Part shown: one piece after another, positions 1 to 64,000 of the stretch
Layout of the letters: every line of letters starts with the position of its first letter
Position numbering within the stretch: position 1 is the stretch's first letter
NCBI GenBank assembly: GCA_023374045.1
Contig: CM041779.1
Location: forward strand, 142,364,294 to 142,428,293
Reading direction: 5' to 3'
Length of the DNA: 64,000 nt
Source of the DNA: Limonium bicolor
Taxonomy: Eukaryota; Streptophyta; Magnoliopsida; Caryophyllales; Plumbaginaceae
Program-made: the position numbers and the translations under genes
Notes under the pieces: model-generated
Told to the model about the DNA's origin: nothing
What the model saw: only the letters and a program-made list of their open reading frames with translations
Database searches by the model: none

Positions 1-573
1 TTACCAAGATGGCTCATTTTATTCCTTGTATTAGCCTTGATTCAATCTTCTAGAGCTTAGTTGAAGCCATGCCTTGATTCCTTACCAAACTCATTCCAAA
101 CTCCTAAGGTAATCATCTCATTTTAGTGCACTAAGCACTCCTTTGTAACATAGAGATGATTCCATGAGTCTAGGTATATTACTTAGTACTCATTATACCT
201 ATTTGAATGTTGGTTAGAAGTTTAGCAAGAGAGGAACCCCCTTGGCCGAATTTCAATCAAGGAAACCAAGAGAAGAGAAAGAGAGAAAAGCTTGAAAAAC
301 ATAAGGTAAATGACTTACCTTAATGTAGTTTAGTGTCTTAAGGAATGGTGTTTAGATAGATACAAATATAGCCTAGAGCTTACATGGTATTATGGATTAC
401 ATAACCTAAGAAATAACATGATCATATTTGTGAACTTGTGACTAAGGAGCCAATGGTAAATGAGTTAGTAAAGTAATCATAAGGTGGATTACAAGAGCAT
501 TTATATTTGCCATGGGATTGATGTTGTGTAAATGCAGGTTGAAAGCTCTAAATGTGGGAAATTCAGTGTTTAA

Positions 574-652
574 ATTCATGTCATTTAAGGGCCTAAGAGC
601 CATGTTATTTAAGGGCCTAAGAGCCATGTCATTTAAGAACCTTAGTGCTATG
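574..652 (+). repeat. Short direct repeats in the LTR (unit about 24 bp, 3 copies)
   Basis: A unit reading approximately ATTTAAGGGCCTAAGAGCC followed by ATGT is repeated three times with small changes. The same units occur in the LTRs at about 5500-5545 and 32155-32210, so the repeat is an old LTR feature rather than a local accident. Confidence 0.75.
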
Positions 653-1629
653 CAATTTAAGATTAATGCAATGTATTGTGGATTGATGTATTTTAGTGCA
701 ATTGGTGTCTTGAGAATATCCACTAAGGATTTGGTTAGCTTGTGTTGATTAGAGGAGAAAAACTATGCATATGGGCATGATAATATACTAGAGAAGCTAT
801 GGCAAAATTTTAGTAGAAATAAAGTGTTTTTAGTGGTTGTTGTGAATTAATATGACCTAGGATTTACTAGGAATCATTAAAGGAAATTTGAGTGGAAATG
901 AGTTAACAAAGGTGTTCTTGAGGATTAGAATGACCTAGAGTTGTCTAGAAGGAATTAGAGGTTAGGTGGGTGTATTAAACACACCAAAATCATGGTATGA
1001 GGATGTTAAGACTTGTGCAAAAATATGTAGGAAATGATGTATAATGCCTTGTGATGATTTAGGTATGATCTAGTTTGTATAACCTTGATGGTAATGAGTG
1101 TATTTGGGTGATGGAGATGAAAGTTGTCTAAGAAGGATTTAGCATGGTCAAGATGAATGAGAAGAGGTGTAAGGTGTTAAGAGGATGGCTAGTAATGCCT
1201 AGGTATGTGCAAGCTTGAAAAGGATGAGTAGAAAGTGTAAAGGAAAGGAAATTGTGCATGGAAATGCAATATGACTAAGCCTAGTACAACTATGTGGTAA
1301 ACAATGAGTTATGAAGTTAGAATTGAAGAATTGAGGTTAACACACTCTAGGAAGAGTTGTGAAAAGAATTGGTAAGTAGTACCACTTGAGATGAGGTTAG
1401 AAATGTGTTATAAGGAGAAAATGCAAGAATGTTCAAGGTTTTAAGTGTGAATAAATTACAATATTTGGGTGGATATGTAATGGAGTTGTAACCCAATGAA
1501 GAGAGGGTTTAAGGTGTCTAAATGGTGTTATAACATGTTGGGATACATGTGGAGAGATTAGAAGAAGATTGGGCAAAAGAACAAGTGAAGAATGAAGTTC
1601 AAAACTGTAAAATTTAACAGTTTAATGCA

Positions 1630-1822
1630 TGGTCCGGGACTTGGTCCTTGGATAAAGTCCCAGACCAGCACTAAAAACCTGTCGAAAATCTACTTCAGAG
1701 GTGGTCCGGGACCTAGGCCAGGTACAAAGACCCGGACCACCCCATAAATATGGCCGAGAATGCATCAGACACATTGGTCCGGGACCTTAGGTCCGGACCA
1801 TGTCCCGGACCAGCTCAATTTG
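1630..1822. repeat. Array of imperfect palindromes built on GGTCCGGGAC
   Basis: GGTCCGGGAC and its complement (GTCCCGGACC, and GACCCGGACC with one change) recur about six times within 200 bp, able to form several stem-loops. The related LTR at 4005-7803 has a palindrome array of different sequence (GGTCGGTCGG) at the same relative position. Confidence 0.7.
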
Positions 1823-2945
1823 TACATAAAAGGTTGGTTTTAGAAGGTAAATGAAGGGGGCTTGTTAGGTAATGTTATTATATGATTTTTAGGGGTTGTT
1901 TGGTGACATTTTATGGTCTTTAAGGGTGCGAACAAGTGTGGGGAGTAATGAGAAGTAAACAACTTAAGTGGTTAAGTTTAAACTACAATGACTTAGATGT
2001 TGTTAGTCGGAAATCCTTAGTGAGTAAATAAGCTAGGTTAATTACAAGGAATTAACCACCCAATTCGATGAATGTTTTAGGGTTTGAGTAAGAGGAACTC
2101 CGGAGGAGAATAGACAACCGACGTCAACGGTGAACGGTATGGTTTTCTTGTAGCTTGTTTGCTAACGAGGTGTCCCTCGGCTTATGTGTCATTTGTTTAT
2201 ATGTTCCGACTAAACAAGATAAAGCATGCAACCGGTGTAATGTATTTGTTGTGTGTTGTATGAAACTAACACAACCTACCTTTGAGAACTTACTAACTAA
2301 TGTTTAGTAAACAATTGTATGAGAACAAGGAACACTTCCCAATATTAGTTTGTTGATAACCGAAAGAGGTTTAACCAACAAACATGTTTTCGAGACTTCT
2401 ACTAACTGGAACTTGGGGGGGGGGGGAGTGAGGAATCCGGAATGGTTCGGTCATGCATGTGTTAAGTATGAGGTTGGTATCCTTATCAGATTCCGACTTC
2501 CAAATATGACTTGTCTTCAGACTCGTCGCCTAGAGTCGACATATAGACTCGATCACCTCGATTTCTGTTCGAGGTGGGAGGCATTATTAAGATGGTGTGG
2601 TGGGATCTACCTAAATCCCAATTTAAGAAATATTGTTTATTTAACCCAATGGAGCTGATAACTCATTGGCTAGGGTTACTTTTGACCCGACAAAGATAAA
2701 CAATGAATTAAGGAACAACCAAATCTAATTAAAGAACGGTTATTATATTTGAGATAAGAGGAAATATGAGAACTAAATGTTTCTCGAATTTAAGGAGTTA
2801 AAAACTAACTCGTTTACTTAAGGAATGCTTATTAAGTCGTTCAATGTGTTTGAGCTATGAATTACTTCATATATTGCATTGTGTTTATTGTACTTCTTAT
2901 TAATGTTGTATAAATAATCAATCGCATGTATACGACAAAATAGTC

Positions 2946-3014
2946 GTGCGTAGCCCCGTTAGCTTGGGGGCTACACGTAAACCGTACCAGCAAAGGTGCT
3001 GAGCCCCTCGGGGC
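2946..3014 (+). promoter_or_regulatory. Paired stem-loops in LTR (copy 1)
   Basis: Stem-loop 1 pairs TAGCCCC with GGGGCTA around the loop GTTAGCTT, extended by a CGTG/CACG base. Stem-loop 2 pairs GCCCC with GGGGC near 3003-3014. A T-rich stretch ending TTTTGCAG follows. The pair lies about 455 nt before the LTR end, the same place as in two other LTR types in this window. Function is unknown; a genomic-RNA structure is likely. Confidence 0.55.
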
Positions 3015-3402
3015 ATCCATATTATTTTGCAGGTAAACGATAGAAGACGACCGTCCTGAGAGTAGGAGCGGGTAGACGTTCTTCGGGTTTTTCCTTTTTG
3101 TTACACGAGTTGTGCATGTACACTCATCTAGTATATGGTATAAGTTGTAGTGTGATGTATTAGGATATGAGAGATACTTGTATTTGAGATTTGTATTCTA
3201 GTTAAGGTTTTGTGTACACTAATGTTCGATATATTCGAGTCCATCAGACCGTAGCTAGATCTTGGAGAATTTAGTATGCCTAGTTAGTCATGTGGGTGAC
3301 TAACGACAGTAACACCAATCGTTGTAAGAATTCCGTTGTGTTGTTAATATAAATGGTTGGAAGTTTAAGAGATGATCCCGTTTTAGTAGTTGGGGTGTTA
3401 CA

Positions 3403-4004
3403 CAACCGCCCCATTTCAAATTTATCTCACATTTCACCACGCTATGCAATATATATAATAACTATGGAATACAAATAGAATTTAGTATAAGGTTTATTTG
3501 TGACAATATATATATATAAGTATTTGTTTCTATTTAACATTTTGTTATTGTGCAAAATCATAATCAGAAATGCAAGTGTTATTACCGATTATGTTTGCTC
3601 TCCTCGTCTTAATCTGATTTTGTTCTACCTCAAAGCAACCTCCAAATCAACTTTCAAGATGTTAGTTAGTTTGCAAAAAAAAAAAATTGCTAGCACTTAG
3701 CTAGGTTACTATCGTGGGTTTTGATCAGGCAAGCCGGTGGCAGAGGTTGACGGGGCAGCAGTTAAGGCGACAACCGGTCTCATCGGATGTGCCCTGAAAA
3801 AGATAAGCTCTTTGTATAATATTGTAAAAATTACTGTGAGTTTGTAACCGCAGAAAAAATTAACTCCTTTAATCAAATTGCTAATTAGCATAATAAACTG
3901 TAGAAATTATCATAAGTGTTGCAAATTTCTAATTTCTAATTTCTAATTACTCTGATTGTAGAAGATAAGCATGTACATAATATTGCAAAATTACCGTGAG
4001 TTTT
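3403..4004. other. Older flanking DNA between two LTR elements
   Basis: AT-rich sequence, interrupted by the element starting at 4005 and resuming at 34490. It carries diverged short repeats containing AAGATAAG and TTACCGTGAG, which recur at 34650-35120. On the minus strand a GC-rich stretch at 3712-3796, preceded by an acceptor-like TTTTTCAG, could be a fossil exon (about 27 codons to a stop), but I recognise no family. The last five bases, GTTTT at 4000-4004, are the target duplication of the large chromovirus. Confidence 0.5.
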
Positions 4005-6124
4005 TGAAATACCCCAAACCTCAGTATGTTGTTTAAACACCTAAATATGGTATATTAAGACTAAAAAGAGTCTTAGAAGCATTAGTAAACAAATCTAAAC
4101 GATAGAAAACACAAAATGTGCTTTAAGGTCAATAAAGGCCAAAATGCGCTCTAAGCTTGGGATAAGCTTGGTTAAGACCTAATGAACTTACCAAGACCTT
4201 ATTTATATACTAATGACATAGATAAACCAATTACCAAAGAAAATCAAGTTGAAACAAGTTAAAACACAAAATGTGCTTAAGGAGTCTTAAAGCACATTTT
4301 CGAAAAATTGTCTTGTAAATGGGTTTTGAAGGCTAAATGTCCATCATTACTCTTTAATTAACATGTGTACTATATAGTATCACATTTGGAAGTCTATATC
4401 AATGGGAAATCAAAAATTTCACTTCTAAGTGCCTTGTTTTTTATGAATAGTGATTTAATAAACTAGTTTGTAACATATGTTTGTATAAGTAATTAAATGA
4501 CAAATAAAGACTATAATACCCTAAGTACTATTGGGGGCCGGTTTTCTTAAGTGTGGTGACTCACCACTCTCTTGTTAACATATTAAGTAAATAAAGAGAC
4601 TAACTAAAGTACTTTTACTTTATAAACTACAAATATCTTCTAAAAAGCAAGTTTACCTTCATTTTCCCTTCTTCCTTGCATTCACACGGGTTCCATGCTT
4701 CTTCAACCTCTCTTCTTCATTCTCTTCCACGGTAATACCACACCACCACCATTAAACTCCATCTTTGATCTCTTGTATTTCTAGCTCACTTAACCAAATC
4801 AAAAACAAAACCACCATTCTCTTCCTTCATCAAGCTCTTCAGCATTCTATCTTCTCAAAACTTCAAGAGCCCCATTTCGGTGCCATGGAGTTCCACCATT
4901 GAAGGAGCTTGAGCTTACATTTCTACATATTATTACTCTCCTTTGCTTCTAGGTAAGGAATCTCAAAGAAAAATCATGTTTCCTCCATGTTTTTACCTTG
5001 ACCGAAAATACCCATTAATGGTACTCTTTGTGTGACTTTGTTCTAGCTTCATTCCAACCTTTCAAGGACTAGGTGGAGTCCCTCTTGATAGATATTCAAA
5101 CTCTCTTCAAAGACCAAGGTAAAACAACTACATTAATGTTTTTGAAACAATGTAAAAACTAGGGTTTACAATGAGTTTAAGCTTGGAGCTTGTATACTCA
5201 TTTCAATGTTTGTATATTGTTTAGTAGTTGACAAGGAATCAAATACCTTACCAGTTTTATAAGGAAACAAGAAAGAAGTTGTGAGGAAAAAGAGGTAAAT
5301 ATACTAACCTAAGTGTTTAATGCTTTAGAGGAGAAATGAGCTTATAATGCTTGTTAAAACTACCTAAAGAGCAAATGGTAAATGACCTAGTGAGATGTTC
5401 TCAAGGAGATAGTAAAAGGACACATGTGTTGTTGTATGTATTTGCAGGTTAAAGGCAATATATATTGGGAAATTCAGGTTTAAGAGTTATGCACTTTAAG
5501 GGTCTAAGAGCCATGCATTTTAAGGGCCTAAGTGCCATGCAATTTAAATTATGCACTATATTGTAATGTAGTGTGATTTGCGTGAAACTTTGTGTGTGAG
5601 AGTGTTCTTGGTGAATTTAGGTGTTCTTGTGTGCTTGGGGAGAAAACAATGTGTTTGGCTTAGTAATGTCCTAGGAGAATCCATGTCAAAATTTAGGTAT
5701 AAAGCAAGAAGTTCTAAGTGTTTATATAAGGCTTGGTGAACTAGAAATGTTGGAAGTGCTTAAGTATTTTACAGGAGGAGAAATAATGTCTTAAGGTGTT
5801 CTAGGTAAACAAAAGGGACTTAGACATCAACTAGGGTTTAAGTGGTGAGAATGATGCTTGGGAGATGATGTTAAAATGAGGAGAAAGCATTTGGGATAGT
5901 AGTTATCATAGGTATGAAACATCACTTGGAAAACTAAGGAGGAAACAACATAAGTGTTAGGAATTTTGGGAAGAAATGAGTAAAGGTTTAAGGAATTAGA
6001 AAATAAGTTTTATGAGTGTTTAAGGATGTCTTAAGGTGTTTGAAGTGCCCAAATGAGGTTAGGGTGTACTAGGATATATGGGGTGAAGTTTGGAGTTAAA
6101 TGAGAAATGGAAAACAAGGGTCTG

Positions 6125-6455
6125 GGGCAGACCGAACTTGCGACCGAACTTGCAAGGTCGGTCGAGCCCAGTTTACCCTGCGAGAATTGGCTTCTGGAAT
6201 GGACCGACCTTAGGGACGGATTGCAAGGTCGGTGGGCTTGTATTTTGTGTAGGATTAAGTTTCTGGAATCGACCGAACATGGGACCGGACTTGGCAAGTT
6301 CGGTCGGGCTGAATTTTCAAAGGGAGAGAAACTCTCGGGAATGGACCGAACATGCGACCGAACTTACAAGGTCGGTCGGAGTAGAAAATTTTGACAGAAA
6401 TATGTTCTGGAATGGACCGACCTTGTGTAAGGTCGGTCGGTAAGGTCGGTCGGAC
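6125..6455. repeat. Array of imperfect palindromes built on ACCGACCTT/AAGGTCGGT
   Basis: About five degenerate units of roughly 60-70 bp. Each holds a GGAATGGACCGA start, a GACCGAACTTG or GACCGACCTTG arm and a CAAGGTCGGTCGG arm that can fold back. The other LTR of this element has the same array at 32803-33130. Open frames on both strands here are by-products of the repeat. Confidence 0.75.
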
Positions 6456-7346
6456 CAAAACTTGTAAAAAAAAAACAGAAAAGAATGTGACTTATGTAGT
6501 TAACCCTAGGGGGTATAATAGGTAACCTAGAGTACGTTAGACATTTAAACATGTCAAATAATCATGTTAAACTTAGTAAATTTGAAGTTAAGTAAGTTAA
6601 TTAACCGATATTCTTGAATCATGTATAGGAGTGACCTACGGTGGAAACAAATCGAGGCACGGACAAGGTATGGTTTTCTTGCAGTCTGTTGCCTACCGGT
6701 TTAAACCGGCTTGTGTGTTGTTTGTTTTCTGGGTGTTTATGACTTTGTAAGATTAAACCATGTAAAGAGTTTACAGTTGTTAAATATCATTATGTTGTTA
6801 AGTATGACTCTTCTTCCCTTGGTGTGTCTAACAAGACTTGACCTATTATTGTGAATTGTGTATTAAGTTCAATAATGAACTGCTAACAAGTGCTAACGGG
6901 GGAAGTGAGGAGTCCGGTCTGTTCCGGCCACGCGTGTGAGTATGGGAGTCGATGTCATAACCGGTCGATTCTCTTTGTATGTTATGGTTGTTTTCCAATT
7001 TGGTTTCCAACCTTCCCTTTAGCTTAACCAAGGCTATTTTATTGACTCACGTCGGGCCACAGGGGCATACTATGTGTTGTTTGGTGTGCTTGGATCACTA
7101 TATCCGAGGCACCTTGTGTTAAGTTATCCGTGCAATCTAAAGGACGGTAACGAGTTATGTAACGAGCTTAGCATGAGCATGGCAACATTCTCTAGGCTCT
7201 CTATGGGGACTAACTGTGTTGGTTCTCTTCCTTTAAGGAATTGTTCTTGTATGTTATGTGTGATGTTGTGTACAATACCCAAGTTGTGATATATGTATAT
7301 GTTGTGTGTTTTAAAATAAATGCCATGTCATCATGACAATTAGTTG

Positions 7347-7422
7347 CGCGCATCCCGGTAGCCGATGGGCTGCGCGTTAACCATACCAGCCAAGGGTTGC
7401 TGACCCCTCGGGGGCTCCATTT
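7347..7422 (+). promoter_or_regulatory. Paired stem-loops in LTR (copy 2)
   Basis: Stem-loop 1 pairs GCGCGCA with TGCGCG plus an inner CCC/GGG. Stem-loop 2 pairs CCCC with GGGG across TCG. A pyrimidine-rich run ending CTGCAG follows. It lies about 455 nt before the LTR end, equivalent to 2946-3014. The second LTR has it at about 34031-34106. Confidence 0.55.
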
Positions 7423-7808
7423 CTTTTTACTGCAGGATGAGGATCGAAGAAGCGGAATGGCTTTAGATTCTAGGATGCAGGTTTACTTTTGATTACTTTT
7501 GGATGTTGGCCCGGGATGCGCCTGTGCTCCCGTGGCGTTATATATTTGGTTGTGAACGGTTTACAGTGACAGTACACAGTGAAGGATGTAAGTAAACACT
7601 CGGTATTATGTTAATGTATATGTGGTTATTAGTTCTATGCTCGGGAGTCTGATCATCACCGGAGGTACACTTGATTATTCAGCCTTGTTAACCACGTGGG
7701 TGGTTGACGGCGTTGTAGCACCAATCGTTTAGATTACTACTGTTTAGTTGTTTAATTCCGCTGCGATTTCAAGTAATGTTATGTGCGTAGTATGGGTGTT
7801 ACAAAAAG

Positions 7809-7820
7809 TGGTATCAGAGC
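7809..7820 (+). other. Primer-binding site, initiator tRNA-Met
   Basis: TGGTATCAGAGC lies five bases after the 5' LTR end. This is the standard complement of the 3' end of plant initiator tRNA-Met and is where minus-strand DNA synthesis would start. Confidence 0.93.
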
Positions 7821-8445
7821 GAAGTATCGCTCTGATGACTAAATACCGAGCTTAGGGATATACCGAGTTAGGAAATCTAGCAACAGTTACTTAAGTGAAC
7901 AGTTAGGAAGGTTAACACTAACTAAGTGTGGTGGGAATACCTTATGGTCGGGAAAAGCGTTACAATCATTGGACCGATAAGTGTGCAAGCATATTGCTAA
8001 TGAATGTTCATGTGATTCATATGTCAGGTCGACCGAGAGGTAGGGCCGTGGCAATGGATACGGGTGACAGGGCAAGAATACTACGGTCTCAGGTTATGGA
8101 TGTCTTAGGAGTAATCAGCAGCCCGTAGACCCAGATGGTACCCCAATAGTAGCTGCGATGCAGCAGGGCAACAGCCCCGAGTTCAACACCACCACCGCCA
8201 CCGTCACGAGAGACCACGGGTCAAGCGTTGGTTGATTGAGGCCACACATCTTCATCATTGGAGAGACCGACCCTCGTAAACTGGAGGCATTACATCTCCG
8301 AGATGGAGACTGCCTTCGAGACCTTAGCAGTACCTGAGGAGGTCAAGGTTCGACTTGTGCATACTACTTGAAGGGTTCGGCACAGAGCTGGTGGAGCTAG
8401 TACGGGAGGGCAGAGTGGCTGACCCGACACTTTCATTGGAGGTAG

Positions 8446-9951
8446 TAGGGTGCAGTTCGGGTCAATCGTTCGGGTTCGGTTCGGTTCGGTTCGGGTCGGT
8501 TGATTCAAATCGTTTCAATTTGGTCATGGTTGGATCGGGTCGGTTGGTTGAATTCGGTTTGTTCGGGTTGAGTCGGTTTGTTGAAATTTCGGGTCGGTTT
8601 GGATCGGTTTGGTGATTTTCAGTTTGGATGACTTTCAGTTAGGGTGACTTCGGGTCGGGTAACTTACGGTTCGGGTTAGCATCTGGTTCATTCGGTTTTT
8701 TCGGGTTATGGGTCAAATTCGGGTCAATTATTCGGTTGCCATTACAGAAATCCGCAACTCAATCATCATGATATGCAAATTTAAACTTCAATCAATCTCA
8801 ACACGTATAAATATAAAATTGTATCATGTTATACTTTAGCAACAACTCTGAATTATCATAATTATTGATGAAGCTTTAGATTATTTAATAGTTTCATTAT
8901 TTCAGAGGAGTATAAATAAGGTATGTTTGTGGGATAATTATTAAAATTGGATCAAATGTAGTACCTTGTATTTTCAATCTATTAATAGTTAGAATGGAAT
9001 TAGTTAATAAGTTTTGATGATGACTTTTTTTACGGTAGTTAAAAACTGTTATGATGAAGAACTATTCAGAAGCATGAGAATTTTGCTACATAGGTAAAAC
9101 ATCAAGTATATTAAACATTTATGCTAAATTGCTAATGCGGGAGGAATTATTCACAATGGATAAAGCTTGAAAAATTCTAATTAATAAAAACACCTTCAAT
9201 ATATGAATAATTAATACAATAATGATATGAATTAGTTGATAAAATTTTGAGTCTAAATATACAATTTTTGGTTCTTACCAATCTATCATTGATGAGTAAC
9301 GCATTATATTAATTCATTATTAGTTGTGCAATTAATGAAAGCATGATAATTAATTACTTTAAAATTTATAGTGCCAAAATATTGTGGTATATTTAAAATA
9401 ATTTCTCGTGTATTAAGTTTATTAATACTTTTTTTAGGTACGCCACTTACTAAGTAATGATTAATTGTAAAAGTATTGTGGGGCATTGTTAGTGTTTGTA
9501 ATGATGTAATGAACAAATGCTAAATACTGATTGTGTATTTAAACTAGATATTGGGTATAAACATTCTGTTTATTCTCATTGTCTCCTATAATTAATGCAA
9601 TCGATTCTTTGGTTCACATCGGATATATTAGTTCGGGTCACACTGGTTCGGTTTAGGGTTGGTTCGGTTAGTTTTCGGTGGTTTCGGTTCGGGTCACTTC
9701 GGTTTTCGGGTCATCATCGGGTTTATGGGTGACTTCGGTTCGGTTGATTTGGTTCGGATGACTTAGGTTCGGATGACTGTGGATTGTGGTTTACTTTCGG
9801 TTTTACAATAATACGGTTTGTTTGGTCCGGGTCGGTTTATTTGGATTTCGGGTCATTTTTCAAGTTATAGTTTTCGGTGACATTCGGGGATTCGGATCGA
9901 GCATTGGTTCGGTTCGGTTTTTCGGGTTCGGGTTACTTTTGCCAGGTCTAG
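8446..9951. mobile_element. hAT-like non-autonomous DNA element inside gag
   Basis: About 1.5 kb of AT-rich DNA separates two halves of gag. Its ends are dense in TTCGGGT and GGTTCGGTTCGG motifs, inverted in sense (TAGGGTGCAG...TTCGGGTC at the left, ...GGGTTACTTTTGCCAGGTCTA at the right). The near-duplicate TGGAGGTAG (8437-8445) and TGGAGGGAG (9952-9960) flanks it. TAG-type termini with subterminal repeats and a duplication of about 8 bp suggest hAT, but the exact ends are uncertain. No coding sequence is seen. Confidence 0.6.
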
Positions 9952-10200
9952 TGGAGGGAGTACACGGCCTGCTGCGAGCCAAGTACTATCCGATACACGT
10001 GCAAGAGCCAAGCGCCTGGAGCTGGACAATCTGAGCAAGGGGATAAATGACGGTAGATGAGTACTACTCAGCCTTCATCGACTTATCCACCTGCTACCGG
10101 ATCTGGGTTACTCAGACTGGATTCTTGTGAACCGTTTCTACACGGACTGAGCTACCGCCTACGCTAATGGCATGGGGCCCAACGATATACTACTTTGCAG

Positions 10201-10294
10201 GTAATGGACAACAATGTGATGTGAATAAGTGTGTACAATGTGTTAATTGTGATTGAATTGTTTGGTGGGGCATAACTGACACCCCTAAATATAG
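10201..10294 (+). other. Putative intron 1 in gag (phase 2)
   Basis: It begins GTAATG after ...TTTGCAG and ends AAATATAG. It is AT-rich between GC-rich coding flanks. Removing it joins a codon AG|G and keeps the gag frame open on both sides. Confidence 0.6.
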
Positions 10295-10549
10295 GATGCT
10301 ACCATGCCGCTGCAATTGTAGAGACACCGTCCGTCTGAGGGACGAGGAGAGTGCGCTTAAGCGCAAGGCCATGAACGAGGGCCAAGGCACGCAAGGGCAA
10401 TGGGGAGAAGAAGAAGAAGTCATACCCCCAGTCCCAGAAAGGACAGCAACAGGGTGGCAAGGGCCAGACCCAGACCACCACTGCTGAGGAGCCTCTACAG
10501 CTCACCTATGCGTATGCGGCCAAGCCCCTACGTTCTTACCCACCCAAGG

Positions 10550-10631
10550 GTAATTAACAAACTTCAATACTGAAATCTAGTGTGTGTTATTAATTTTTGA
10601 AGTATGTTCTGAGTGTGTGATGTGTTAGCAG
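10550..10631 (+). other. Putative intron 2 in gag (phase 1)
   Basis: It begins GTAATTAAC and ends TGTTAGCAG, 82 bp and strongly AT-rich. Excision joins G|CT in frame and fuses the Lys/Gln-rich segment to the zinc-knuckle segment. Confidence 0.65.
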
Positions 10632-10973
10632 CTAGCACGGGCTCTGGACCGGAGCGCCACTATTACTGCAAGTGGTGTAACGGAGACCATCCCGGCAAGG
10701 ACTGCAAGGGTAATGATGTGCAGTGCCGATACTGCAAGAAGAGGGGGCACCGCGACTATGAGTGCTGGCAGAACCCGAACAGTAGGAACTACAGGCCCAA
10801 GGGGCAATGGAAGGGTAAGGCCACTGCGACCACCGATGGCCCGAAGACGGCGAATCCGCCACCCCCAGATCAGAGGTACACAGATTCCCAGAAGGGGAAG
10901 GGGTCGGGGTCCGGTAAGGCCGCCCTGAATGTGGTGGACCGGTCTGAGGCGCCAGGGCCCTCTTCTAGACCAG

Positions 10974-11100
10974 GTACCGCCTAAACTATTGAGTGAAATA
11001 AGTGTTTGCATACCGCATTTCATGCATGTGTGTTAGTGAGTTTAAGTAAACAACCATGTGAGTAAATCATTAAAGTATAGTGTGAAAGTCACCTAATTAG
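10974..11100 (+). other. Putative intron 3a joining gag to the AlkB exon (phase 1)
   Basis: The donor is ACCAG|GTACCG and the acceptor CCTAATTAG|GC. Excision of 127 bp creates a Gly codon (G|GC) and continues straight into the AlkB frame, which is open from 11097. Confidence 0.6.
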
Positions 11101-11858
11101 GCAACTCTAAACTTAAAGGAACCTTCAATATATGTTATCCAATCCCACCCACACCAAACCCTGAAGAAATCACCATCAACATCACCGACTTTCCAATGGA
11201 GCAATGTCAGGTTATCCAGTCAGGTATGATACTCTTAAATGGATACCTAACGCCGGAAGCACAAATCCATATCATCAGACGATGCGACGAACTTGGAGCA
11301 AAACCAGGAGGTTTCTACACACCCGAATACCCGAACGGATCAAGAATGCAATTGAAGATGATGTGCATGGGTAAGGACTGGAACCCTTACACCAAGACAT
11401 ATCAAGAAGTGCGAGCTGAAGATGGAGCAACAGTACCAAGTATACCTGAGGAGTTCCTTGCGGTCGTTAACCACGCCGTGGGAATTGCTCAACAAGTTGA
11501 AACAGATTCAATTCCAAATGTGAAAGCAGATCTGTGCATTGTGAACTTCTACCAGAAAGGTGGACGGTTAGGTTTACACCAAGATAAGGACGAGTCACCC
11601 GAGTCTCTAAGTAAGGGAGTACCCGTGGTGTCTTGGTCCATTGGTGATACCGCAGTGTTTGTGTATGGCGAGCAGAAGCGTGCTGACCTCGCAAAGAAGC
11701 TAGTGTTGAAATCAGGAGACGTGTTAATCATGGGTGGGCAGTCAAGGATGCTATATCATGGCATCAGAAAGATCAAACTGAATACCGCACCGTCGGCAGT
11801 GATCAATGCCACACACATGAAACCCGGACGTTTGAATTTGACCTTCAGACAGTTTTAA
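11101..11858 (+). CDS. AlkB-family 2-oxoglutarate/Fe(II) dioxygenase (ALKBH1-like) captured by the chromovirus
   Basis: AlkB enzymes remove methyl groups from nucleic-acid bases using Fe(II), oxygen and 2-oxoglutarate. The ORF has a Met at 11196 giving 220 residues. The frame stays open back to 11097, and the acceptor at 11100 would add 32 residues containing an FNIC motif that fits the segment just upstream of the domain in plant ALKBH1-like proteins. Counting from Met 11196, N117-x-Y119 (2OG contact), the iron triad H128-x-D130 and H188, and the R212-x5-R218 pair are all present. The sequence ends RLNLTFRQF, typical of the family. It lies between the gag zinc knuckles and the protease. Unlike gag and pol, it has no frameshift or premature stop. 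The substrate (m6A RNA, tRNA or DNA) cannot be told from sequence. The capture is inferred to come from a host ALKBH1-like gene. Confidence 0.93.
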
Positions 11859-12040
11859 GCCTTGTATAATTATGTGATGTGTTGAACCAGTGTATGTTAA
11901 GGATGTTGTAAGTGTTAGTTATGGCGACAGTATAAGCCAACGAATGTTGTAAAAAGAGTGTGTTAATGAATAAAGTGGAGTTGTTTGAAGCATATAAACC
12001 GTGTTGTTACCCAATACTTATTAGTTTGCCAATGAATTAG
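11859..12040 (+). other. Non-coding spacer between AlkB stop and pol
   Basis: AT-rich, with stops in the pol frame up to 12024. It ends in the acceptor-like GAATTAG. It would be the 3' untranslated part of an AlkB message or the end of the intron in a pol message. Confidence 0.5.
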
Positions 12041-15000
12041 GCTGTGCACTCGGAACGAGAGGTATACTGAGTGTCTGCAATGAGGCAGAAGCCGGCAGGA
12101 GCGGCACAATCCTCACCGGTACCTCTCCAGTCAATGGCGTGGACGCTTCGATCTTGTTCGACTCCAGAGCCTCACATACATTTATTTCACTATCCTTTGC
12201 GAAGAGGCTGGGGTTAGACGGTGATGAGATGCCAGACTTCCTAGTCACTCTCCCGTCAAAAGAGCGGATCAGGTGTACCCGCTACCACCGAGATGTTGTT
12301 GTGAGAATCAGAGGTGAAGAGTTTCCGATCGACTTGATAGAGTTCGACGGACTTGGTTTTGATGTGATTGTCGGGATGAACTGGTTGGAGTGGTACAAGG
12401 GCAGAATCCTGTGTGCCGAGCATCGACTGCTTCTTCGGAGTCCGTCTGGGGTTACCATATCTTACCGCCAGAGGCCCAGAGAGCCTTCGACTCAGATCAT
12501 CACCGCCATGGCTATGTATCGTGAATTACGACGAGGGAGTGATGTATACCTCTGCTATGTCCAGGACATAGAGAGAGACCCAGAGTTTAGTCCTGATGTG
12601 CCGGTAGTGTCGGAGTTTCCTGATGTATTTCCTAAGGAACTGCCGGGCATGCCGCCAGCACGGGAAGTGGAGTTTGAGATTGAGTTGGTTCCGGGCACCG
12701 GACCAATTGCGAAGGCGCCATATCGTATGGCTCCAGCAGAGATGACCGAGCTCAAGGAGCAGCTGAGAGACCTACTCGACAAGGGGTTCATCCGCCCTAG
12801 CGTTTCACCATGGGGAGCGCCGGTCCTCTTCGTGAAGAAGAAGGACGGTAGCCTCCGCCTGTGTATTGACTATCGAGAGCTGAATGCCGTTACGGTGAAG
12901 AATCGTTACCCTTTACCACGCATTGACGATCTATTTGATCAGTTGAGGGGAGCATCAGTATTCTCCAAGATAGACCTACGATCCGGATACCACCAGATTG
13001 CCATCCGTGACAGTGATATCGAAAAGACAGCATTCAGAACTAGGTATGGGCATTATGAGTTCACAGTTATGCCGTTTGGCTTATCAAATGCACCAGCAAA
13101 GTTCATGGACTTAATGAACCGCTTGTTCCAAGATCAGTTGGACAAGTCAGTGGTAGTCTTCATCGACGATATACTTGTATACTCGAAATCGAGAGGTGAG
13201 CATGAAAGCCACCTGAGAAATGTGTTACAAACATTGAGGAAGAACCAGTTGTATGCTAAATTTTCGAAGTGTGAATTTTGGTTGAACCAAGTATCCTTTC
13301 TTGGTCATGTGATTTCTGAGGCCGGGATCGCTGTTGATCCGGCAAAGATTGATGCAGTGCGCACCTGGCCTAGGCCGAAGACAGTTACCGATATCAGGAG
13401 CTTCCTCGGTCTGGCAGGTTATTATAGGAGGTTTGTAAAGGACTTCTCCAGTGTCTCGAAGCCGATGACTTCCTTAATGAAAAAGGATACACCATTCGAG
13501 TGGACAGTCGACTGTGAGAGTTCTTTTAAGAGTCTCAAGGATGCTCTGACATCTGCACCGGTCCTGACATTACCAGACGGTCCAGATGGTTTTGAGGTCT
13601 ATTGCGACGCATCAGGCAGAGGTATGGGTTGTGTGTTGATGCAACACGGGAAGGTCGTAGCTTACGCCTCCCGACAGCTGAAGAAGCATGAAGAGAACTA
13701 CCCTACCCACGACTTAGAATTGGGGGCCATTGTCTTCGCACTGAAGATATGGCGACATCACTTGTATGGGGTAAGTGTGACGATTTATTCTGACCACAAG
13801 AGTTTAAAGTACTTGTTCACTCAGAAAGAGTTGAACATGAGACAAAGAAGGTGGGTTGAAGTTATGAATGACTACGACATTAATCTGCAATATAAGGAGG
13901 GTAAGGCAAATGTGGTAGCTGACGCACTGAGTCACCGAGCACACTCTCTCCATTCGCTAGTCTCTCATTCTAGCTTGGTTGAAGAGGTGCGGAGTGCTCA
14001 GATGACGGATCAGTACATGATGGAGATTAGACATAAGCTTATTGATGGCACATTCGAGGGTCAGAAGTATGACTTCAGACTCCACGATGATGACCTGATT
14101 AGGCTTAATGGCCGATTGTGTATACCGAGGAGTAGCGCTGAGTTGAAGGAGCGCATATTGAGTGAATCCCATTGTTCTACTACTTCGATTCACCCCGGAG
14201 CTTCAAAGATGTATAAAGGTATGAAAAGATATTTTTGGTGGACTGGAATGAAAAAGGATGTGAATGACTATGTGTTGAGGTGTCTCACTTGTCAGAAGGT
14301 CAAGTTTGAGCACCGACGGCCTGGTGGTATGGTACAGCCAATGCCAGTGCCTGAGTGGAAGTTCCATGACATATCCATAGACTTCGTAGTAGGGCTTCCG
14401 CCTACAAGGGGAGGTCTGAATATGATTTGGGTTGTTGTTGACCGACTGACCAAGGTGGCCCGATTCATTCCGATGAAGGACACTTGGAAAGTGGCAAAAT
14501 TGGCAGAACTCTTCGACAGAGAGATTGTAAGACACCATGGGGTACTGAAAACGATTGTATCTGACAGAGATACCAGATTCTTATCGAGATATTGGAAGTC
14601 TACACGAGAAGCATTGGGTACCGAACTGAAATTGAGTACAGCGTTTCACCCACAGACCGATGGTCAGAGTGAGCGCACCATCCAGACACTTGAGGATATG
14701 TTACGTGCATGTGCACTTGACTTTCAGACTAGCTGGATTGACAAGTTACATCTGATCGAGTTTAGCTACAACAACAGTTACCATGTTTTGATTAAGATGT
14801 CTCCCTTCCAGGCCTTGTACGGTAGACCATGCCGCACGCCATTATGCTGGGATGAGTCGAGTGAGACGGTCATTATAGGACCAGAGTATCTTGAGCAAGT
14901 TCAGGCAGAAGTTTGCCAGATCCGGGCTAACATGAAGGCAGCTCAGGATAGACAGAAGTCGTACGCAGATGTGCGCAGACGTGACCTGGAGTTCGCCGTG

Positions 15001-15419
15001 GGTGATCAGGTATTTTTGAGAGTATCCCCCATGAAGGGAGTGTTTCGTTTTGGCCAGAAAGGCAAGTTGAGCCCGAAATATGTGGGGCCTTATGTTGTGA
15101 CGGAGCGGATCGGCTCGGTAGCTTACAGACTTGATTTACCCCCGAGCTGGGCAAGGTACATGATGTATTTCATGTGTCCCAGTTGAAGAAATATATGTCT
15201 CATCCGTCTCATGTACTTCAGCCTGAAAGGCTAACCTTAGAGCCGACCATGCGATCAGTGGAGACTCCGGTACGGATTCTGGACACTAAGACTCGAGACA
15301 CTCGCCATAAGTCTGTGAGACTGGTGAAGGTTCTCTAGTCTAACCAGGACGTTGAGGAGGCCACTTGGGAGCTGGAAGATAAGATGAAGGCGAAGTACCC
15401 GTCATTGTTTACTTCTTAG
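12041..15419 (+). pseudogene. Chromovirus pol: protease, RT, RNase H, integrase, chromodomain
   Basis: This polyprotein copies and integrates the element. It is open from 12025, and residues below count from 12139. The protease site is D8-S9-R10 where the family has DSG. RT carries [19 protein letters not shown] and FIDD at 341-344. RNase H starts at YCDAS (488-492). Integrase has the zinc site H678, H685, C715, C718, the catalytic triad D748, D809, E845, and a GPY motif at 983-985. A missing base near 15154 ends the long frame at 15186. In the next frame the C-terminus continues to 15419 and shows the end of a chromodomain (EEATWELEDKMKAKYP), interrupted by TAG at 15336. The chromodomain in this family guides integration to marked chromatin. 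The DSR change, the frameshift and the stop make this copy inactive. There is no methionine before the protease, consistent with expression by fusion to gag. Confidence 0.9.
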
Positions 15420-15728
15420 TGTTTGTATGTATAGGGTACGGGGCGTACCCCTATTTAAGGGGGGTAGAGTCGTTTCGGTTATGTGTATGACATGTATTTG
15501 GATACATTGTCTGTGTTGTGTTGTTATGTTGTTACCCTGTTATGTTACAGACCACTGAGTCTGAATGATGTTGTGATGTTTTGTTGTTTGGACCGTGTGT
15601 CCGATGTAATGTAAAGATGTTGTTAATGTTGGTATGGAAGTGTTGTTAATATGTGTTCCCGTGTTCTAATATTTAGGATATGTGGAAGTATGAACTTTGG
15701 GGACAAAGTTCTTTTAAGGGGGGTAGAT
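15420..15728 (+). promoter_or_regulatory. 3' untranslated region with two polypurine tracts
   Basis: Two TTAAGGGGGGTAGA tracts occur, one near 15456-15469 after a GGGGCGTACCCC palindrome, the other near 15714-15727 immediately before the 3' LTR. The second is the usual plus-strand primer. The first is a conserved extra copy that is also present in the non-coding relative at 22923-23614. Between them the sequence is T/G-rich with no coding sign. Confidence 0.8.
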
Positions 15729-16054
15729 TGAAATACCCCAAACCTCAGTATGTTGTTTAAACACCTAAATATGGTATATTAAGACTAAAAAGAGTCTTAG
15801 AAGCATTAGTAAACAAATCTAAACGATAGAAAACATAAAATGTGCTTTAAGGTCAATAAAGGCCAAAATGCGCTCTAAGCTTGGGATAAGCTTGGTTAAG
15901 ACCTAATGAACTTACCAAGACCTTATTTATATACTAATGAACATATTAAACCAACTACCAAAGAAAACCAAGCTTGAAAACAAGTTAAAACACAAAATGT
16001 GCTTTAAGGAGTCTTAAAGCACATTTTCGAAAAATTGTCTTGTAAATGGGTTTT
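15729..16054 (+). repeat. 3' LTR of the chromovirus, first part
   Basis: It matches 4005 to about 4329 and is cut at 16054 by the minus-strand LTR element. The last five bases GTTTT (16050-16054) are the duplicated target. Confidence 0.95.
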
Positions 16055-16427
16055 TGTAACACCCCCGAATCACAACCAACAATTAAATGACGTGCCTAAG
16101 TTAGCAGGAGAAGTCTACGCAGCGGTTCCTACTCTATTCGGGTGCTACAGACGCCAACCACCCACGTGGTTGACAGTCCTCATTACCAACTCCAAGTTAC
16201 GGTCTGTATGACTGGAAGTCCAACTTAACGAAATCCAAATACATTATAAAGTACAACTCAAGTACCGAGCTTCTACAGTTTAGTTAACAACTTAAACAAC
16301 ATAACTCATACATAAGAAAGCATACTACTTAAAGTCTTGCCATGTGGACTACCCCTATGATAGTCACCCTTGCCTACTCTCCGTTATTGTCTGGCACAAG
16401 ACCTGAAAAAAATTGGGTGTAAAGGAC

Positions 16428-16483
16428 TCAGCAAACTACGCTGAGTATGAACGTGTGAAGCCCGCATGTTACCGGGCCACACG
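16428..16483 (-). promoter_or_regulatory. Paired stem-loops in LTR (copy 3, minus strand)
   Basis: On the minus strand stem-loop 1 pairs CGTGTG with CACACG and GCCCG with CGGGC. Stem-loop 2 pairs CTCAGC with GCTGAG, and a T-run ending TTTTTCAG follows. It lies about 425 nt before the LTR end, matching the pairs at 2946-3014 and 7347-7422 in position but not in sequence. Confidence 0.55.
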
Positions 16484-17112
16484 ACTAATTGGTCGAATAT
16501 TATTAAGTCCATTTTACATGCTATGATAAAGCAGTAAAGCACACATCAGTACATCATGATATCATACACACTCATCGGTAGCATAGCAATATCAGCAAGC
16601 AACCAAGCACATCTTGCAAGTAGCACAGCAATATCAATAAGCAACCAAGCACAACTTGCCAGTAGCATAACAATGTCAACACGCAGTCCAGCATAATAAG
16701 CTGCTAGTGTAGCAACAACAGTCAGGTAATTATAGGACGTGTGCGTAGGTACATTATACCGTCAATCCTCGCTATGGGATCATTCAAGAGATTGCGTATT
16801 GTTATCTTGTTCTCATTACATATGTTTTCCTTTCTTCTCTTGCACCGAGTCCGGGGAATGTAGGTTAGATCCCGAGACTTTATAATATAGGTGCTATTCA
16901 TTCCTTGTTACTTAAATGATCACATTTGTGAATTTTCTTATTTGTTTGGTTTCGTTACACATGTTTTCCTCTATTCTCTGGCACCGAGTCAGGGGATATA
17001 GATTAGATCCCGAGGCTTTATTATGTAGGTGCTAATCATTCCTTGTTTCTCCAAGGGTTACTTGTGAATTCTTTATCACCGCACGTTGGAGGACGTCTCC
17101 TCCATAGCTAGT

Positions 17113-17340
17113 CCCCCATTCCCGACACCCAGGGTCAAGGAAGCGGAAGTCACCTCTAAACTCCAGGATAAGCTTCACCAATTTGTCACTCCCCCATTCC
17201 CGACACCCAGGGTCAAGGAAGCGGAAGTCACCTCTGGACTCCGGGATGTGCTTCACCAACTTGTCACTCCCCCATTCCCGACACCTAGGGTCAAGGAAGC
17301 GGTAGTCACCTCTGGACTCCGGGATGTGCTTTACCAAAAT
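17113..17340. repeat. 78-bp tandem repeat, three units
   Basis: Units start with CCCCCATTCCCGACACC and include GGTCAAGGAAGCGG at 78-bp spacing. The other LTR has the same array at about 24673-24897. It makes open frames on both strands, which I do not regard as genes. Confidence 0.85.
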
Positions 17341-18289
17341 ATATTCCATCATAGACGGTCGAAGGATCTGATGCAGATACCAACTCCCGATCATCCATAC
17401 CGCGCGGCCCGAGCTGTTGTCTTCCCGGGTTATTCTCATGTTTCACAGTTGATACTTTCCGTTTCATTATCATTATAATCTCGACACCATAGTGGGTGTC
17501 ATTAGCAGTCCTCTAAAGTTAGAGAGGATTCGTCTCTTTGTATAGTTCTTTTGTTTTGTCTACGTGGTTCGTCATGTCTCACCCAAGGAGACTTGCTCTT
17601 CATTATGATTAATGAATAGACACCATAGTGGGTGTCATGGTAGTCCTCAATGGATTAGAGAGGAGTTCCCCTTATTGAGTTTTCTTTGTTTTCATAGTTC
17701 GTAGTAGTTCGTCTCAAGTTCCATAAACGAGAAAGGGACTAAACTACTGTGTGCGCGCAAGTAAAATGCCACAAGGATATATATAACACGCATAAAAGCA
17801 AGCCACAAGAAGCAATCCAATTTTCATGCTTTTAGTCTTAGAGTCATTGTCACACAAAGCACACAACACACAAAGCAAACAAGCCATGTAACACGGCAAC
17901 ATACGAACCACACATGTCCATACCTGGATCAGAAGCAAGTAGTCTCACACACAGAGTCCTGGTCGAAGTTCGCTACGGCCCTAGCGTTAATTACAAACAA
18001 TGTGTCAGTTTATGCTTTCATGTGACAACCTTTGTGACACTCTCCGAATTTATTAATTTATTATCGGGTGTTATTTCCTAGATAAATCTTCGTTGAATGT
18101 TCAACCTTTATTAACCCTTAGGACTTCCCACGTGTTAGACTTTATGTTACTCCTAGGGCATTCACACCCTTATTTTACACGTTAACTAAGTCCTTTGTCC
18201 TAGTTACTGTTTTAGAGCATTTAAGCGTCAACCGTGTAACATGTTTCTATAAGATAGATTTAACTTGTCTAAAAGGTATTCCTTTCTTA

Positions 18290-20370
18290 GCTAAGTAGTT
18301 ATGTTTTGAGCTCATTATTTACACAATAACACTCCTCAATCACTTCTAGAACTCCCTTATATTGAAGCTTAAATATTTCCAAACTGAAATAAGGTTCTTG
18401 TATATAACCTTATTTTATCACACTTTTAATATGTCTAACGGTGTCTAAACTTCCCGAGTTGTTTTGTAAGTTTAGCTAGATGCATTAGAAAGGTTTTGGG
18501 TTCAATATAACTCTAACATCACCCTCATAACACCCATGTAACTCAATTATACAGAAATAAGAGTTACCGAAACTGAAAATACCAAATCTGTTTACAACAT
18601 CATTTAACTCCATATTTAGGTTGTCAGAGCTGGTGGTTAATTCTCCCCAAGTGAATCCCCCTCTACCCAAGTATATTAGTCATGTTTTAAACTCTTTATT
18701 GGACTAAGACAATCCCCATAACCACCCAAGAAATTTGTTTTACAGAAGTTACAAATTTCAGAAACTGACAACAACAACCTGGTTAGCACCTTATCTAAAC
18801 TCAACTTTGTTGTATCCAACTGATGTCTAACCCTCCCCAAAATGTCTCACCAACCTAGCCAGATGTATTAGCTATGATTTGGGTTCATTATTAAGCCAAC
18901 ACCACATTTTAACACCTCTGGATATTGACCAAACAGAGACACAAGTTTCAGAAAACTGAAACATCAAATCTGTGCATACTTCCATTCCCACTTCTCTTCT
19001 AATGCATTAAATTGATTTCTATTTTTTTTCAAAGTGTTTACACTCCTAGGTTGATGTATTAGAAAGGTTATAAGTTCATTTCCAGACCATTTCAACACAC
19101 TTATACCAATTGTATTATAGTTATACAGAAACAGAGAATGTAGAAAGCTGAAGACACCAATTCTATACAGCTCCTCCTTAAGCTTGCTTCTAGGTTACAA
19201 ATTAGCTTCCAAATCTTCCCAAAAATTTCACACAACTAGATAATTGCATTAGTAAGGATTTGAGCTTAAAAACAAATCAAAACAAGGCTGTTTACATCTC
19301 TGAAAGCTCATTTTACAGAAACCGAAATCTGCAGAAAACTGTAAATACCAGTTCTGTATAGTTCCTCTTTAAACTCCCATTTAGGTTACAAATCCGTTTC
19401 CAAACCTTCCCAAAGTTTTCACCCAACTAGATAGGTGTACTATGGAAGTTTTAAACTCAAAGATGACTCAAAACACTACTGTTATCACTTCTAAAAATTC
19501 GTTCTACAGAAACTGCTATACTGTAGGAAACTGAAAAACTAGTTTATGTATCTCTTCTTTAAGCTTTCTTACAGTTCCTTAATCTGTTTCTAATTCCACC
19601 CAAAACTTTAACCCAACTAGATAAGTGTTTAGGGAGGTTTTAAACTCAAAACCAACTCAAAATAACATTGTTAATACCTCTGAAAGCCCATTTTACAGAA
19701 AACAGAAAACTGAAAACCGAAATCATGGACTGATGCATGTTATTTTCTGTTGTTTGTTTCTGTTACCTAACCTGACTCCCAACCCCTCCCATTTGTTTTA
19801 CTCACTTAGTTAAATGTTAAATCGAGATTTAAAACTTAAGAACAACCCAAACAACACTGTTAATCCCCCACTGTCACACTCTTATACTGAATCAGAAAAC
19901 TGCAGAACTGAAAAAAAAATAAAAACTGATATAACCTCTCCGACTTTCCTTTCTGTTTGTTCACCAATTCGACTTTAAATTTTCCCCCAAGTGTTTATAA
20001 CTTACTTAAGTGTGTTAGGGAAGTTTTAGGTTCATTAGTAATTCAACACCACCCCTTGTAACCCTCTGTAACATGGTTATACAGAAAACATGGGTTTCTG
20101 GAAACAACTGAAAACTGTTGCATTTCCTTTCTATGATTTTTCTGTCTGTTCACAGTTGAATTGTTATTTTTATGTAACATGCTTACACACCTAGTTAAGT
20201 GGATTATCAAGGTTTTAAGCTCCTGAAACACTCAATACAACCCCCCTAATACTTTCTGTAACAAGGTCACACAGAAGCTTAAGTTTTCAGGAAAGGAAAA
20301 CTGAAACGTAAACCAGCTCCTAATTTTTACTCTTTTCTTGTTTGGGTGAGATCCCTCTGGTCAATTTTCC
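18290..20370. repeat. Degenerate tandem array, ~190-bp period, about 11 units
   Basis: A block approximating TAGATRNRTTAG...GTTTTRAGTTCA, then ACACC, then TTATACAGAAAC...GAAAACTGAAA recurs near 18290, 18476, 18667, 18857, 19049, 19238, 19429, 19617, 19807, 20014 and 20191. Units are strongly diverged from each other but the array is nearly identical in the other LTR (about 25838-27930). Confidence 0.75.
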
Positions 20371-22512
20371 AGTAACCTTCATGCATTTTCTCACCAGCTA
20401 TTGAATGTAAGTTTCCAAACTCTGTAACATCCCTTTTTAACTCCCTAAACCACTCGTCTATCTGGCTACACACTGCAGTAATTTCCTTAAGTCAGCACTG
20501 AATTTTTCCTTACAAGTCTTCGGTAGTTATCATGCTTGATCTTAACTTTGTGAGACCCTTGTGGTGAAACTCCTAACAGGTTAGCCCATAGTTATACCAT
20601 ACAACATGATTTACTAGTTCATGGGTACCCATTTACTCAGGATATTTACGGACATTACCAACTTGCTCATGGCAGAATATTTTTTTTTTTAGTTCATAAC
20701 AGAGGCGAAGGTTTAGCTCACAACCTTAGATGTCTCAGCTGGCTTTCTCTTGCCAGGGCCTTGAACCAATATAAGACTTCAGACCTTGGATTCTCGACAA
20801 CAGCTTGCTTCTGGCTGGGTTTTCCAGGAAGACCTGAACAGGTTGTACTCAAGGAGTTTTCGGACACCTCTGGTTGAATTCTGCACCAGAGAGGAGCTGT
20901 TCCTGCTGGCTACTATCGGTCACTAAGGATGGAGGGATTCCGGGGGAGATCATGCATGGACAAAAGAGAAGTGTAAGTGGGGAAGCAGTCCATTTTGGAC
21001 AGGTACTGATGGGGGAACTCAAATACCAAAAATCTGTTACAAGGAGCTTACCTTGGCTTGGTCTCAAGAAAAATTTAAAACTGGTTTCTTCCTCTTTTTT
21101 TTATTTTTACACCTATCGGTCATCTTCATAGTGTGGTTGCTTGGTGGATCCATGCATAGACATAAGAAGAGAGTGAGTGAGAGAAACAAAATCAATTCTC
21201 GGACAGGTAGGAGTGGAAGGAGAAGAGAACTTCCTAGACCACAATTTACCTCTAGTACTTGTCCTTCCCTTAGTGTGCTGTTTCTGAATTTTTTTCAGAG
21301 GTTCATTACTCCAGCATTATCGGACATGCATGAAGAGGAAACAAAAAAAATTGAGCTACAGTTGCAGAGGTAGGAAAATTCGAGAGTAGGAGTTCACACC
21401 AAAGAATCAGAATGGGGGAAAGGAGAACTTACTCCACGCAAGGCACCAGCAACAACTGAAGAGAGAGCTGAGAAATGATGCAGGCGTGCATTCAGGAATA
21501 GAGCAAAAGCAGACTGAATGCAGAAGGCTAATTAAATGATAATGGGTGGAAGTTTCAATGAGGAATGTGTGGAAGTTTGGAGAGCTTAAACTCCCATGTG
21601 AGTGGCGGTCTTCTTGTCTGATTTTCTAGCACTAGAATTCGACATTGGAGCATGGCTTGACTGATTTTCAACATCAGACAGCAATGTGGAGTATTGGAGT
21701 TTGAAGTGCAGTTTTTTTTTGTAACAAGGGATTCTGACTTTGCTGGTTCACTCAGTCATGAAGGAGTGGTGATTTCAGGATTAAACTAGGGAGGTAGTGC
21801 CTCTAAGTTCCAAAAGCGTTGGTGGGTATTTTATTATGAGTTAGACAACAGATTCTGGAGTAACATGAATCTGTTTTCATTACAGATTTTTGGACAGCAG
21901 CTGCTCAAGGACACATGAGTAGGCTCATGATGGGAGCAAGGGAATCAAGGCAGGATTTCATCTGGTTATTTAATGTGAGAGGTCACAAGTTACAAGGGAA
22001 TGAATGGCATTATGAGAGTAGAAGAAATCAGAAGCGTAGTGCTACTGCACAATGTCTTGTTTCAGCACTAGATGTCGGACACTTTGTGCACTAATGGCAG
22101 TGTGCTGGCTCCTTAAACAAGTAAGAGAATGTCAGAGCTGATTTAACATGTTATTCAAGGTTAATGCTCCCAAGTTACAAGGATCGCAAGTTCCAAATCT
22201 GAAGAGAGTGCTGCAGTATAATATATTGTTTTGGCTCGGGTGAGTCTACAACAAGGAGCGCTGCTCTAACTTACAAGGGAGTGGTGGCACTGAATTTTTA
22301 AGAGAATAATATCATGGGCATTTGAATAAAGAAACGTCACTGTCGCCTGAGGACTTGATCCCTCTAGTTTTCTATATATTTTTTTTTCTCCGATCTGGTT
22401 CAGTGAGGAAGAAGAAGAATTTGTTGTTGCCACAGGGATACGTTTGGTACTTCTTTTTTTTGTAGTTGGCTTACTAGACTCGACACTAGTATTAAGCGGT
22501 TGGTATAGGTTA

Positions 22513-22625
22513 CTGAAATCGAGCATAGCTCAACCGGTTAAGACGTCCACTAGGCATACAAGAGGTACGGGGTTCGAACCTCAATGGGAGTGTTTTTGCT
22601 CTTTTTCCTTTCTTTTTTTTTAAAT
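22513..22625 (+). repeat. tRNA-derived (SINE-like) segment with Pol III A and B boxes
   Basis: TAGCTCAACCGG (22526-22537) fits the A-box consensus and GGTTCGAACC (22571-22580) fits the B box, at tRNA-like spacing. T-runs downstream could stop Pol III. The surrounding bases do not fold into a normal tRNA cloverleaf. It points opposite to the host LTR, and the second LTR has a copy at about 30569-30680. It may be a short SINE or a tRNA relic. Confidence 0.55.
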
Positions 22626-22922
22626 TATACTTGCTTATTTATATATGTAACATCATATAATATACCACGTTATATTTATTTATTTATTTGTTACAAGGTT
22701 ACGCGACGTTATCATTTTTATTACAACGTTACGATATTGTAACGTTACGCCCATGTAGTTTTCGTATTAGTACATATTTAGGTGCGCGACTTTATTAGTA
22801 TGTAACGTCGTCACGCGTTCGGACATATGTATATACTAGATTTAATTTTTTTGTACGTTATTTTATGTCCGAATTATAAAACGCGTTATGATTTTATGCG
22901 TTTAATGTTCAGGGGTATTTCA

Positions 22923-23614
22923 ACTTACCCCCCTTAAAAGAGACTTCGTCCCGAAGTCTTACTTCCTTAACTTATCTTTTTATTATTTTTTTTCCACTCC
23001 TGGTAACCTTAGGGATCCAGTCCCGCATTCATTATCGCTTCCCAAAAGATTAAGTCCATAATTATAATGCTCGGTGCTTCTAAGCACCGTGCCACACCAG
23101 TGGCTTCACACAAGTTCTCATAGTAGACCAAGAAGCTAGCAATGTGTATAACATGCTAAAGTGCAACCCAAGACACACGACATTCATTCATCCATAGCGT
23201 ACATAACATTTTCACACACAATCCAAACACACAAACCTACCAACCAACCTCGAGTGATTGTAGGAATACATCATAATAAATCAACACACATACAAAACAA
23301 AACGCGCTTACCCCCCTTAAAAGAGGGGTACGCCCCCGTACCCTACACTAAACCAAAACATCGATGAGGAGATAGGGGTACATAGTTTTCCTTACCGGAT
23401 CGATTATATGCCATTGTGTAAACGCTAGATCGGGTTTTCCCGAGTGTGAGGAGGCTTTCTACCTCTCCAGCGTTTTCCTACGGATTGAAATGGACCCTAA
23501 CTAACGAGCCTCACAAACTAACCCGTAACCCCGTTTCTCAAATTTAGGTTTTCCTATACTCGGTACTCCTCTGTTCCAGTCATCAGAGCGCAACTACGCT
23601 TTGATACCACTTTC
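22923..23614 (-). other. Internal domain of the giant-LTR element (692 bp, non-coding)
   Basis: At the left edge is the complement of a polypurine tract (CCCCCCTTAAAAGAG). A second tract with a GGGGTACGCCCCC palindrome lies at about 23306-23335, as in the chromovirus 3' region. At the right edge the minus strand reads a primer site (GTGGTATCAAAGCG) followed by CGCTCTGATGACT, like the chromovirus leader. Gag, AlkB and pol are absent. The one plus-strand open frame (23161-23367) is antisense to the element and shows no family features. Confidence 0.85.
23590..23610 (-). other. Primer-binding site of the giant-LTR element
   Basis: The minus strand reads TGGTATCAAAGC just inside the LTR. This differs by one base from the usual initiator tRNA-Met complement TGGTATCAGAGC. 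Confidence 0.8.
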
Positions 23615-26600
23615 TATAACACCCCCGAATCACAACCAACAATTAAACGACGCGCCTAAGTTAGCAGGAGAAGTCTACGCAGCGGTTCCTACTCTATTCG
23701 GGTGCTACAGACGCCAACCACCCACGTGGTTGACAGTCCTCATTACCAACTCCAAGTTACGGTCTGTATGACTGGAAGTCCAACTTAACGAAATCCAAAT
23801 ACATTATAAAGTACAACTCAAGTACCGAGCTTCTACAGTTTAGTTAACAACTTAAACAACATAACTCATACATAAGAAAGCATACTACTTAAAGTCTTGC
23901 CATGTGGACTACCCCTATGATAGTCACCCTTGCCTACTCTCCGTTATTGTCTGGCACAAGACCTGAAAAAAATTGGGTGTAAAGGACTCAGCAAACTACG
24001 CTGAGTATGAACGTGTGAAGCCCGCATGTTACCGGGCCACACGACTAATTGGTCGAATATTATTAAGTCCATTTTACATGCTATGATAAAGCAGTAAAGC
24101 ACACATCAGTACATCATGATATCATACACACTCATCGGTAGCATAGCAATATCAGCAAGCAACCAAGCACATCTTGCAAGTAGCACAACAATATCAATAA
24201 GCAACCAAGCACAACTTGCCAGTAGCATAACAATGTCAACACGCAGTCCAGCATAATAAGCTGCTAGTGTAGCAACAACAGTCAGGTAATTATAGGACGT
24301 GTGCGTAGGTACATTATACCGTCAATCCTTGCTATGGGATCATTCAAGAGATTGCGTATTGTTATCTTGTTCTCATTACATATGTTTTCCTTTCTTCTCT
24401 TGCACCGAGTCCGGGGAATGTAGGTTAGATCCCGAGACTTTATAATATAGGTGCTATTCATTCCTTGTTACTTAAATGATCACATTTGTGAATTTTCTTA
24501 TTTGTTTGGTTTCGTTACACATGTTTTCCTCTATTCTCTGGCACCGAGTCAGGGGATATAGATTAGATCCCGAGGCTTTATTATGTAGGTGCTAATCATT
24601 CCTTGTTTCTCCAAGGGTTACTTGTGAATTCTTTTATCACCGCACGTTGGAGGACGTCTCCTCCATAGCTAGTCCCCCATTCCCGACACCCAGGGTCAAG
24701 GAAGCGAAAGTCACCTCTAGACTCCAGGATAAGCTTCACCAATTTGTCACTCCCCCATTCCTGACACCCAGGGTCAAGGAAGCGGAAGTCACCTCTGGAC
24801 TCCGGGATGTGCTTCACCAACTTGTCACTCCCCCATTCCCGACACCTAGGGTCAAGGAAGCGGTAGTCACCTCTGGACTCCGGGATGTGCTTTACCAAAA
24901 TATATTCCATCATAGACGGTCGAAGGATCTGATGCAGATACCAACTCCCGATCATCCATACCGCGCGGCCCGAGCTGTTGTCTTCCCGGGTTATTCTCAT
25001 GTTTCACAGTTGATACTTTCCGTTTCATTATCATTATAATCTCGACACCATAGTGGGTGTCATTAGCGGTCCTCTAAAGTTAGAGAGGATTCATCTCTTT
25101 GTATAGTTCTTTTGTTTTGTCTACGTGGTTCGTCATGTCTCACCCAAGGAGACTTGCTCTTCATTATGATTAATGAATAGACACCATAGTGGGTGTCATG
25201 GTAGTCCTCAATGGATTAGAGAGGAGTTCCCCTTATTGAGTTTTCTTTGTTTTCATAGTTCGTAGTAGTTCGTCTCAAGTTCCATAAACGAGAAAGGGAC
25301 TAAACTACTGTGTGCGCGCAAGTAAAATGCCACAAGGATATATATAACACGCATAAAAGCAAGCCACAAGAAGCAATCCAATTTTCATGCTTTTAGTCTT
25401 AGAGTCATTGTCACACAAAGCACACAACACACAAAGCAAACAAGCCGTGTAACACGGCAACATACGAACCACACATGTCCATACCTGGATCAGAAGCAAG
25501 TAGTCTCACACACAGAGTCCTGGTCGAAGTTCGCTACGGCCCTAGCGTTAATTACAAACAATGTGTCAGTTTATGCTTTCATGTGACAACCTTTGTGACA
25601 CTCTCCGAATTTATTAATTTATTATCGGGTGTTATTTCCTAGATAAATCTTCGTTGAATGTTCAACCTTTATTAACCCTTAGGACTTCCCACGTGTTAGA
25701 CTTTATGTTACTCCTAGGGCATTCAACGTTAACTAAGTCCTTTGTCCTAGTTACTGTTTTAGAGCATTTAAGCGTCAACCGTGTAACATGTTTCTATAAG
25801 ATAGATTTAACTTGTCTAAAAGGTATTCCTTTCTTAGCTAAGTAGTTATGTTTTGAGCTCATTATTTACACAATAACACTCCTCAATCACTTCTAGAACT
25901 CCCTTATATTGAAGCTTAAATATTTCCAAACTGAAATAAGGTTCTTGTATATAACCTTATTTTATCACACTTTTAATATGTCTAACGGTGTCTAAACTTC
26001 CCGAGTTGTTTTGTAAGTTTAGCTAGATGCATTAGAAAGGTTTTGGGTTCAATATAACTCTAACATCACCCTCATAACACCCATGTAACTCAATTATACA
26101 GAAATAAGAGTTACCGAAACTGAAAATACCAAATCTGTTTACAACATCATTTAACTCCATATTTAGGTTGTCAGAGCTGGTGGTTAATTCTCCCCAAGTG
26201 AATCCCCCTCTACCCAAGTATATTAGTCATGTTTTAAACTCTTTATTGGACTAAGACAATCCCCATAACCACCCAAGAAATTTGTTTTACAGAAGTTACA
26301 AATTTCAGAAACTGACAACAACCTGGTTAGCACCTTATCTAAACTCAACTTTGTTGTATCCAACTGATGTCTAACCCTCCCCAAAATGTCTCACCAACCT
26401 AGCCAGATGTATTAGCTATGATTTGGGTTCATTATTAAGCCAACACCACATTTTTAACACCTCTGGATATTGACCAAACAGAGACACAAGTTTCAGAAAA
26501 CTGAAACATCAAATCTGTGCATACTTCCATTCCCACTTCTCTTCTAATGCATTAAATTGATTTCTATTTTTTTTTCAAAGTGTTTACACTCCTAGGTTGA

Positions 26601-29600
26601 TGTATTAGAAAGGTTATAAGTTCATTTCCAGATCATTTCAACACACTTATACCAATTGTATTATAGTTATACAGAAAAGAGAATGTAGAAAGCTGAAGAC
26701 ACCAATTCTATACAGCTCCTCCTTAAGCTTGCTTCTAGGTTACAAATTAGCTTCCAAATCTTCCCAAAAATTTCGCACAACTAGATAATTGTATTAGTAA
26801 GGATTTGAGCTTAAAAAAAAATCAAAACAAGGCTGTTTACATCTCTGAAAGCTCATTTTACAGAAACCGAAATCTGCAGAAAACTGTAAATACCAGTTCT
26901 GTATAGTTCCTCTTTAAACTCCCATTTAGGTTACAAATCCGTTTCCAAACCTTCCCAAAGTTTTCACCCAACTAGATAGGTGTACTATGGAAGTTTTAAA
27001 CTCAAAGATGACTCAAAACACTACTGTTATCACTTCTAAAAATTCGTTCTACAGAAACTGCTATACTGTAGGAAACTGAAAAACTAGTTTATGTATCTCT
27101 TCTTTAAGCTTTCTTACAGTTCCTTAATCTGTTTCTAATTCCACCCAAAACTTTAACCCAACTAGATAAGTGTATTAGGGAGGTTTTAAACTCAAAACCA
27201 ACTCAAAATAACATTGTTAATACCTCTGAAAGCCCATTTTACAGAAAACAGAAAACTGAAAACCGAAATCATGGACTGATGCATGTTATTTTCTGTTGTT
27301 TGTTTCTGTTACCTAACCTGACTCCCAACCCCTCCCATTTGTTTTACTCACTTAGTTAAATGTTAAATCGAGATTTAAAACTTAAGAGCAACCCAAACAA
27401 CACTGTTAATCCCCCACTGTCACACTCTTATACTGAATCAGAAACCTGCAGAACTGAAAAAAAAATAAAAACTGATATAACCTCTCCGACTTTCCTTTCT
27501 GTTTGTTCACCAATTCGACTTTAAATTTTCCCCCAAGTGTTTATAACTTACTTAAGTGTGTTAGGGAAGTTTTAGGTTCATTAGTAATTCAACACCACCC
27601 CTTGTAACCCTCTGTAACATGGTTATACAGAAAACATGGGTTTCTGGAAACAACTGAAAACTGTTGCATTTCCTTTCTATGATTTTTCTGTCTGTTCACA
27701 GTTGAATTGTTATTTTTATGTAACATGCTTACACACCTAGTTAAGTGGATTATCAAGGTTTTAAGCTCCTGAAACACTCAATACAACCCCCCTAATACTT
27801 TCTGTAACAAGGTCACACAGAAGCTTAAGTTTTCAGGAAAGGAAAACTGAAACGTAAACCAGCTCCTAATTTTTACTCTTTTCTTGTTTGGGTGAGATCC
27901 CTCTGGTCAATTTTCCAGTAACCTTCATGCATTTTCTCACCAGCTATTGAATGTAAGTTTCCAAACTCTGTAACATCCCTTTTTAACTCCCTAAACCACT
28001 CGTCTATCTGGCTACACACTGCAGTAATTTCCTTAAGTCAGCACTGAATTTTTCCTTACAAGTCTTCGGTAGTTATCATGCTTGATCTTAACTTTGTGAG
28101 ACCCTTGTGGTGAAACTCCTAACAGGTTAGCCCATAGTTATACCATACAACATGATTTACTAGTTCATGGGTACCCATTTACTCAGGATATTTACGGACA
28201 TTACCAACTTGCTCATGGCAGAATATTTTTTTTTTAGTTCATAACACAGGCGAAGGTTTAGCTCACAACCTTAGATGTCTCAGCTGGCTTTCTCTTGCCA
28301 GGGCCTTGAACCAATATAAGACTTCAGACCTTGGATTCTCGACAACAGCTTGCTTCTGGCTGGGTTTTCCAGGAAGACCTGAACAGGTTGTACTCAAGGA
28401 GTTTTCGGACACCTCTGGTTGAATTCTGCACCAGAGAGGAGCTGTTCCTGCTGGCTACTATCGGTCACTAAGGATGGAGGGATTCCGGGGGAGATCATGC
28501 ATGGACAAAAGAGAAGTGTAAGTGGGGAAGCAGTCCATTTTGGACAGGTACTGATGGGGGAACTCAAATACCAAAAATCTGTTACAAGGAGCTTACCTTG
28601 GCTTGGTCTCAAGAAAAATTTAAAACTGGTTTCTTCCTCTTTTTTTATTTTTACACCTATCGGTCATCTTCATAGTGTGGTTGCTTGGTGGATCCATTCA
28701 TAGACATAAGAAGAGAGTGAGTGAGAGAAACAAAATCAATTCTCGGACAGGTAGGAGTGGAAGGAGAAGAGAACTTCCTAGACCACAATTTACCTCTAGT
28801 ACTTGTCCTTCCCTTAGTGTGCTGTTTCTGAATTTTTTTCAGAGGCTCATTACTCCAGCATTATCGGACATGCATGAAGAGGAAACAAAAAAAATTGAGC
28901 TACAGTTGCAGAGGTAGGAAAATTCGAGAGTAGGAGTTCACACCAAAGAATCAGAATGGGGGAAAGGAGAACTTACTCCACGCAAGGCACCAGCAACAAC
29001 TGAAGAGAGAGCTGAGAAATGATGCAGGCGTGCATTCAGGAATAGAGCAAAAGCAGACTGAATGCAGAAGGCTAATTAAATGATAATGGGTGGAAGTTTC
29101 AATGCGGAATGTGTGGAAGTTTGGAGAGCTTAAACTCCCATGTGAGTGGCGGTCTTCTTGTCTGATTTTCTAGCACTAGAATTCGACATTGGAGCATGGC
29201 TTGACTGATTTTCAACATCAGACAGCAATGTGGAGTATTGGAGTTTGAAGTGCAGTTTTTTTTGTAACAAGGGATTCTGACTTTGCTGGTTCACTCAGTC
29301 ATGAAGGAGTGGTGATTTCAGGATTAAACTAGGGAGGTAGTGCCTCTAAGTTCCAAAAGCGTTGGTGGGTATTTTATTATGAGTTAGACAACAGATTCTG
29401 GAGTAACATGAATCTGTTTTCATTACAGATTTTTGGACAGCAGCTGCTCAAGGACACATGAGTAGGCTCATGATGGGAGCAAGGGAATCAAGGCAGGATT
29501 TCATCTGGTTATTTAATGTGAGAGGTCACAAGTTACAAGGGAATGAATGGCATTATGAGAGTAGAAGAAATCAGAAGCGTAGTGCTACTGCACATTGTCT

Positions 29601-29928
29601 TGTTTCAGCACTAGATGTCGGACACTTTGTGCACTAATGGCAGTGTGCTGGCTCCTTAAACAAGTAAGAGAATGTCAGAGCTGATTTAACATGTTATTCA
29701 AGGTTAATGCTCCCAAGTTACAAGGATCGCAAGTTCCAAATCTGAAGAGAGTGCTGCAGTATAATATATTGTTTTGGCTCGGGTGAGTCTACAACAAGGA
29801 GCGCTGCTCTAACTTACAAGGGAGTGGTGGCACTGAATTTTTAAGAGAATAATATCATGGGCATTTGAATAAAGAAACGTCACTGTCGCCTGAGGACTTG
29901 ATCCCTCTAGTTTTCTATATATTTTTTT

Positions 29929-30431
29929 GAGTAAATTACTCAGAACCCCCCTGAGGATTTGGGATATTACAGTTAACCCCCTTGTGTTTATCATAATTAT
30001 TGGTAACCACCTCAAGGTTAAGGTATCTTTGACTACGAGCCCCCAAACTATAACTTTGTTATTAGAAAGTTAACTACGTGTTGATCTATCAACTTAATCA
30101 CATAAATAATGCCATGCTGGACAACAAAACTGCTTAATCAACATCAACTAACTATCTCTCATCCCACTTTTGATGCATTTTCGAGGCAAGGTTGACATTT
30201 TTAGGAAAATAAAAACACATATTAAGTAGTGTTTTTTGTCCAGTTTGACATTATTAATGTGATTAAGCTGATAGGTCAACACGTAGTTAACTTCCTAATA
30301 ACAAAGATATAGTTTGGGGGCTCGTAGTCAAAGATACCTTAACCTTGAGGTGGTTACCAGTAATTATGATAAACACAAGGGGGTTAACTGTAATATCCCA
30401 AATCCTCAAGGGGGTTCTGAGTAATTTACTC
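29929..30431. mobile_element. Foldback MITE, Mutator-like (503 bp, 9-bp target duplication)
   Basis: The two halves are long inverted repeats. GAGTAAATTACTCAGAACC at the left mirrors GGTTCTGAGTAATTTACTC at the right, and pairing extends roughly 200 bp inward. It is flanked by TATTTTTTT at 29920-29928 and 30432-30440. The other LTR copy (about 22371-22390) shows the empty site, which fixes the borders. A 9-bp duplication suggests Mutator mobilisation. It is non-coding. Confidence 0.88.
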
Positions 30432-30568
30432 TATTTTTTTTTCTCCGATCTGGTTCAGTGAGGAAGAAGAAGAATTTGTTGTTGCCACAGGGATACGTTT
30501 GGTACTTCTTTTTTTTTTGTAGTTGGCTTACTAGACTCGACACTAGTATTAAGCGGTTGGTATAGGTT

Positions 30569-30680
30569 ATTGAAATCGAGCATAGCTCAACCGGTTAAGA
30601 CATCCACTAGGCATACAAGAGGTATGGGGTTCGAACCTCAACGGGAGCGTTTCTGCTCTTTTTCCTTTCTTTTTTTTTAA
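30569..30680 (+). repeat. tRNA-derived (SINE-like) segment, second LTR copy
   Basis: A box TAGCTCAACCGG at 30583-30594 and B box GGTTCGAACC at 30628-30637. Paralogous to 22513-22625, with a few substitutions outside the boxes. Confidence 0.55.
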
Positions 30681-30984
30681 ATTATACTTGCTTATTTATA
30701 TATGTAACATCATATAATATACCACGTTATATTTAATTATTTATTTGTTACAAGGTTACGCGACGTTATCATTTTTATTACAACGTTACGATATTGTAAC
30801 GTTACGTCCATGTAGTTTTCGTATTAGTACATATTTAGGTGCGCGACTTTATTAGTATGTAACGTCGTCACGCGTTCGGACATATGTATATACTAGATTT
30901 AATTTTTTTGTACGTTATTTTATCTCCGAATTATAAAACGCGTTATGATTTTATGCGTTTAATGTTCAGGGGTATTTCAGTTTT

Positions 30985-33900
30985 GAATGGCTAAATGTCC
31001 ATCATTACTCTTTAATTAACATGTGTACTATATAGTATCACATTTGGAAGTCTATATCAATGGGAAATCAAAAATTTCACTTCTAAGTGCCTTGTTTTTT
31101 ATGAATAGTGATTTTAATAAACTAGTTTGTAACATATGTTTGTATAAGTAATTAAATTGACAAATAAAGACTATAATACCCCTAAGTACTATTGGGGGCC
31201 GGTTTTCTTAAGTGTGGTGACTCACCACTCTCTTGTTAACATATTAAGTAAATAAAGATGACTAACTAAAGTACTTTTTACTTTATAACTACAAATATCT
31301 TCTAAAAGCAAGTTTACCTTCATTTCTCCCTTCTTCCTTGCATTCACACGGTTCCATGCTCTCTTCAACCTCTCTTCTTCATTCTCTTCCACGGTAATAC
31401 CACACCACCACCATTAAACTCCATCTTTGATCTCTTGTTATTTCTAGCTCACTTAACCAAATCAAAAACAAACACCACCATTCTCTTCCTCTCATCAAGC
31501 TCTTCATTCCTATCTTCTCAAAAACTTCAAGAGCCCCATTTCGGTGCCATGGAGTTCCACCATTGAAGGAGCTTGAGCTTACATTTCTACATATTATTAC
31601 TCTCCTTTGCTTCTAGGTAAGGAATCTCAAAGAAATATCATGTTTCCTCCCTGTTTTTACCTTGACCGAAAATACCCATTAATGGTACTCTTTGTGTGAC
31701 TTTGTTCTAGCTTCATTCCAACCTTTCAAGGACTAGGTGGAGTCCTCTCTTGATAGATATTTAAACTCTCTTCAAAGACCAAGGTAAAACAACTACATTA
31801 ATGTTTTTGAAACAATGTAAAAACTAGGGTTTACAATGAGTTTAAGCTTGGAGCTTGTATACTCATTTCAATGTTTGTATATTGTTTAGTAGTTGACAAG
31901 GAATCAAATACCTTACCGGTTTTATAAGGAAACAAGAAAGAAGTTATGAGGAAAAAGAGGTAAATATACTAACCTAATGTGTTTAATGCCTTAGGAGAAA
32001 TGAGCTTATAATGCTTGTTAAAACTACCTAAAGAGCAAATGGTAAATGACCTAGTGAGATGTTCTCAAGGAGACTAGTAAAAGGACATATGTGTTGTTGT
32101 ATGTATTTGCAGGTTAAAGGCAATATATATTGTGGAAATTCAGTGTTTAAGAGTTATGCACTTTAAGGGCCTAAGAGCCATGCATTTTAAGGGCCTAAGT
32201 GCCATGCAATTTAAATTATGCACTATATTGTAATGTAGTGTGATTTGCGTGAAACTTTGGGTGTGAGAGTGTTCTTGGTGAATTTAAGTGTTCTTGTGTG
32301 CTTGGTGGAGAAAACAATGTGTTTTGGCTTAGTAATGTCCTAGGAGAATCCATGTCAAAATTTAGGTATAAAGCAAGAAGTTCTAAGTGTTTATATAAGG
32401 CTTGGTGAACTAGAAATGTTGGAAGTGCTTAAGTATTTTACAGGAGGAGAAATAATGTCTTAAGGTGTTCTAGGTAAACAAAAGGGACTTAGACATCAAC
32501 TAGGGTTTAAGTGGTGAGAAATGATTCTTGGGAGATGATGTTAAAATGAGGAGAAAGCATTTTGGGATAGTAGTTATCATAGGTATGAAACATCACTTGG
32601 AAAACTAAGGAGGAAACAACATAAGTGTTAGGAATTTTGGGAAGAAATGAGTAAAGGTTTAAGGAATTAGAAAATAAGTTTTATGAGTGTTTAAGGATGT
32701 CTTAAGGTGTGTTTGAAGTGCCCAAATGAGGTTAGGGTGTACTAGGATATATGGGGTGAAGTTTGGAGTTAAATGAGAAATGGAAAACAAGGGTCTGGGG
32801 CAGACCGAACTTGCGACCGAACTTGCAAGGTCGGTCGAGCCCAGTTTACCCTGCGAGAATTGGCTTCTGGAATGGACCGACCTTGGGGACCGGACTTGCA
32901 AGGTCGGTCGGGCTTGTATTTTGTGTACGGATTAAGTTTCTGGAATCGACCGAACATGGGACCGGACTTGGCAAGTTTGGTCGGGCTGAATTTTCAAAGG
33001 GAAGAAACTCTCGGGAATGGACCGAACATGCGACCGAACTTACAAGGTCGGTCGGAGTAGAAAATTTTGACGGAAATATGTTCTGGAATGGACCGACCTT
33101 GTGTAAGGTCGGTTGGTAAGGTCGGTCGGACCAAAACTTGTAAAAAAAAAACAGAAAAGAATGTGACTTATGTAGTTAACCCTAGGGGGTATAATGAAGG
33201 TAACCTAGAGTACGTTAGACATTTAAACATGTCAAATAATCATGTTAAACACTTAGTAAATTTGAAGTTAAGTAAGTTAATTAACTGACATTCTTGAATC
33301 ATGTATAGGAGTGACCTACGGTGGAAACAAATCGAGGCAAGGACCAAGGTATGGTTTTCTTGCAGTCTGTTGCCTACCGGTTTACACCGGCTTGTGTGTT
33401 GTTTGTTTTTCTGGGTGTTTATGACTTTGTAAGATTAAACCATGTAAAGAGTTTACAGTTGTTAAATATCATTATGTTGTTAAGTATGACTCTCTCTTCC
33501 CTTGTGTGTGTCTAACAAGACTTGACCTATTATTGTGAATTGTGTATTAAGTTCAATAATGAACTGCTAACAAGTGCTAACGGGGGAAGTGAGGAGTCCG
33601 GTCTGTTCCGGCCACGCGTGTGAGTATGGGAGTCGATGTCATAACCGGTTCGATTCTCTTTGTATGTTATGGTTGTTTTCCAATTTGGTTTCCAACCTTC
33701 CCTTTAGCTTAACCAAGGCTATTTTACTGACTCACGTCGGGCCACAGGGGCATACTATGTGTTGTTCGGTGTGCTTGGATCACTATATCCGAGGCACCTT
33801 GTGTTAAGTTATCCGTGCAATCTAACAGGACGGTAACGAGTTATGTAACGAGCTTAGCATGAGCATGGCAACATTCTCTAGGCTCTCTATGGGGACTAAC

Positions 33901-34489
33901 TGTGTTGGTTCTCTTCCTTTAAGGAATTGTTCTTGTATGTTATGTGTGATGTTGTGTACAATACCCAAGTTGTGATATATGTATATGTTGTGTGTTTTAA
34001 AATGAATGACATGTCATCATGACAATTAGTTGCGCGCATCCCGGTAGCCGATGGGCTGCGCGTTAACCATACCAGCCAAGGGTTGCTGACCCCCTCGGGG
34101 GCTCCATATTTCTTTTACTGCAGGATGAGGATCGAAGAAGCGGAACGGCTTTAGATTCTAGGATGCAGGTTTACTTTTGATTACTTTTGGATGTTGGCCC
34201 GGGATGCGTCTGTGCTCCCGTGGCGTTATATATTTGGTTGTGAACGGTTTACAGTGACAGTACACAGTGAAGGATGTAAGTAAACACTCGGTATTATGTT
34301 AATGTATATGTGGTTATTAGTTCTATGCTCGGGAGTTTGATCATCAGACCGGTACACTTGTATTTATTCAGCCTTGTTAACCACGTGGGTGGTTGACGGC
34401 ATTGTAGCACCAATCGTTTAGTTACTGTTTAGTTGTTTAAATTCCGCTGCGATTTCAAGTAATGTTATGTGCGTAGTAGGGGTGTTACA
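30985..34489 (+). repeat. 3' LTR of the chromovirus, second part
   Basis: It resumes the LTR exactly where 16054 stopped, after the duplicated GTTTT, and matches about 4330-7803. It contains the short direct repeats (32155-32210), the palindrome array (32803-33130) and the stem-loop pair (34031-34106). It ends GGTGTTACA at 34489 and is followed by target duplication GTTTT. Confidence 0.93.
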
Positions 34490-34494
34490 GTTTT

Positions 34495-35702
34495 GAACTA
34501 CAAAATAAATTAACTCTTTTAATAAACTATCAAATTTCTAATTAGCATATTAACCTTTAGAAATTATGGAGAGTGTTGCAAATTTCTAATTAGCGTGAGT
34601 GATGATGATAATTTCCTTTAAAATATCATGAGTGAGGTGCAACACAAAAAAAAATCAAAAGAAAAGATTGTATATTACCGTGATTGAGGTTCTAGAATTA
34701 ACTATTTCCTTTTCTCCTCTTCAATGGATAGATGCTCAGATGCAAGTGCTTCAAGTTTCAGTGAACTGTCTCTGTAATTTGCAATGGCATAGATAAAAAG
34801 AAAGATACATGAGTGAAGCATCCCAGATGAAAAGATATGTTCTTGTTCATAATTACCCTGAGAGTTGTACAATTACCGTGAGTGGGGATGTAAAAGATAA
34901 GCTCAGGTTGCAAAAAAAAAAGGAAAGAAAACAAAACCGTCATTGTGCGAAAGAAGATAAGTTCACCTCGTAAGCTCATCTTTATTTAAATAAAAAATGC
35001 TTAGAAATTAAACATTCAAGACTGCGACTTCAATCAAGAAGATAAGTTCATCTTAAAAGTTAAAATAATCGAAATTGTTATTGTGCAAGAGATGAAAAAA
35101 ATTGAAACTGTGAGTAAGGATGAAGAAGATAAGTTCGAGAATAATACCACAATTATACATGCTCTTTCTTGGAATCAACTCTAACATACCACGATTCCCA
35201 CCGATATGACAACCACAAGTATCAATTACGAGTTATATCATTATAATTTCCTCTATTGCTAACTCTTTCTACAACTCCTCAAAAGATTTATTGCTCAATC
35301 GATCACAAAGGGATAATTTTCTTTCTCAATCAATTTATATCCTTGTGAACTTTCATGTCTTGGTTTTTTAGTAATACATGCATCATTTCATGTATAGTGT
35401 GTGACTTTTCATTTAGTTCAAGTTTGTTTACTTCTGTTCATGTTTGTGCACGCATTCAAATTAAACCCTATAGCTAAGTATATACGAGCTTCAAAAAAGC
35501 GAATTGATTAAATAGCAAATTAAATCACCAAATAAAATTGTTAGTGATTCCATGTTTCCTCTACAACCACCAAATAAAATTGCATTGTGGATAGAGTCGG
35601 AAATTATGGACCCATCAAGGTTGGTCAATAAGCAAAATCTAAAGACTTGAGAGCTATTATCAGCGTCCATACATAGCAGCAGCAGTAATGCCTCAAATAG
35701 GA
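34495..35702. other. Older flanking DNA right of the chromovirus
   Basis: Continuation of 3403-3999. Diverged short repeats with GAAGATAAGTTCA and TTACCGTGAGT recur several times between 34650 and 35120. A minus-strand stretch at about 34687-34757, after an acceptor-like ATTACAG, reads as a short acidic/basic peptide ending in a stop (LEALASEHLSIEEEKRK) and could be a fossil last exon. I recognise no gene family. 35150-35700 shows nothing. Confidence 0.4.
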
Positions 35703-35707
35703 TAGAT

Positions 35708-35959
35708 TATTGGGATATATTCTAGTTTGTATATTAGGTATATCTTTGTACTTTTCTAGAGTGTAACATATAGGACTTATTCATGTATCCTTTTTTCTTC
35801 TCTGTCCTAGTGCAGCGCACATGTTAGTGTTGCAGTATGTTTCATATAAAAGCTCTCTATCTTTATATACAGAGAGCGAATATACATTCTGTAACATACT
35901 TTACCAATTCAATCAATACAGAGGTATTTTCTTTTGTCTTCTTCTCTCGAAACCTAACA
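35708..35959 (+). repeat. 5' LTR of copia 1
   Basis: Begins TATTGGGATATATTC and ends CCTAACA. TATAAAAGC near 35846 is a plausible TATA box. Matches 40605-40856. Confidence 0.93.
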
Positions 35960-35972
35960 TGGTATCAAGAGC
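35960..35972 (+). other. Primer-binding site of copia 1
   Basis: TGGTATCAAGAGC directly abuts the LTR; close to the initiator tRNA-Met complement with one inserted base. Confidence 0.85.
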
Positions 35973-35993
35973 ACCTCTATCAAACTCGACAAA

Positions 35994-38900
35994 ATGAGTA
36001 ACAAAGACAAAGAAAAACAAGATGAAAACGTTTCCGGTGCCGGGAAGAATACGCTAGTTCCTATCGACGCCAATGACCCACTCTACATCCATTCCAGCGA
36101 GCAACCTGGGCAATCCCTCGCTCCGAAGTTCACCGGAGTAGGGTTTTTGAATTGGAAATGGACGATGAGCACGACTCTGAATGCGAAGAACAAGTTGGGC
36201 TTCATCGATGGCAGCGTTACACGACCCAGCGCACAAGATTCGCAACGACTCGCACAATGGAAGAGAGCCAATGCGCTGATCGTTTCCTGGATCATATCCT
36301 CTCTCGCCCCAAATATAGCTCGAAGTGTCATGTACATCGACGATCCCAAACAAATTTGGGAATGGCTCTGCCGTAGATTCGAGAAGAGAAATCTCACAAC
36401 ACTGCATAATACAAAGATAAAGATCGCCAATCTAAAGCAAGGGCAAGATTCGGTGACAGACTACTTTATGAGATCAAGAGAAGTATGGGCGGAGTTCGAT
36501 TTGGTCAGGCCGCTGGATCCGTGCGATTGTTGTGGAAATTGCAAGCACAGAGAGAAAGAGACAAAAAGAAAGGAAGAAGAGGAAATAATCCATTTCCTTA
36601 TGGGTTTAAATCCGTCGTATGTGCACTTGCGGGGCCAAATTCTGGCAATGAACGAGATTCCGACGCTTGTAGAGATTTACTCGATCATCATTCAAGAAGA
36701 AGAGCAGAGAGAATCCAACAGCGTAAACGAAGACCAGGAGCAAAACATTTCCTTATTCAGCAAAGGGGGAAATAGCTTCAATTTCGGTAAACCAAGAACG
36801 GCAACAGCTTCGCCAAACCCTAAAAATGTCGGGAAGAAGCCGATGACCAAATCCACTGGCGGAGGGAGAAAAGACTCGCCAAAGTGTGAGAATTGTGGAA
36901 AACTGGGGCACCTGAAGACCAATTGCTGGTGGCTCGTGGGATTTCCAGACGGAGAAAGGAAGAAGTCTTCAGAGACGCATGTAGGCTCCGCCATTGCGAA
37001 TCCGCAAGAAGCAGCTCCAAGCAACATCAACGCTACACAATCACCAGTGAGAGGCTTTAGCGTCGAGCAACTACAAGATCTGATGACCTTCCTCCAGCAG
37101 AACAAGGATACGAATAGCTCCACCAGTTCCACCCAACAACCCAGCTTCGGCAATTTCTCAGGTAATCACCAAACCCTAATCAACTCCCTACCGTGCCTAT
37201 TTTCGAATAAGAGTGATATGATAAATGGTCTGCGCAATCTCTGGATTCTCGATTCTGGAGCTAGCGAACACATAAGTGGGAATTCTTCTCTTTTGATTGA
37301 TTGCATTTTTACAAAAGATTCTAAGGAAATCACCCTGCCTGATGGAAACAAGAGAAAGATTGATTGCACTGCTAATTTTTACGTGAATGGAACTATGTGC
37401 TTGAATAATGTAATGCATGTTCCTAGTTTCTTCTTTAATCTTGTCTCTGTTAGCAAGTTGGTCTCGAGTTTAAAAACTCCTGTTGTTTTCCATGAACATT
37501 TTTGTGCATTGCAGGACTCTGAAAGAAAGGTTTTCCAAAGGATTGGAAAACAAGTTTGTGGTCTGTATTTTGTTGATATGGATATGCTATGTAGTTTCAT
37601 TGTAACTAGCAGAAAGCATGCTTATTCTTGTATGAGCTCTTATGATAGAAACTCTGGAATGAATGATGAAGAAGATTTCATTTTGTGGCATAACAGACTT
37701 GGGCATATGCCCCTGAGAAAACTAAAACAGATAATAAACATTCAAATTCCTAAGACATTAACAGAATCTTATTTCCCTTGTACCATTTGCCATAAGGCAA
37801 AAGGAAAGCGCCTAAAATTTCCTACATCTGAAACTAAAACCCTAGCTCCTTTTGAGTTAGTTCACGTTGATGTGTGTGGCCCTATGAAGACTGAAACCAA
37901 AGACGGTAACAAATACTTCCTTACAATAGTTGATGACTACACTAGGGGCACTTGGGTCACCCTTCTTAAACACAAATCTGATGCTATGGAAAACATAAAA
38001 TCCTTTGTCAACCTAGTTGAAACTCAACTGGGCAAACACATAAAAATTCTAAGAAGCGATAACGCAAAGGAGCTAGGAAAATCAGAACAAGGAATAAGAT
38101 TCTTTTCAGAAAAAGGAATCGTGCACCAGACCAGTTGCCCCCACACACCCCAGCAAAACGGGGTTGTGGAAAGGAAACAAGGACACTTAATGGAGATAGC
38201 TAGAGCCTTGCTATTCCAATCTGGTCTAGATGACAGTTTCTGGGGCCATTGTGTTGAACAGGCTGCGTACCTCATCAATAGGACACCCACCAAAGCCATA
38301 CAAAACATCCCCTTTGAAAAACTGTACAACTCTAAACCGGAGTACAATGATATTAAAGCTTTTGGGTGTCTATGCTATATCACAAATACAAATCCTCACA
38401 GAAGCAAACTCGAAGCTAGATCCGCTATCTGCATTTATGTTGGAAGCTGCAAAAATACCAAGGGCCATAAGGTTTTTGTCCCTAGCCTAGGAAAAACAAA
38501 AATCAGTCGCGATGTGATCTTCTTTGAAAACATATTTCCTTTAAGAAACCCAGAGTGGAAAAATCTTCTCCACAAAAACTTGCAAGACACAGATATTTTC
38601 CTACCTCCTCCTCCTTACTACGAAGAGAATGACATTTGTACGTCTCAGCTTTCTGAGATAAGAGAAATGCCTAACTCTTCACATGTTGAAACAGAAGACA
38701 CCACCTTAGCTAATGACACAGAACTAGACCAGCCCACTGTCACTGAACCAGAACACATTATCACCCTAAGAAGATCCTCACGGTCACATAGACCACCACC
38801 ACGATATGATGACTATGTTTGTTCTATGAATGCCAACAGCTCTGACCCTTTCTCCACCATTCTAAACGAAAGACTCCAGCAGAATATTTCTCTGACCTCC

Positions 38901-39842
38901 AATCTGGATACCGTCACCACTCTGACTGATCACATCCCAGCCAAAACAATTTTATCCTGCGCTCTACCACAAAACGCAACCCAACTTATTCACAGCCTAC
39001 ACAGACACAGCGAGCCCACTTCTTACAAAAAGGCCAGCAAGGACCCAAACTGGGTAAAGGCTATGGCCGAAGAATTCCAAGCCCTGAAACAAAATCAAAC
39101 TTGGTCCATTGTAGACTTGCCAAAAGGCAAACGTCCCATAAGCTGTAAATGGGTCTACAAATTAAAGTTTAAGGCTGACGGGACCTTGGAAAGACACAAG
39201 GCCAGATTAGTCGTCAGAGGGTTCACCCAGAGACAGGGTTTAGACTATGAGGAAACCTTCTCCCCGGTGGTCAAACTAACCACAATTAGAGCTCTTGTCA
39301 TCATAGCAATTAAAAAAGGGTGGATTCTGGATCAGCTCGATGTAAACAACGCATTCCTTCATGGGGATCTCCACGAAGATGTTTACATGAGTATACCCGA
39401 AGGGTTAAAGGTAGACGGAGAAAACAAAGCTTGCAAACTTCACAAGTCTCTATACGGCCTAAAACAAGCTTCCCGTCAATGGCATGAAAAACTTGCCAAC
39501 TTTCTTCAGTCCTTAGGCTTCCAACGTTCTCAAAACGACCATTCTCTCTTTGTTAAAAGCCACAAAAACAGCTTGACCTTTCTAGGAGTATATGTAGATG
39601 ATATCCTTATCGTTGGAAACAACACAAGAGAAGTGAATCATCTAAAGAGGGAACTTGACAAGAAATTCAAAGTAAAAGACTTAGGAAGACTTAACTACTT
39701 CCTAGGAATGAAGTTCTTGGAAACAAAAGCAGGAATGATAATGTCCCAACAACAATATGTGAACCAAATCTTAGAGGAGTTTGACATGAAAAACACTAGG
39801 CCCTGTTTCACCTCTACCGCCTGTCAACCTACTCCACACTGA
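35994..39842 (+). CDS. Copia 1 Gag-Pol polyprotein, up to the frameshift
   Basis: It makes the particle protein and the replication enzymes as one polyprotein. The ATG at 35994 follows the primer site by 21 bases. There are 1282 residues before a premature stop. Gag has a C-X-CC-X2-C cluster at 177-183 and a CCHC knuckle C298-C301-H306-C311. The protease has D420-S-G. Integrase has H566, H571, C596, C599 and the triad D626, D689, E726. RT has the YVDD motif at 1200-1203. An extra base near 39801 shifts the frame after RT. RNase H continues in the next frame to 40545. Apart from this it looks intact. Confidence 0.95.
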   Translation: MSNKDKEKQDENVSGAGKNTLVPIDANDPLYIHSSEQPGQSLAPKFTGVGFLNWKWTMSTTLNAKNKLGFIDGSVTRPSAQDSQRLAQWKRANALIVSWIISSLAPNIARSVMYIDDPKQIWEWLCRRFEKRNLTTLHNTKIKIANLKQGQDSVTDYFMRSREVWAEFDLVRPLDPCDCCGNCKHREKETKRKEEEEIIHFLMGLNPSYVHLRGQILAMNEIPTLVEIYSIIIQEEEQRESNSVNEDQEQNISLFSKGGNSFNFGKPRTATASPNPKNVGKKPMTKSTGGGRKDSPKCENCGKLGHLKTNCWWLVGFPDGERKKSSETHVGSAIANPQEAAPSNINATQSPVRGFSVEQLQDLMTFLQQNKDTNSSTSSTQQPSFGNFSGNHQTLINSLPCLFSNKSDMINGLRNLWILDSGASEHISGNSSLLIDCIFTKDSKEITLPDGNKRKIDCTANFYVNGTMCLNNVMHVPSFFFNLVSVSKLVSSLKTPVVFHEHFCALQDSERKVFQRIGKQVCGLYFVDMDMLCSFIVTSRKHAYSCMSSYDRNSGMNDEEDFILWHNRLGHMPLRKLKQIINIQIPKTLTESYFPCTICHKAKGKRLKFPTSETKTLAPFELVHVDVCGPMKTETKDGNKYFLTIVDDYTRGTWVTLLKHKSDAMENIKSFVNLVETQLGKHIKILRSDNAKELGKSEQGIRFFSEKGIVHQTSCPHTPQQNGVVERKQGHLMEIARALLFQSGLDDSFWGHCVEQAAYLINRTPTKAIQNIPFEKLYNSKPEYNDIKAFGCLCYITNTNPHRSKLEARSAICIYVGSCKNTKGHKVFVPSLGKTKISRDVIFFENIFPLRNPEWKNLLHKNLQDTDIFLPPPPYYEENDICTSQLSEIREMPNSSHVETEDTTLANDTELDQPTVTEPEHIITLRRSSRSHRPPPRYDDYVCSMNANSSDPFSTILNERLQQNISLTSNLDTVTTLTDHIPAKTILSCALPQNATQLIHSLHRHSEPTSYKKASKDPNWVKAMAEEFQALKQNQTWSIVDLPKGKRPISCKWVYKLKFKADGTLERHKARLVVRGFTQRQGLDYEETFSPVVKLTTIRALVIIAIKKGWILDQLDVNNAFLHGDLHEDVYMSIPEGLKVDGENKACKLHKSLYGLKQASRQWHEKLANFLQSLGFQRSQNDHSLFVKSHKNSLTFLGVYVDDILIVGNNTREVNHLKRELDKKFKVKDLGRLNYFLGMKFLETKAGMIMSQQQYVNQILEEFDMKNTRPCFTSTACQPTPH

Positions 39843-40545
39843 TTCTGGTCCTCAACTAGAAAACCCCACCATCTATAGATGCCTCGTAGGCAAACTCAAT
39901 TTCTTGACTAATACAAGACCCGACATATCATTCGCTGTTCAATTTCTCAGCCAATTCCTTCAGTCACCAACCACCGAACACCTCAAAGCCGCTTACCATA
40001 CCCTCTCCTACATCAAAGGGACCTCCGGCTTTGGTCTATTCTTTAACAACAAACCTGAATATGAATTGGAAGCTTATTGTGACTCAGATTGGGCTTCTTG
40101 CCCAATCACAAGAAGATCCGTTTCTGGATATTACATCCTTTTGGGTGGCTCACCTTTAAGCTGGAAATCCAAGAAGCAAACGACCATCTCCCTCTCTTCC
40201 ACTGAGGCAGAATATAAAGCCATGCGCCAAGTCACAGGAGAACTCAGCTGGCTTAGTAGACTTCTAAATGAAATCGGGGTCACAAATATAAATAAAATTC
40301 CAGTGAAATGTGACAACCTAGCTGCCATACACATTGCAAGAAACCCGGTATCTCACGAACGCACTAAACATATTGAAATTGATTGTCATTTTGTGCGTGA
40401 AAAGTTGCAAGCAGGTTTAATACAGGTACAATATGTTCCCGGCACTCATCAGCTTGCAGATCTTATGACGAAACCGTTGGCAGGTAAGAGTTATCACAAT
40501 TCTTATGCAGATTTGGGTCTTCACGAAGCAGACAAGCACGGCTGA
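39803..40545 (+). CDS. Copia 1 RNase H and C-terminus, downstream of the frameshift
   Basis: The same polyprotein continues in the +1 frame. It begins with the RT-RNase H linker (LVGKLNFLTNTRPDISF), then the RNase H core with CDSDWASC, SSTEAEYKAM and CDNLAAI, and ends TKPLAGKSYHNSYADLG.... The stop is at 40543-40545, about 48 bases before the polypurine tract. It has no start of its own, so it is not translated in this copy unless the frame is restored during translation. Confidence 0.92.
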
Positions 40546-40604
40546 CACACAAAGAGCCCATCCTTCTGCTCTTTCCACATCAGGATGCACTCTTTGAGGG
40601 GGGG

Positions 40605-40856
40605 TATTGGGATATATTCTAGTTTGTATATTAGGTATATCTTTGTACTTTTCTAGAGTGTAACATATAGGACTTATTCATGTATCCTTTTTTCTTCTCT
40701 ATCCTAGTGCAGCGCACATGTTAGTGTTGCAGTCGGTTTCATATAAAAGCTCTCTATCTTTATATACAGAGAGCGAATATACATTCTGTAACATACTTTA
40801 CCAATTCAATCAATACAGAGGTATTTTCTTTTGTCTTCTTCTCTCGAAACCTAACA
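40605..40856 (+). repeat. 3' LTR of copia 1
   Basis: Preceded by the polypurine tract TTTGAGGGGGGG (40593-40604). Differs from the 5' LTR at a few bases, for example AGTCGG for AGTATG. Confidence 0.93.
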
Positions 40857-41109
40857 TAGATTGTACTAAAAGAAGCAAAATATAAAGTCTAAAACTAACA
40901 CTACTCTCTTAATGTCAAAAACAGAAATCAAGTGGATTTACCAAATCCAGAACAATCATATTTGTGCCATTATCCTAAGGCTTTGCCCCGCAACATATAT
41001 CTCTCATCTCAAAACAGAAGTAAGCAAGGTTCAGAAAAGGTCAAACGAATGCAATGCTGTCATTCAAGAGAAATGAAACAAAGCTGCTGACAATACTACA
41101 ACATATAAG

Positions 41110-41645
41110 ATCTATGAGGGCAACTGTTATTGCCCTGATAGACCAAAAACTTGCCACGATAGATTTTAAGGGCGACCTAATAATTGCCTCCAGGGTTGCC
41201 TTTTAAGATATGCCATGTTAGAATGTGGTGACGACTTATTTTGCTCGCCCTGCTTGATAAGGTCTACAAGGGCGACTAAAGTCGCCCTGTTTGATATGAA
41301 GCAAAGGAAGCAATGTACTTGCTCTCTTTGATCGACGATCAAGAGGAGCACCTTAATGCAGTCGCCCCCGTTGTTTAGTGTCAATAGAGGCAAGTTCAAA
41401 CCTTGCCCTTTTTTGATTGAGGTCAAAGAGGGCAACCTTTTACCTCGCCCTCTGTGATCATTATTCCCGGTAGAACTCCACTTCATTCTACGGTGACGAC
41501 CCGGTTGGTCGCTCTCTTTAATTGCTATCTATGGGGGCGAGTTGTTTTAGTCGCCCCCTTTGATTCTGTCAATGGTGACGAAGCTTTTTAGTCGCCCCCT
41601 TTGATGTTCTTCCAGGGCGACTTTTATTGCCCTCATAGATGTATT
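41110..41645. repeat. Left subterminal repeats of the CACTA element
   Basis: Repeated GGGCGACT, AGTCGCCC and GAGGGCAA motifs in direct and inverted order, some as short hairpins (for example GGGCGACTAAAGTCGCCC near 41271). The right end has fewer, more decayed copies between 45990 and 46360. Confidence 0.75.
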
Positions 41646-42209
41646 TTTTAGAAAAAAAATAAAATCAGACTCAAGCACCTAAACATCTAGTCTACCCCTT
41701 TCTAAGCATCCTCATACTCACAGTAGCTCTTTTGCATTAAATGACAACATTCAAACTGATCAGATCAAGATTCAAATACCAACACACGCCATAAACCTTC
41801 AAATAAGATTAATTATGATTACTTGCATAAGACTTCCACATTCTGCCAATCGTTGATTTGCATAGACACAGACAACAAGACAATATTCAACAGATCCCAC
41901 AATCTACTTCTTTTTACCAGTTATAAGAAATGGAATATACAGACCCACACCTCCAACTCTAGCGTGATTGGAGAGTCACCCCTCTCAACATGAAACTTTG
42001 GTTTACACTGTTATCAAGCAGAGTCTCTAGGTCTAGGAACTGGTGCCCTTCGCTTCACAAGTTAATCAACAAAATAAGGAACTCTGATCACAAATAACAT
42101 CTGAATGACATATTTAGTGTAACATAGAGTGACACTTTAGACTCGTGAGCTTTGAAGATTTAGGGAAACTTGGGAGTAACCAAAACTTCAGGGACAGTAT
42201 ATCACCTAC

Positions 42210-42318
42210 CGCATCCAAAAGAATGTTTGAAGTCTTGAAATCATGATATATGACAGGTCTTTCAGCTTCCTCGTGCAGAAAAGCAAGACCCCTGGTTGCG
42301 TCAAGAGCAATTTTCATC
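42210..42318 (-). pseudogene. Captured exon of a receptor-like cytoplasmic kinase
   Basis: The minus strand has an acceptor CAACCAG|G at 42319, 109 bp of open frame and a donor GATGCG|GTAGGT at 42209. It encodes the kinase catalytic-loop exon: [19 protein letters not shown]..., then [15 protein letters not shown]. Plant RLCK-VII (PBS1-like) kinases have Y-R-D-F-K at this place; here Arg is His while the catalytic Asp and Asn remain. Retained intron borders show capture from genomic DNA rather than from a processed mRNA. Adjacent kinase exons are not evident, so this is a fragment. Confidence 0.8.
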
Positions 42319-42372
42319 CTGGTTGACAAAAGGAGATGCAATGATCAGTTGTATTAATGAGATGTGAAGTTT

Positions 42373-44820
42373 TCACCTATTACACATAGTAGAAGAAAAA
42401 TGAGATGTGAAGTTTTCACCTAGAGTGCTTGAACTATATCTTGAAGAATGATCAGTTGAATCACTTGACGCACCGGTATCTGCAGAAATGCGCCCACTGG
42501 AAGATGATATCGAGAACAATCCACCACACGAAATAATTACAGCCAAACCACTAGAATGTCTGACAGATGAGAAGCAAACAAACCCCAATTAATATCATCA
42601 TCTATCAAGCTTAATTTTAGGAACTCACTTAGAGAGAGTTTTATTACTTACCAGATTATTCAGAGCGGAATCAATGATCAGGTACACATCATTCAATGAA
42701 TGGATGCATCCAATAACCTGCCCAATGTGTAAGCAATAAGAATGATGTTACTCAAATAGGCATCCAAAGAAATATAGAGGCAGTTTTAAAACAACAAAAT
42801 TAAGCATTGTTCTGCTAGAAACAAAAATAAACAGGGTGATGTTTCTTCATCCATCTTATAGAACGAGCTCATTCTTGTATTAATGAGATGAATTTGTTCA
42901 CTTTTAATTTCTTACTTCAAGTAGACACAAAATCTGTTTTTAGCAAATAGGAGAGACTCACGAAGGTAACTTCAAATTTCTTTCCAGCCAGCATGAGGAC
43001 TAGGACACACCAGAAAACTGTCTGTCAAGATACAAGCACCAGCTGAAATCTGAGGGAAGAGGGATAAAGAGAAGGAAATTAGCTCCAGAAACAGCAAGAT
43101 GACAATCAAGTGATACTAAATTGACAGCAAGACACATCAAGGAATCAGATCAAAATATGAAAATAACAGCATGCATGATATTCATGCATTAAATTTAAGG
43201 AATGCAAATCACCGGGTCTTTATTTTTGCCTTGTACACGAGAAGTAATTTTCTCGAAATTCTGAATGAAATAATAGAAAGAAAAAAAAGGTGGTCAGAGT
43301 GATTGCATTGAAACATCATATCTAATTTTACAATATACTGCAAAGGGAAACATCATACCTTCCCAACTTGTCACAAAGTAGTGGAGACCAATCTGATGCC
43401 AAGGATGAAAGCAGCAATGTCATCTACGAGAGGGAATATATGCAAGGTATATTGATCAGGAAGAGGGTTATGAAAGGCTCAAGAAAATGGCACAAGATTA
43501 AACAGAGACGGAAGTTTCCAACAAGAGAAGCTGAGAGGGTTCAAATGCACGTGAAGTGGGGCATACAGACTTCAGCAACAATTTTGATAATATTAAGTCT
43601 TCCAAAGAATGATAACAAGTGATATTGTAAGATTTGAATCATACCCAGGTTCAGATACTGAAACAAAAATCATATACTCTACTCAAGTGATATTGTAAAA
43701 TTTGAACCATGCCCAGCTTGGGATGTACTACTAATATTATTACTGCTACTACACTTGTACCAGATTTCATGACGTGCAAAAAATAGTATTCACTAATACA
43801 ATTCCACACAATAAACTAACTCCATAAATAAAGTTATTATTTAATTATAAAATCCAAATCCATTGCAGTGGTGTGACATAATGACATTGCCAACAAATAG
43901 GGAATGAGAGATAAGTAGCTCACTGAATTACACACCGGTAGTGGCTCATCACGTAGCAGGTAGGGACCAAGATATGATTGGAGGACGAGAGGACACTCAA
44001 TGAATGCAAAACTTACCTTGTAACTCATTTTGAAGAAGACAACTTTGTGCTTTGTAGTACAGAATTTAAGGGATTGGCAACCAAACCATGATTGAACAAC
44101 CTCTGACAAGCAAAAAGAAAGACACAAATACAGTCTAAAGTGCTCTGTTCACTATGCAAAAACGCCTTACGTTTCAGGCAATGCTATAAGGAAGCATATG
44201 CATTCAAATATGCAAAGAATAATATAATATATTATGCCGCGTGTATAAGAAATTGCAGAAGAAATTGCTCACATATGTGCAGTTGAAAACCAAAGCCACC
44301 GAGAGCAGTTTTTCTTCTCCAAGAGCAGGAATTAACATCGGCATCAAATCAGCTGAAGATTTAAGTAAAAAGGAATTTCACATATCTATTTGACGGAGTT
44401 TGTAAAAGAGACTTCAAATCATTGGAGATGTAGAAGAATGACCCGCGATGCTGTTCCTGTTATACCAGTAATCACAATCAGATCAGCATACTGATCTTTG
44501 TTAAAGTGGAAACACGCCTTCAAGAAAAACTGCAGATGAAAGGAAGAGGATCAAATAAGCTACAACCATAGCTTGTTTAGTGATCATATATTTGCAGCTA
44601 GACTAATACTGACAAACATTACTAAGGAAAATAGAAATTATTGCAATCAACCATACAACACGTAAATAGTGAGAAAAAACAATATATTAATCAATAGTGA
44701 ATGATTTTAACCATACACACATCAGCAGAATGTTTTGCAAGAGAGTTAACCTCTTGGAGGTCAAACTGATGATCACAGTCACCACGGGTATCTTTTAACC
44801 TTTCCTCCCCCAATCATCCC
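42373..44820 (-). pseudogene. Other exon-like pieces inside the CACTA element, unidentified
   Basis: Several minus-strand stretches have splice-like borders. One near 42655-42719 encodes VIGCIHSLNDVYLIIDSALNNL between AG and GTAAGT. One near 44020-44104 encodes VVQSWFGCQSLKFCTTKHK followed by a CAAG|GTAAGT donor. One near 44715-44815 could encode RLKDTRGDCDHQFDLQEVN. A Ser-rich frame lies at 42373-42588. I do not recognise the gene or genes, and cannot say whether they share a source with the kinase exon. A plus-strand frame at 43368-43622 has no recognisable features. Confidence 0.35.
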
Positions 44821-46380
44821 CGTAAAATTTGAGAAAGATAGATGATAAAATTAAAGGAACCATATCATCCGAAAGATAAGGCCTAATATGGTTGTTCAAT
44901 ATAGAGTATTTTCTTTTGAAAAATAGAGATAGATCTCTAATAATTCCTTTCTATTTTATAAAATGCGTAAAATAGAAGTATAGCACAGAATAGTATAGCA
45001 ACAGAATAAGGTATAATGATGGATGAAGAGACAGGATTGCTAACTCTGATAGTAAGCAACAGTTTATGTATACTGATCACAGTTTACAATTATTTACATT
45101 GATGATTCCCCTCCCCATATATTGTGTATTTAGAATGAATCAAAGATAAGGATTTACTTCTTTTTGTTTCAGTCGTTTAGCTAAAATGAAAAAAAAGAAA
45201 CATAGTACTTAATTAGGACTTTGTTTTACTCATCAATTTCTACTATATTCATGTATAGACCACATAAATGAAGAATTCGATTTTTGATGGAATTACCTTG
45301 GTCCTCAAGCACTACTTATCCCAATTCAACCAAATGTATAGGTCATTTCAATTACCTCGGTCCTCAAGCACTACTGTGATAGAGTGATTTTTGGCCGTCT
45401 TTAGCTTGTTACTTCCCGGTATTTGTAGGGTTTTCATAATTCAGTCAACACCTGCATTATTTTTTTCCGTGAAACTTATGAATTTTGGAGTATCTTCCAA
45501 AACTAGGGCACTGCTTGAGTGTGTCTGAATGCGTGCGTTGTCAAATGGAAATACTGAAGATTATACGACAGAAGATAATGACAGGTGAGGACTAACATTG
45601 AAACACACTAAGCACACAAAATCGACTGCATGTAAAAATCAGTTTCCACTTTGACTTCAACAATCACGTACCTAGGGTTCTTGATAAGCCTTCTAAAGAG
45701 TAGTGTACCAAGAAAAAACAGAGAAAGAAGCTTAAGTAGTTGAAGAGAGAACAACACAGAGAAGAAAACAACAAATTAAGAACAGTGAGCTTTATGAACC
45801 AGAAGGGACCAACTAAGTCCCGGCCACCGCCCACGAATCATACCAGGAAGATCGATAGACACTGGGGCCAGAGAGGCGAGTCCAGACAAGGCTGTGAGTG
45901 CTATGAATAGCTGCAAGTCGATGCCGAGAGAAAAATGGGGAGATAGCTTGAACGGGCTGCGCTGGAGAAGCACGCTTAATAAAATAATTTTTCTCATTGA
46001 ACAAGGGAGGCGACGAAAAGTGTTGCTACTTTTGATCGGTCTATAATAGCAACTAAATATAATTGCTCTCATAGACAGCTCCCCTAAAAGAGCAAGGAAT
46101 CACGTCGCCCTCCTTGATAACTCCAATATATTCCAGAGGACGCATTATTGAGGGCAATCTGTTTACTTCGCCCAGTTTGGTGGCACCAACAAGACCAAAA
46201 ATTTGAGTTGCCCTCTTTCATTTTCTCAACAACAGCAAACGATTACTTCGCTCTGTTTGATGTCAACAAAGACAACAATAATATTTGCTTTGTTTGATTT
46301 CATCTTTCAGGGCAATGTTAAAGTTGCCTTCTTTGATAATATCCAGATTGCCCTAAAAACTCCATAATGTTGTAGTGATA

Positions 46381-46907
46381 TGAGCTTTTTCATGCTGGAA
46401 ATCTACCGTTTCAGCCCAATTGTTAGCAGAAAAAATAGCCTACGGACTGAACAAAATTTAGATCAAAGGCTGGCTATAATAGCGGTATGCAAACTTGCAG
46501 GATAATCGGGTAAAAAGCTGAGTCTAAATAGGGTTAGACTTGCAATGTAATAGTGCACAGTGTAACATATAAAGCAGTAAAAACTATAACTTGTTGAAAC
46601 AGTTCACTATTCAATAATATCTGAAGCAACTGAAGTACATATCTCACACCATTTCAGGTTTAAATGGCAGAATAAAAACGTGGCAGAAGAAACCAATGCG
46701 AAGACCACTTTCATATTGTCACATTTTAATCAATCAATCAGAGTTGATTATTGAAGATAGATTGCATAATTAGGCAAAGACTTACGCAAATATTTCTAAC
46801 AGAATTTTGAGTTAATTTGTTTGTTTATCCATACAAATAGCAGCATAAATCAAAGGCAAAATATCATGTCATAATCAGAGGCAAAAACATACTGCAAACA
46901 TGTAATT
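46381..46907. other. Intergenic stretch, nothing recognised
   Basis: AT-rich, no open frame, repeat or splice-like structure that I can support. It is older DNA lying between the CACTA element and the Gag-only mini-element. Confidence 0.5.
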
Positions 46908-47141
46908 TGTAACAATACGGTAATTGTAACTGATAGGAAATAGAAGACTGGTTTGATTAAATTTTGGTTATCGATTACAATGCTAGCTATCCTATATACA
47001 GGGATTAGGAAATCAGAATAATAATGTTGAAATTAATTATAGAAATAAACTACCCACTAAATATAAACTACCCACTAATTTAATAACCACCAACTACAAG
47101 TAATACTATTTAAGATAATCAGTCAACTATCGTTCGTTACA
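46908..47141 (-). repeat. LTR of the Gag-only element (left copy)
   Basis: 234 bp, TG...CA ends. It differs from the right copy by a few bases and a short indel near the start. Confidence 0.9.
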
Positions 47142-47171
47142 TTGCCCCGGTCTGCAAAAACCGACTTGTCC

Positions 47172-47906
47172 TCATGGTGGGAGATTGGGAATTCGGGGCG
47201 GTGGTATGTACTCTTCCTGAGATGGAATGTCGATTGGATCGAAGAATTCTGCATGATCTGGTGGTGGCTCATCGGTGATCAAACACATCATGGGTGCCCC
47301 TTTGCACCGCTGTCCCAGAACAAAGCGTTCATCGCAAGTATAGCAAAGCCCCTTCCCACGGCGAACTAATGCTTCTGCCGGGATGAGCTTGTTGAATGCC
47401 GGCCGCGAAGGAGTAGATTGAGTGGAGGAATTCATACGCCCCACAGCCTTGCTGGAGATACCAATATCATGGTGGACCTGCTGCTGGACTTTAAAGATGT
47501 AGATCTTGCAGGTTTCGACACACTTCTTCATCCTTGTCTTCTTCTCGTCCGCAACAGCAGCACCTGCCTCCTTCGGGATCTTCTTTCCAGCCTTTGGCTT
47601 CTTCTCGGCGGGGGCTATCTTAGCTACGGGCATCTTCTTCGCTGGCTGCGTCTCGGCTGTCTTTGGTGTCAATGCGGTAGGTTGCTTAAACGAAGAGGAA
47701 AGAGAGGTTTTTTCTGCTTCAAAGAGAAAGATGTGGCGATGGGGGGACTGTGGTGGTGCACGTTGGGTGAGCAGTTTGGCGAATTCGGCGAGATGGGCGG
47801 AGATGGAGGCTTGGAGTTGAACGAACTGGTTAGTGAGGTTGCTGATTTGATCGAAGGCTTTGCGCTGGGCATCTTCGATTGTCTTCAATCCGGTGCCGTC
47901 AGCCAT
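47172..47906 (-). CDS. Gag-like protein of the mini-element, intact
   Basis: 244 residues from the ATG at 47906 to a stop at 47172, just before the polypurine end. The N-terminal part (about 1-60) is helical and fits a coiled coil. The middle is Lys/Ala/Pro-rich. The C-terminal third has a motif [20 protein letters not shown] that matches the CX2C...C region seen after the capsid domain in chromoviral Gag proteins, followed by an acidic, Pro-rich tail. A capsid domain of normal size is missing. The frame is fully open although the element has lost everything else, which suggests recent expression or youth. Its role may be RNA binding or particle assembly with a helper element. Confidence 0.8.
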
Positions 47907-47931
47907 GGAGTCCGGACGTTGAAAGCACCAA

Positions 47932-48163
47932 TGTAACAATACGGTAATTGTCTGATAGGAAATAGAAGACTGGTTTGATTAAATTTTGGTTATCGATTAC
48001 AATGCTAGCTATCCTATATATAGGGATTAGGAAATCAGAATAATAATGTTGAAATTAATTATAGAAATAAACTACCCACTAAATATAAACTACCCACTAA
48101 TTTAATAACCACCCACTACAAGTAATACTAATTAAGATAATCAGTCAACTATCGTTCGTTACA
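47932..48163 (-). repeat. LTR of the Gag-only element (right copy)
   Basis: 232 bp, the 5' LTR in minus sense. The primer site TTGGTGCTTTC lies immediately inside it. Confidence 0.9.
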
Positions 48164-48388
48164 TACTTACTGAGGGTTTTGTGCACGTAATTACCGTAGA
48201 CAAAGATTCAGGTGGAGGGATTCAGGACAGACTTCAGCCGACGGACTTTAGGCGGCGGAGCATGGCGAGCGCGGCGGAGCGACGGTCGACAAAGCTGGGG
48301 CGCGACAATGAAGCTGCTGCACGCGACGGGTTTTGATTTTCGCCAGAGAAGCAGCAACGGCCGGGTGGAGGGGGCGAAGGAGGAAGAG

Positions 48389-48627
48389 TGTTATGAGTTA
48401 AAACACAACGTTGTGTTTAGTAGGCTTAGTTCTGTTTTCTCTTGTTTATTTAAGTTTGGGCTACAGTGCGTCGTATAGAACGAGTGTTAAGGGTTTTCTT
48501 TTTCCCTATACCCGTTTAGCTCTGCGCACAATCCTCTTCTTCTTCCCCTTTCCTTTCCTTCGTTCTGTATGTTCTCAAGACTGCATTCTACTTTTCACTT
48601 CTATTAAAGATTTAAGGTATTATTTCA
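48389..48627 (+). repeat. 5' LTR of copia 2
   Basis: TG...CA ends; matches 58241-58480 with several substitutions and indels. Confidence 0.93.
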
Positions 48628-48745
48628 TGGTATCAGAGCGGGTGACGGCCGCGACGGAGTGAAGAATCGAAAGAGTGAAGGTGTTGAGAATATCATCGTA
48701 ATTTCCAGTGAAGATCAATTGCATAAGTCGACGTGAGTTTCGACA

Positions 48746-50311
48746 ATGTCTTTAGATGGAGGCGACAAAGGGAAAGAGAAGGAAGTACAGAGAGAAGAAG
48801 GGAAAATGGAGGCACAATCGAGCACGACGGCAGATAACTCCGATCCGCTCTTTCTTGCGAACTCAGAAAACTCAGGAGCGCTTCTTACCGCAAAGTTTGA
48901 GGGCAAGGGTTTTCAAGCGTGGAAGGAGGGAATGACCATCGCCTTGAGCGCTAAGAACAAGCTATGCTATGTCGATGGAACATTCACCAGACCCACAGAT
49001 TCTGAATCGAAAGGAAGAGCGTGGGATCAAAGCAACTCCATGGTGAAGGCATGGCTTCTTACGGCCATAGATAAAGATATTGGCGACACCGTTCTTTACT
49101 GCAAGACCGCTTCGCAAATCTGGAGTGAGTTATCGACCCGGTTTGAAGAATCAAACGCTGCCCAGATTTACTCCCTACATCAGAAACTGATAGAGACCAA
49201 ACAAAACGGCGACATGATCAGAGCATATTATACGAAGATCAAGAAATTATGGGACGAACTTGACTCTTCTCAGGAAGTCCCGGTCTGCGAATGTCAAGCC
49301 GATGTCGGATACAAGGAAATCTTCAGACGGCAAAGGGTGGTCCAATTCTTGATGGGTCTTTCGGATAAATTTGGGATTGTACGGGGTAACATACTGATGA
49401 TGTCGCCATTACCCTCGATCGAACAAGTATATTCCCTCTTGGTTCATGAGGAACGTCAGAAGAACGTATGCTCGACACCAAAGGAGGAAAACAGCTTGTT
49501 TTTTGCGGTCGATAGCAGCAAGAAGGCTAGATTCACTCCATCAAAAGATGGAAAACGCCCAACGCTGTTCTGCACTCATTGTGAAAAGAACGGACACACA
49601 GTGGAGAGATGCTATCAGATACATGGTTACCCACAATCATGGAAGAAAGCCAGAAGGGCTACAGCAGCCAATGTGGACGCTGAACAAACCCAAACCAAAC
49701 ATGAGGGGAACAACACCAATAATGCAGTCTTCACGTTGGATCAAGTGAACCAATTGCTTTCCCACTTCGCTAGAGGCCAATTATCAGACAAGAAACAAGG
49801 AAACGCCAGTTATGGCTTCGTTGGTACAATTTCGAAACCCTATTTTGAACTTGATCAAATAAATATTGATTATAATGCTATCTCTGAAAATATCCATGAA
49901 CTATCTGAGAAAACATGTGACACTCATAACTTAAGACATGAATCTTTATTTGAGTCTCCATGTGTTTCAGGGTCTGTTGCCTTATCTTCATGTAGAAATA
50001 AAAGGAATACCTCAGACAGTAAATGCAATGTGCCTATGTGTGAACCCCTGTATGCTTTAATGCCTGTGTGTATGGCTTTTTGTGGAAACAACAGAGATGG
50101 TACAGAAGATGCTTTAATGCCTGTCTGTATGACTTCATGCGGTAACAACAAAAATGTAACAGTTAGTGCTAGTAGTGAAAAATATACTGCATACAAAACA
50201 GTTTTACCACATCATTGCTCAACTATACTGCATGATACTAGCAAACCACATGAAACAAAGACCAAGACACATCCTCATCATATTTTGAAAATGCAAAAAC
50301 TGGCACTGTAA
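48746..50311 (+). CDS. Copia 2 Gag and start of Pol, open to a premature stop
   Basis: 521 residues from the ATG at 48746. The Gag core matches copia Gag (FEGKGFQAWKEGM, ALSAKNKL, then VQFLMGLSDKFG). A CCHC knuckle sits at C276-C279-H284-C289. Near 460-500 a 19-residue unit beginning ALMPVCM is duplicated in tandem, with the DNA period being 57 bp. The TAA at 50309 separates it from the protease (ILDSGAS near 50350), so the polyprotein is broken here. Confidence 0.88.
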   Translation: MSLDGGDKGKEKEVQREEGKMEAQSSTTADNSDPLFLANSENSGALLTAKFEGKGFQAWKEGMTIALSAKNKLCYVDGTFTRPTDSESKGRAWDQSNSMVKAWLLTAIDKDIGDTVLYCKTASQIWSELSTRFEESNAAQIYSLHQKLIETKQNGDMIRAYYTKIKKLWDELDSSQEVPVCECQADVGYKEIFRRQRVVQFLMGLSDKFGIVRGNILMMSPLPSIEQVYSLLVHEERQKNVCSTPKEENSLFFAVDSSKKARFTPSKDGKRPTLFCTHCEKNGHTVERCYQIHGYPQSWKKARRATAANVDAEQTQTKHEGNNTNNAVFTLDQVNQLLSHFARGQLSDKKQGNASYGFVGTISKPYFELDQINIDYNAISENIHELSEKTCDTHNLRHESLFESPCVSGSVALSSCRNKRNTSDSKCNVPMCEPLYALMPVCMAFCGNNRDGTEDALMPVCMTSCGNNKNVTVSASSEKYTAYKTVLPHHCSTILHDTSKPHETKTKTHPHHILKMQKLAL

Positions 50312-53070
50312 AATACAGATGCAACTACAAACCTAACTAGGAAATGGATTCTTGATAGTGGGGCTAGTGACCACATGTGTTGTGATCTAAGCGATTTCTG
50401 GACTATAAAGTTTTGAACAGACCACATACCATAGGTATACCAGATGGCCACCCCCAAGTAGTCAACACTGTAGGTAATGCCAAAGTAAATGAATCTCTGA
50501 TTCTCAAAAACGTTCTGTTTGTTTCTAGCTTTAATTTTAACCTAATATCAATCAGTAAGCTGGCCGAACAACTTAAAGGCAAAATTTATTTTGACGAAAC
50601 CTACTGTGTTTTTCAGGAATGTGATTCACCGCTAGAACATGTAATTGGGAGGATGACAGCTGGGTTATACCTATTAGATAAGAATGCACTGTGTGATCAG
50701 AATGGTTTTCAAACTTCAATATCTTCCGTTATATGTAATTCTAGACGTTTAATTGATTCTTTTGATTGTAAAGATGTGGTGAGTTTGTGGCACCACAGAC
50801 TTGGTCACTAGCCTATAGCTAGAATGAAAAAGTTGCATCTGTTTGATAAAAATCTAGGAAATAAACAGTTTTTGTGTGAATCTTGTTGTAAGGCCAAAAG
50901 CCACAGATTACCCTTTCCTCTTAGTACAATAAAGTCCACATAAACTTTTTAGCTCATTCACATATACTTGTGGGGTCCCTATAGGACAAAAACTCATGAT
51001 AATTTCACTTACTTTCTTACCTTTGTTGATGATTTTTCTAGAGCAACCTGGATACACATGGTTAAACACAAATCAGATTGCTTTAGTATAATCAAACACT
51101 TTATTGAAATGGTTCAAACTCAATTCAAGAAGAAAGTCAAATATATAAGAACTGACAATGCATATGAGTTATGAGCTAGTAAAGAAGGAATAAAGTACTT
51201 AAAGGGGAAAGGAATCTAACATCAAATGTCTTGTGCACACACACCACACCAAAATGGTGTGGTAGAAAGGAAACATAGACACATTTTAGAAACGGCAAGA
51301 GGATTAATGCTTCACACGGGCTTACCTAAGGAGTTTTGGGGAGAGAGTGTTTTGACAGCAGTATATTTAATTAATAGGATGCCTCTAGATGTTTTGGATG
51401 GAAATGCCCATTTTTTGTTCTATATGGAAAACAACCGGACTATGAGAATTTGAGGTGTTTTGGGTGTCTTACGTTTGCACATATAAATGCTCCTGTCCAT
51501 GATAAGTTTCACCCAAAGGCTATGAAATGTGTTTTCCTTGGGTACCCAGCAAACAAAAAGGGGTTCAAATTGTTTGATTTGGACAATAAGTAGGTAACTA
51601 TAAACAGGGATGTACAATTTTATGAAAACGTGTACCTCTTCAGAGGAAAACACATTGCAGATTCTGAATTATCAAATACTGAACATCCTCTGTTTCCTTC
51701 TGTAAATGTTGAACATACTAACCATTTTGATGAGACACCTGGAGGATTAGTGCATGGCAGACAAGAAAGCACAGCAGAAAGGGGGGCAAGAGATGAGGTT
51801 CAGAACGCAGAACCAGAGACAATAACTGAAGACATTGAAGAGATCAGGGACACTCAAGTTGAACAAAGAGAAATGGAGCTGAGAAGGTCTACAAGAAGCA
51901 GGTAAACACCGCAGTATCTTGAGGACTACCAGCTAGGGAATGCAATGCAGCTTCCCCAAGGGAAGTTTACTGATGCTTTTACCAACTTATTAATTAACAA
52001 ACTGTCATTTAATATGAATCAGAAACATTTAATTGATCATTCTTCCCAATCAATCTCTTGCATTACTCCTTGTACACCTAAGCATGTCTGTTTACTTACA
52101 TTGCCATCTGCAATTTATGAAAACAAAGTTGAGCATGTTCTCTGTTTGACAAAAAGAAATGAGGTAGAACCAGGGGATTATTATGAGGCAGTAAACAATG
52201 AAAAATGGGTTAGAGCCATGAAAGATGAGATTAGAGCATTAGAGATGAATAAAACTTGGGAAATTATGGACTTTCCAAAGGGCAAGAAGCCTATAGGTTC
52301 TAAATGGGTCTACAAGATTAAATATAAGGCTGGTGGCACTCTTGAGAGATACAAGGCAAGGCTTGTTGCTAAGGGCTATAATCAGAGATTAGGAATAGAT
52401 TATTTAGAGACCTTTTCACCTGTAGTGAAGTTTACTACAATTAGAGTAATAATCATTCTTGCTGTTAAGAGAAAGTGGAATATAAGATAGTTAGACATTA
52501 ACAACGCTTTCTTGCATGGGGATTTGCATGAGGAGGTTTTTATGGAATTGCCCCTAGGATATGAAACTGAAAACAAAGGGAAAGTTTGTAAGATGCAGAA
52601 ATCACTTTATGGACTAAAACAGGCCTCTAGGCAATGGCATGAAAAATTGAGTGGTTTCCTCAAGTCTTTAGGATTTGTTCAGTCCTTAAATGACTATTCC
52701 TTGTTCACTAGGAGACATCAAGGGAAGATAATTGTGTTAGCAGTTTATGTAGATGACATTTTACTAACAGGTGATGATTCTAGTATGATCCAGAAGGTTA
52801 GAGACAGTTTGCATCAGAAGTTCAGAATCAAAGATCTTGGTTGTTTGGGTAGATTTATGGGCATGGAAGTTCTTAGGACTGAGAAAGGTATGATACTGAT
52901 GCAGAAAGGTTACAGTGAGTAGTTAGTTACTGAATTTGGGTGTGACAGGTTAAGAAAAGTAGTAGGACCACTAGAACTGAATGCAAAATTGCATCTTGAA
53001 GATGGAGAGCCTTTAGATGATCCCCTTGTGTATAGGAGATTAGTAGGAAAATTGAATTTTCCTACACATA
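50312..53070 (+). pseudogene. Copia 2 pol remnant: protease, integrase, RT
   Basis: Family blocks appear in order. Protease ILDSGASDHM is near 50350. The integrase zinc region HHRLGH is near 50790, and the integrase core includes FVDDFSRATW near 51021 and PHQNGVVERKH near 51247. RT includes SKWVYKIKYKAGGTLERYKARL near 52300 and YVDDILLTGDD near 52747. In-frame stops fall at 50809, 51172, 51903, 52488 and 52920, and there are frameshifts near 50400 and 51440. Several stops are TAG or TAA where relatives have Gln or Trp. The frame runs into the CACTA element at 53074. Confidence 0.9.
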
Positions 53071-53097
53071 CTACACTACTAGAAAACAGCATTTTAG

Positions 53098-53490
53098 TGA
53101 CGGATTTAGAGACGGAACTGTTTCCGTCACTAATTAGCGTCGGAAAAGCGAGGGATTAGCGACGGAAGTATTGGCGACAAAATAGCTATGGAATGGCGAC
53201 GGAAATTGGGCAGGTCCGGTGGCGCAAAAATTTCTGGCCTTGGCGCCTCTTTTGGCGAGGACTAGCGACGGACATATCCGTCGCTATTTTGCGACGGACT
53301 TTCCTTCCGTCGCTATTCATTTTTTTAAAAAAATAAAAGAAACATTAGCGACTGACATATTTCGTCGCTATTCGAACGACGTCGTTTTTTCCCATTGTTT
53401 TATCTCCCGCGGTTAAGTTTACTAACTAAAACGACGCCGTTTTAATTTGTGTTAGTGACGGACTAGCGGCGGACATGTCCGTCGCTAATA
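53098..53490. repeat. Left subterminal repeats of the nested CACTA element
   Basis: Many copies of GCGACGGA and TCCGTCGC in both orientations, the likely transposase-binding array. Matched by a shorter array at 57290-57485. Confidence 0.8.
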
Positions 53491-53499
53491 ATTAAGTAA

Positions 53500-54842
53500 A
53501 TTAAGAACGTCGTGCGCCGGACTACTTCTTCCTCATTCTTCTATTCTCTTCTATTCTCACCATTGTCGAACTCCTCCGAGCATAGCTACAAACCAGCACA
53601 CCCAGGAGAGGATTTTGACGGTTTCTGACTCGTTTTTCCGGCCAGCCACCACTGCCATCGTCCCCGGCAAGTTTCTGGCGGCTACTGTACACGTTTTCTG
53701 CTCTCAGGTAAGTCCCCAAATCCTTAACTCATTAATTCCGAAAATTAATTTAGGAAATCTGAAAATTTGTTAGTTTTGACTTAGATTGTGTGGTTTTCAT
53801 TGCAAATTTGTGCTAATTATTAACCAGTGGCTGCTGGTAGTTGCTTTATTAGTCATCAATTTGACAAATCGTTGACACACTTTCACTTCAAATTTGTTTT
53901 CTTCCTTAATTTGTTAATTTTGGTATGAGCTGTGAGGAAACATATATAATTATGAAATGATATTAGAATTAAAATGTGGTATGAAATTTCTGGGCAGCTA
54001 GCTTGCCTCGTTATCAGTCAACATACTAAGTTTGTAGCTTTTAAAGTTAAAATTTTAACCTATATCTCAATATTATAATTATTATAATAACATAATCAGT
54101 CAAGTACTTCTGCATCAATATATTAGAGAAGTTGTCTAATATATAAAACTCTTTAAACTGAACCGTTCTTGTAGACTGATCTTCGGTTTCAAATGCAATC
54201 TTACCGGTGTTGCTTGACATCGTTCATCATCTCGACTTTCTAGACCCTCTTATCCATTGTAAATAATTATAGGTATCAATGTCAAAGATGATATGAAGTG
54301 GTTTAAATTGATTAACAAAAAAATCAGTGAAACTATAATGTTTAAACAAGATTTTAAAAGTTCTAAACTAACTTGACGAATATGAAAACAAGTATATAGA
54401 ACTAAGATAAGAGTATTCTTGACTTTTCACTGCTTAATGCAACATTTTGTAGCTAAGAGCCTATACCCAATAACATGGTCAATTAGAAAATAGTTGTATT
54501 TGAGTGACATTTTAATAATAGACCATCTCTTTATTGTATTACTTATTTTTTTTCAGAAAATTTTGAACTTGATTTACAAATCGATTTAGTATTTGAGATA
54601 ACAAAACAACCCACATTATCTTGTGCCCAAATCCACTTATTTTTATCACCTTTGGTCGATGATGAAGAAATATTTGATTTAGTAGACATAACAGATACAA
54701 AAATTTAACAAGTAAACTTACATACAACTACTATGCAACATCAATATATTATTGATTTCATTTGTTTTTTAATTAGTGTATAAAAATATTTATTCTACTA
54801 AGTGTTTAATGTGATGTTTGTTATGCATGGGTTTTCATAGTG
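53500..54842. other. 5' untranslated/intron-like part of the nested CACTA element
   Basis: A pyrimidine-rich leader (53525-53710) ending in a CTCAG|GTAAGT donor is followed by about 1.1 kb of AT-rich sequence with no coding sign, up to the ATG at 54843. This fits a 5' untranslated exon and a long first intron. Confidence 0.5.
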
Positions 54843-57030
54843 ATGGCAGGTGGTAGAAGTTTTTTTAAATCTGGTTGGTCATTTGGTCGAAGCAGAAGCA
54901 GGGCCAGCACTACTCCCCCAGGTGATTCTCAGCAGGCTGCAGCTGATCATGTGGATGGTTCCGGTCATGAATCCCCGTTGGGTTCTACATATCCGCCCCT
55001 TTTGCACTCCTTGTCAGGACGAGCACCCATAGGGACCCCTTATTTCGACTCTCACCCACACCATTCTTCTATTGTCCCAGATTCATAGCCGTCTGTTGAG
55101 AGACGTCGATCTGTATCTCTACCTCTACGCCGGCAGCCTACTCCTCCACCTCCACGTCGGCCTACTCCTCCACATCAGTCTACTCCTCCACATCAGTCTA
55201 CTCCTCCACATCAGTCTACTCCTCCACATCATGATGATTCACCACCATCTGACGAAACACCGCATAGCTCAAAGGCTTCACACGCTTCACACAGTGGTGG
55301 TGTTGATCCCCGCGTGGTCATTACTATCTCTGACAGGTAAGTACTATGTAAGTAAAAAACAATTCTCAATAAACTTTGTTTTGAATATATATATATATAT
55401 ATGCTAATTGTCAATTTGTGACACATTATATAATTATAGGGAGCTACTACCTACAAACAAGGTTGCTCGTTTTTTTCTTCCTTGCTTTGAGACGAGGTGG
55501 TTTCCAGAGGGGTATAATTGGGAGAGTTTGGGCCAGGACAGCCATAGATTCTATTTCAATGAATTCAAGGTATTTAACCATTCTTGATCTTTAACTTCTT
55601 TTTTTTGTATATGTTATGCTTACACTTAATAATTTATGCAGAAGCGCTTCCGTTGGGATCCTGATCTTGAGAGTGTCGTCTATGAGTTATTCTGCGCCTT
55701 GGGCAGAAAACGATATTCAGACACACTCTACAAGATGAAGGCTGGGAGAATGAAGAGAAAAGTCAGAGATGAAATCTGGCACGCTTGGGAACATGAGTGG
55801 GCGAATGAGAAGTGTAAGAAGATCAACGAGACTAACTCTCGCAACCGGAGGACTGAGCACACACCTGGTGGTGGTCTATCTACTCATGCGTGCGGTTCTC
55901 GGTCGATAAAGGAGCATCAGAGGGTTCTAGTGAGTCTTTTTGTTTTGTAAGTGTATACGAAACTGGATGCAAGTACATGTGAATGTGAATATGATAATGC
56001 AACTTTGAATGCATGATGTGAGTTGTGATTGTTATCAGATTCTGATATGTGAAATATTGGATTGTATATGTGTGGGCAAATGCATAAAAACAAGGGAGGT
56101 TATGTCAAATTTTTTTAAGCCTTGATCAATTAATCATTTTCTAATTCTGACTGAACAATCTTGGTTTTTGTGTGGGAAAATGTAAAAAAACAGGGGAGGT
56201 TCTGTCAAATTTTTAAAGGCTTGCTTCTAATTTAATCAAGTGTTTTTTTGTGTAGACTAAGAAATACGGTACAGAGCCAGATGCTTACACATTGTTCATA
56301 CACACTCATTCGAGCAAGGATGGGCATGGAAACAGTGTGCTTGTATGCTCCAAGGTCGAGGACACTGCTGTAAGTGTTTTAATTTAACTTATTTAAGTTG
56401 ATTACATTATTGAAATTTATTCATTAGCGCTGAGTACTAATTATATATATCATTGTGTTATGATTATGAAGCATAAATACGAAGAATTGTTAGATGCTGC
56501 CACTCAGGAGTCAACCACTCCTGATGATCCATCTCTGCAAGCCACACTAGTAGACCCTAATGAAATTTTTTATAAGGCCGTTGAAGGGAAATCCAGAAAG
56601 CAGAGGGTCTACGGTGTGGGCGAGCTAGCCCCAGCGTACTTCCCTGACTCATTTCACACCACCAGCACTAGCTCACATGCTTCGGGCAAAGACCATAGCA
56701 CATACGAGTCCATGAAGATGGAGATTGAGCGGGAGCTGAGTCAGAAGTTCGATGATAATTACAGGCAGCAGGTTCGTATTGAGGAGAGGGAAGCGTTGGC
56801 CAGGAGATGTTCAGCGAGGAGATACAGAGGATGATACGAGCGCAGATCTCCCAAATGTTTCCCTCTCAGCAGAGTCGACCGTACGGTGATCCTGGTGCTG
56901 GCTCTAGTACGGGTGGATAGGGTCAGTGGCCTAGGGGTCCACATGATGGCTCAGGTGGTTCGGGTGGTCCGGGTGATCAGACGGGATATCATCCAGGGGA
57001 TGGGCATGGTTGGGGGGCGGGTATTAGATA
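54843..57030 (+). pseudogene. TNPA-like (Ptta/En/Spm family) protein gene of the CACTA element
   Basis: In En/Spm the TNPA-type protein binds the subterminal repeats and assists the transposase. Likely exons are 54843-55336, 55440-55569, 55642-55929, 56256-56369 and about 56470-57030, each with GT...AG borders. Exon 1 is Ser/Arg- then Pro-rich and includes four STPPHQ-like repeats (18-bp DNA unit near 55180-55230). Exons 2-3 hold a Trp-rich region (FETRWFPEGYNW, KRFRWDPDLE, EIWHAWEHEWA). Exon 4 has KKYGTEPDAYTLF, diagnostic of the plant transposase_24 family, and exon 5 adds a basic/acidic coiled stretch and a Gly-rich tail. Frameshifts near 55080 and 56800 and a TAG near 56918 inactivate it. 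Confidence 0.82.
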
Positions 57031-57501
57031 GATATGACATTTGATTTTGTTAGCTTGAACTATGTCTGTATCAAATTCGACTGCACTACTTCATGGTATT
57101 GCATATTTGGTGTAATTGTGTTGATTGAACATTTATTTTTTGTCTACTTGTGGGATTAATGAGTACAGCTCTTTATGGTATTAGATATTGAAGGTGGATA
57201 TGAATAAAATGTATTATATGTCAACATTTACAGGTGAAAATATTTCTACAAATTAAAATATTAAATATTTTTTTTAAAATGAAAGTAGTTTAGCGACGGA
57301 ATAACGACGGACATTCCGTCGCTAAAAATTAATCTGAAAAAAACAAATTTTTGTCGCCATATTAGCGACGGACGTTTCCGTCTCTAATCCATTGCTAATC
57401 CATCGCCAAATAGTGACAGAAGACGGCGTCCGACACGACTTTGATTTAGCGACGAAGGAATTAGCGACGGAATTGTCCGTCGCTAATTACGTATTTTCTA
57501 G

Positions 57502-58132
57502 CTAGGCCTAATTTGTCCTTTTCTGTTCAGTTATTGAGTCAATTTCTTCAAAATCCTACTGATATAAATATGACAGCTGCATTGCATACGTTAAGGTACA
57601 TTAAGGGAACCTTGAATTACGGTTTAATGCTTAATGATACTGAAAGTCTTGAGCTAATAGCGTACTGTGATGCTGACTTGGCTGGATGCCCAAATACTAG
57701 AAAATCTATTAGTGGCTTTTATGTTGAATTGGGTGGAAGTGCTCTGTCTTGGAAGTCTAAAAAGCAGTCTAACGTGGCTCTTTCCTCAGCAGAAGCAGAG
57801 TACAGAGCTCTGAGACAAGCTGTAGCAGAAGTGAGCTAGTTGACAAGGTTACTACATGAGCTAGGAGTAGAGGAGTTGCAGCCCATTCCACTTAAGTCGG
57901 ATAGTCAAGCAGTAGTCTACATCGCAAAGAATCCGGTTTTCCATGAGAGAACCAAACATATAGAGGTGGAGTGTCACTTTGTGAGATAGAAAATCCTTGA
58001 AGGGCTTGTGAGAGTTGATTTTGTCTCTTCAGATCGACAGATGGCTGATGTACTCACCAAAGTGCTTCCTGGAAGCTCCTATCCTGCTATACTCAGACAA
58101 CTTGGAGTAGAAAGTGTTGATGGCTGCGTATG
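57502..58132 (+). pseudogene. Copia 2 RNase H and C-terminus, after the CACTA insertion
   Basis: Resumes the polyprotein. The RNase H has YCDADLAGC, SSAEAEYRAL and SDSQAVVYIAKNP. TAG stops at 57837 (where copia 1 has Trp) and 57987 break it. It ends VESVDGCV with TGA, about 100 bases before the polypurine tract. Confidence 0.9.
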
Positions 58133-58240
58133 ATCTGTGTAGAAAGTTGTTTTTATTTTTTCGGTTTTATTGAAAGTTTTTGTGTTTTAACTTCTTTGTT
58201 TAGCAAAACAAGCAACGTGATTGCTTGTTTTGAGGGGGGC

Positions 58241-58480
58241 TGTTATGAGTTAAAACACAACGTTTTGTTTAGTAGGCTTAGTTCTGTTTTCTTGTTTATT
58301 TAAGTTGGGCTACAGTGTGGTAGTAGATAGAACGATTGTAAGGGTTTTCTTTTTCTCCTATTCCCGTTTAGCTCTGCGTAGAAATCCTCTTCTTCTTCCC
58401 CTTTCCTTTCCTTCGTTTTGTATGTTCTCAAGACTGCATTCTACTTTTAACTTCTAATAAAGATTCGAGGTATTATTTCA
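58241..58480 (+). repeat. 3' LTR of copia 2
   Basis: Starts TGTTATGAG after the polypurine tract and ends TATTTCA; followed by target duplication AAGAG. Confidence 0.93.
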
Positions 58481-58639
58481 AAGAGCGGCAACGGGAAGCG
58501 ACGGACGACGGCAACCAGGGCGACGGAGGGAGGGAGTCGACGGCGGCACGACGGAGGAAAAAAATCGCCAGAGAAGAGTAGCGCGCGGGAGAAGAAAGAA
58601 GAAAATGAAGTTGCAAGCCTTATATCGAAGAACTTTTAA

Positions 58640-58940
58640 ACCACTGTTCTAAAGGAAAACTGTCGTTGAAAGCACTATAATAAACGACGGTTAATCAAAA
58701 TCGTCATTTATAATATGACCTGGCAAACTATAAGTGACGGTTTAATAATGAACTGTGGTTTATGTGGGACATCGTCGAACAATAAATGACGATTGGGCCA
58801 GGAACCGTCATTTATCTGATGAGCCTTGTAACATAAATGACGGTTTACAATGTAACCATGGTTTATAATCTTTAAACGACAGTTATAATTATAACTGTGG
58901 TTTGAAGTGTGTCATTTAAAATCTTTTATAACTAGTAATG
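58640..58940. mobile_element. Right end of another CACTA-like element
   Basis: Dense direct and inverted AATGACGGTTT / AACCGTCATTT motifs lead to a terminus TTATAACTAGTAATG. This is one base off the CACTA-type end TAGTAGTG. The GC-rich sequence before it (48195-48388, continued at 58481-58600) may be part of the same element, into which copia 2 inserted. No matching left end is seen in the window. Confidence 0.6.
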
Positions 58941-59599
58941 TTACAAAAGATTAAAAAAAGTGTAAAATCCACATTGTCAAGTAAGCAACAACTAAAGACG
59001 TATGTTACAAAGAATTTCTTGAGATATATCATTATTTAGTGTGCTAGACTCGCTCTAGTTTCAACTATATGTCAATCAAAGTAGAAAATAAAATTTAATT
59101 TGTTCTTAATTTACTAATATTTGTATAAGTTATATATTCTCAAATATTCTTATAAATTTTTAAAAAAATACAAAATGACATAATGTTTTAAAGGATGATA
59201 GTGTCAAATTTACCCCTAAACAAAACTCATGGGTCCCCTACTATACAAGCTGTAGAATAAGTATATAAAAAATATATTGTGCTAAAATTAAACAAAAAGT
59301 TACTTTATATTGAAAAATAAAATCTTAAGTACATTTTGAAATTAGTTGTAAAGGATAAAAATATTCGTTAAAACTTGTTCACTCCTCAAACCCTCGGCCT
59401 CAGTTAAAGCAATTGATAAAATTTGTTCAATCTGACGACAAGCGTCAAAGACACGGATGATAGTCAACATTCCATTTGGTTATATCAGTATTGTGCCTGT
59501 TTAGAGCTAGTTTCTAGAAGGAAAAAAAATCTGAAATAACACTCCCCAATAATAATATTGCTCATATTAATCTCATTCTAAAACTAATTCTTGAAATAG
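58941..59599. other. AT-rich intergenic DNA, nothing recognised
   Basis: No open frame of note, no repeat pair and no splice-like structure seen. Confidence 0.5.
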
Positions 59600-59641
59600 T
59601 ACTCCCGGGAGACGATTTCATGAATTATAAAATAATAAAGG

Positions 59642-60175
59642 GAAAATTACATCGCCCACCCATGACGTTGGGCGAAATTACACAGCCCACCCACGAGGTT
59701 TCAAAAATTACATTGCCCACCCATGTGGTTTCCATAATTTTACATCCAGTAACTTTTCTAATATTTGATCAACTTAAAAGATGGATAAATGATATCCAAA
59801 TTTGATGAAACTTTACATGGACGATATTAAAGTGTTATATTTTGGTAAAACGTGAAATCCAACGTTTTTTAAGCTCATATATGATCCGTGGGACCCGATG
59901 AACGTGTCTCATGTTTCATTGGGTCCCACAGGTCATATATGACCTTAAAAAACATTGGATTTGACATTGAACAAAAATATAACACCTTAGCATCGTCCAT
60001 GTAAAGTTTCATCAATTTTGAACAACATTTAACCATCTTTTAAGTTGATCAAAAATTAAAAAAGTTGCTGGATGTAAAATTGTGGAAACCACATGGGTGG
60101 GCTGTGTAACTTTTGAAACCTTGTGGGTGGGCTGTGTAATTTCGCCAAACGTCATGGGTGGGCGATGTAATTTTC
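59642..60175. mobile_element. Foldback MITE (534 bp)
   Basis: The halves are inverted copies. GAAAATTACATCGCCCACCC at the left mirrors GGGTGGGCGATGTAATTTTC at the right, and pairing extends nearly to the centre near 59905. Each arm also has three internal GCCCACCCA units. Non-coding. A clear target duplication is not visible. Confidence 0.85.
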
Positions 60176-60515
60176 GTCTCTTGAAGAGACGATTTCATAA
60201 AACCCCACACCACGTCAGATGCTTACTTAGCGGGATGGGAGAAAGGTGAAATCATCTTTTGTAAAGACGATTTGTGAAATCGTCTTCTCAATAGACTATT
60301 TATGAAATCGTCTTGTCTAATGTAGATCGCACCTCGTTTTTTTTAAACAAGTGGAATCGTCTCTTCAAGAGACGATTTTCAGATTCATAGACCAAAGCTT
60401 TCTGTTGTCGACCGACCCGTGGTTGGTTTTTTTAAAGAGGCTAAAATCGTCTCTTCAAGAGACGATTTATATTGAATTACATATGAAATTGTCTCTTGAA
60501 GAGACGATTTCATCT
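60176..60515. repeat. Array of perfect short palindromes (GTCTCTTCAAGAGAC type)
   Basis: ATCGTCTCTTCAAGAGACGAT, or a close variant with TTGAA centre, occurs at about 60176, 60355, 60447 and 60490, with half-sites between. A half-site GGAGACGATTTCAT also precedes the MITE at 59609. Probably the terminal or subterminal region of the MuDR-like element. Confidence 0.65.
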
Positions 60516-60812
60516 ATTCACAACACTTAGAAAATTTTCCAAGTGTTGGAACACCACAATTGAACAACACACACTAGAAAAATTTTCCAAGTGTTAGAAC
60601 ACCACAAGTGAAACAATAAACAACCTGTACATATTATGAACTCCCACACAATCACGATACTCAGTACCACTTCAACACAGAAGTAACATTACACAAACAC
60701 AAGAAATTGAAATGTGAACCAAATATAATAGTTTATAGGATAGAAAGCATAAAATAGTTATACAATCCCTAACTCAAGATGTTTACAAAATGTAGCAAAT
60801 CGTAAACCTACA

Positions 60813-61436
60813 TCATCTACGTCTACGTCGCACATACGTCCTAGGCCCATTGGGTGTAGGATCCTCAACCGCTGATGCAAGAGTATGATCTAGGGCACGA
60901 CCACTAAGATTTCCTACATCATAATGATGTTGAGAATTGTTATCTCTAAGTGGTGCTCCAGGAGTGGAAGTAGAAGCTAAAGCAAGGTCTACAGCTGGCG
61001 TCATGATGCCAAAGTCTATGCTCATTCCAGCACCGGAAGATGATGCCCCATGAAATCCTAAGCTACTCCCAAAGTATGCAAACCTAGTGGTGTCGACCTG
61101 GTGCGTAGGATCGACGACCTGAGACATGGTCATGCTACCGGCGATGTCGAACACCTCCTGATGATCTACTGGCTCAGCAGCTCGACCACGTGCACGTCCT
61201 CTTCCTCTACCTCGACCACGCTCATGACGACCACGCCCTTCTCTTCCAACCTGTTTCGTATGGGCATTTGCATCTTCATCGGCAGAGGCAGCTGTTGGGA
61301 CCTGCTGTGGCCATGGGAGGACGTAGTACGTGCTGTTGTACTCGACTCTCATCAACCGTAGACTAGTGAGATTATCATCAACGCGCATTACCTCTAGCAT
61401 GCCGATGACCTCATTTGTGGTCTCCTCATACACCAC
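60813..61436 (-). CDS. Arg/Gly-rich C-terminal part of the plant mobile domain gene
   Basis: 207 open residues from a Met at 61436. Residues about 68-88 are an RG-rich run (alternating Arg and Gly). The C-terminus is strongly basic (ending RRRRR). It lies just downstream of the mobile-domain segment. A donor-like ACATG|GTGAGT near 61510 suggests splicing into it. The first residues (EVIGMLEVM, SLRLMRVEYN) are not recognisable by themselves. It is probably the last exon or exons of the same gene; an independent protein is less likely. Confidence 0.5.
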   Translation of the reverse strand: MVYEETTNEVIGMLEVMRVDDNLTSLRLMRVEYNSTYYVLPWPQQVPTAASADEDANAHTKQVGREGRGRHERGRGRGRGRARGRAAEPVDHQEVFDIAGSMTMSQVVDPTHQVDTTRFAYFGSSLGFHGASSSGAGMSIDFGIMTPAVDLALASTSTPGAPLRDNNSQHHYDVGNLSGRALDHTLASAVEDPTPNGPRTYVRRRRR

Positions 61437-61510
61437 AATTCAAGAAATGACTTTAACAAAATAATATCTCATGATATTAAAATAAAACAGGTAAAGTTAG
61501 GTTTACTCAC

Positions 61511-62901
61511 CATGTATCCCAACAGAGCTCTCATGCGGCCTATGTACCTCCTCGTGTTTCGACCGAACCACTCGTACTCAGCACCAGCATCATCCAACCG
61601 AAGATTAACTACTCTCGCAGCGCGCAGGTTCCACAAGGCAATGAACTCTGAAAGGTGAGTTGCCTAGTTCTAATCAGTCCACCTTCTCAAGTCGATGCTA
61701 TGGAGATCTACTCGTGCATCGTCCCCGTCTGTGCGAGGATCAGACGGTGGAAACTGAATCCCGCCAAACTGTTGCATCACATGATCCGGGAGATGCCACT
61801 CCACTATATGAAAGCATATAAGTGATACCTGAGATCGTGCAATGTGAAGACCAGCCAAACAATACGAAGGTAGAGACTGTAACACCTCCTCTGTGTGGGC
61901 TGCCAGACAATCTAAAACAATGAAAAGTTAGGGGCACTCTATTTGTGAAATGAAATGACAACAACATACACAAATATAAAAAAATGACACTAACCTGATG
62001 CGGTGTCTACTTGCCAAAGGCCTGTCTATAGTGAGTGAGGACATGCGTAGAGTGGCCGGTCACATCAAAGTCGACATGCCAAAGATGGGCAAGCAGAAGA
62101 GAAGAAGGTGGACCAGCGTGATGGGCATGACGACATATGAGAGCTATATAAGGAAATATTTCACATGCCCAAACCTGTAAGATGACCAACACCCCAACAA
62201 TACCACTGTCCCCAGCATCAGACGCCAACCACAGCTGCCGGTACAACCATGCTAGACAGGCGAAACCCCAAATGTATTGACCAGCCTCATCAAAGTCCTA
62301 CAGGAACTTCAAGAACATCAGGTGGACCTGGTTCCCCGACCGATCAACAAAAATGGTTCCACCCAATAGCATCAGTATATAAGCTCTGGTGTGCCTCATG
62401 GTTGTCACCTCATCCGTATCCTCAGGTAACTGACCGAAAGTAGAACCCAACCAACTGAGCTTAATCCTACTATGATGTCCATGATCTACGGGTCTAGCTC
62501 CATGGAGATCGTTGCACAACGCTCCCTAATCTCTATGTGTGCTACCCGTGACTGGTCGTCCGTCTATAGGTAGCCCAGATAGCAATGCAATGTCCTCCAA
62601 TGTGATGGTGGTATCTCCTGATGGCATGTGGAAAGTATGTGTCTCTCTACGCCATCTCTCCACCTTTGCGGTGATCAAGTGCTAATCCAAGGAGATGAAC
62701 TCTAGATTGGTTATCCCGTAGAACCTTGAAGCCTCTAAATAAGGGTGCACCCTATCATCGTAACGCACATGCCCGCCACATCATAAACTAGCCTCGAAGC
62801 AGTGACAATGTAGTACCTGATACTCATTCCCATCCCACACTCCTAGACCTATAACTACGCTTATGTCTAAGTATAGAACCAGGGGGTGGACCGGGATCCA
62901 T
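61511..62901 (-). pseudogene. Plant mobile domain (PMD) protein gene, degraded
   Basis: PMD proteins include host MAIN/MAIL factors needed for gene silencing and genome stability, and PMD genes are also carried by plant transposons. A plausible start is the ATG at 62901. Recognisable blocks on the minus strand are FHMPSGDTTITLEDIALLSG (62580-62640), AYILMLLGGTIFVDRSGNQV (62330-62390), WACEIFPYI (62140-62165) and HIVEWHLPDHVMQQFGGIQF (61756-61815), then FIALWNLRAARVVNLRL near 61610-61650. Stops and frameshifts (for example near 62670, 62535 and 62297) separate them. The order is as expected for the family. Confidence 0.82.
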
Positions 62902-63088
62902 GTGTAACTGAATATTAAATAACAAACATTCAACTATATTAAGAGCTTGTATTTAAAAAAAAAAGATGTGCAACTTTTAGAACATAAGAAACATTGCATT
63001 AATATTCAATGCATAATACAAACCAAAGTTGATGTCTAACAAACAAATTCAAGTACAAAAGTAATCAACAAGTACTACACAACGAACA

Positions 63089-63946
63089 CTAGGAACCACT
63101 CCTATTAGGGCATCTCCTCTTATTATGACCCTTCTTCTCACACCTGGTGCACCTAGTCTTCTTCTTTAGCTCCTTCAGATCCATCTCATTACGAATACGG
63201 GTTGACCTTGGTCTCCATTTCCTGGCACACGAGATGGATCGAGAAGAATGATGGAAAAGTCTGAAGGAGGCCACGAGTGCTGATCACCAAATGAGACGAA
63301 GAGTCAGCCATACACATTGAGCTGCTTCTGCCAAGTGTACCACGACCCCATAAGAGTGCTACTGTCCATGTGTATGAAAGTAGCTGCTGCGCACACGTGT
63401 GAGCAAGGAATCTTGAAAGTTTGCCATTTCTGGCATGTACAATGATCATCTCTCAGCTTAACGGCGTGTCGATTGCCACCCTTGAACCCATAAGCTGATG
63501 ATCTAGAGGTAGTGGTGATTTCGAACAACTTTCTAGGCCCGTCAAAACTCGTAACATGGTGAGCATTGGCCGATTGTCTCCATCTTTGCAGTTCTCCATT
63601 TCCCAACTAGCATACACCTCTCCTCTAGCCAAAGCTGCCGATGCTTGACACCTTCGTGTGTCAAAGTACTTCACACAGTTATAGAACATCTTCTTGACCA
63701 ACGCAACAATAGGCAGGTTTCTAGTACCTAGTGAACGGCATTGTAACTCACTTAAATTCGTAGTCATCATGCCAAACCGATGTCCACCGTCATGTGCGAA
63801 TGTCCACTTCTCCTTTGGTATAGTGTCAAAGAAATCAGGAGCAGTGACACTGGCACTCTTCAACTCTGCCATGCGAAAATCGATCTTATAGGACTGTGAT
63901 GCTAGGGCTGCTCTAAAGACCATCTTCTTCATCCCTGCACTTCTTT
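63089..63946 (-). pseudogene. MULE (MuDR-type) transposase, C-terminal part
   Basis: Three overlapping minus-strand frames form one damaged protein. 63453-63932 has the post-catalytic region (KEKWTFAHDGGHRFGMMTTN). 63304-63606 contains a SWIM zinc finger, CTCQKWQTFKIPCSHVCAAA. 63089-63274 ends in a zinc knuckle, CTRCEKKGHNKRRC. This SWIM-then-knuckle order is typical of MuDR transposases. The DDE catalytic core is upstream and lost at the LTR junction at 63947. At least two frameshifts make it a pseudogene. Confidence 0.88.
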
Positions 63947-64000
63947 TGTAACACCCCTACTTAAACGTCTCCTAATTGTTGTCTAATCACCGTAGTCAAA
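63947..64000 (-). mobile_element. Start of another Tekay-like LTR (minus sense), cut by window edge
   Basis: TGTAACACCCC at 63947 matches the terminal bases of the LTR at 16055 and interrupts the MULE transposase. Only 54 bases are visible. Confidence 0.65.

What the first reader, a model, noticed from the sequence alone, without database searches (positions are those of the whole stretch)
11101..11858. A chromovirus carries an intact ALKBH1-like nucleic-acid demethylase
Between the gag zinc knuckles and the protease is a complete AlkB-family ORF with the NxY motif, the HxD...H iron triad and the Rx5R 2-oxoglutarate site. Gag and pol nearby contain frameshifts and stops but this ORF does not. 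AlkB domains are known in some plant RNA viruses (Flexiviridae replicases), where they are thought to counter RNA methylation. An element that carries one could remove m6A or m1A from its own RNA or alter DNA/RNA marks used for silencing. I cannot tell whether this exact arrangement has been reported before.
Basis: partly seen in the sequence, partly recalled or inferred. Interest (0 to 1): 0.93.

Follow-up and report, generated by a model that had tools for sequence, protein, structure and literature searches.

The report
Plant retrotransposon carrying spliced AlkB demethylase
A very abundant plant jumping gene carries a working-looking copy of a plant enzyme that removes methyl marks from DNA or RNA, placed so that splicing could fuse it to the element's own coat protein; only one comparable case, in orchids and built from different parts, was found in print.

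The parts
4000..4004 (.). target site duplication GTTTT, left
   Evidence: flank printed; the same five bases follow the 3' LTR end at 34489
4005..7803 (+). 5' LTR (3799 bp, TG...CA)
7809..7820 (+). primer binding site TGGTATCAGAGC (matches tRNA-iMet; primer identity recalled)
   Evidence: sequence
8021..10200 (+). gag exon 1 (capsid), interrupted in this copy by a foreign insert at about 8440-9945
   Evidence: start and insert by eye; donor CAG|GTAATG GT 28/28; exon 1 dN/dS 0.17 in 25 of 28 copies; Retrotrans_gag 2e-15 in copy L010
10201..10294 (+). intron 1 (GT...AG)
   Evidence: GT 28/28 and AG 28/28, AT 64%
10295..10549 (+). gag exon 2
   Evidence: dN/dS 0.25 in 28 copies
10550..10628 (+). 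intron 2 (GT...AG)
   Evidence: GT 27/27 and AG 27/27, one copy gapped, AT 71%
10629..10973 (+). gag exon 3 with zinc knuckles, ending CCA G| at the shared donor
   Evidence: dN/dS 0.29; zf-CCHC_3 E 0.0029, 17.9 bits, under its cut-off of 27
10974..11100 (+). intron 3a, from the shared donor to the first possible AlkB acceptor (a second AG, in phase with it, ends at 11118)
   Evidence: donor GT 28/28, AG at 11099-11100 28/28 and AG at 11117-11118 28/28
11119..11858 (+). AlkB alternative last exon (or from 11101 with the first acceptor): short N-terminal stretch plus 220-aa ALKBH1-like dioxygenase and its stop
10974..12040 (+). intron 3 in the Gag-Pol reading (contains the AlkB exon)
   Evidence: pol acceptor AG 27/28; phase 1 on both sides in subfamilies A and B, worked out by hand from the alignments
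12041..15183 (+). pol exon: protease, RT, RNase H, integrase, SH3; the window copy loses the frame before the chromodomain
   Evidence: Pfam; dN/dS PR 0.14, RT 0.11, RH-INT 0.16; C-terminal defect by eye
15729..16054 (+). 3' LTR, first piece
16055..30979 (-). another LTR-type element nested in the 3' LTR (own duplication GTTTT at 16050-16054 and 30980-30984); not part of the finding; type and orientation inferred from its end letters
30980..34489 (+). 3' LTR, remainder; with the first piece 38 substitutions in about 3.8 kb against the 5' LTR
34490..34494 (.). target site duplication GTTTT, right

Best explanation
A chromovirus-type LTR retrotransposon family carries a host-derived ALKBH1-like Fe(II)/2-oxoglutarate dioxygenase as one of its own genes. 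Shown from sequence: the enzyme is complete, sits at one fixed place between gag and pol in the copies examined, is under purifying selection, and is flanked by conserved splice signals. Inferred: the pre-mRNA is spliced alternatively from the single donor after gag exon 3. Keeping the intron gives Gag, which stops soon after. Joining to the AlkB acceptor gives a Gag-AlkB fusion. Joining to the distal acceptor gives Gag-Pol. Gag would carry the enzyme into the particle with the genomic RNA, the tRNA primer and the newly made cDNA. Most likely it works there by oxidative removal of methyl groups from single-stranded RNA or cDNA. That would relieve m6A-dependent holding-back of the RNA, as reported for ONSEN and host ALKBH9B, and/or clear m1A and m3C type lesions that stop reverse transcriptase (recalled). 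Rough confidence by step: real ALKBH1-like enzyme gene of the element 0.97; selected for enzymatic function 0.9; expressed as a spliced Gag-AlkB fusion 0.7; acts on the element's own nucleic acids 0.5; which mark, open.
Against: No transcript or protein was seen; all splicing is inferred from sequence. In subfamily A most copies do have an ATG at 11196, so separate translation is possible there. The 75 nt before the ATG are only weakly constrained within a subfamily (dN/dS 0.47 in A, 0.78 in B, few sites). Five of 33 copies were not scored or are out of phase at the conserved acceptor. In A two in-phase acceptors compete. Subfamily B rests on 5 copies, and one of them (L028) has unrelated sequence upstream of the donor. 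The AlkB-chosen copies were picked by Pfam score, which lowers their dN/dS. Nothing here tests substrate. The nearest named relatives are called DNA 6mA demethylases, not RNA demethylases.
Confidence: 0.58

Rival explanations
1. The AlkB ORF is translated on its own from ATG 11196 (by leaky scanning, re-initiation or a short transcript), not as a Gag fusion, and acts as a free cytoplasmic RNA demethylase like the orchid ORF2.
For: ATG at 11196 in 26 of 28 subfamily A copies (27 AlkB-chosen plus the window) and in 12 of 12 pol-chosen copies; the orchid protein is a separate ORF.
Against: All 5 subfamily B copies lack it and have no Met until residue 51, inside the domain, yet their AlkB has dN/dS 0.13 among themselves. 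The stretch from the conserved AG to the ATG position is 75 nt in 25 of the 27 A copies where the motif was found (74 in L026 and L029) and in 5 of 5 B copies, and in the gag phase in 28 of 33.
Confidence: 0.22
2. The enzyme works mainly on DNA: it removes 6mA or repairs alkylated bases in single-stranded cDNA or at R-loops, so protecting the element's DNA rather than its RNA.
For: Closest solved relative is OsALKBH1 and several of the closest named proteins are called DNA N(6)-methyladenine demethylase; rice ALKBH1 acts on unpaired DNA and R-loops.
Against: AlkB family members often take RNA as well; substrate residues were not tested; the plan does not tell RNA from cDNA.
Confidence: 0.3
3. 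It acts on the tRNA primer: demethylating m1A58 of initiator tRNA to change priming or the plus-strand stop.
For: The primer site matches tRNA-iMet (identity recalled); host ALKBH1 demethylates m1A in a tRNA during RSV infection (passage in PMC13191261).
Against: In HIV-1, loss of m1A58 lets plus-strand synthesis run on and lowers infectivity (PMC13191261 passages), so removal should harm an element.
Confidence: 0.07
4. Passenger gene: a captured host fragment copied along without function.
For: Many copies are broken: 10 of the 17 places ranked next to the window by pol.
Against: dN/dS 0.12-0.24, catalytic residues intact in 45 of 45, retention through the A-B split and near relatives in unnamed contigs elsewhere.
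Confidence: 0.02

Closest known systems
Phalaenopsis Gypsy_Pa_2799 family with paALKBH5-like ORF2 (PMC9289625)
   Same: Plant Ty3/gypsy element with an extra, conserved AlkB (PF13532) gene; abundant in its genome; catalytic residues kept
   Different: Orchid: Tat/Ogre-like, 25.5 kb, ALKBH5-like domain at the C-terminus of a separate 565-aa ORF2, gag-pol in one ORF, m6A activity shown in vitro. Here: chromovirus-type, unit of about 10 kb, ALKBH1-like 220-aa domain between gag and pol, gag with introns, in phase with gag by splicing; activity untested
OsALKBH1 and plant ALKBH1C/ALKBH1D-like proteins
   Different: Most host proteins are longer; in the tree the element-type proteins form their own group beside the 19 sampled host proteins
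Ogre and EVADE/BARE1 elements with regulated splicing of gag or gag-pol (passages in PMC6317226 and PMC12786077)
   Same: Introns in an LTR element used to set which proteins are made; unspliced RNA must serve as genome
   Different: Here two further introns split gag itself, and one donor serves two alternative last exons, one of them AlkB (inferred from sequence)
AlkB domains of Alphaflexiviridae, Betaflexiviridae and Closteroviridae (named in PMC9289625 discussion)
   Same: A mobile or viral replicon carrying an AlkB dioxygenase
   Different: Those are RNA viruses with the domain in the replicase (recalled); here a retroelement, probably a Gag fusion

Membership tests
AlkB / ALKBH dioxygenases | PF13532 over its curated cut-off | tested here: met
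   167.6 bits, cut-off 31.2
AlkB / ALKBH dioxygenases | HxD...H iron triad, RxxxxxR and NxY | tested here: met
   alignment; 45 of 45 copies
AlkB / ALKBH dioxygenases | Oxidative demethylation of nucleic acid | not testable with these tools
   needs protein
Plant ALKBH1 (OsALKBH1-like) | Best sequence and structure match in that group | tested here: met
Plant ALKBH1 (OsALKBH1-like) | Nested among host ALKBH1 proteins in a tree | tested here: inconclusive
   Sister group, 87/82 against 97/95; descent within eudicots not rejected, p-AU 0.13
Ty3/gypsy LTR element | LTRs, primer site, gag, PR-RT-RH-INT order, short target duplication | tested here: met
Chromovirus | Chromodomain after integrase | tested here: inconclusive
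   PF00385 at 2.9e-5 to 5.3e-4 in 4 of 4 other copies scanned, all under the curated cut-off; out of frame in the window copy (by eye)
Tekay clade | RT placement among reference clades | not tested
   no named reference set at hand; Tekay is from recalled motifs
Orchid Gypsy_Pa_2799 AlkB lineage | ALKBH5-like domain in a separate long ORF2 | tested here: not met
   best matches are ALKBH1-like; 220-253 codons between gag and pol
LTR elements with regulated splicing (Ogre type) | Conserved in-phase intron signals in gag-pol | tested here: met
LTR elements with regulated splicing (Ogre type) | Spliced and unspliced transcripts seen | not testable with these tools
   no RNA data

The most novel reading that the evidence does not exclude
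A retroelement lineage that makes three proteins from one donor site (Gag, Gag-AlkB, Gag-Pol) and so packs a nucleic-acid demethylase into its particle: an independent second capture of an eraser by plant Gypsy elements, the first of the ALKBH1 type found in the searches made here, now present at more than ten thousand sites in one genome.
Probability: 0.5. Interest if true: 0.9.

Novelty: new variant of a known kind. Interest (0 to 1): 0.76.

Why it matters
If plant Gypsy elements captured AlkB erasers at least twice, from different AlkB classes and in different element lineages, then methyl marks on RNA or cDNA are probably a real pressure on retrotransposons. With 13,417 iron-site matches and a clear gene plan, this family makes that open question testable: is the enzyme in the particle, what does it demethylate, and does transposition need it? 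The alternative-exon plan would also be an unusual way for an element to add an enzyme to its capsid without disturbing Gag-Pol.

Full report

The element. It is complete: GTTTT duplications at 4000-4004 and 34490-34494, 5' LTR 4005-7803, and a 3' LTR in two pieces (15729-16054 and 30980-34489) because another LTR-type element, by chance also with a GTTTT duplication, sits inside it. The LTRs differ by 38 substitutions in about 3.8 kb (4 in the first piece, 34 in the second), about 1%, so the insertion is young (well under a million years with commonly used plant rates, which are recalled). They also differ by 52 gap openings (47 + 5), more than the substitutions; such an excess may partly be assembly error, which would then also inflate the frameshift counts below. 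Pol has protease, RT, RNase H, integrase and an SH3 domain. Four of four other copies scanned add a chromodomain that scores 2.9e-5 to 5.3e-4, under Pfam's cut-off. 'Chromovirus' is therefore likely; 'Tekay' rests on recall.

How common. PF13532 gave 150 matches over cut-off, all over positions 1-194, which is the cap of what was scored, among 38,324 loose candidates. A 21-mer over the iron site with up to 2 mismatches occurs 13,417 times (6,806 + 6,611), against 3 for the pattern read backwards. That 21-mer is found in 26 of 27 AlkB-chosen and 11 of 12 pol-chosen subfamily A copies and in 0 of 5 subfamily B copies (the '1 of 6' that one search prints for B is L048, an A copy that my identity cut put in the wrong row). 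So 13,417 estimates subfamily A and misses B. The matches are sites, not proven full elements.

A sample chosen by pol. To avoid judging AlkB on copies picked for good AlkB, 40 places were listed by similarity to pol 12040-12700. Of the 17 ranked next to the window, 12 were fetched, two were already in hand (L031, L026), and three are known only from their rows, because I had skipped places that stood in the AlkB list. All 17 have AlkB at the right distance before pol. The domain is uninterrupted in 7 of 17: L043 and L050 of the 12 fetched, L031 and L026 (L026 has indels before the ATG; all), and the three with rows. Ten have stops or frameshifts. The remaining 22 places on the list were not examined as a group. 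The window's undamaged ORF is thus ordinary for a young copy.

Selection. NG86 counts for the domain from the ATG: dN/dS 0.24 among the 12 fetched pol-chosen copies plus the window (78 pairs), 0.26 without the window and 0.23 with L031 and L026 added; 0.15 among 28 AlkB-chosen copies including the window (378 pairs; biased low by the choice); 0.13 within subfamily B (5 copies) and 0.12 between A and B, where pS is 0.66 and pN 0.17. In the 28 subfamily A copies pol gives 0.11-0.16; an intron read in two frames gives 0.96 and 0.80; AlkB read in the wrong frames gives about 1.6. AlkB is constrained about as strongly as pol.

Gag is split by introns. In alignments of A and B copies gag falls into three exons with GT...AG introns. 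Exons 1, 2 and 3 have dN/dS 0.17 (25 of 28 copies usable), 0.25 and 0.29 in the predicted frames; wrong frames, tested for exons 1 and 2, give 1.3-2.0. The introns are 64-71% AT against 39-47% in the gag exon stretches, 47-53% in pol and 54-59% in the AlkB exon. At seven splice dinucleotides there is 1 change in 194 copy-by-site comparisons, against a mean of 25.2 for seven random intron dinucleotides (P 0.0016); shared descent makes this P approximate. In another, unnamed source a 159-aa gag piece, P0241, ends ...TTLQVLS, three residues past the same exon-1 end.

AlkB as an alternative last exon. Gag exon 3 ends CCA G|GT. Reading on without splicing gives PGTA-stop in 27 of 28 A copies (L039 has a longer tail) and stops after 6 to 16 residues in the 5 B copies. 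The AlkB exon begins after an AG that is 28/28 in A (11117-11118) and has a matching ACGTAG|GAAGC in 5 of 5 B copies. Joining there is in phase with AlkB in 28 of 33 copies: 23 of 28 A and 5 of 5 B. Of the rest, three A copies (L010, L027, L038) have a changed motif string and were not scored, and two (L026, L029) are out of phase. A second AG at 11099-11100 is also 28/28 and in phase in 24 of 28 A copies. The distal acceptor (12039-12040, 27/28) is in the same phase with pol in A and B, read by hand. Subfamily B has AAC or AAA in place of ATG 11196 and no Met before residue 51, which lies inside the domain, yet its domain is constrained. So B cannot make a whole AlkB from an ATG of its own. 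The stretch from the conserved AG to the ATG position is 75 nt in 25 of the 27 A copies where the motif was found (74 in L026 and L029) and in 5 of 5 B copies; the 12 pol-chosen copies were not measured. It keeps a motif (TFNICYP / SYKICFP) seen also in P0002 (PFDICYP) and in many host proteins (FDIC), but its constraint within subfamilies is weak: 0.47 in A and 0.78 in B. One B copy, L028, has unrelated sequence before the donor, and three of five B copies have stops in gag exon 3.

Relatives elsewhere. Among 5.77 billion proteins six unnamed ones stand out at 59-71% identity (P0001-P0004, ranks 1-4; P0048 and P0101 are partial and rank lower by E-value); named plant proteins, many ALKBH1- or abh1-like, lie at about 45-51% (the best 120 of 2,819 were listed). 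AlkB P0001 and gag exon P0241 have the same longest-contig length (26,621); AlkB P0002 and pol-only P0122 (74% to the window's pol) share 26,561. That the equal lengths mean one contig is an inference; the contigs could not be opened. In a tree of 37 proteins 8 from this genome and the 6 unnamed ones form one group (87/82) beside 19 host proteins (97/95), bacteria outside. Descent from within eudicots is not rejected (p-AU 0.13), so when and from what the gene was captured is open.

How it probably works. Alternative splicing from one donor would give Gag, Gag-AlkB and Gag-Pol. The fusion would bring the enzyme to the genomic RNA, primer and cDNA in the particle. Support for a benefit is by analogy: Arabidopsis ALKBH9B frees ONSEN RNA by removing m6A (passage in the review PMC12786077), and the orchid enzyme removes m6A in vitro (abstract of PMC9289625). 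The nearest solved relative, rice ALKBH1, is described as a demethylase of 6mA in unpaired DNA and R-loops (passages of PMC10469495), so cDNA is an equally fair target. Clearing m1A or m3C, which stop reverse transcriptase (recalled), would help copying. Demethylating the primer tRNA looks harmful by the HIV-1 example (PMC13191261 passages).

Known or new. Only one comparable case was found in print: PMC9289625 (abstract, introduction, parts of results, discussion and passages read), where 121 angiosperm genomes were screened and the domain was found in LTR element consensuses only in two Phalaenopsis species. It differs in element lineage, AlkB class and gene plan. Searches whose listings showed nothing else of this kind: (0 papers; 20 of 25 listed; 2; 7; 20; 15 of 73 listed; 12 of 15 listed), on open-licence PubMed Central papers only. 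PMC7730604 (passages) reports alternative splicing in sunflower LTR elements but no Tekay element among its expressed set. Hence a new variant of a known kind.

Noticed in passing
own genome C1:497439466-497470353: Four AlkB matches with equal scores at spacings of 10,121, 10,043 and 10,097 bases: it looks like a tandem array of the element.
   Followed up: no
16055-30979: A 14.9-kb LTR-type element nested in the 3' LTR, with its own GTTTT duplication and end letters that read as the same termini in the other orientation.
   Followed up: partly
5' LTR 4005-7803 against 3' LTR pieces: More gap openings (52) than substitutions (38) between the two LTRs; perhaps indel errors in the assembly.
   Followed up: no
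about 8440-9945: An AT-rich insert in gag exon 1 with TTCGGGTTCGG-rich ends (by eye); possibly a DNA transposon.
   Followed up: no
6105-6453 and 32803-33129: Short repeats with GACCGAACTTGC / GGTCGGTCG units inside both LTRs.
   Followed up: no
35994-39842: A Copia-type polyprotein with an open frame of 1282 aa (RVT_2, integrase, gag); pieces of a second one at 48746-50311 and 51945-52490.
   Followed up: partly
gag, 10201-10294 and 10550-10628: Two conserved introns split gag itself in a chromovirus-type element, besides the AlkB/pol intron; unusual, as plant LTR elements generally lack introns (PMC12786077 passage).
   Followed up: yes
P0007, P0008, P0009, P0012 and other host proteins: Host ALKBH1-like proteins share a (P)FDIC stretch upstream of the domain, also traceable in the element's exon before the ATG.
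   Followed up: partly
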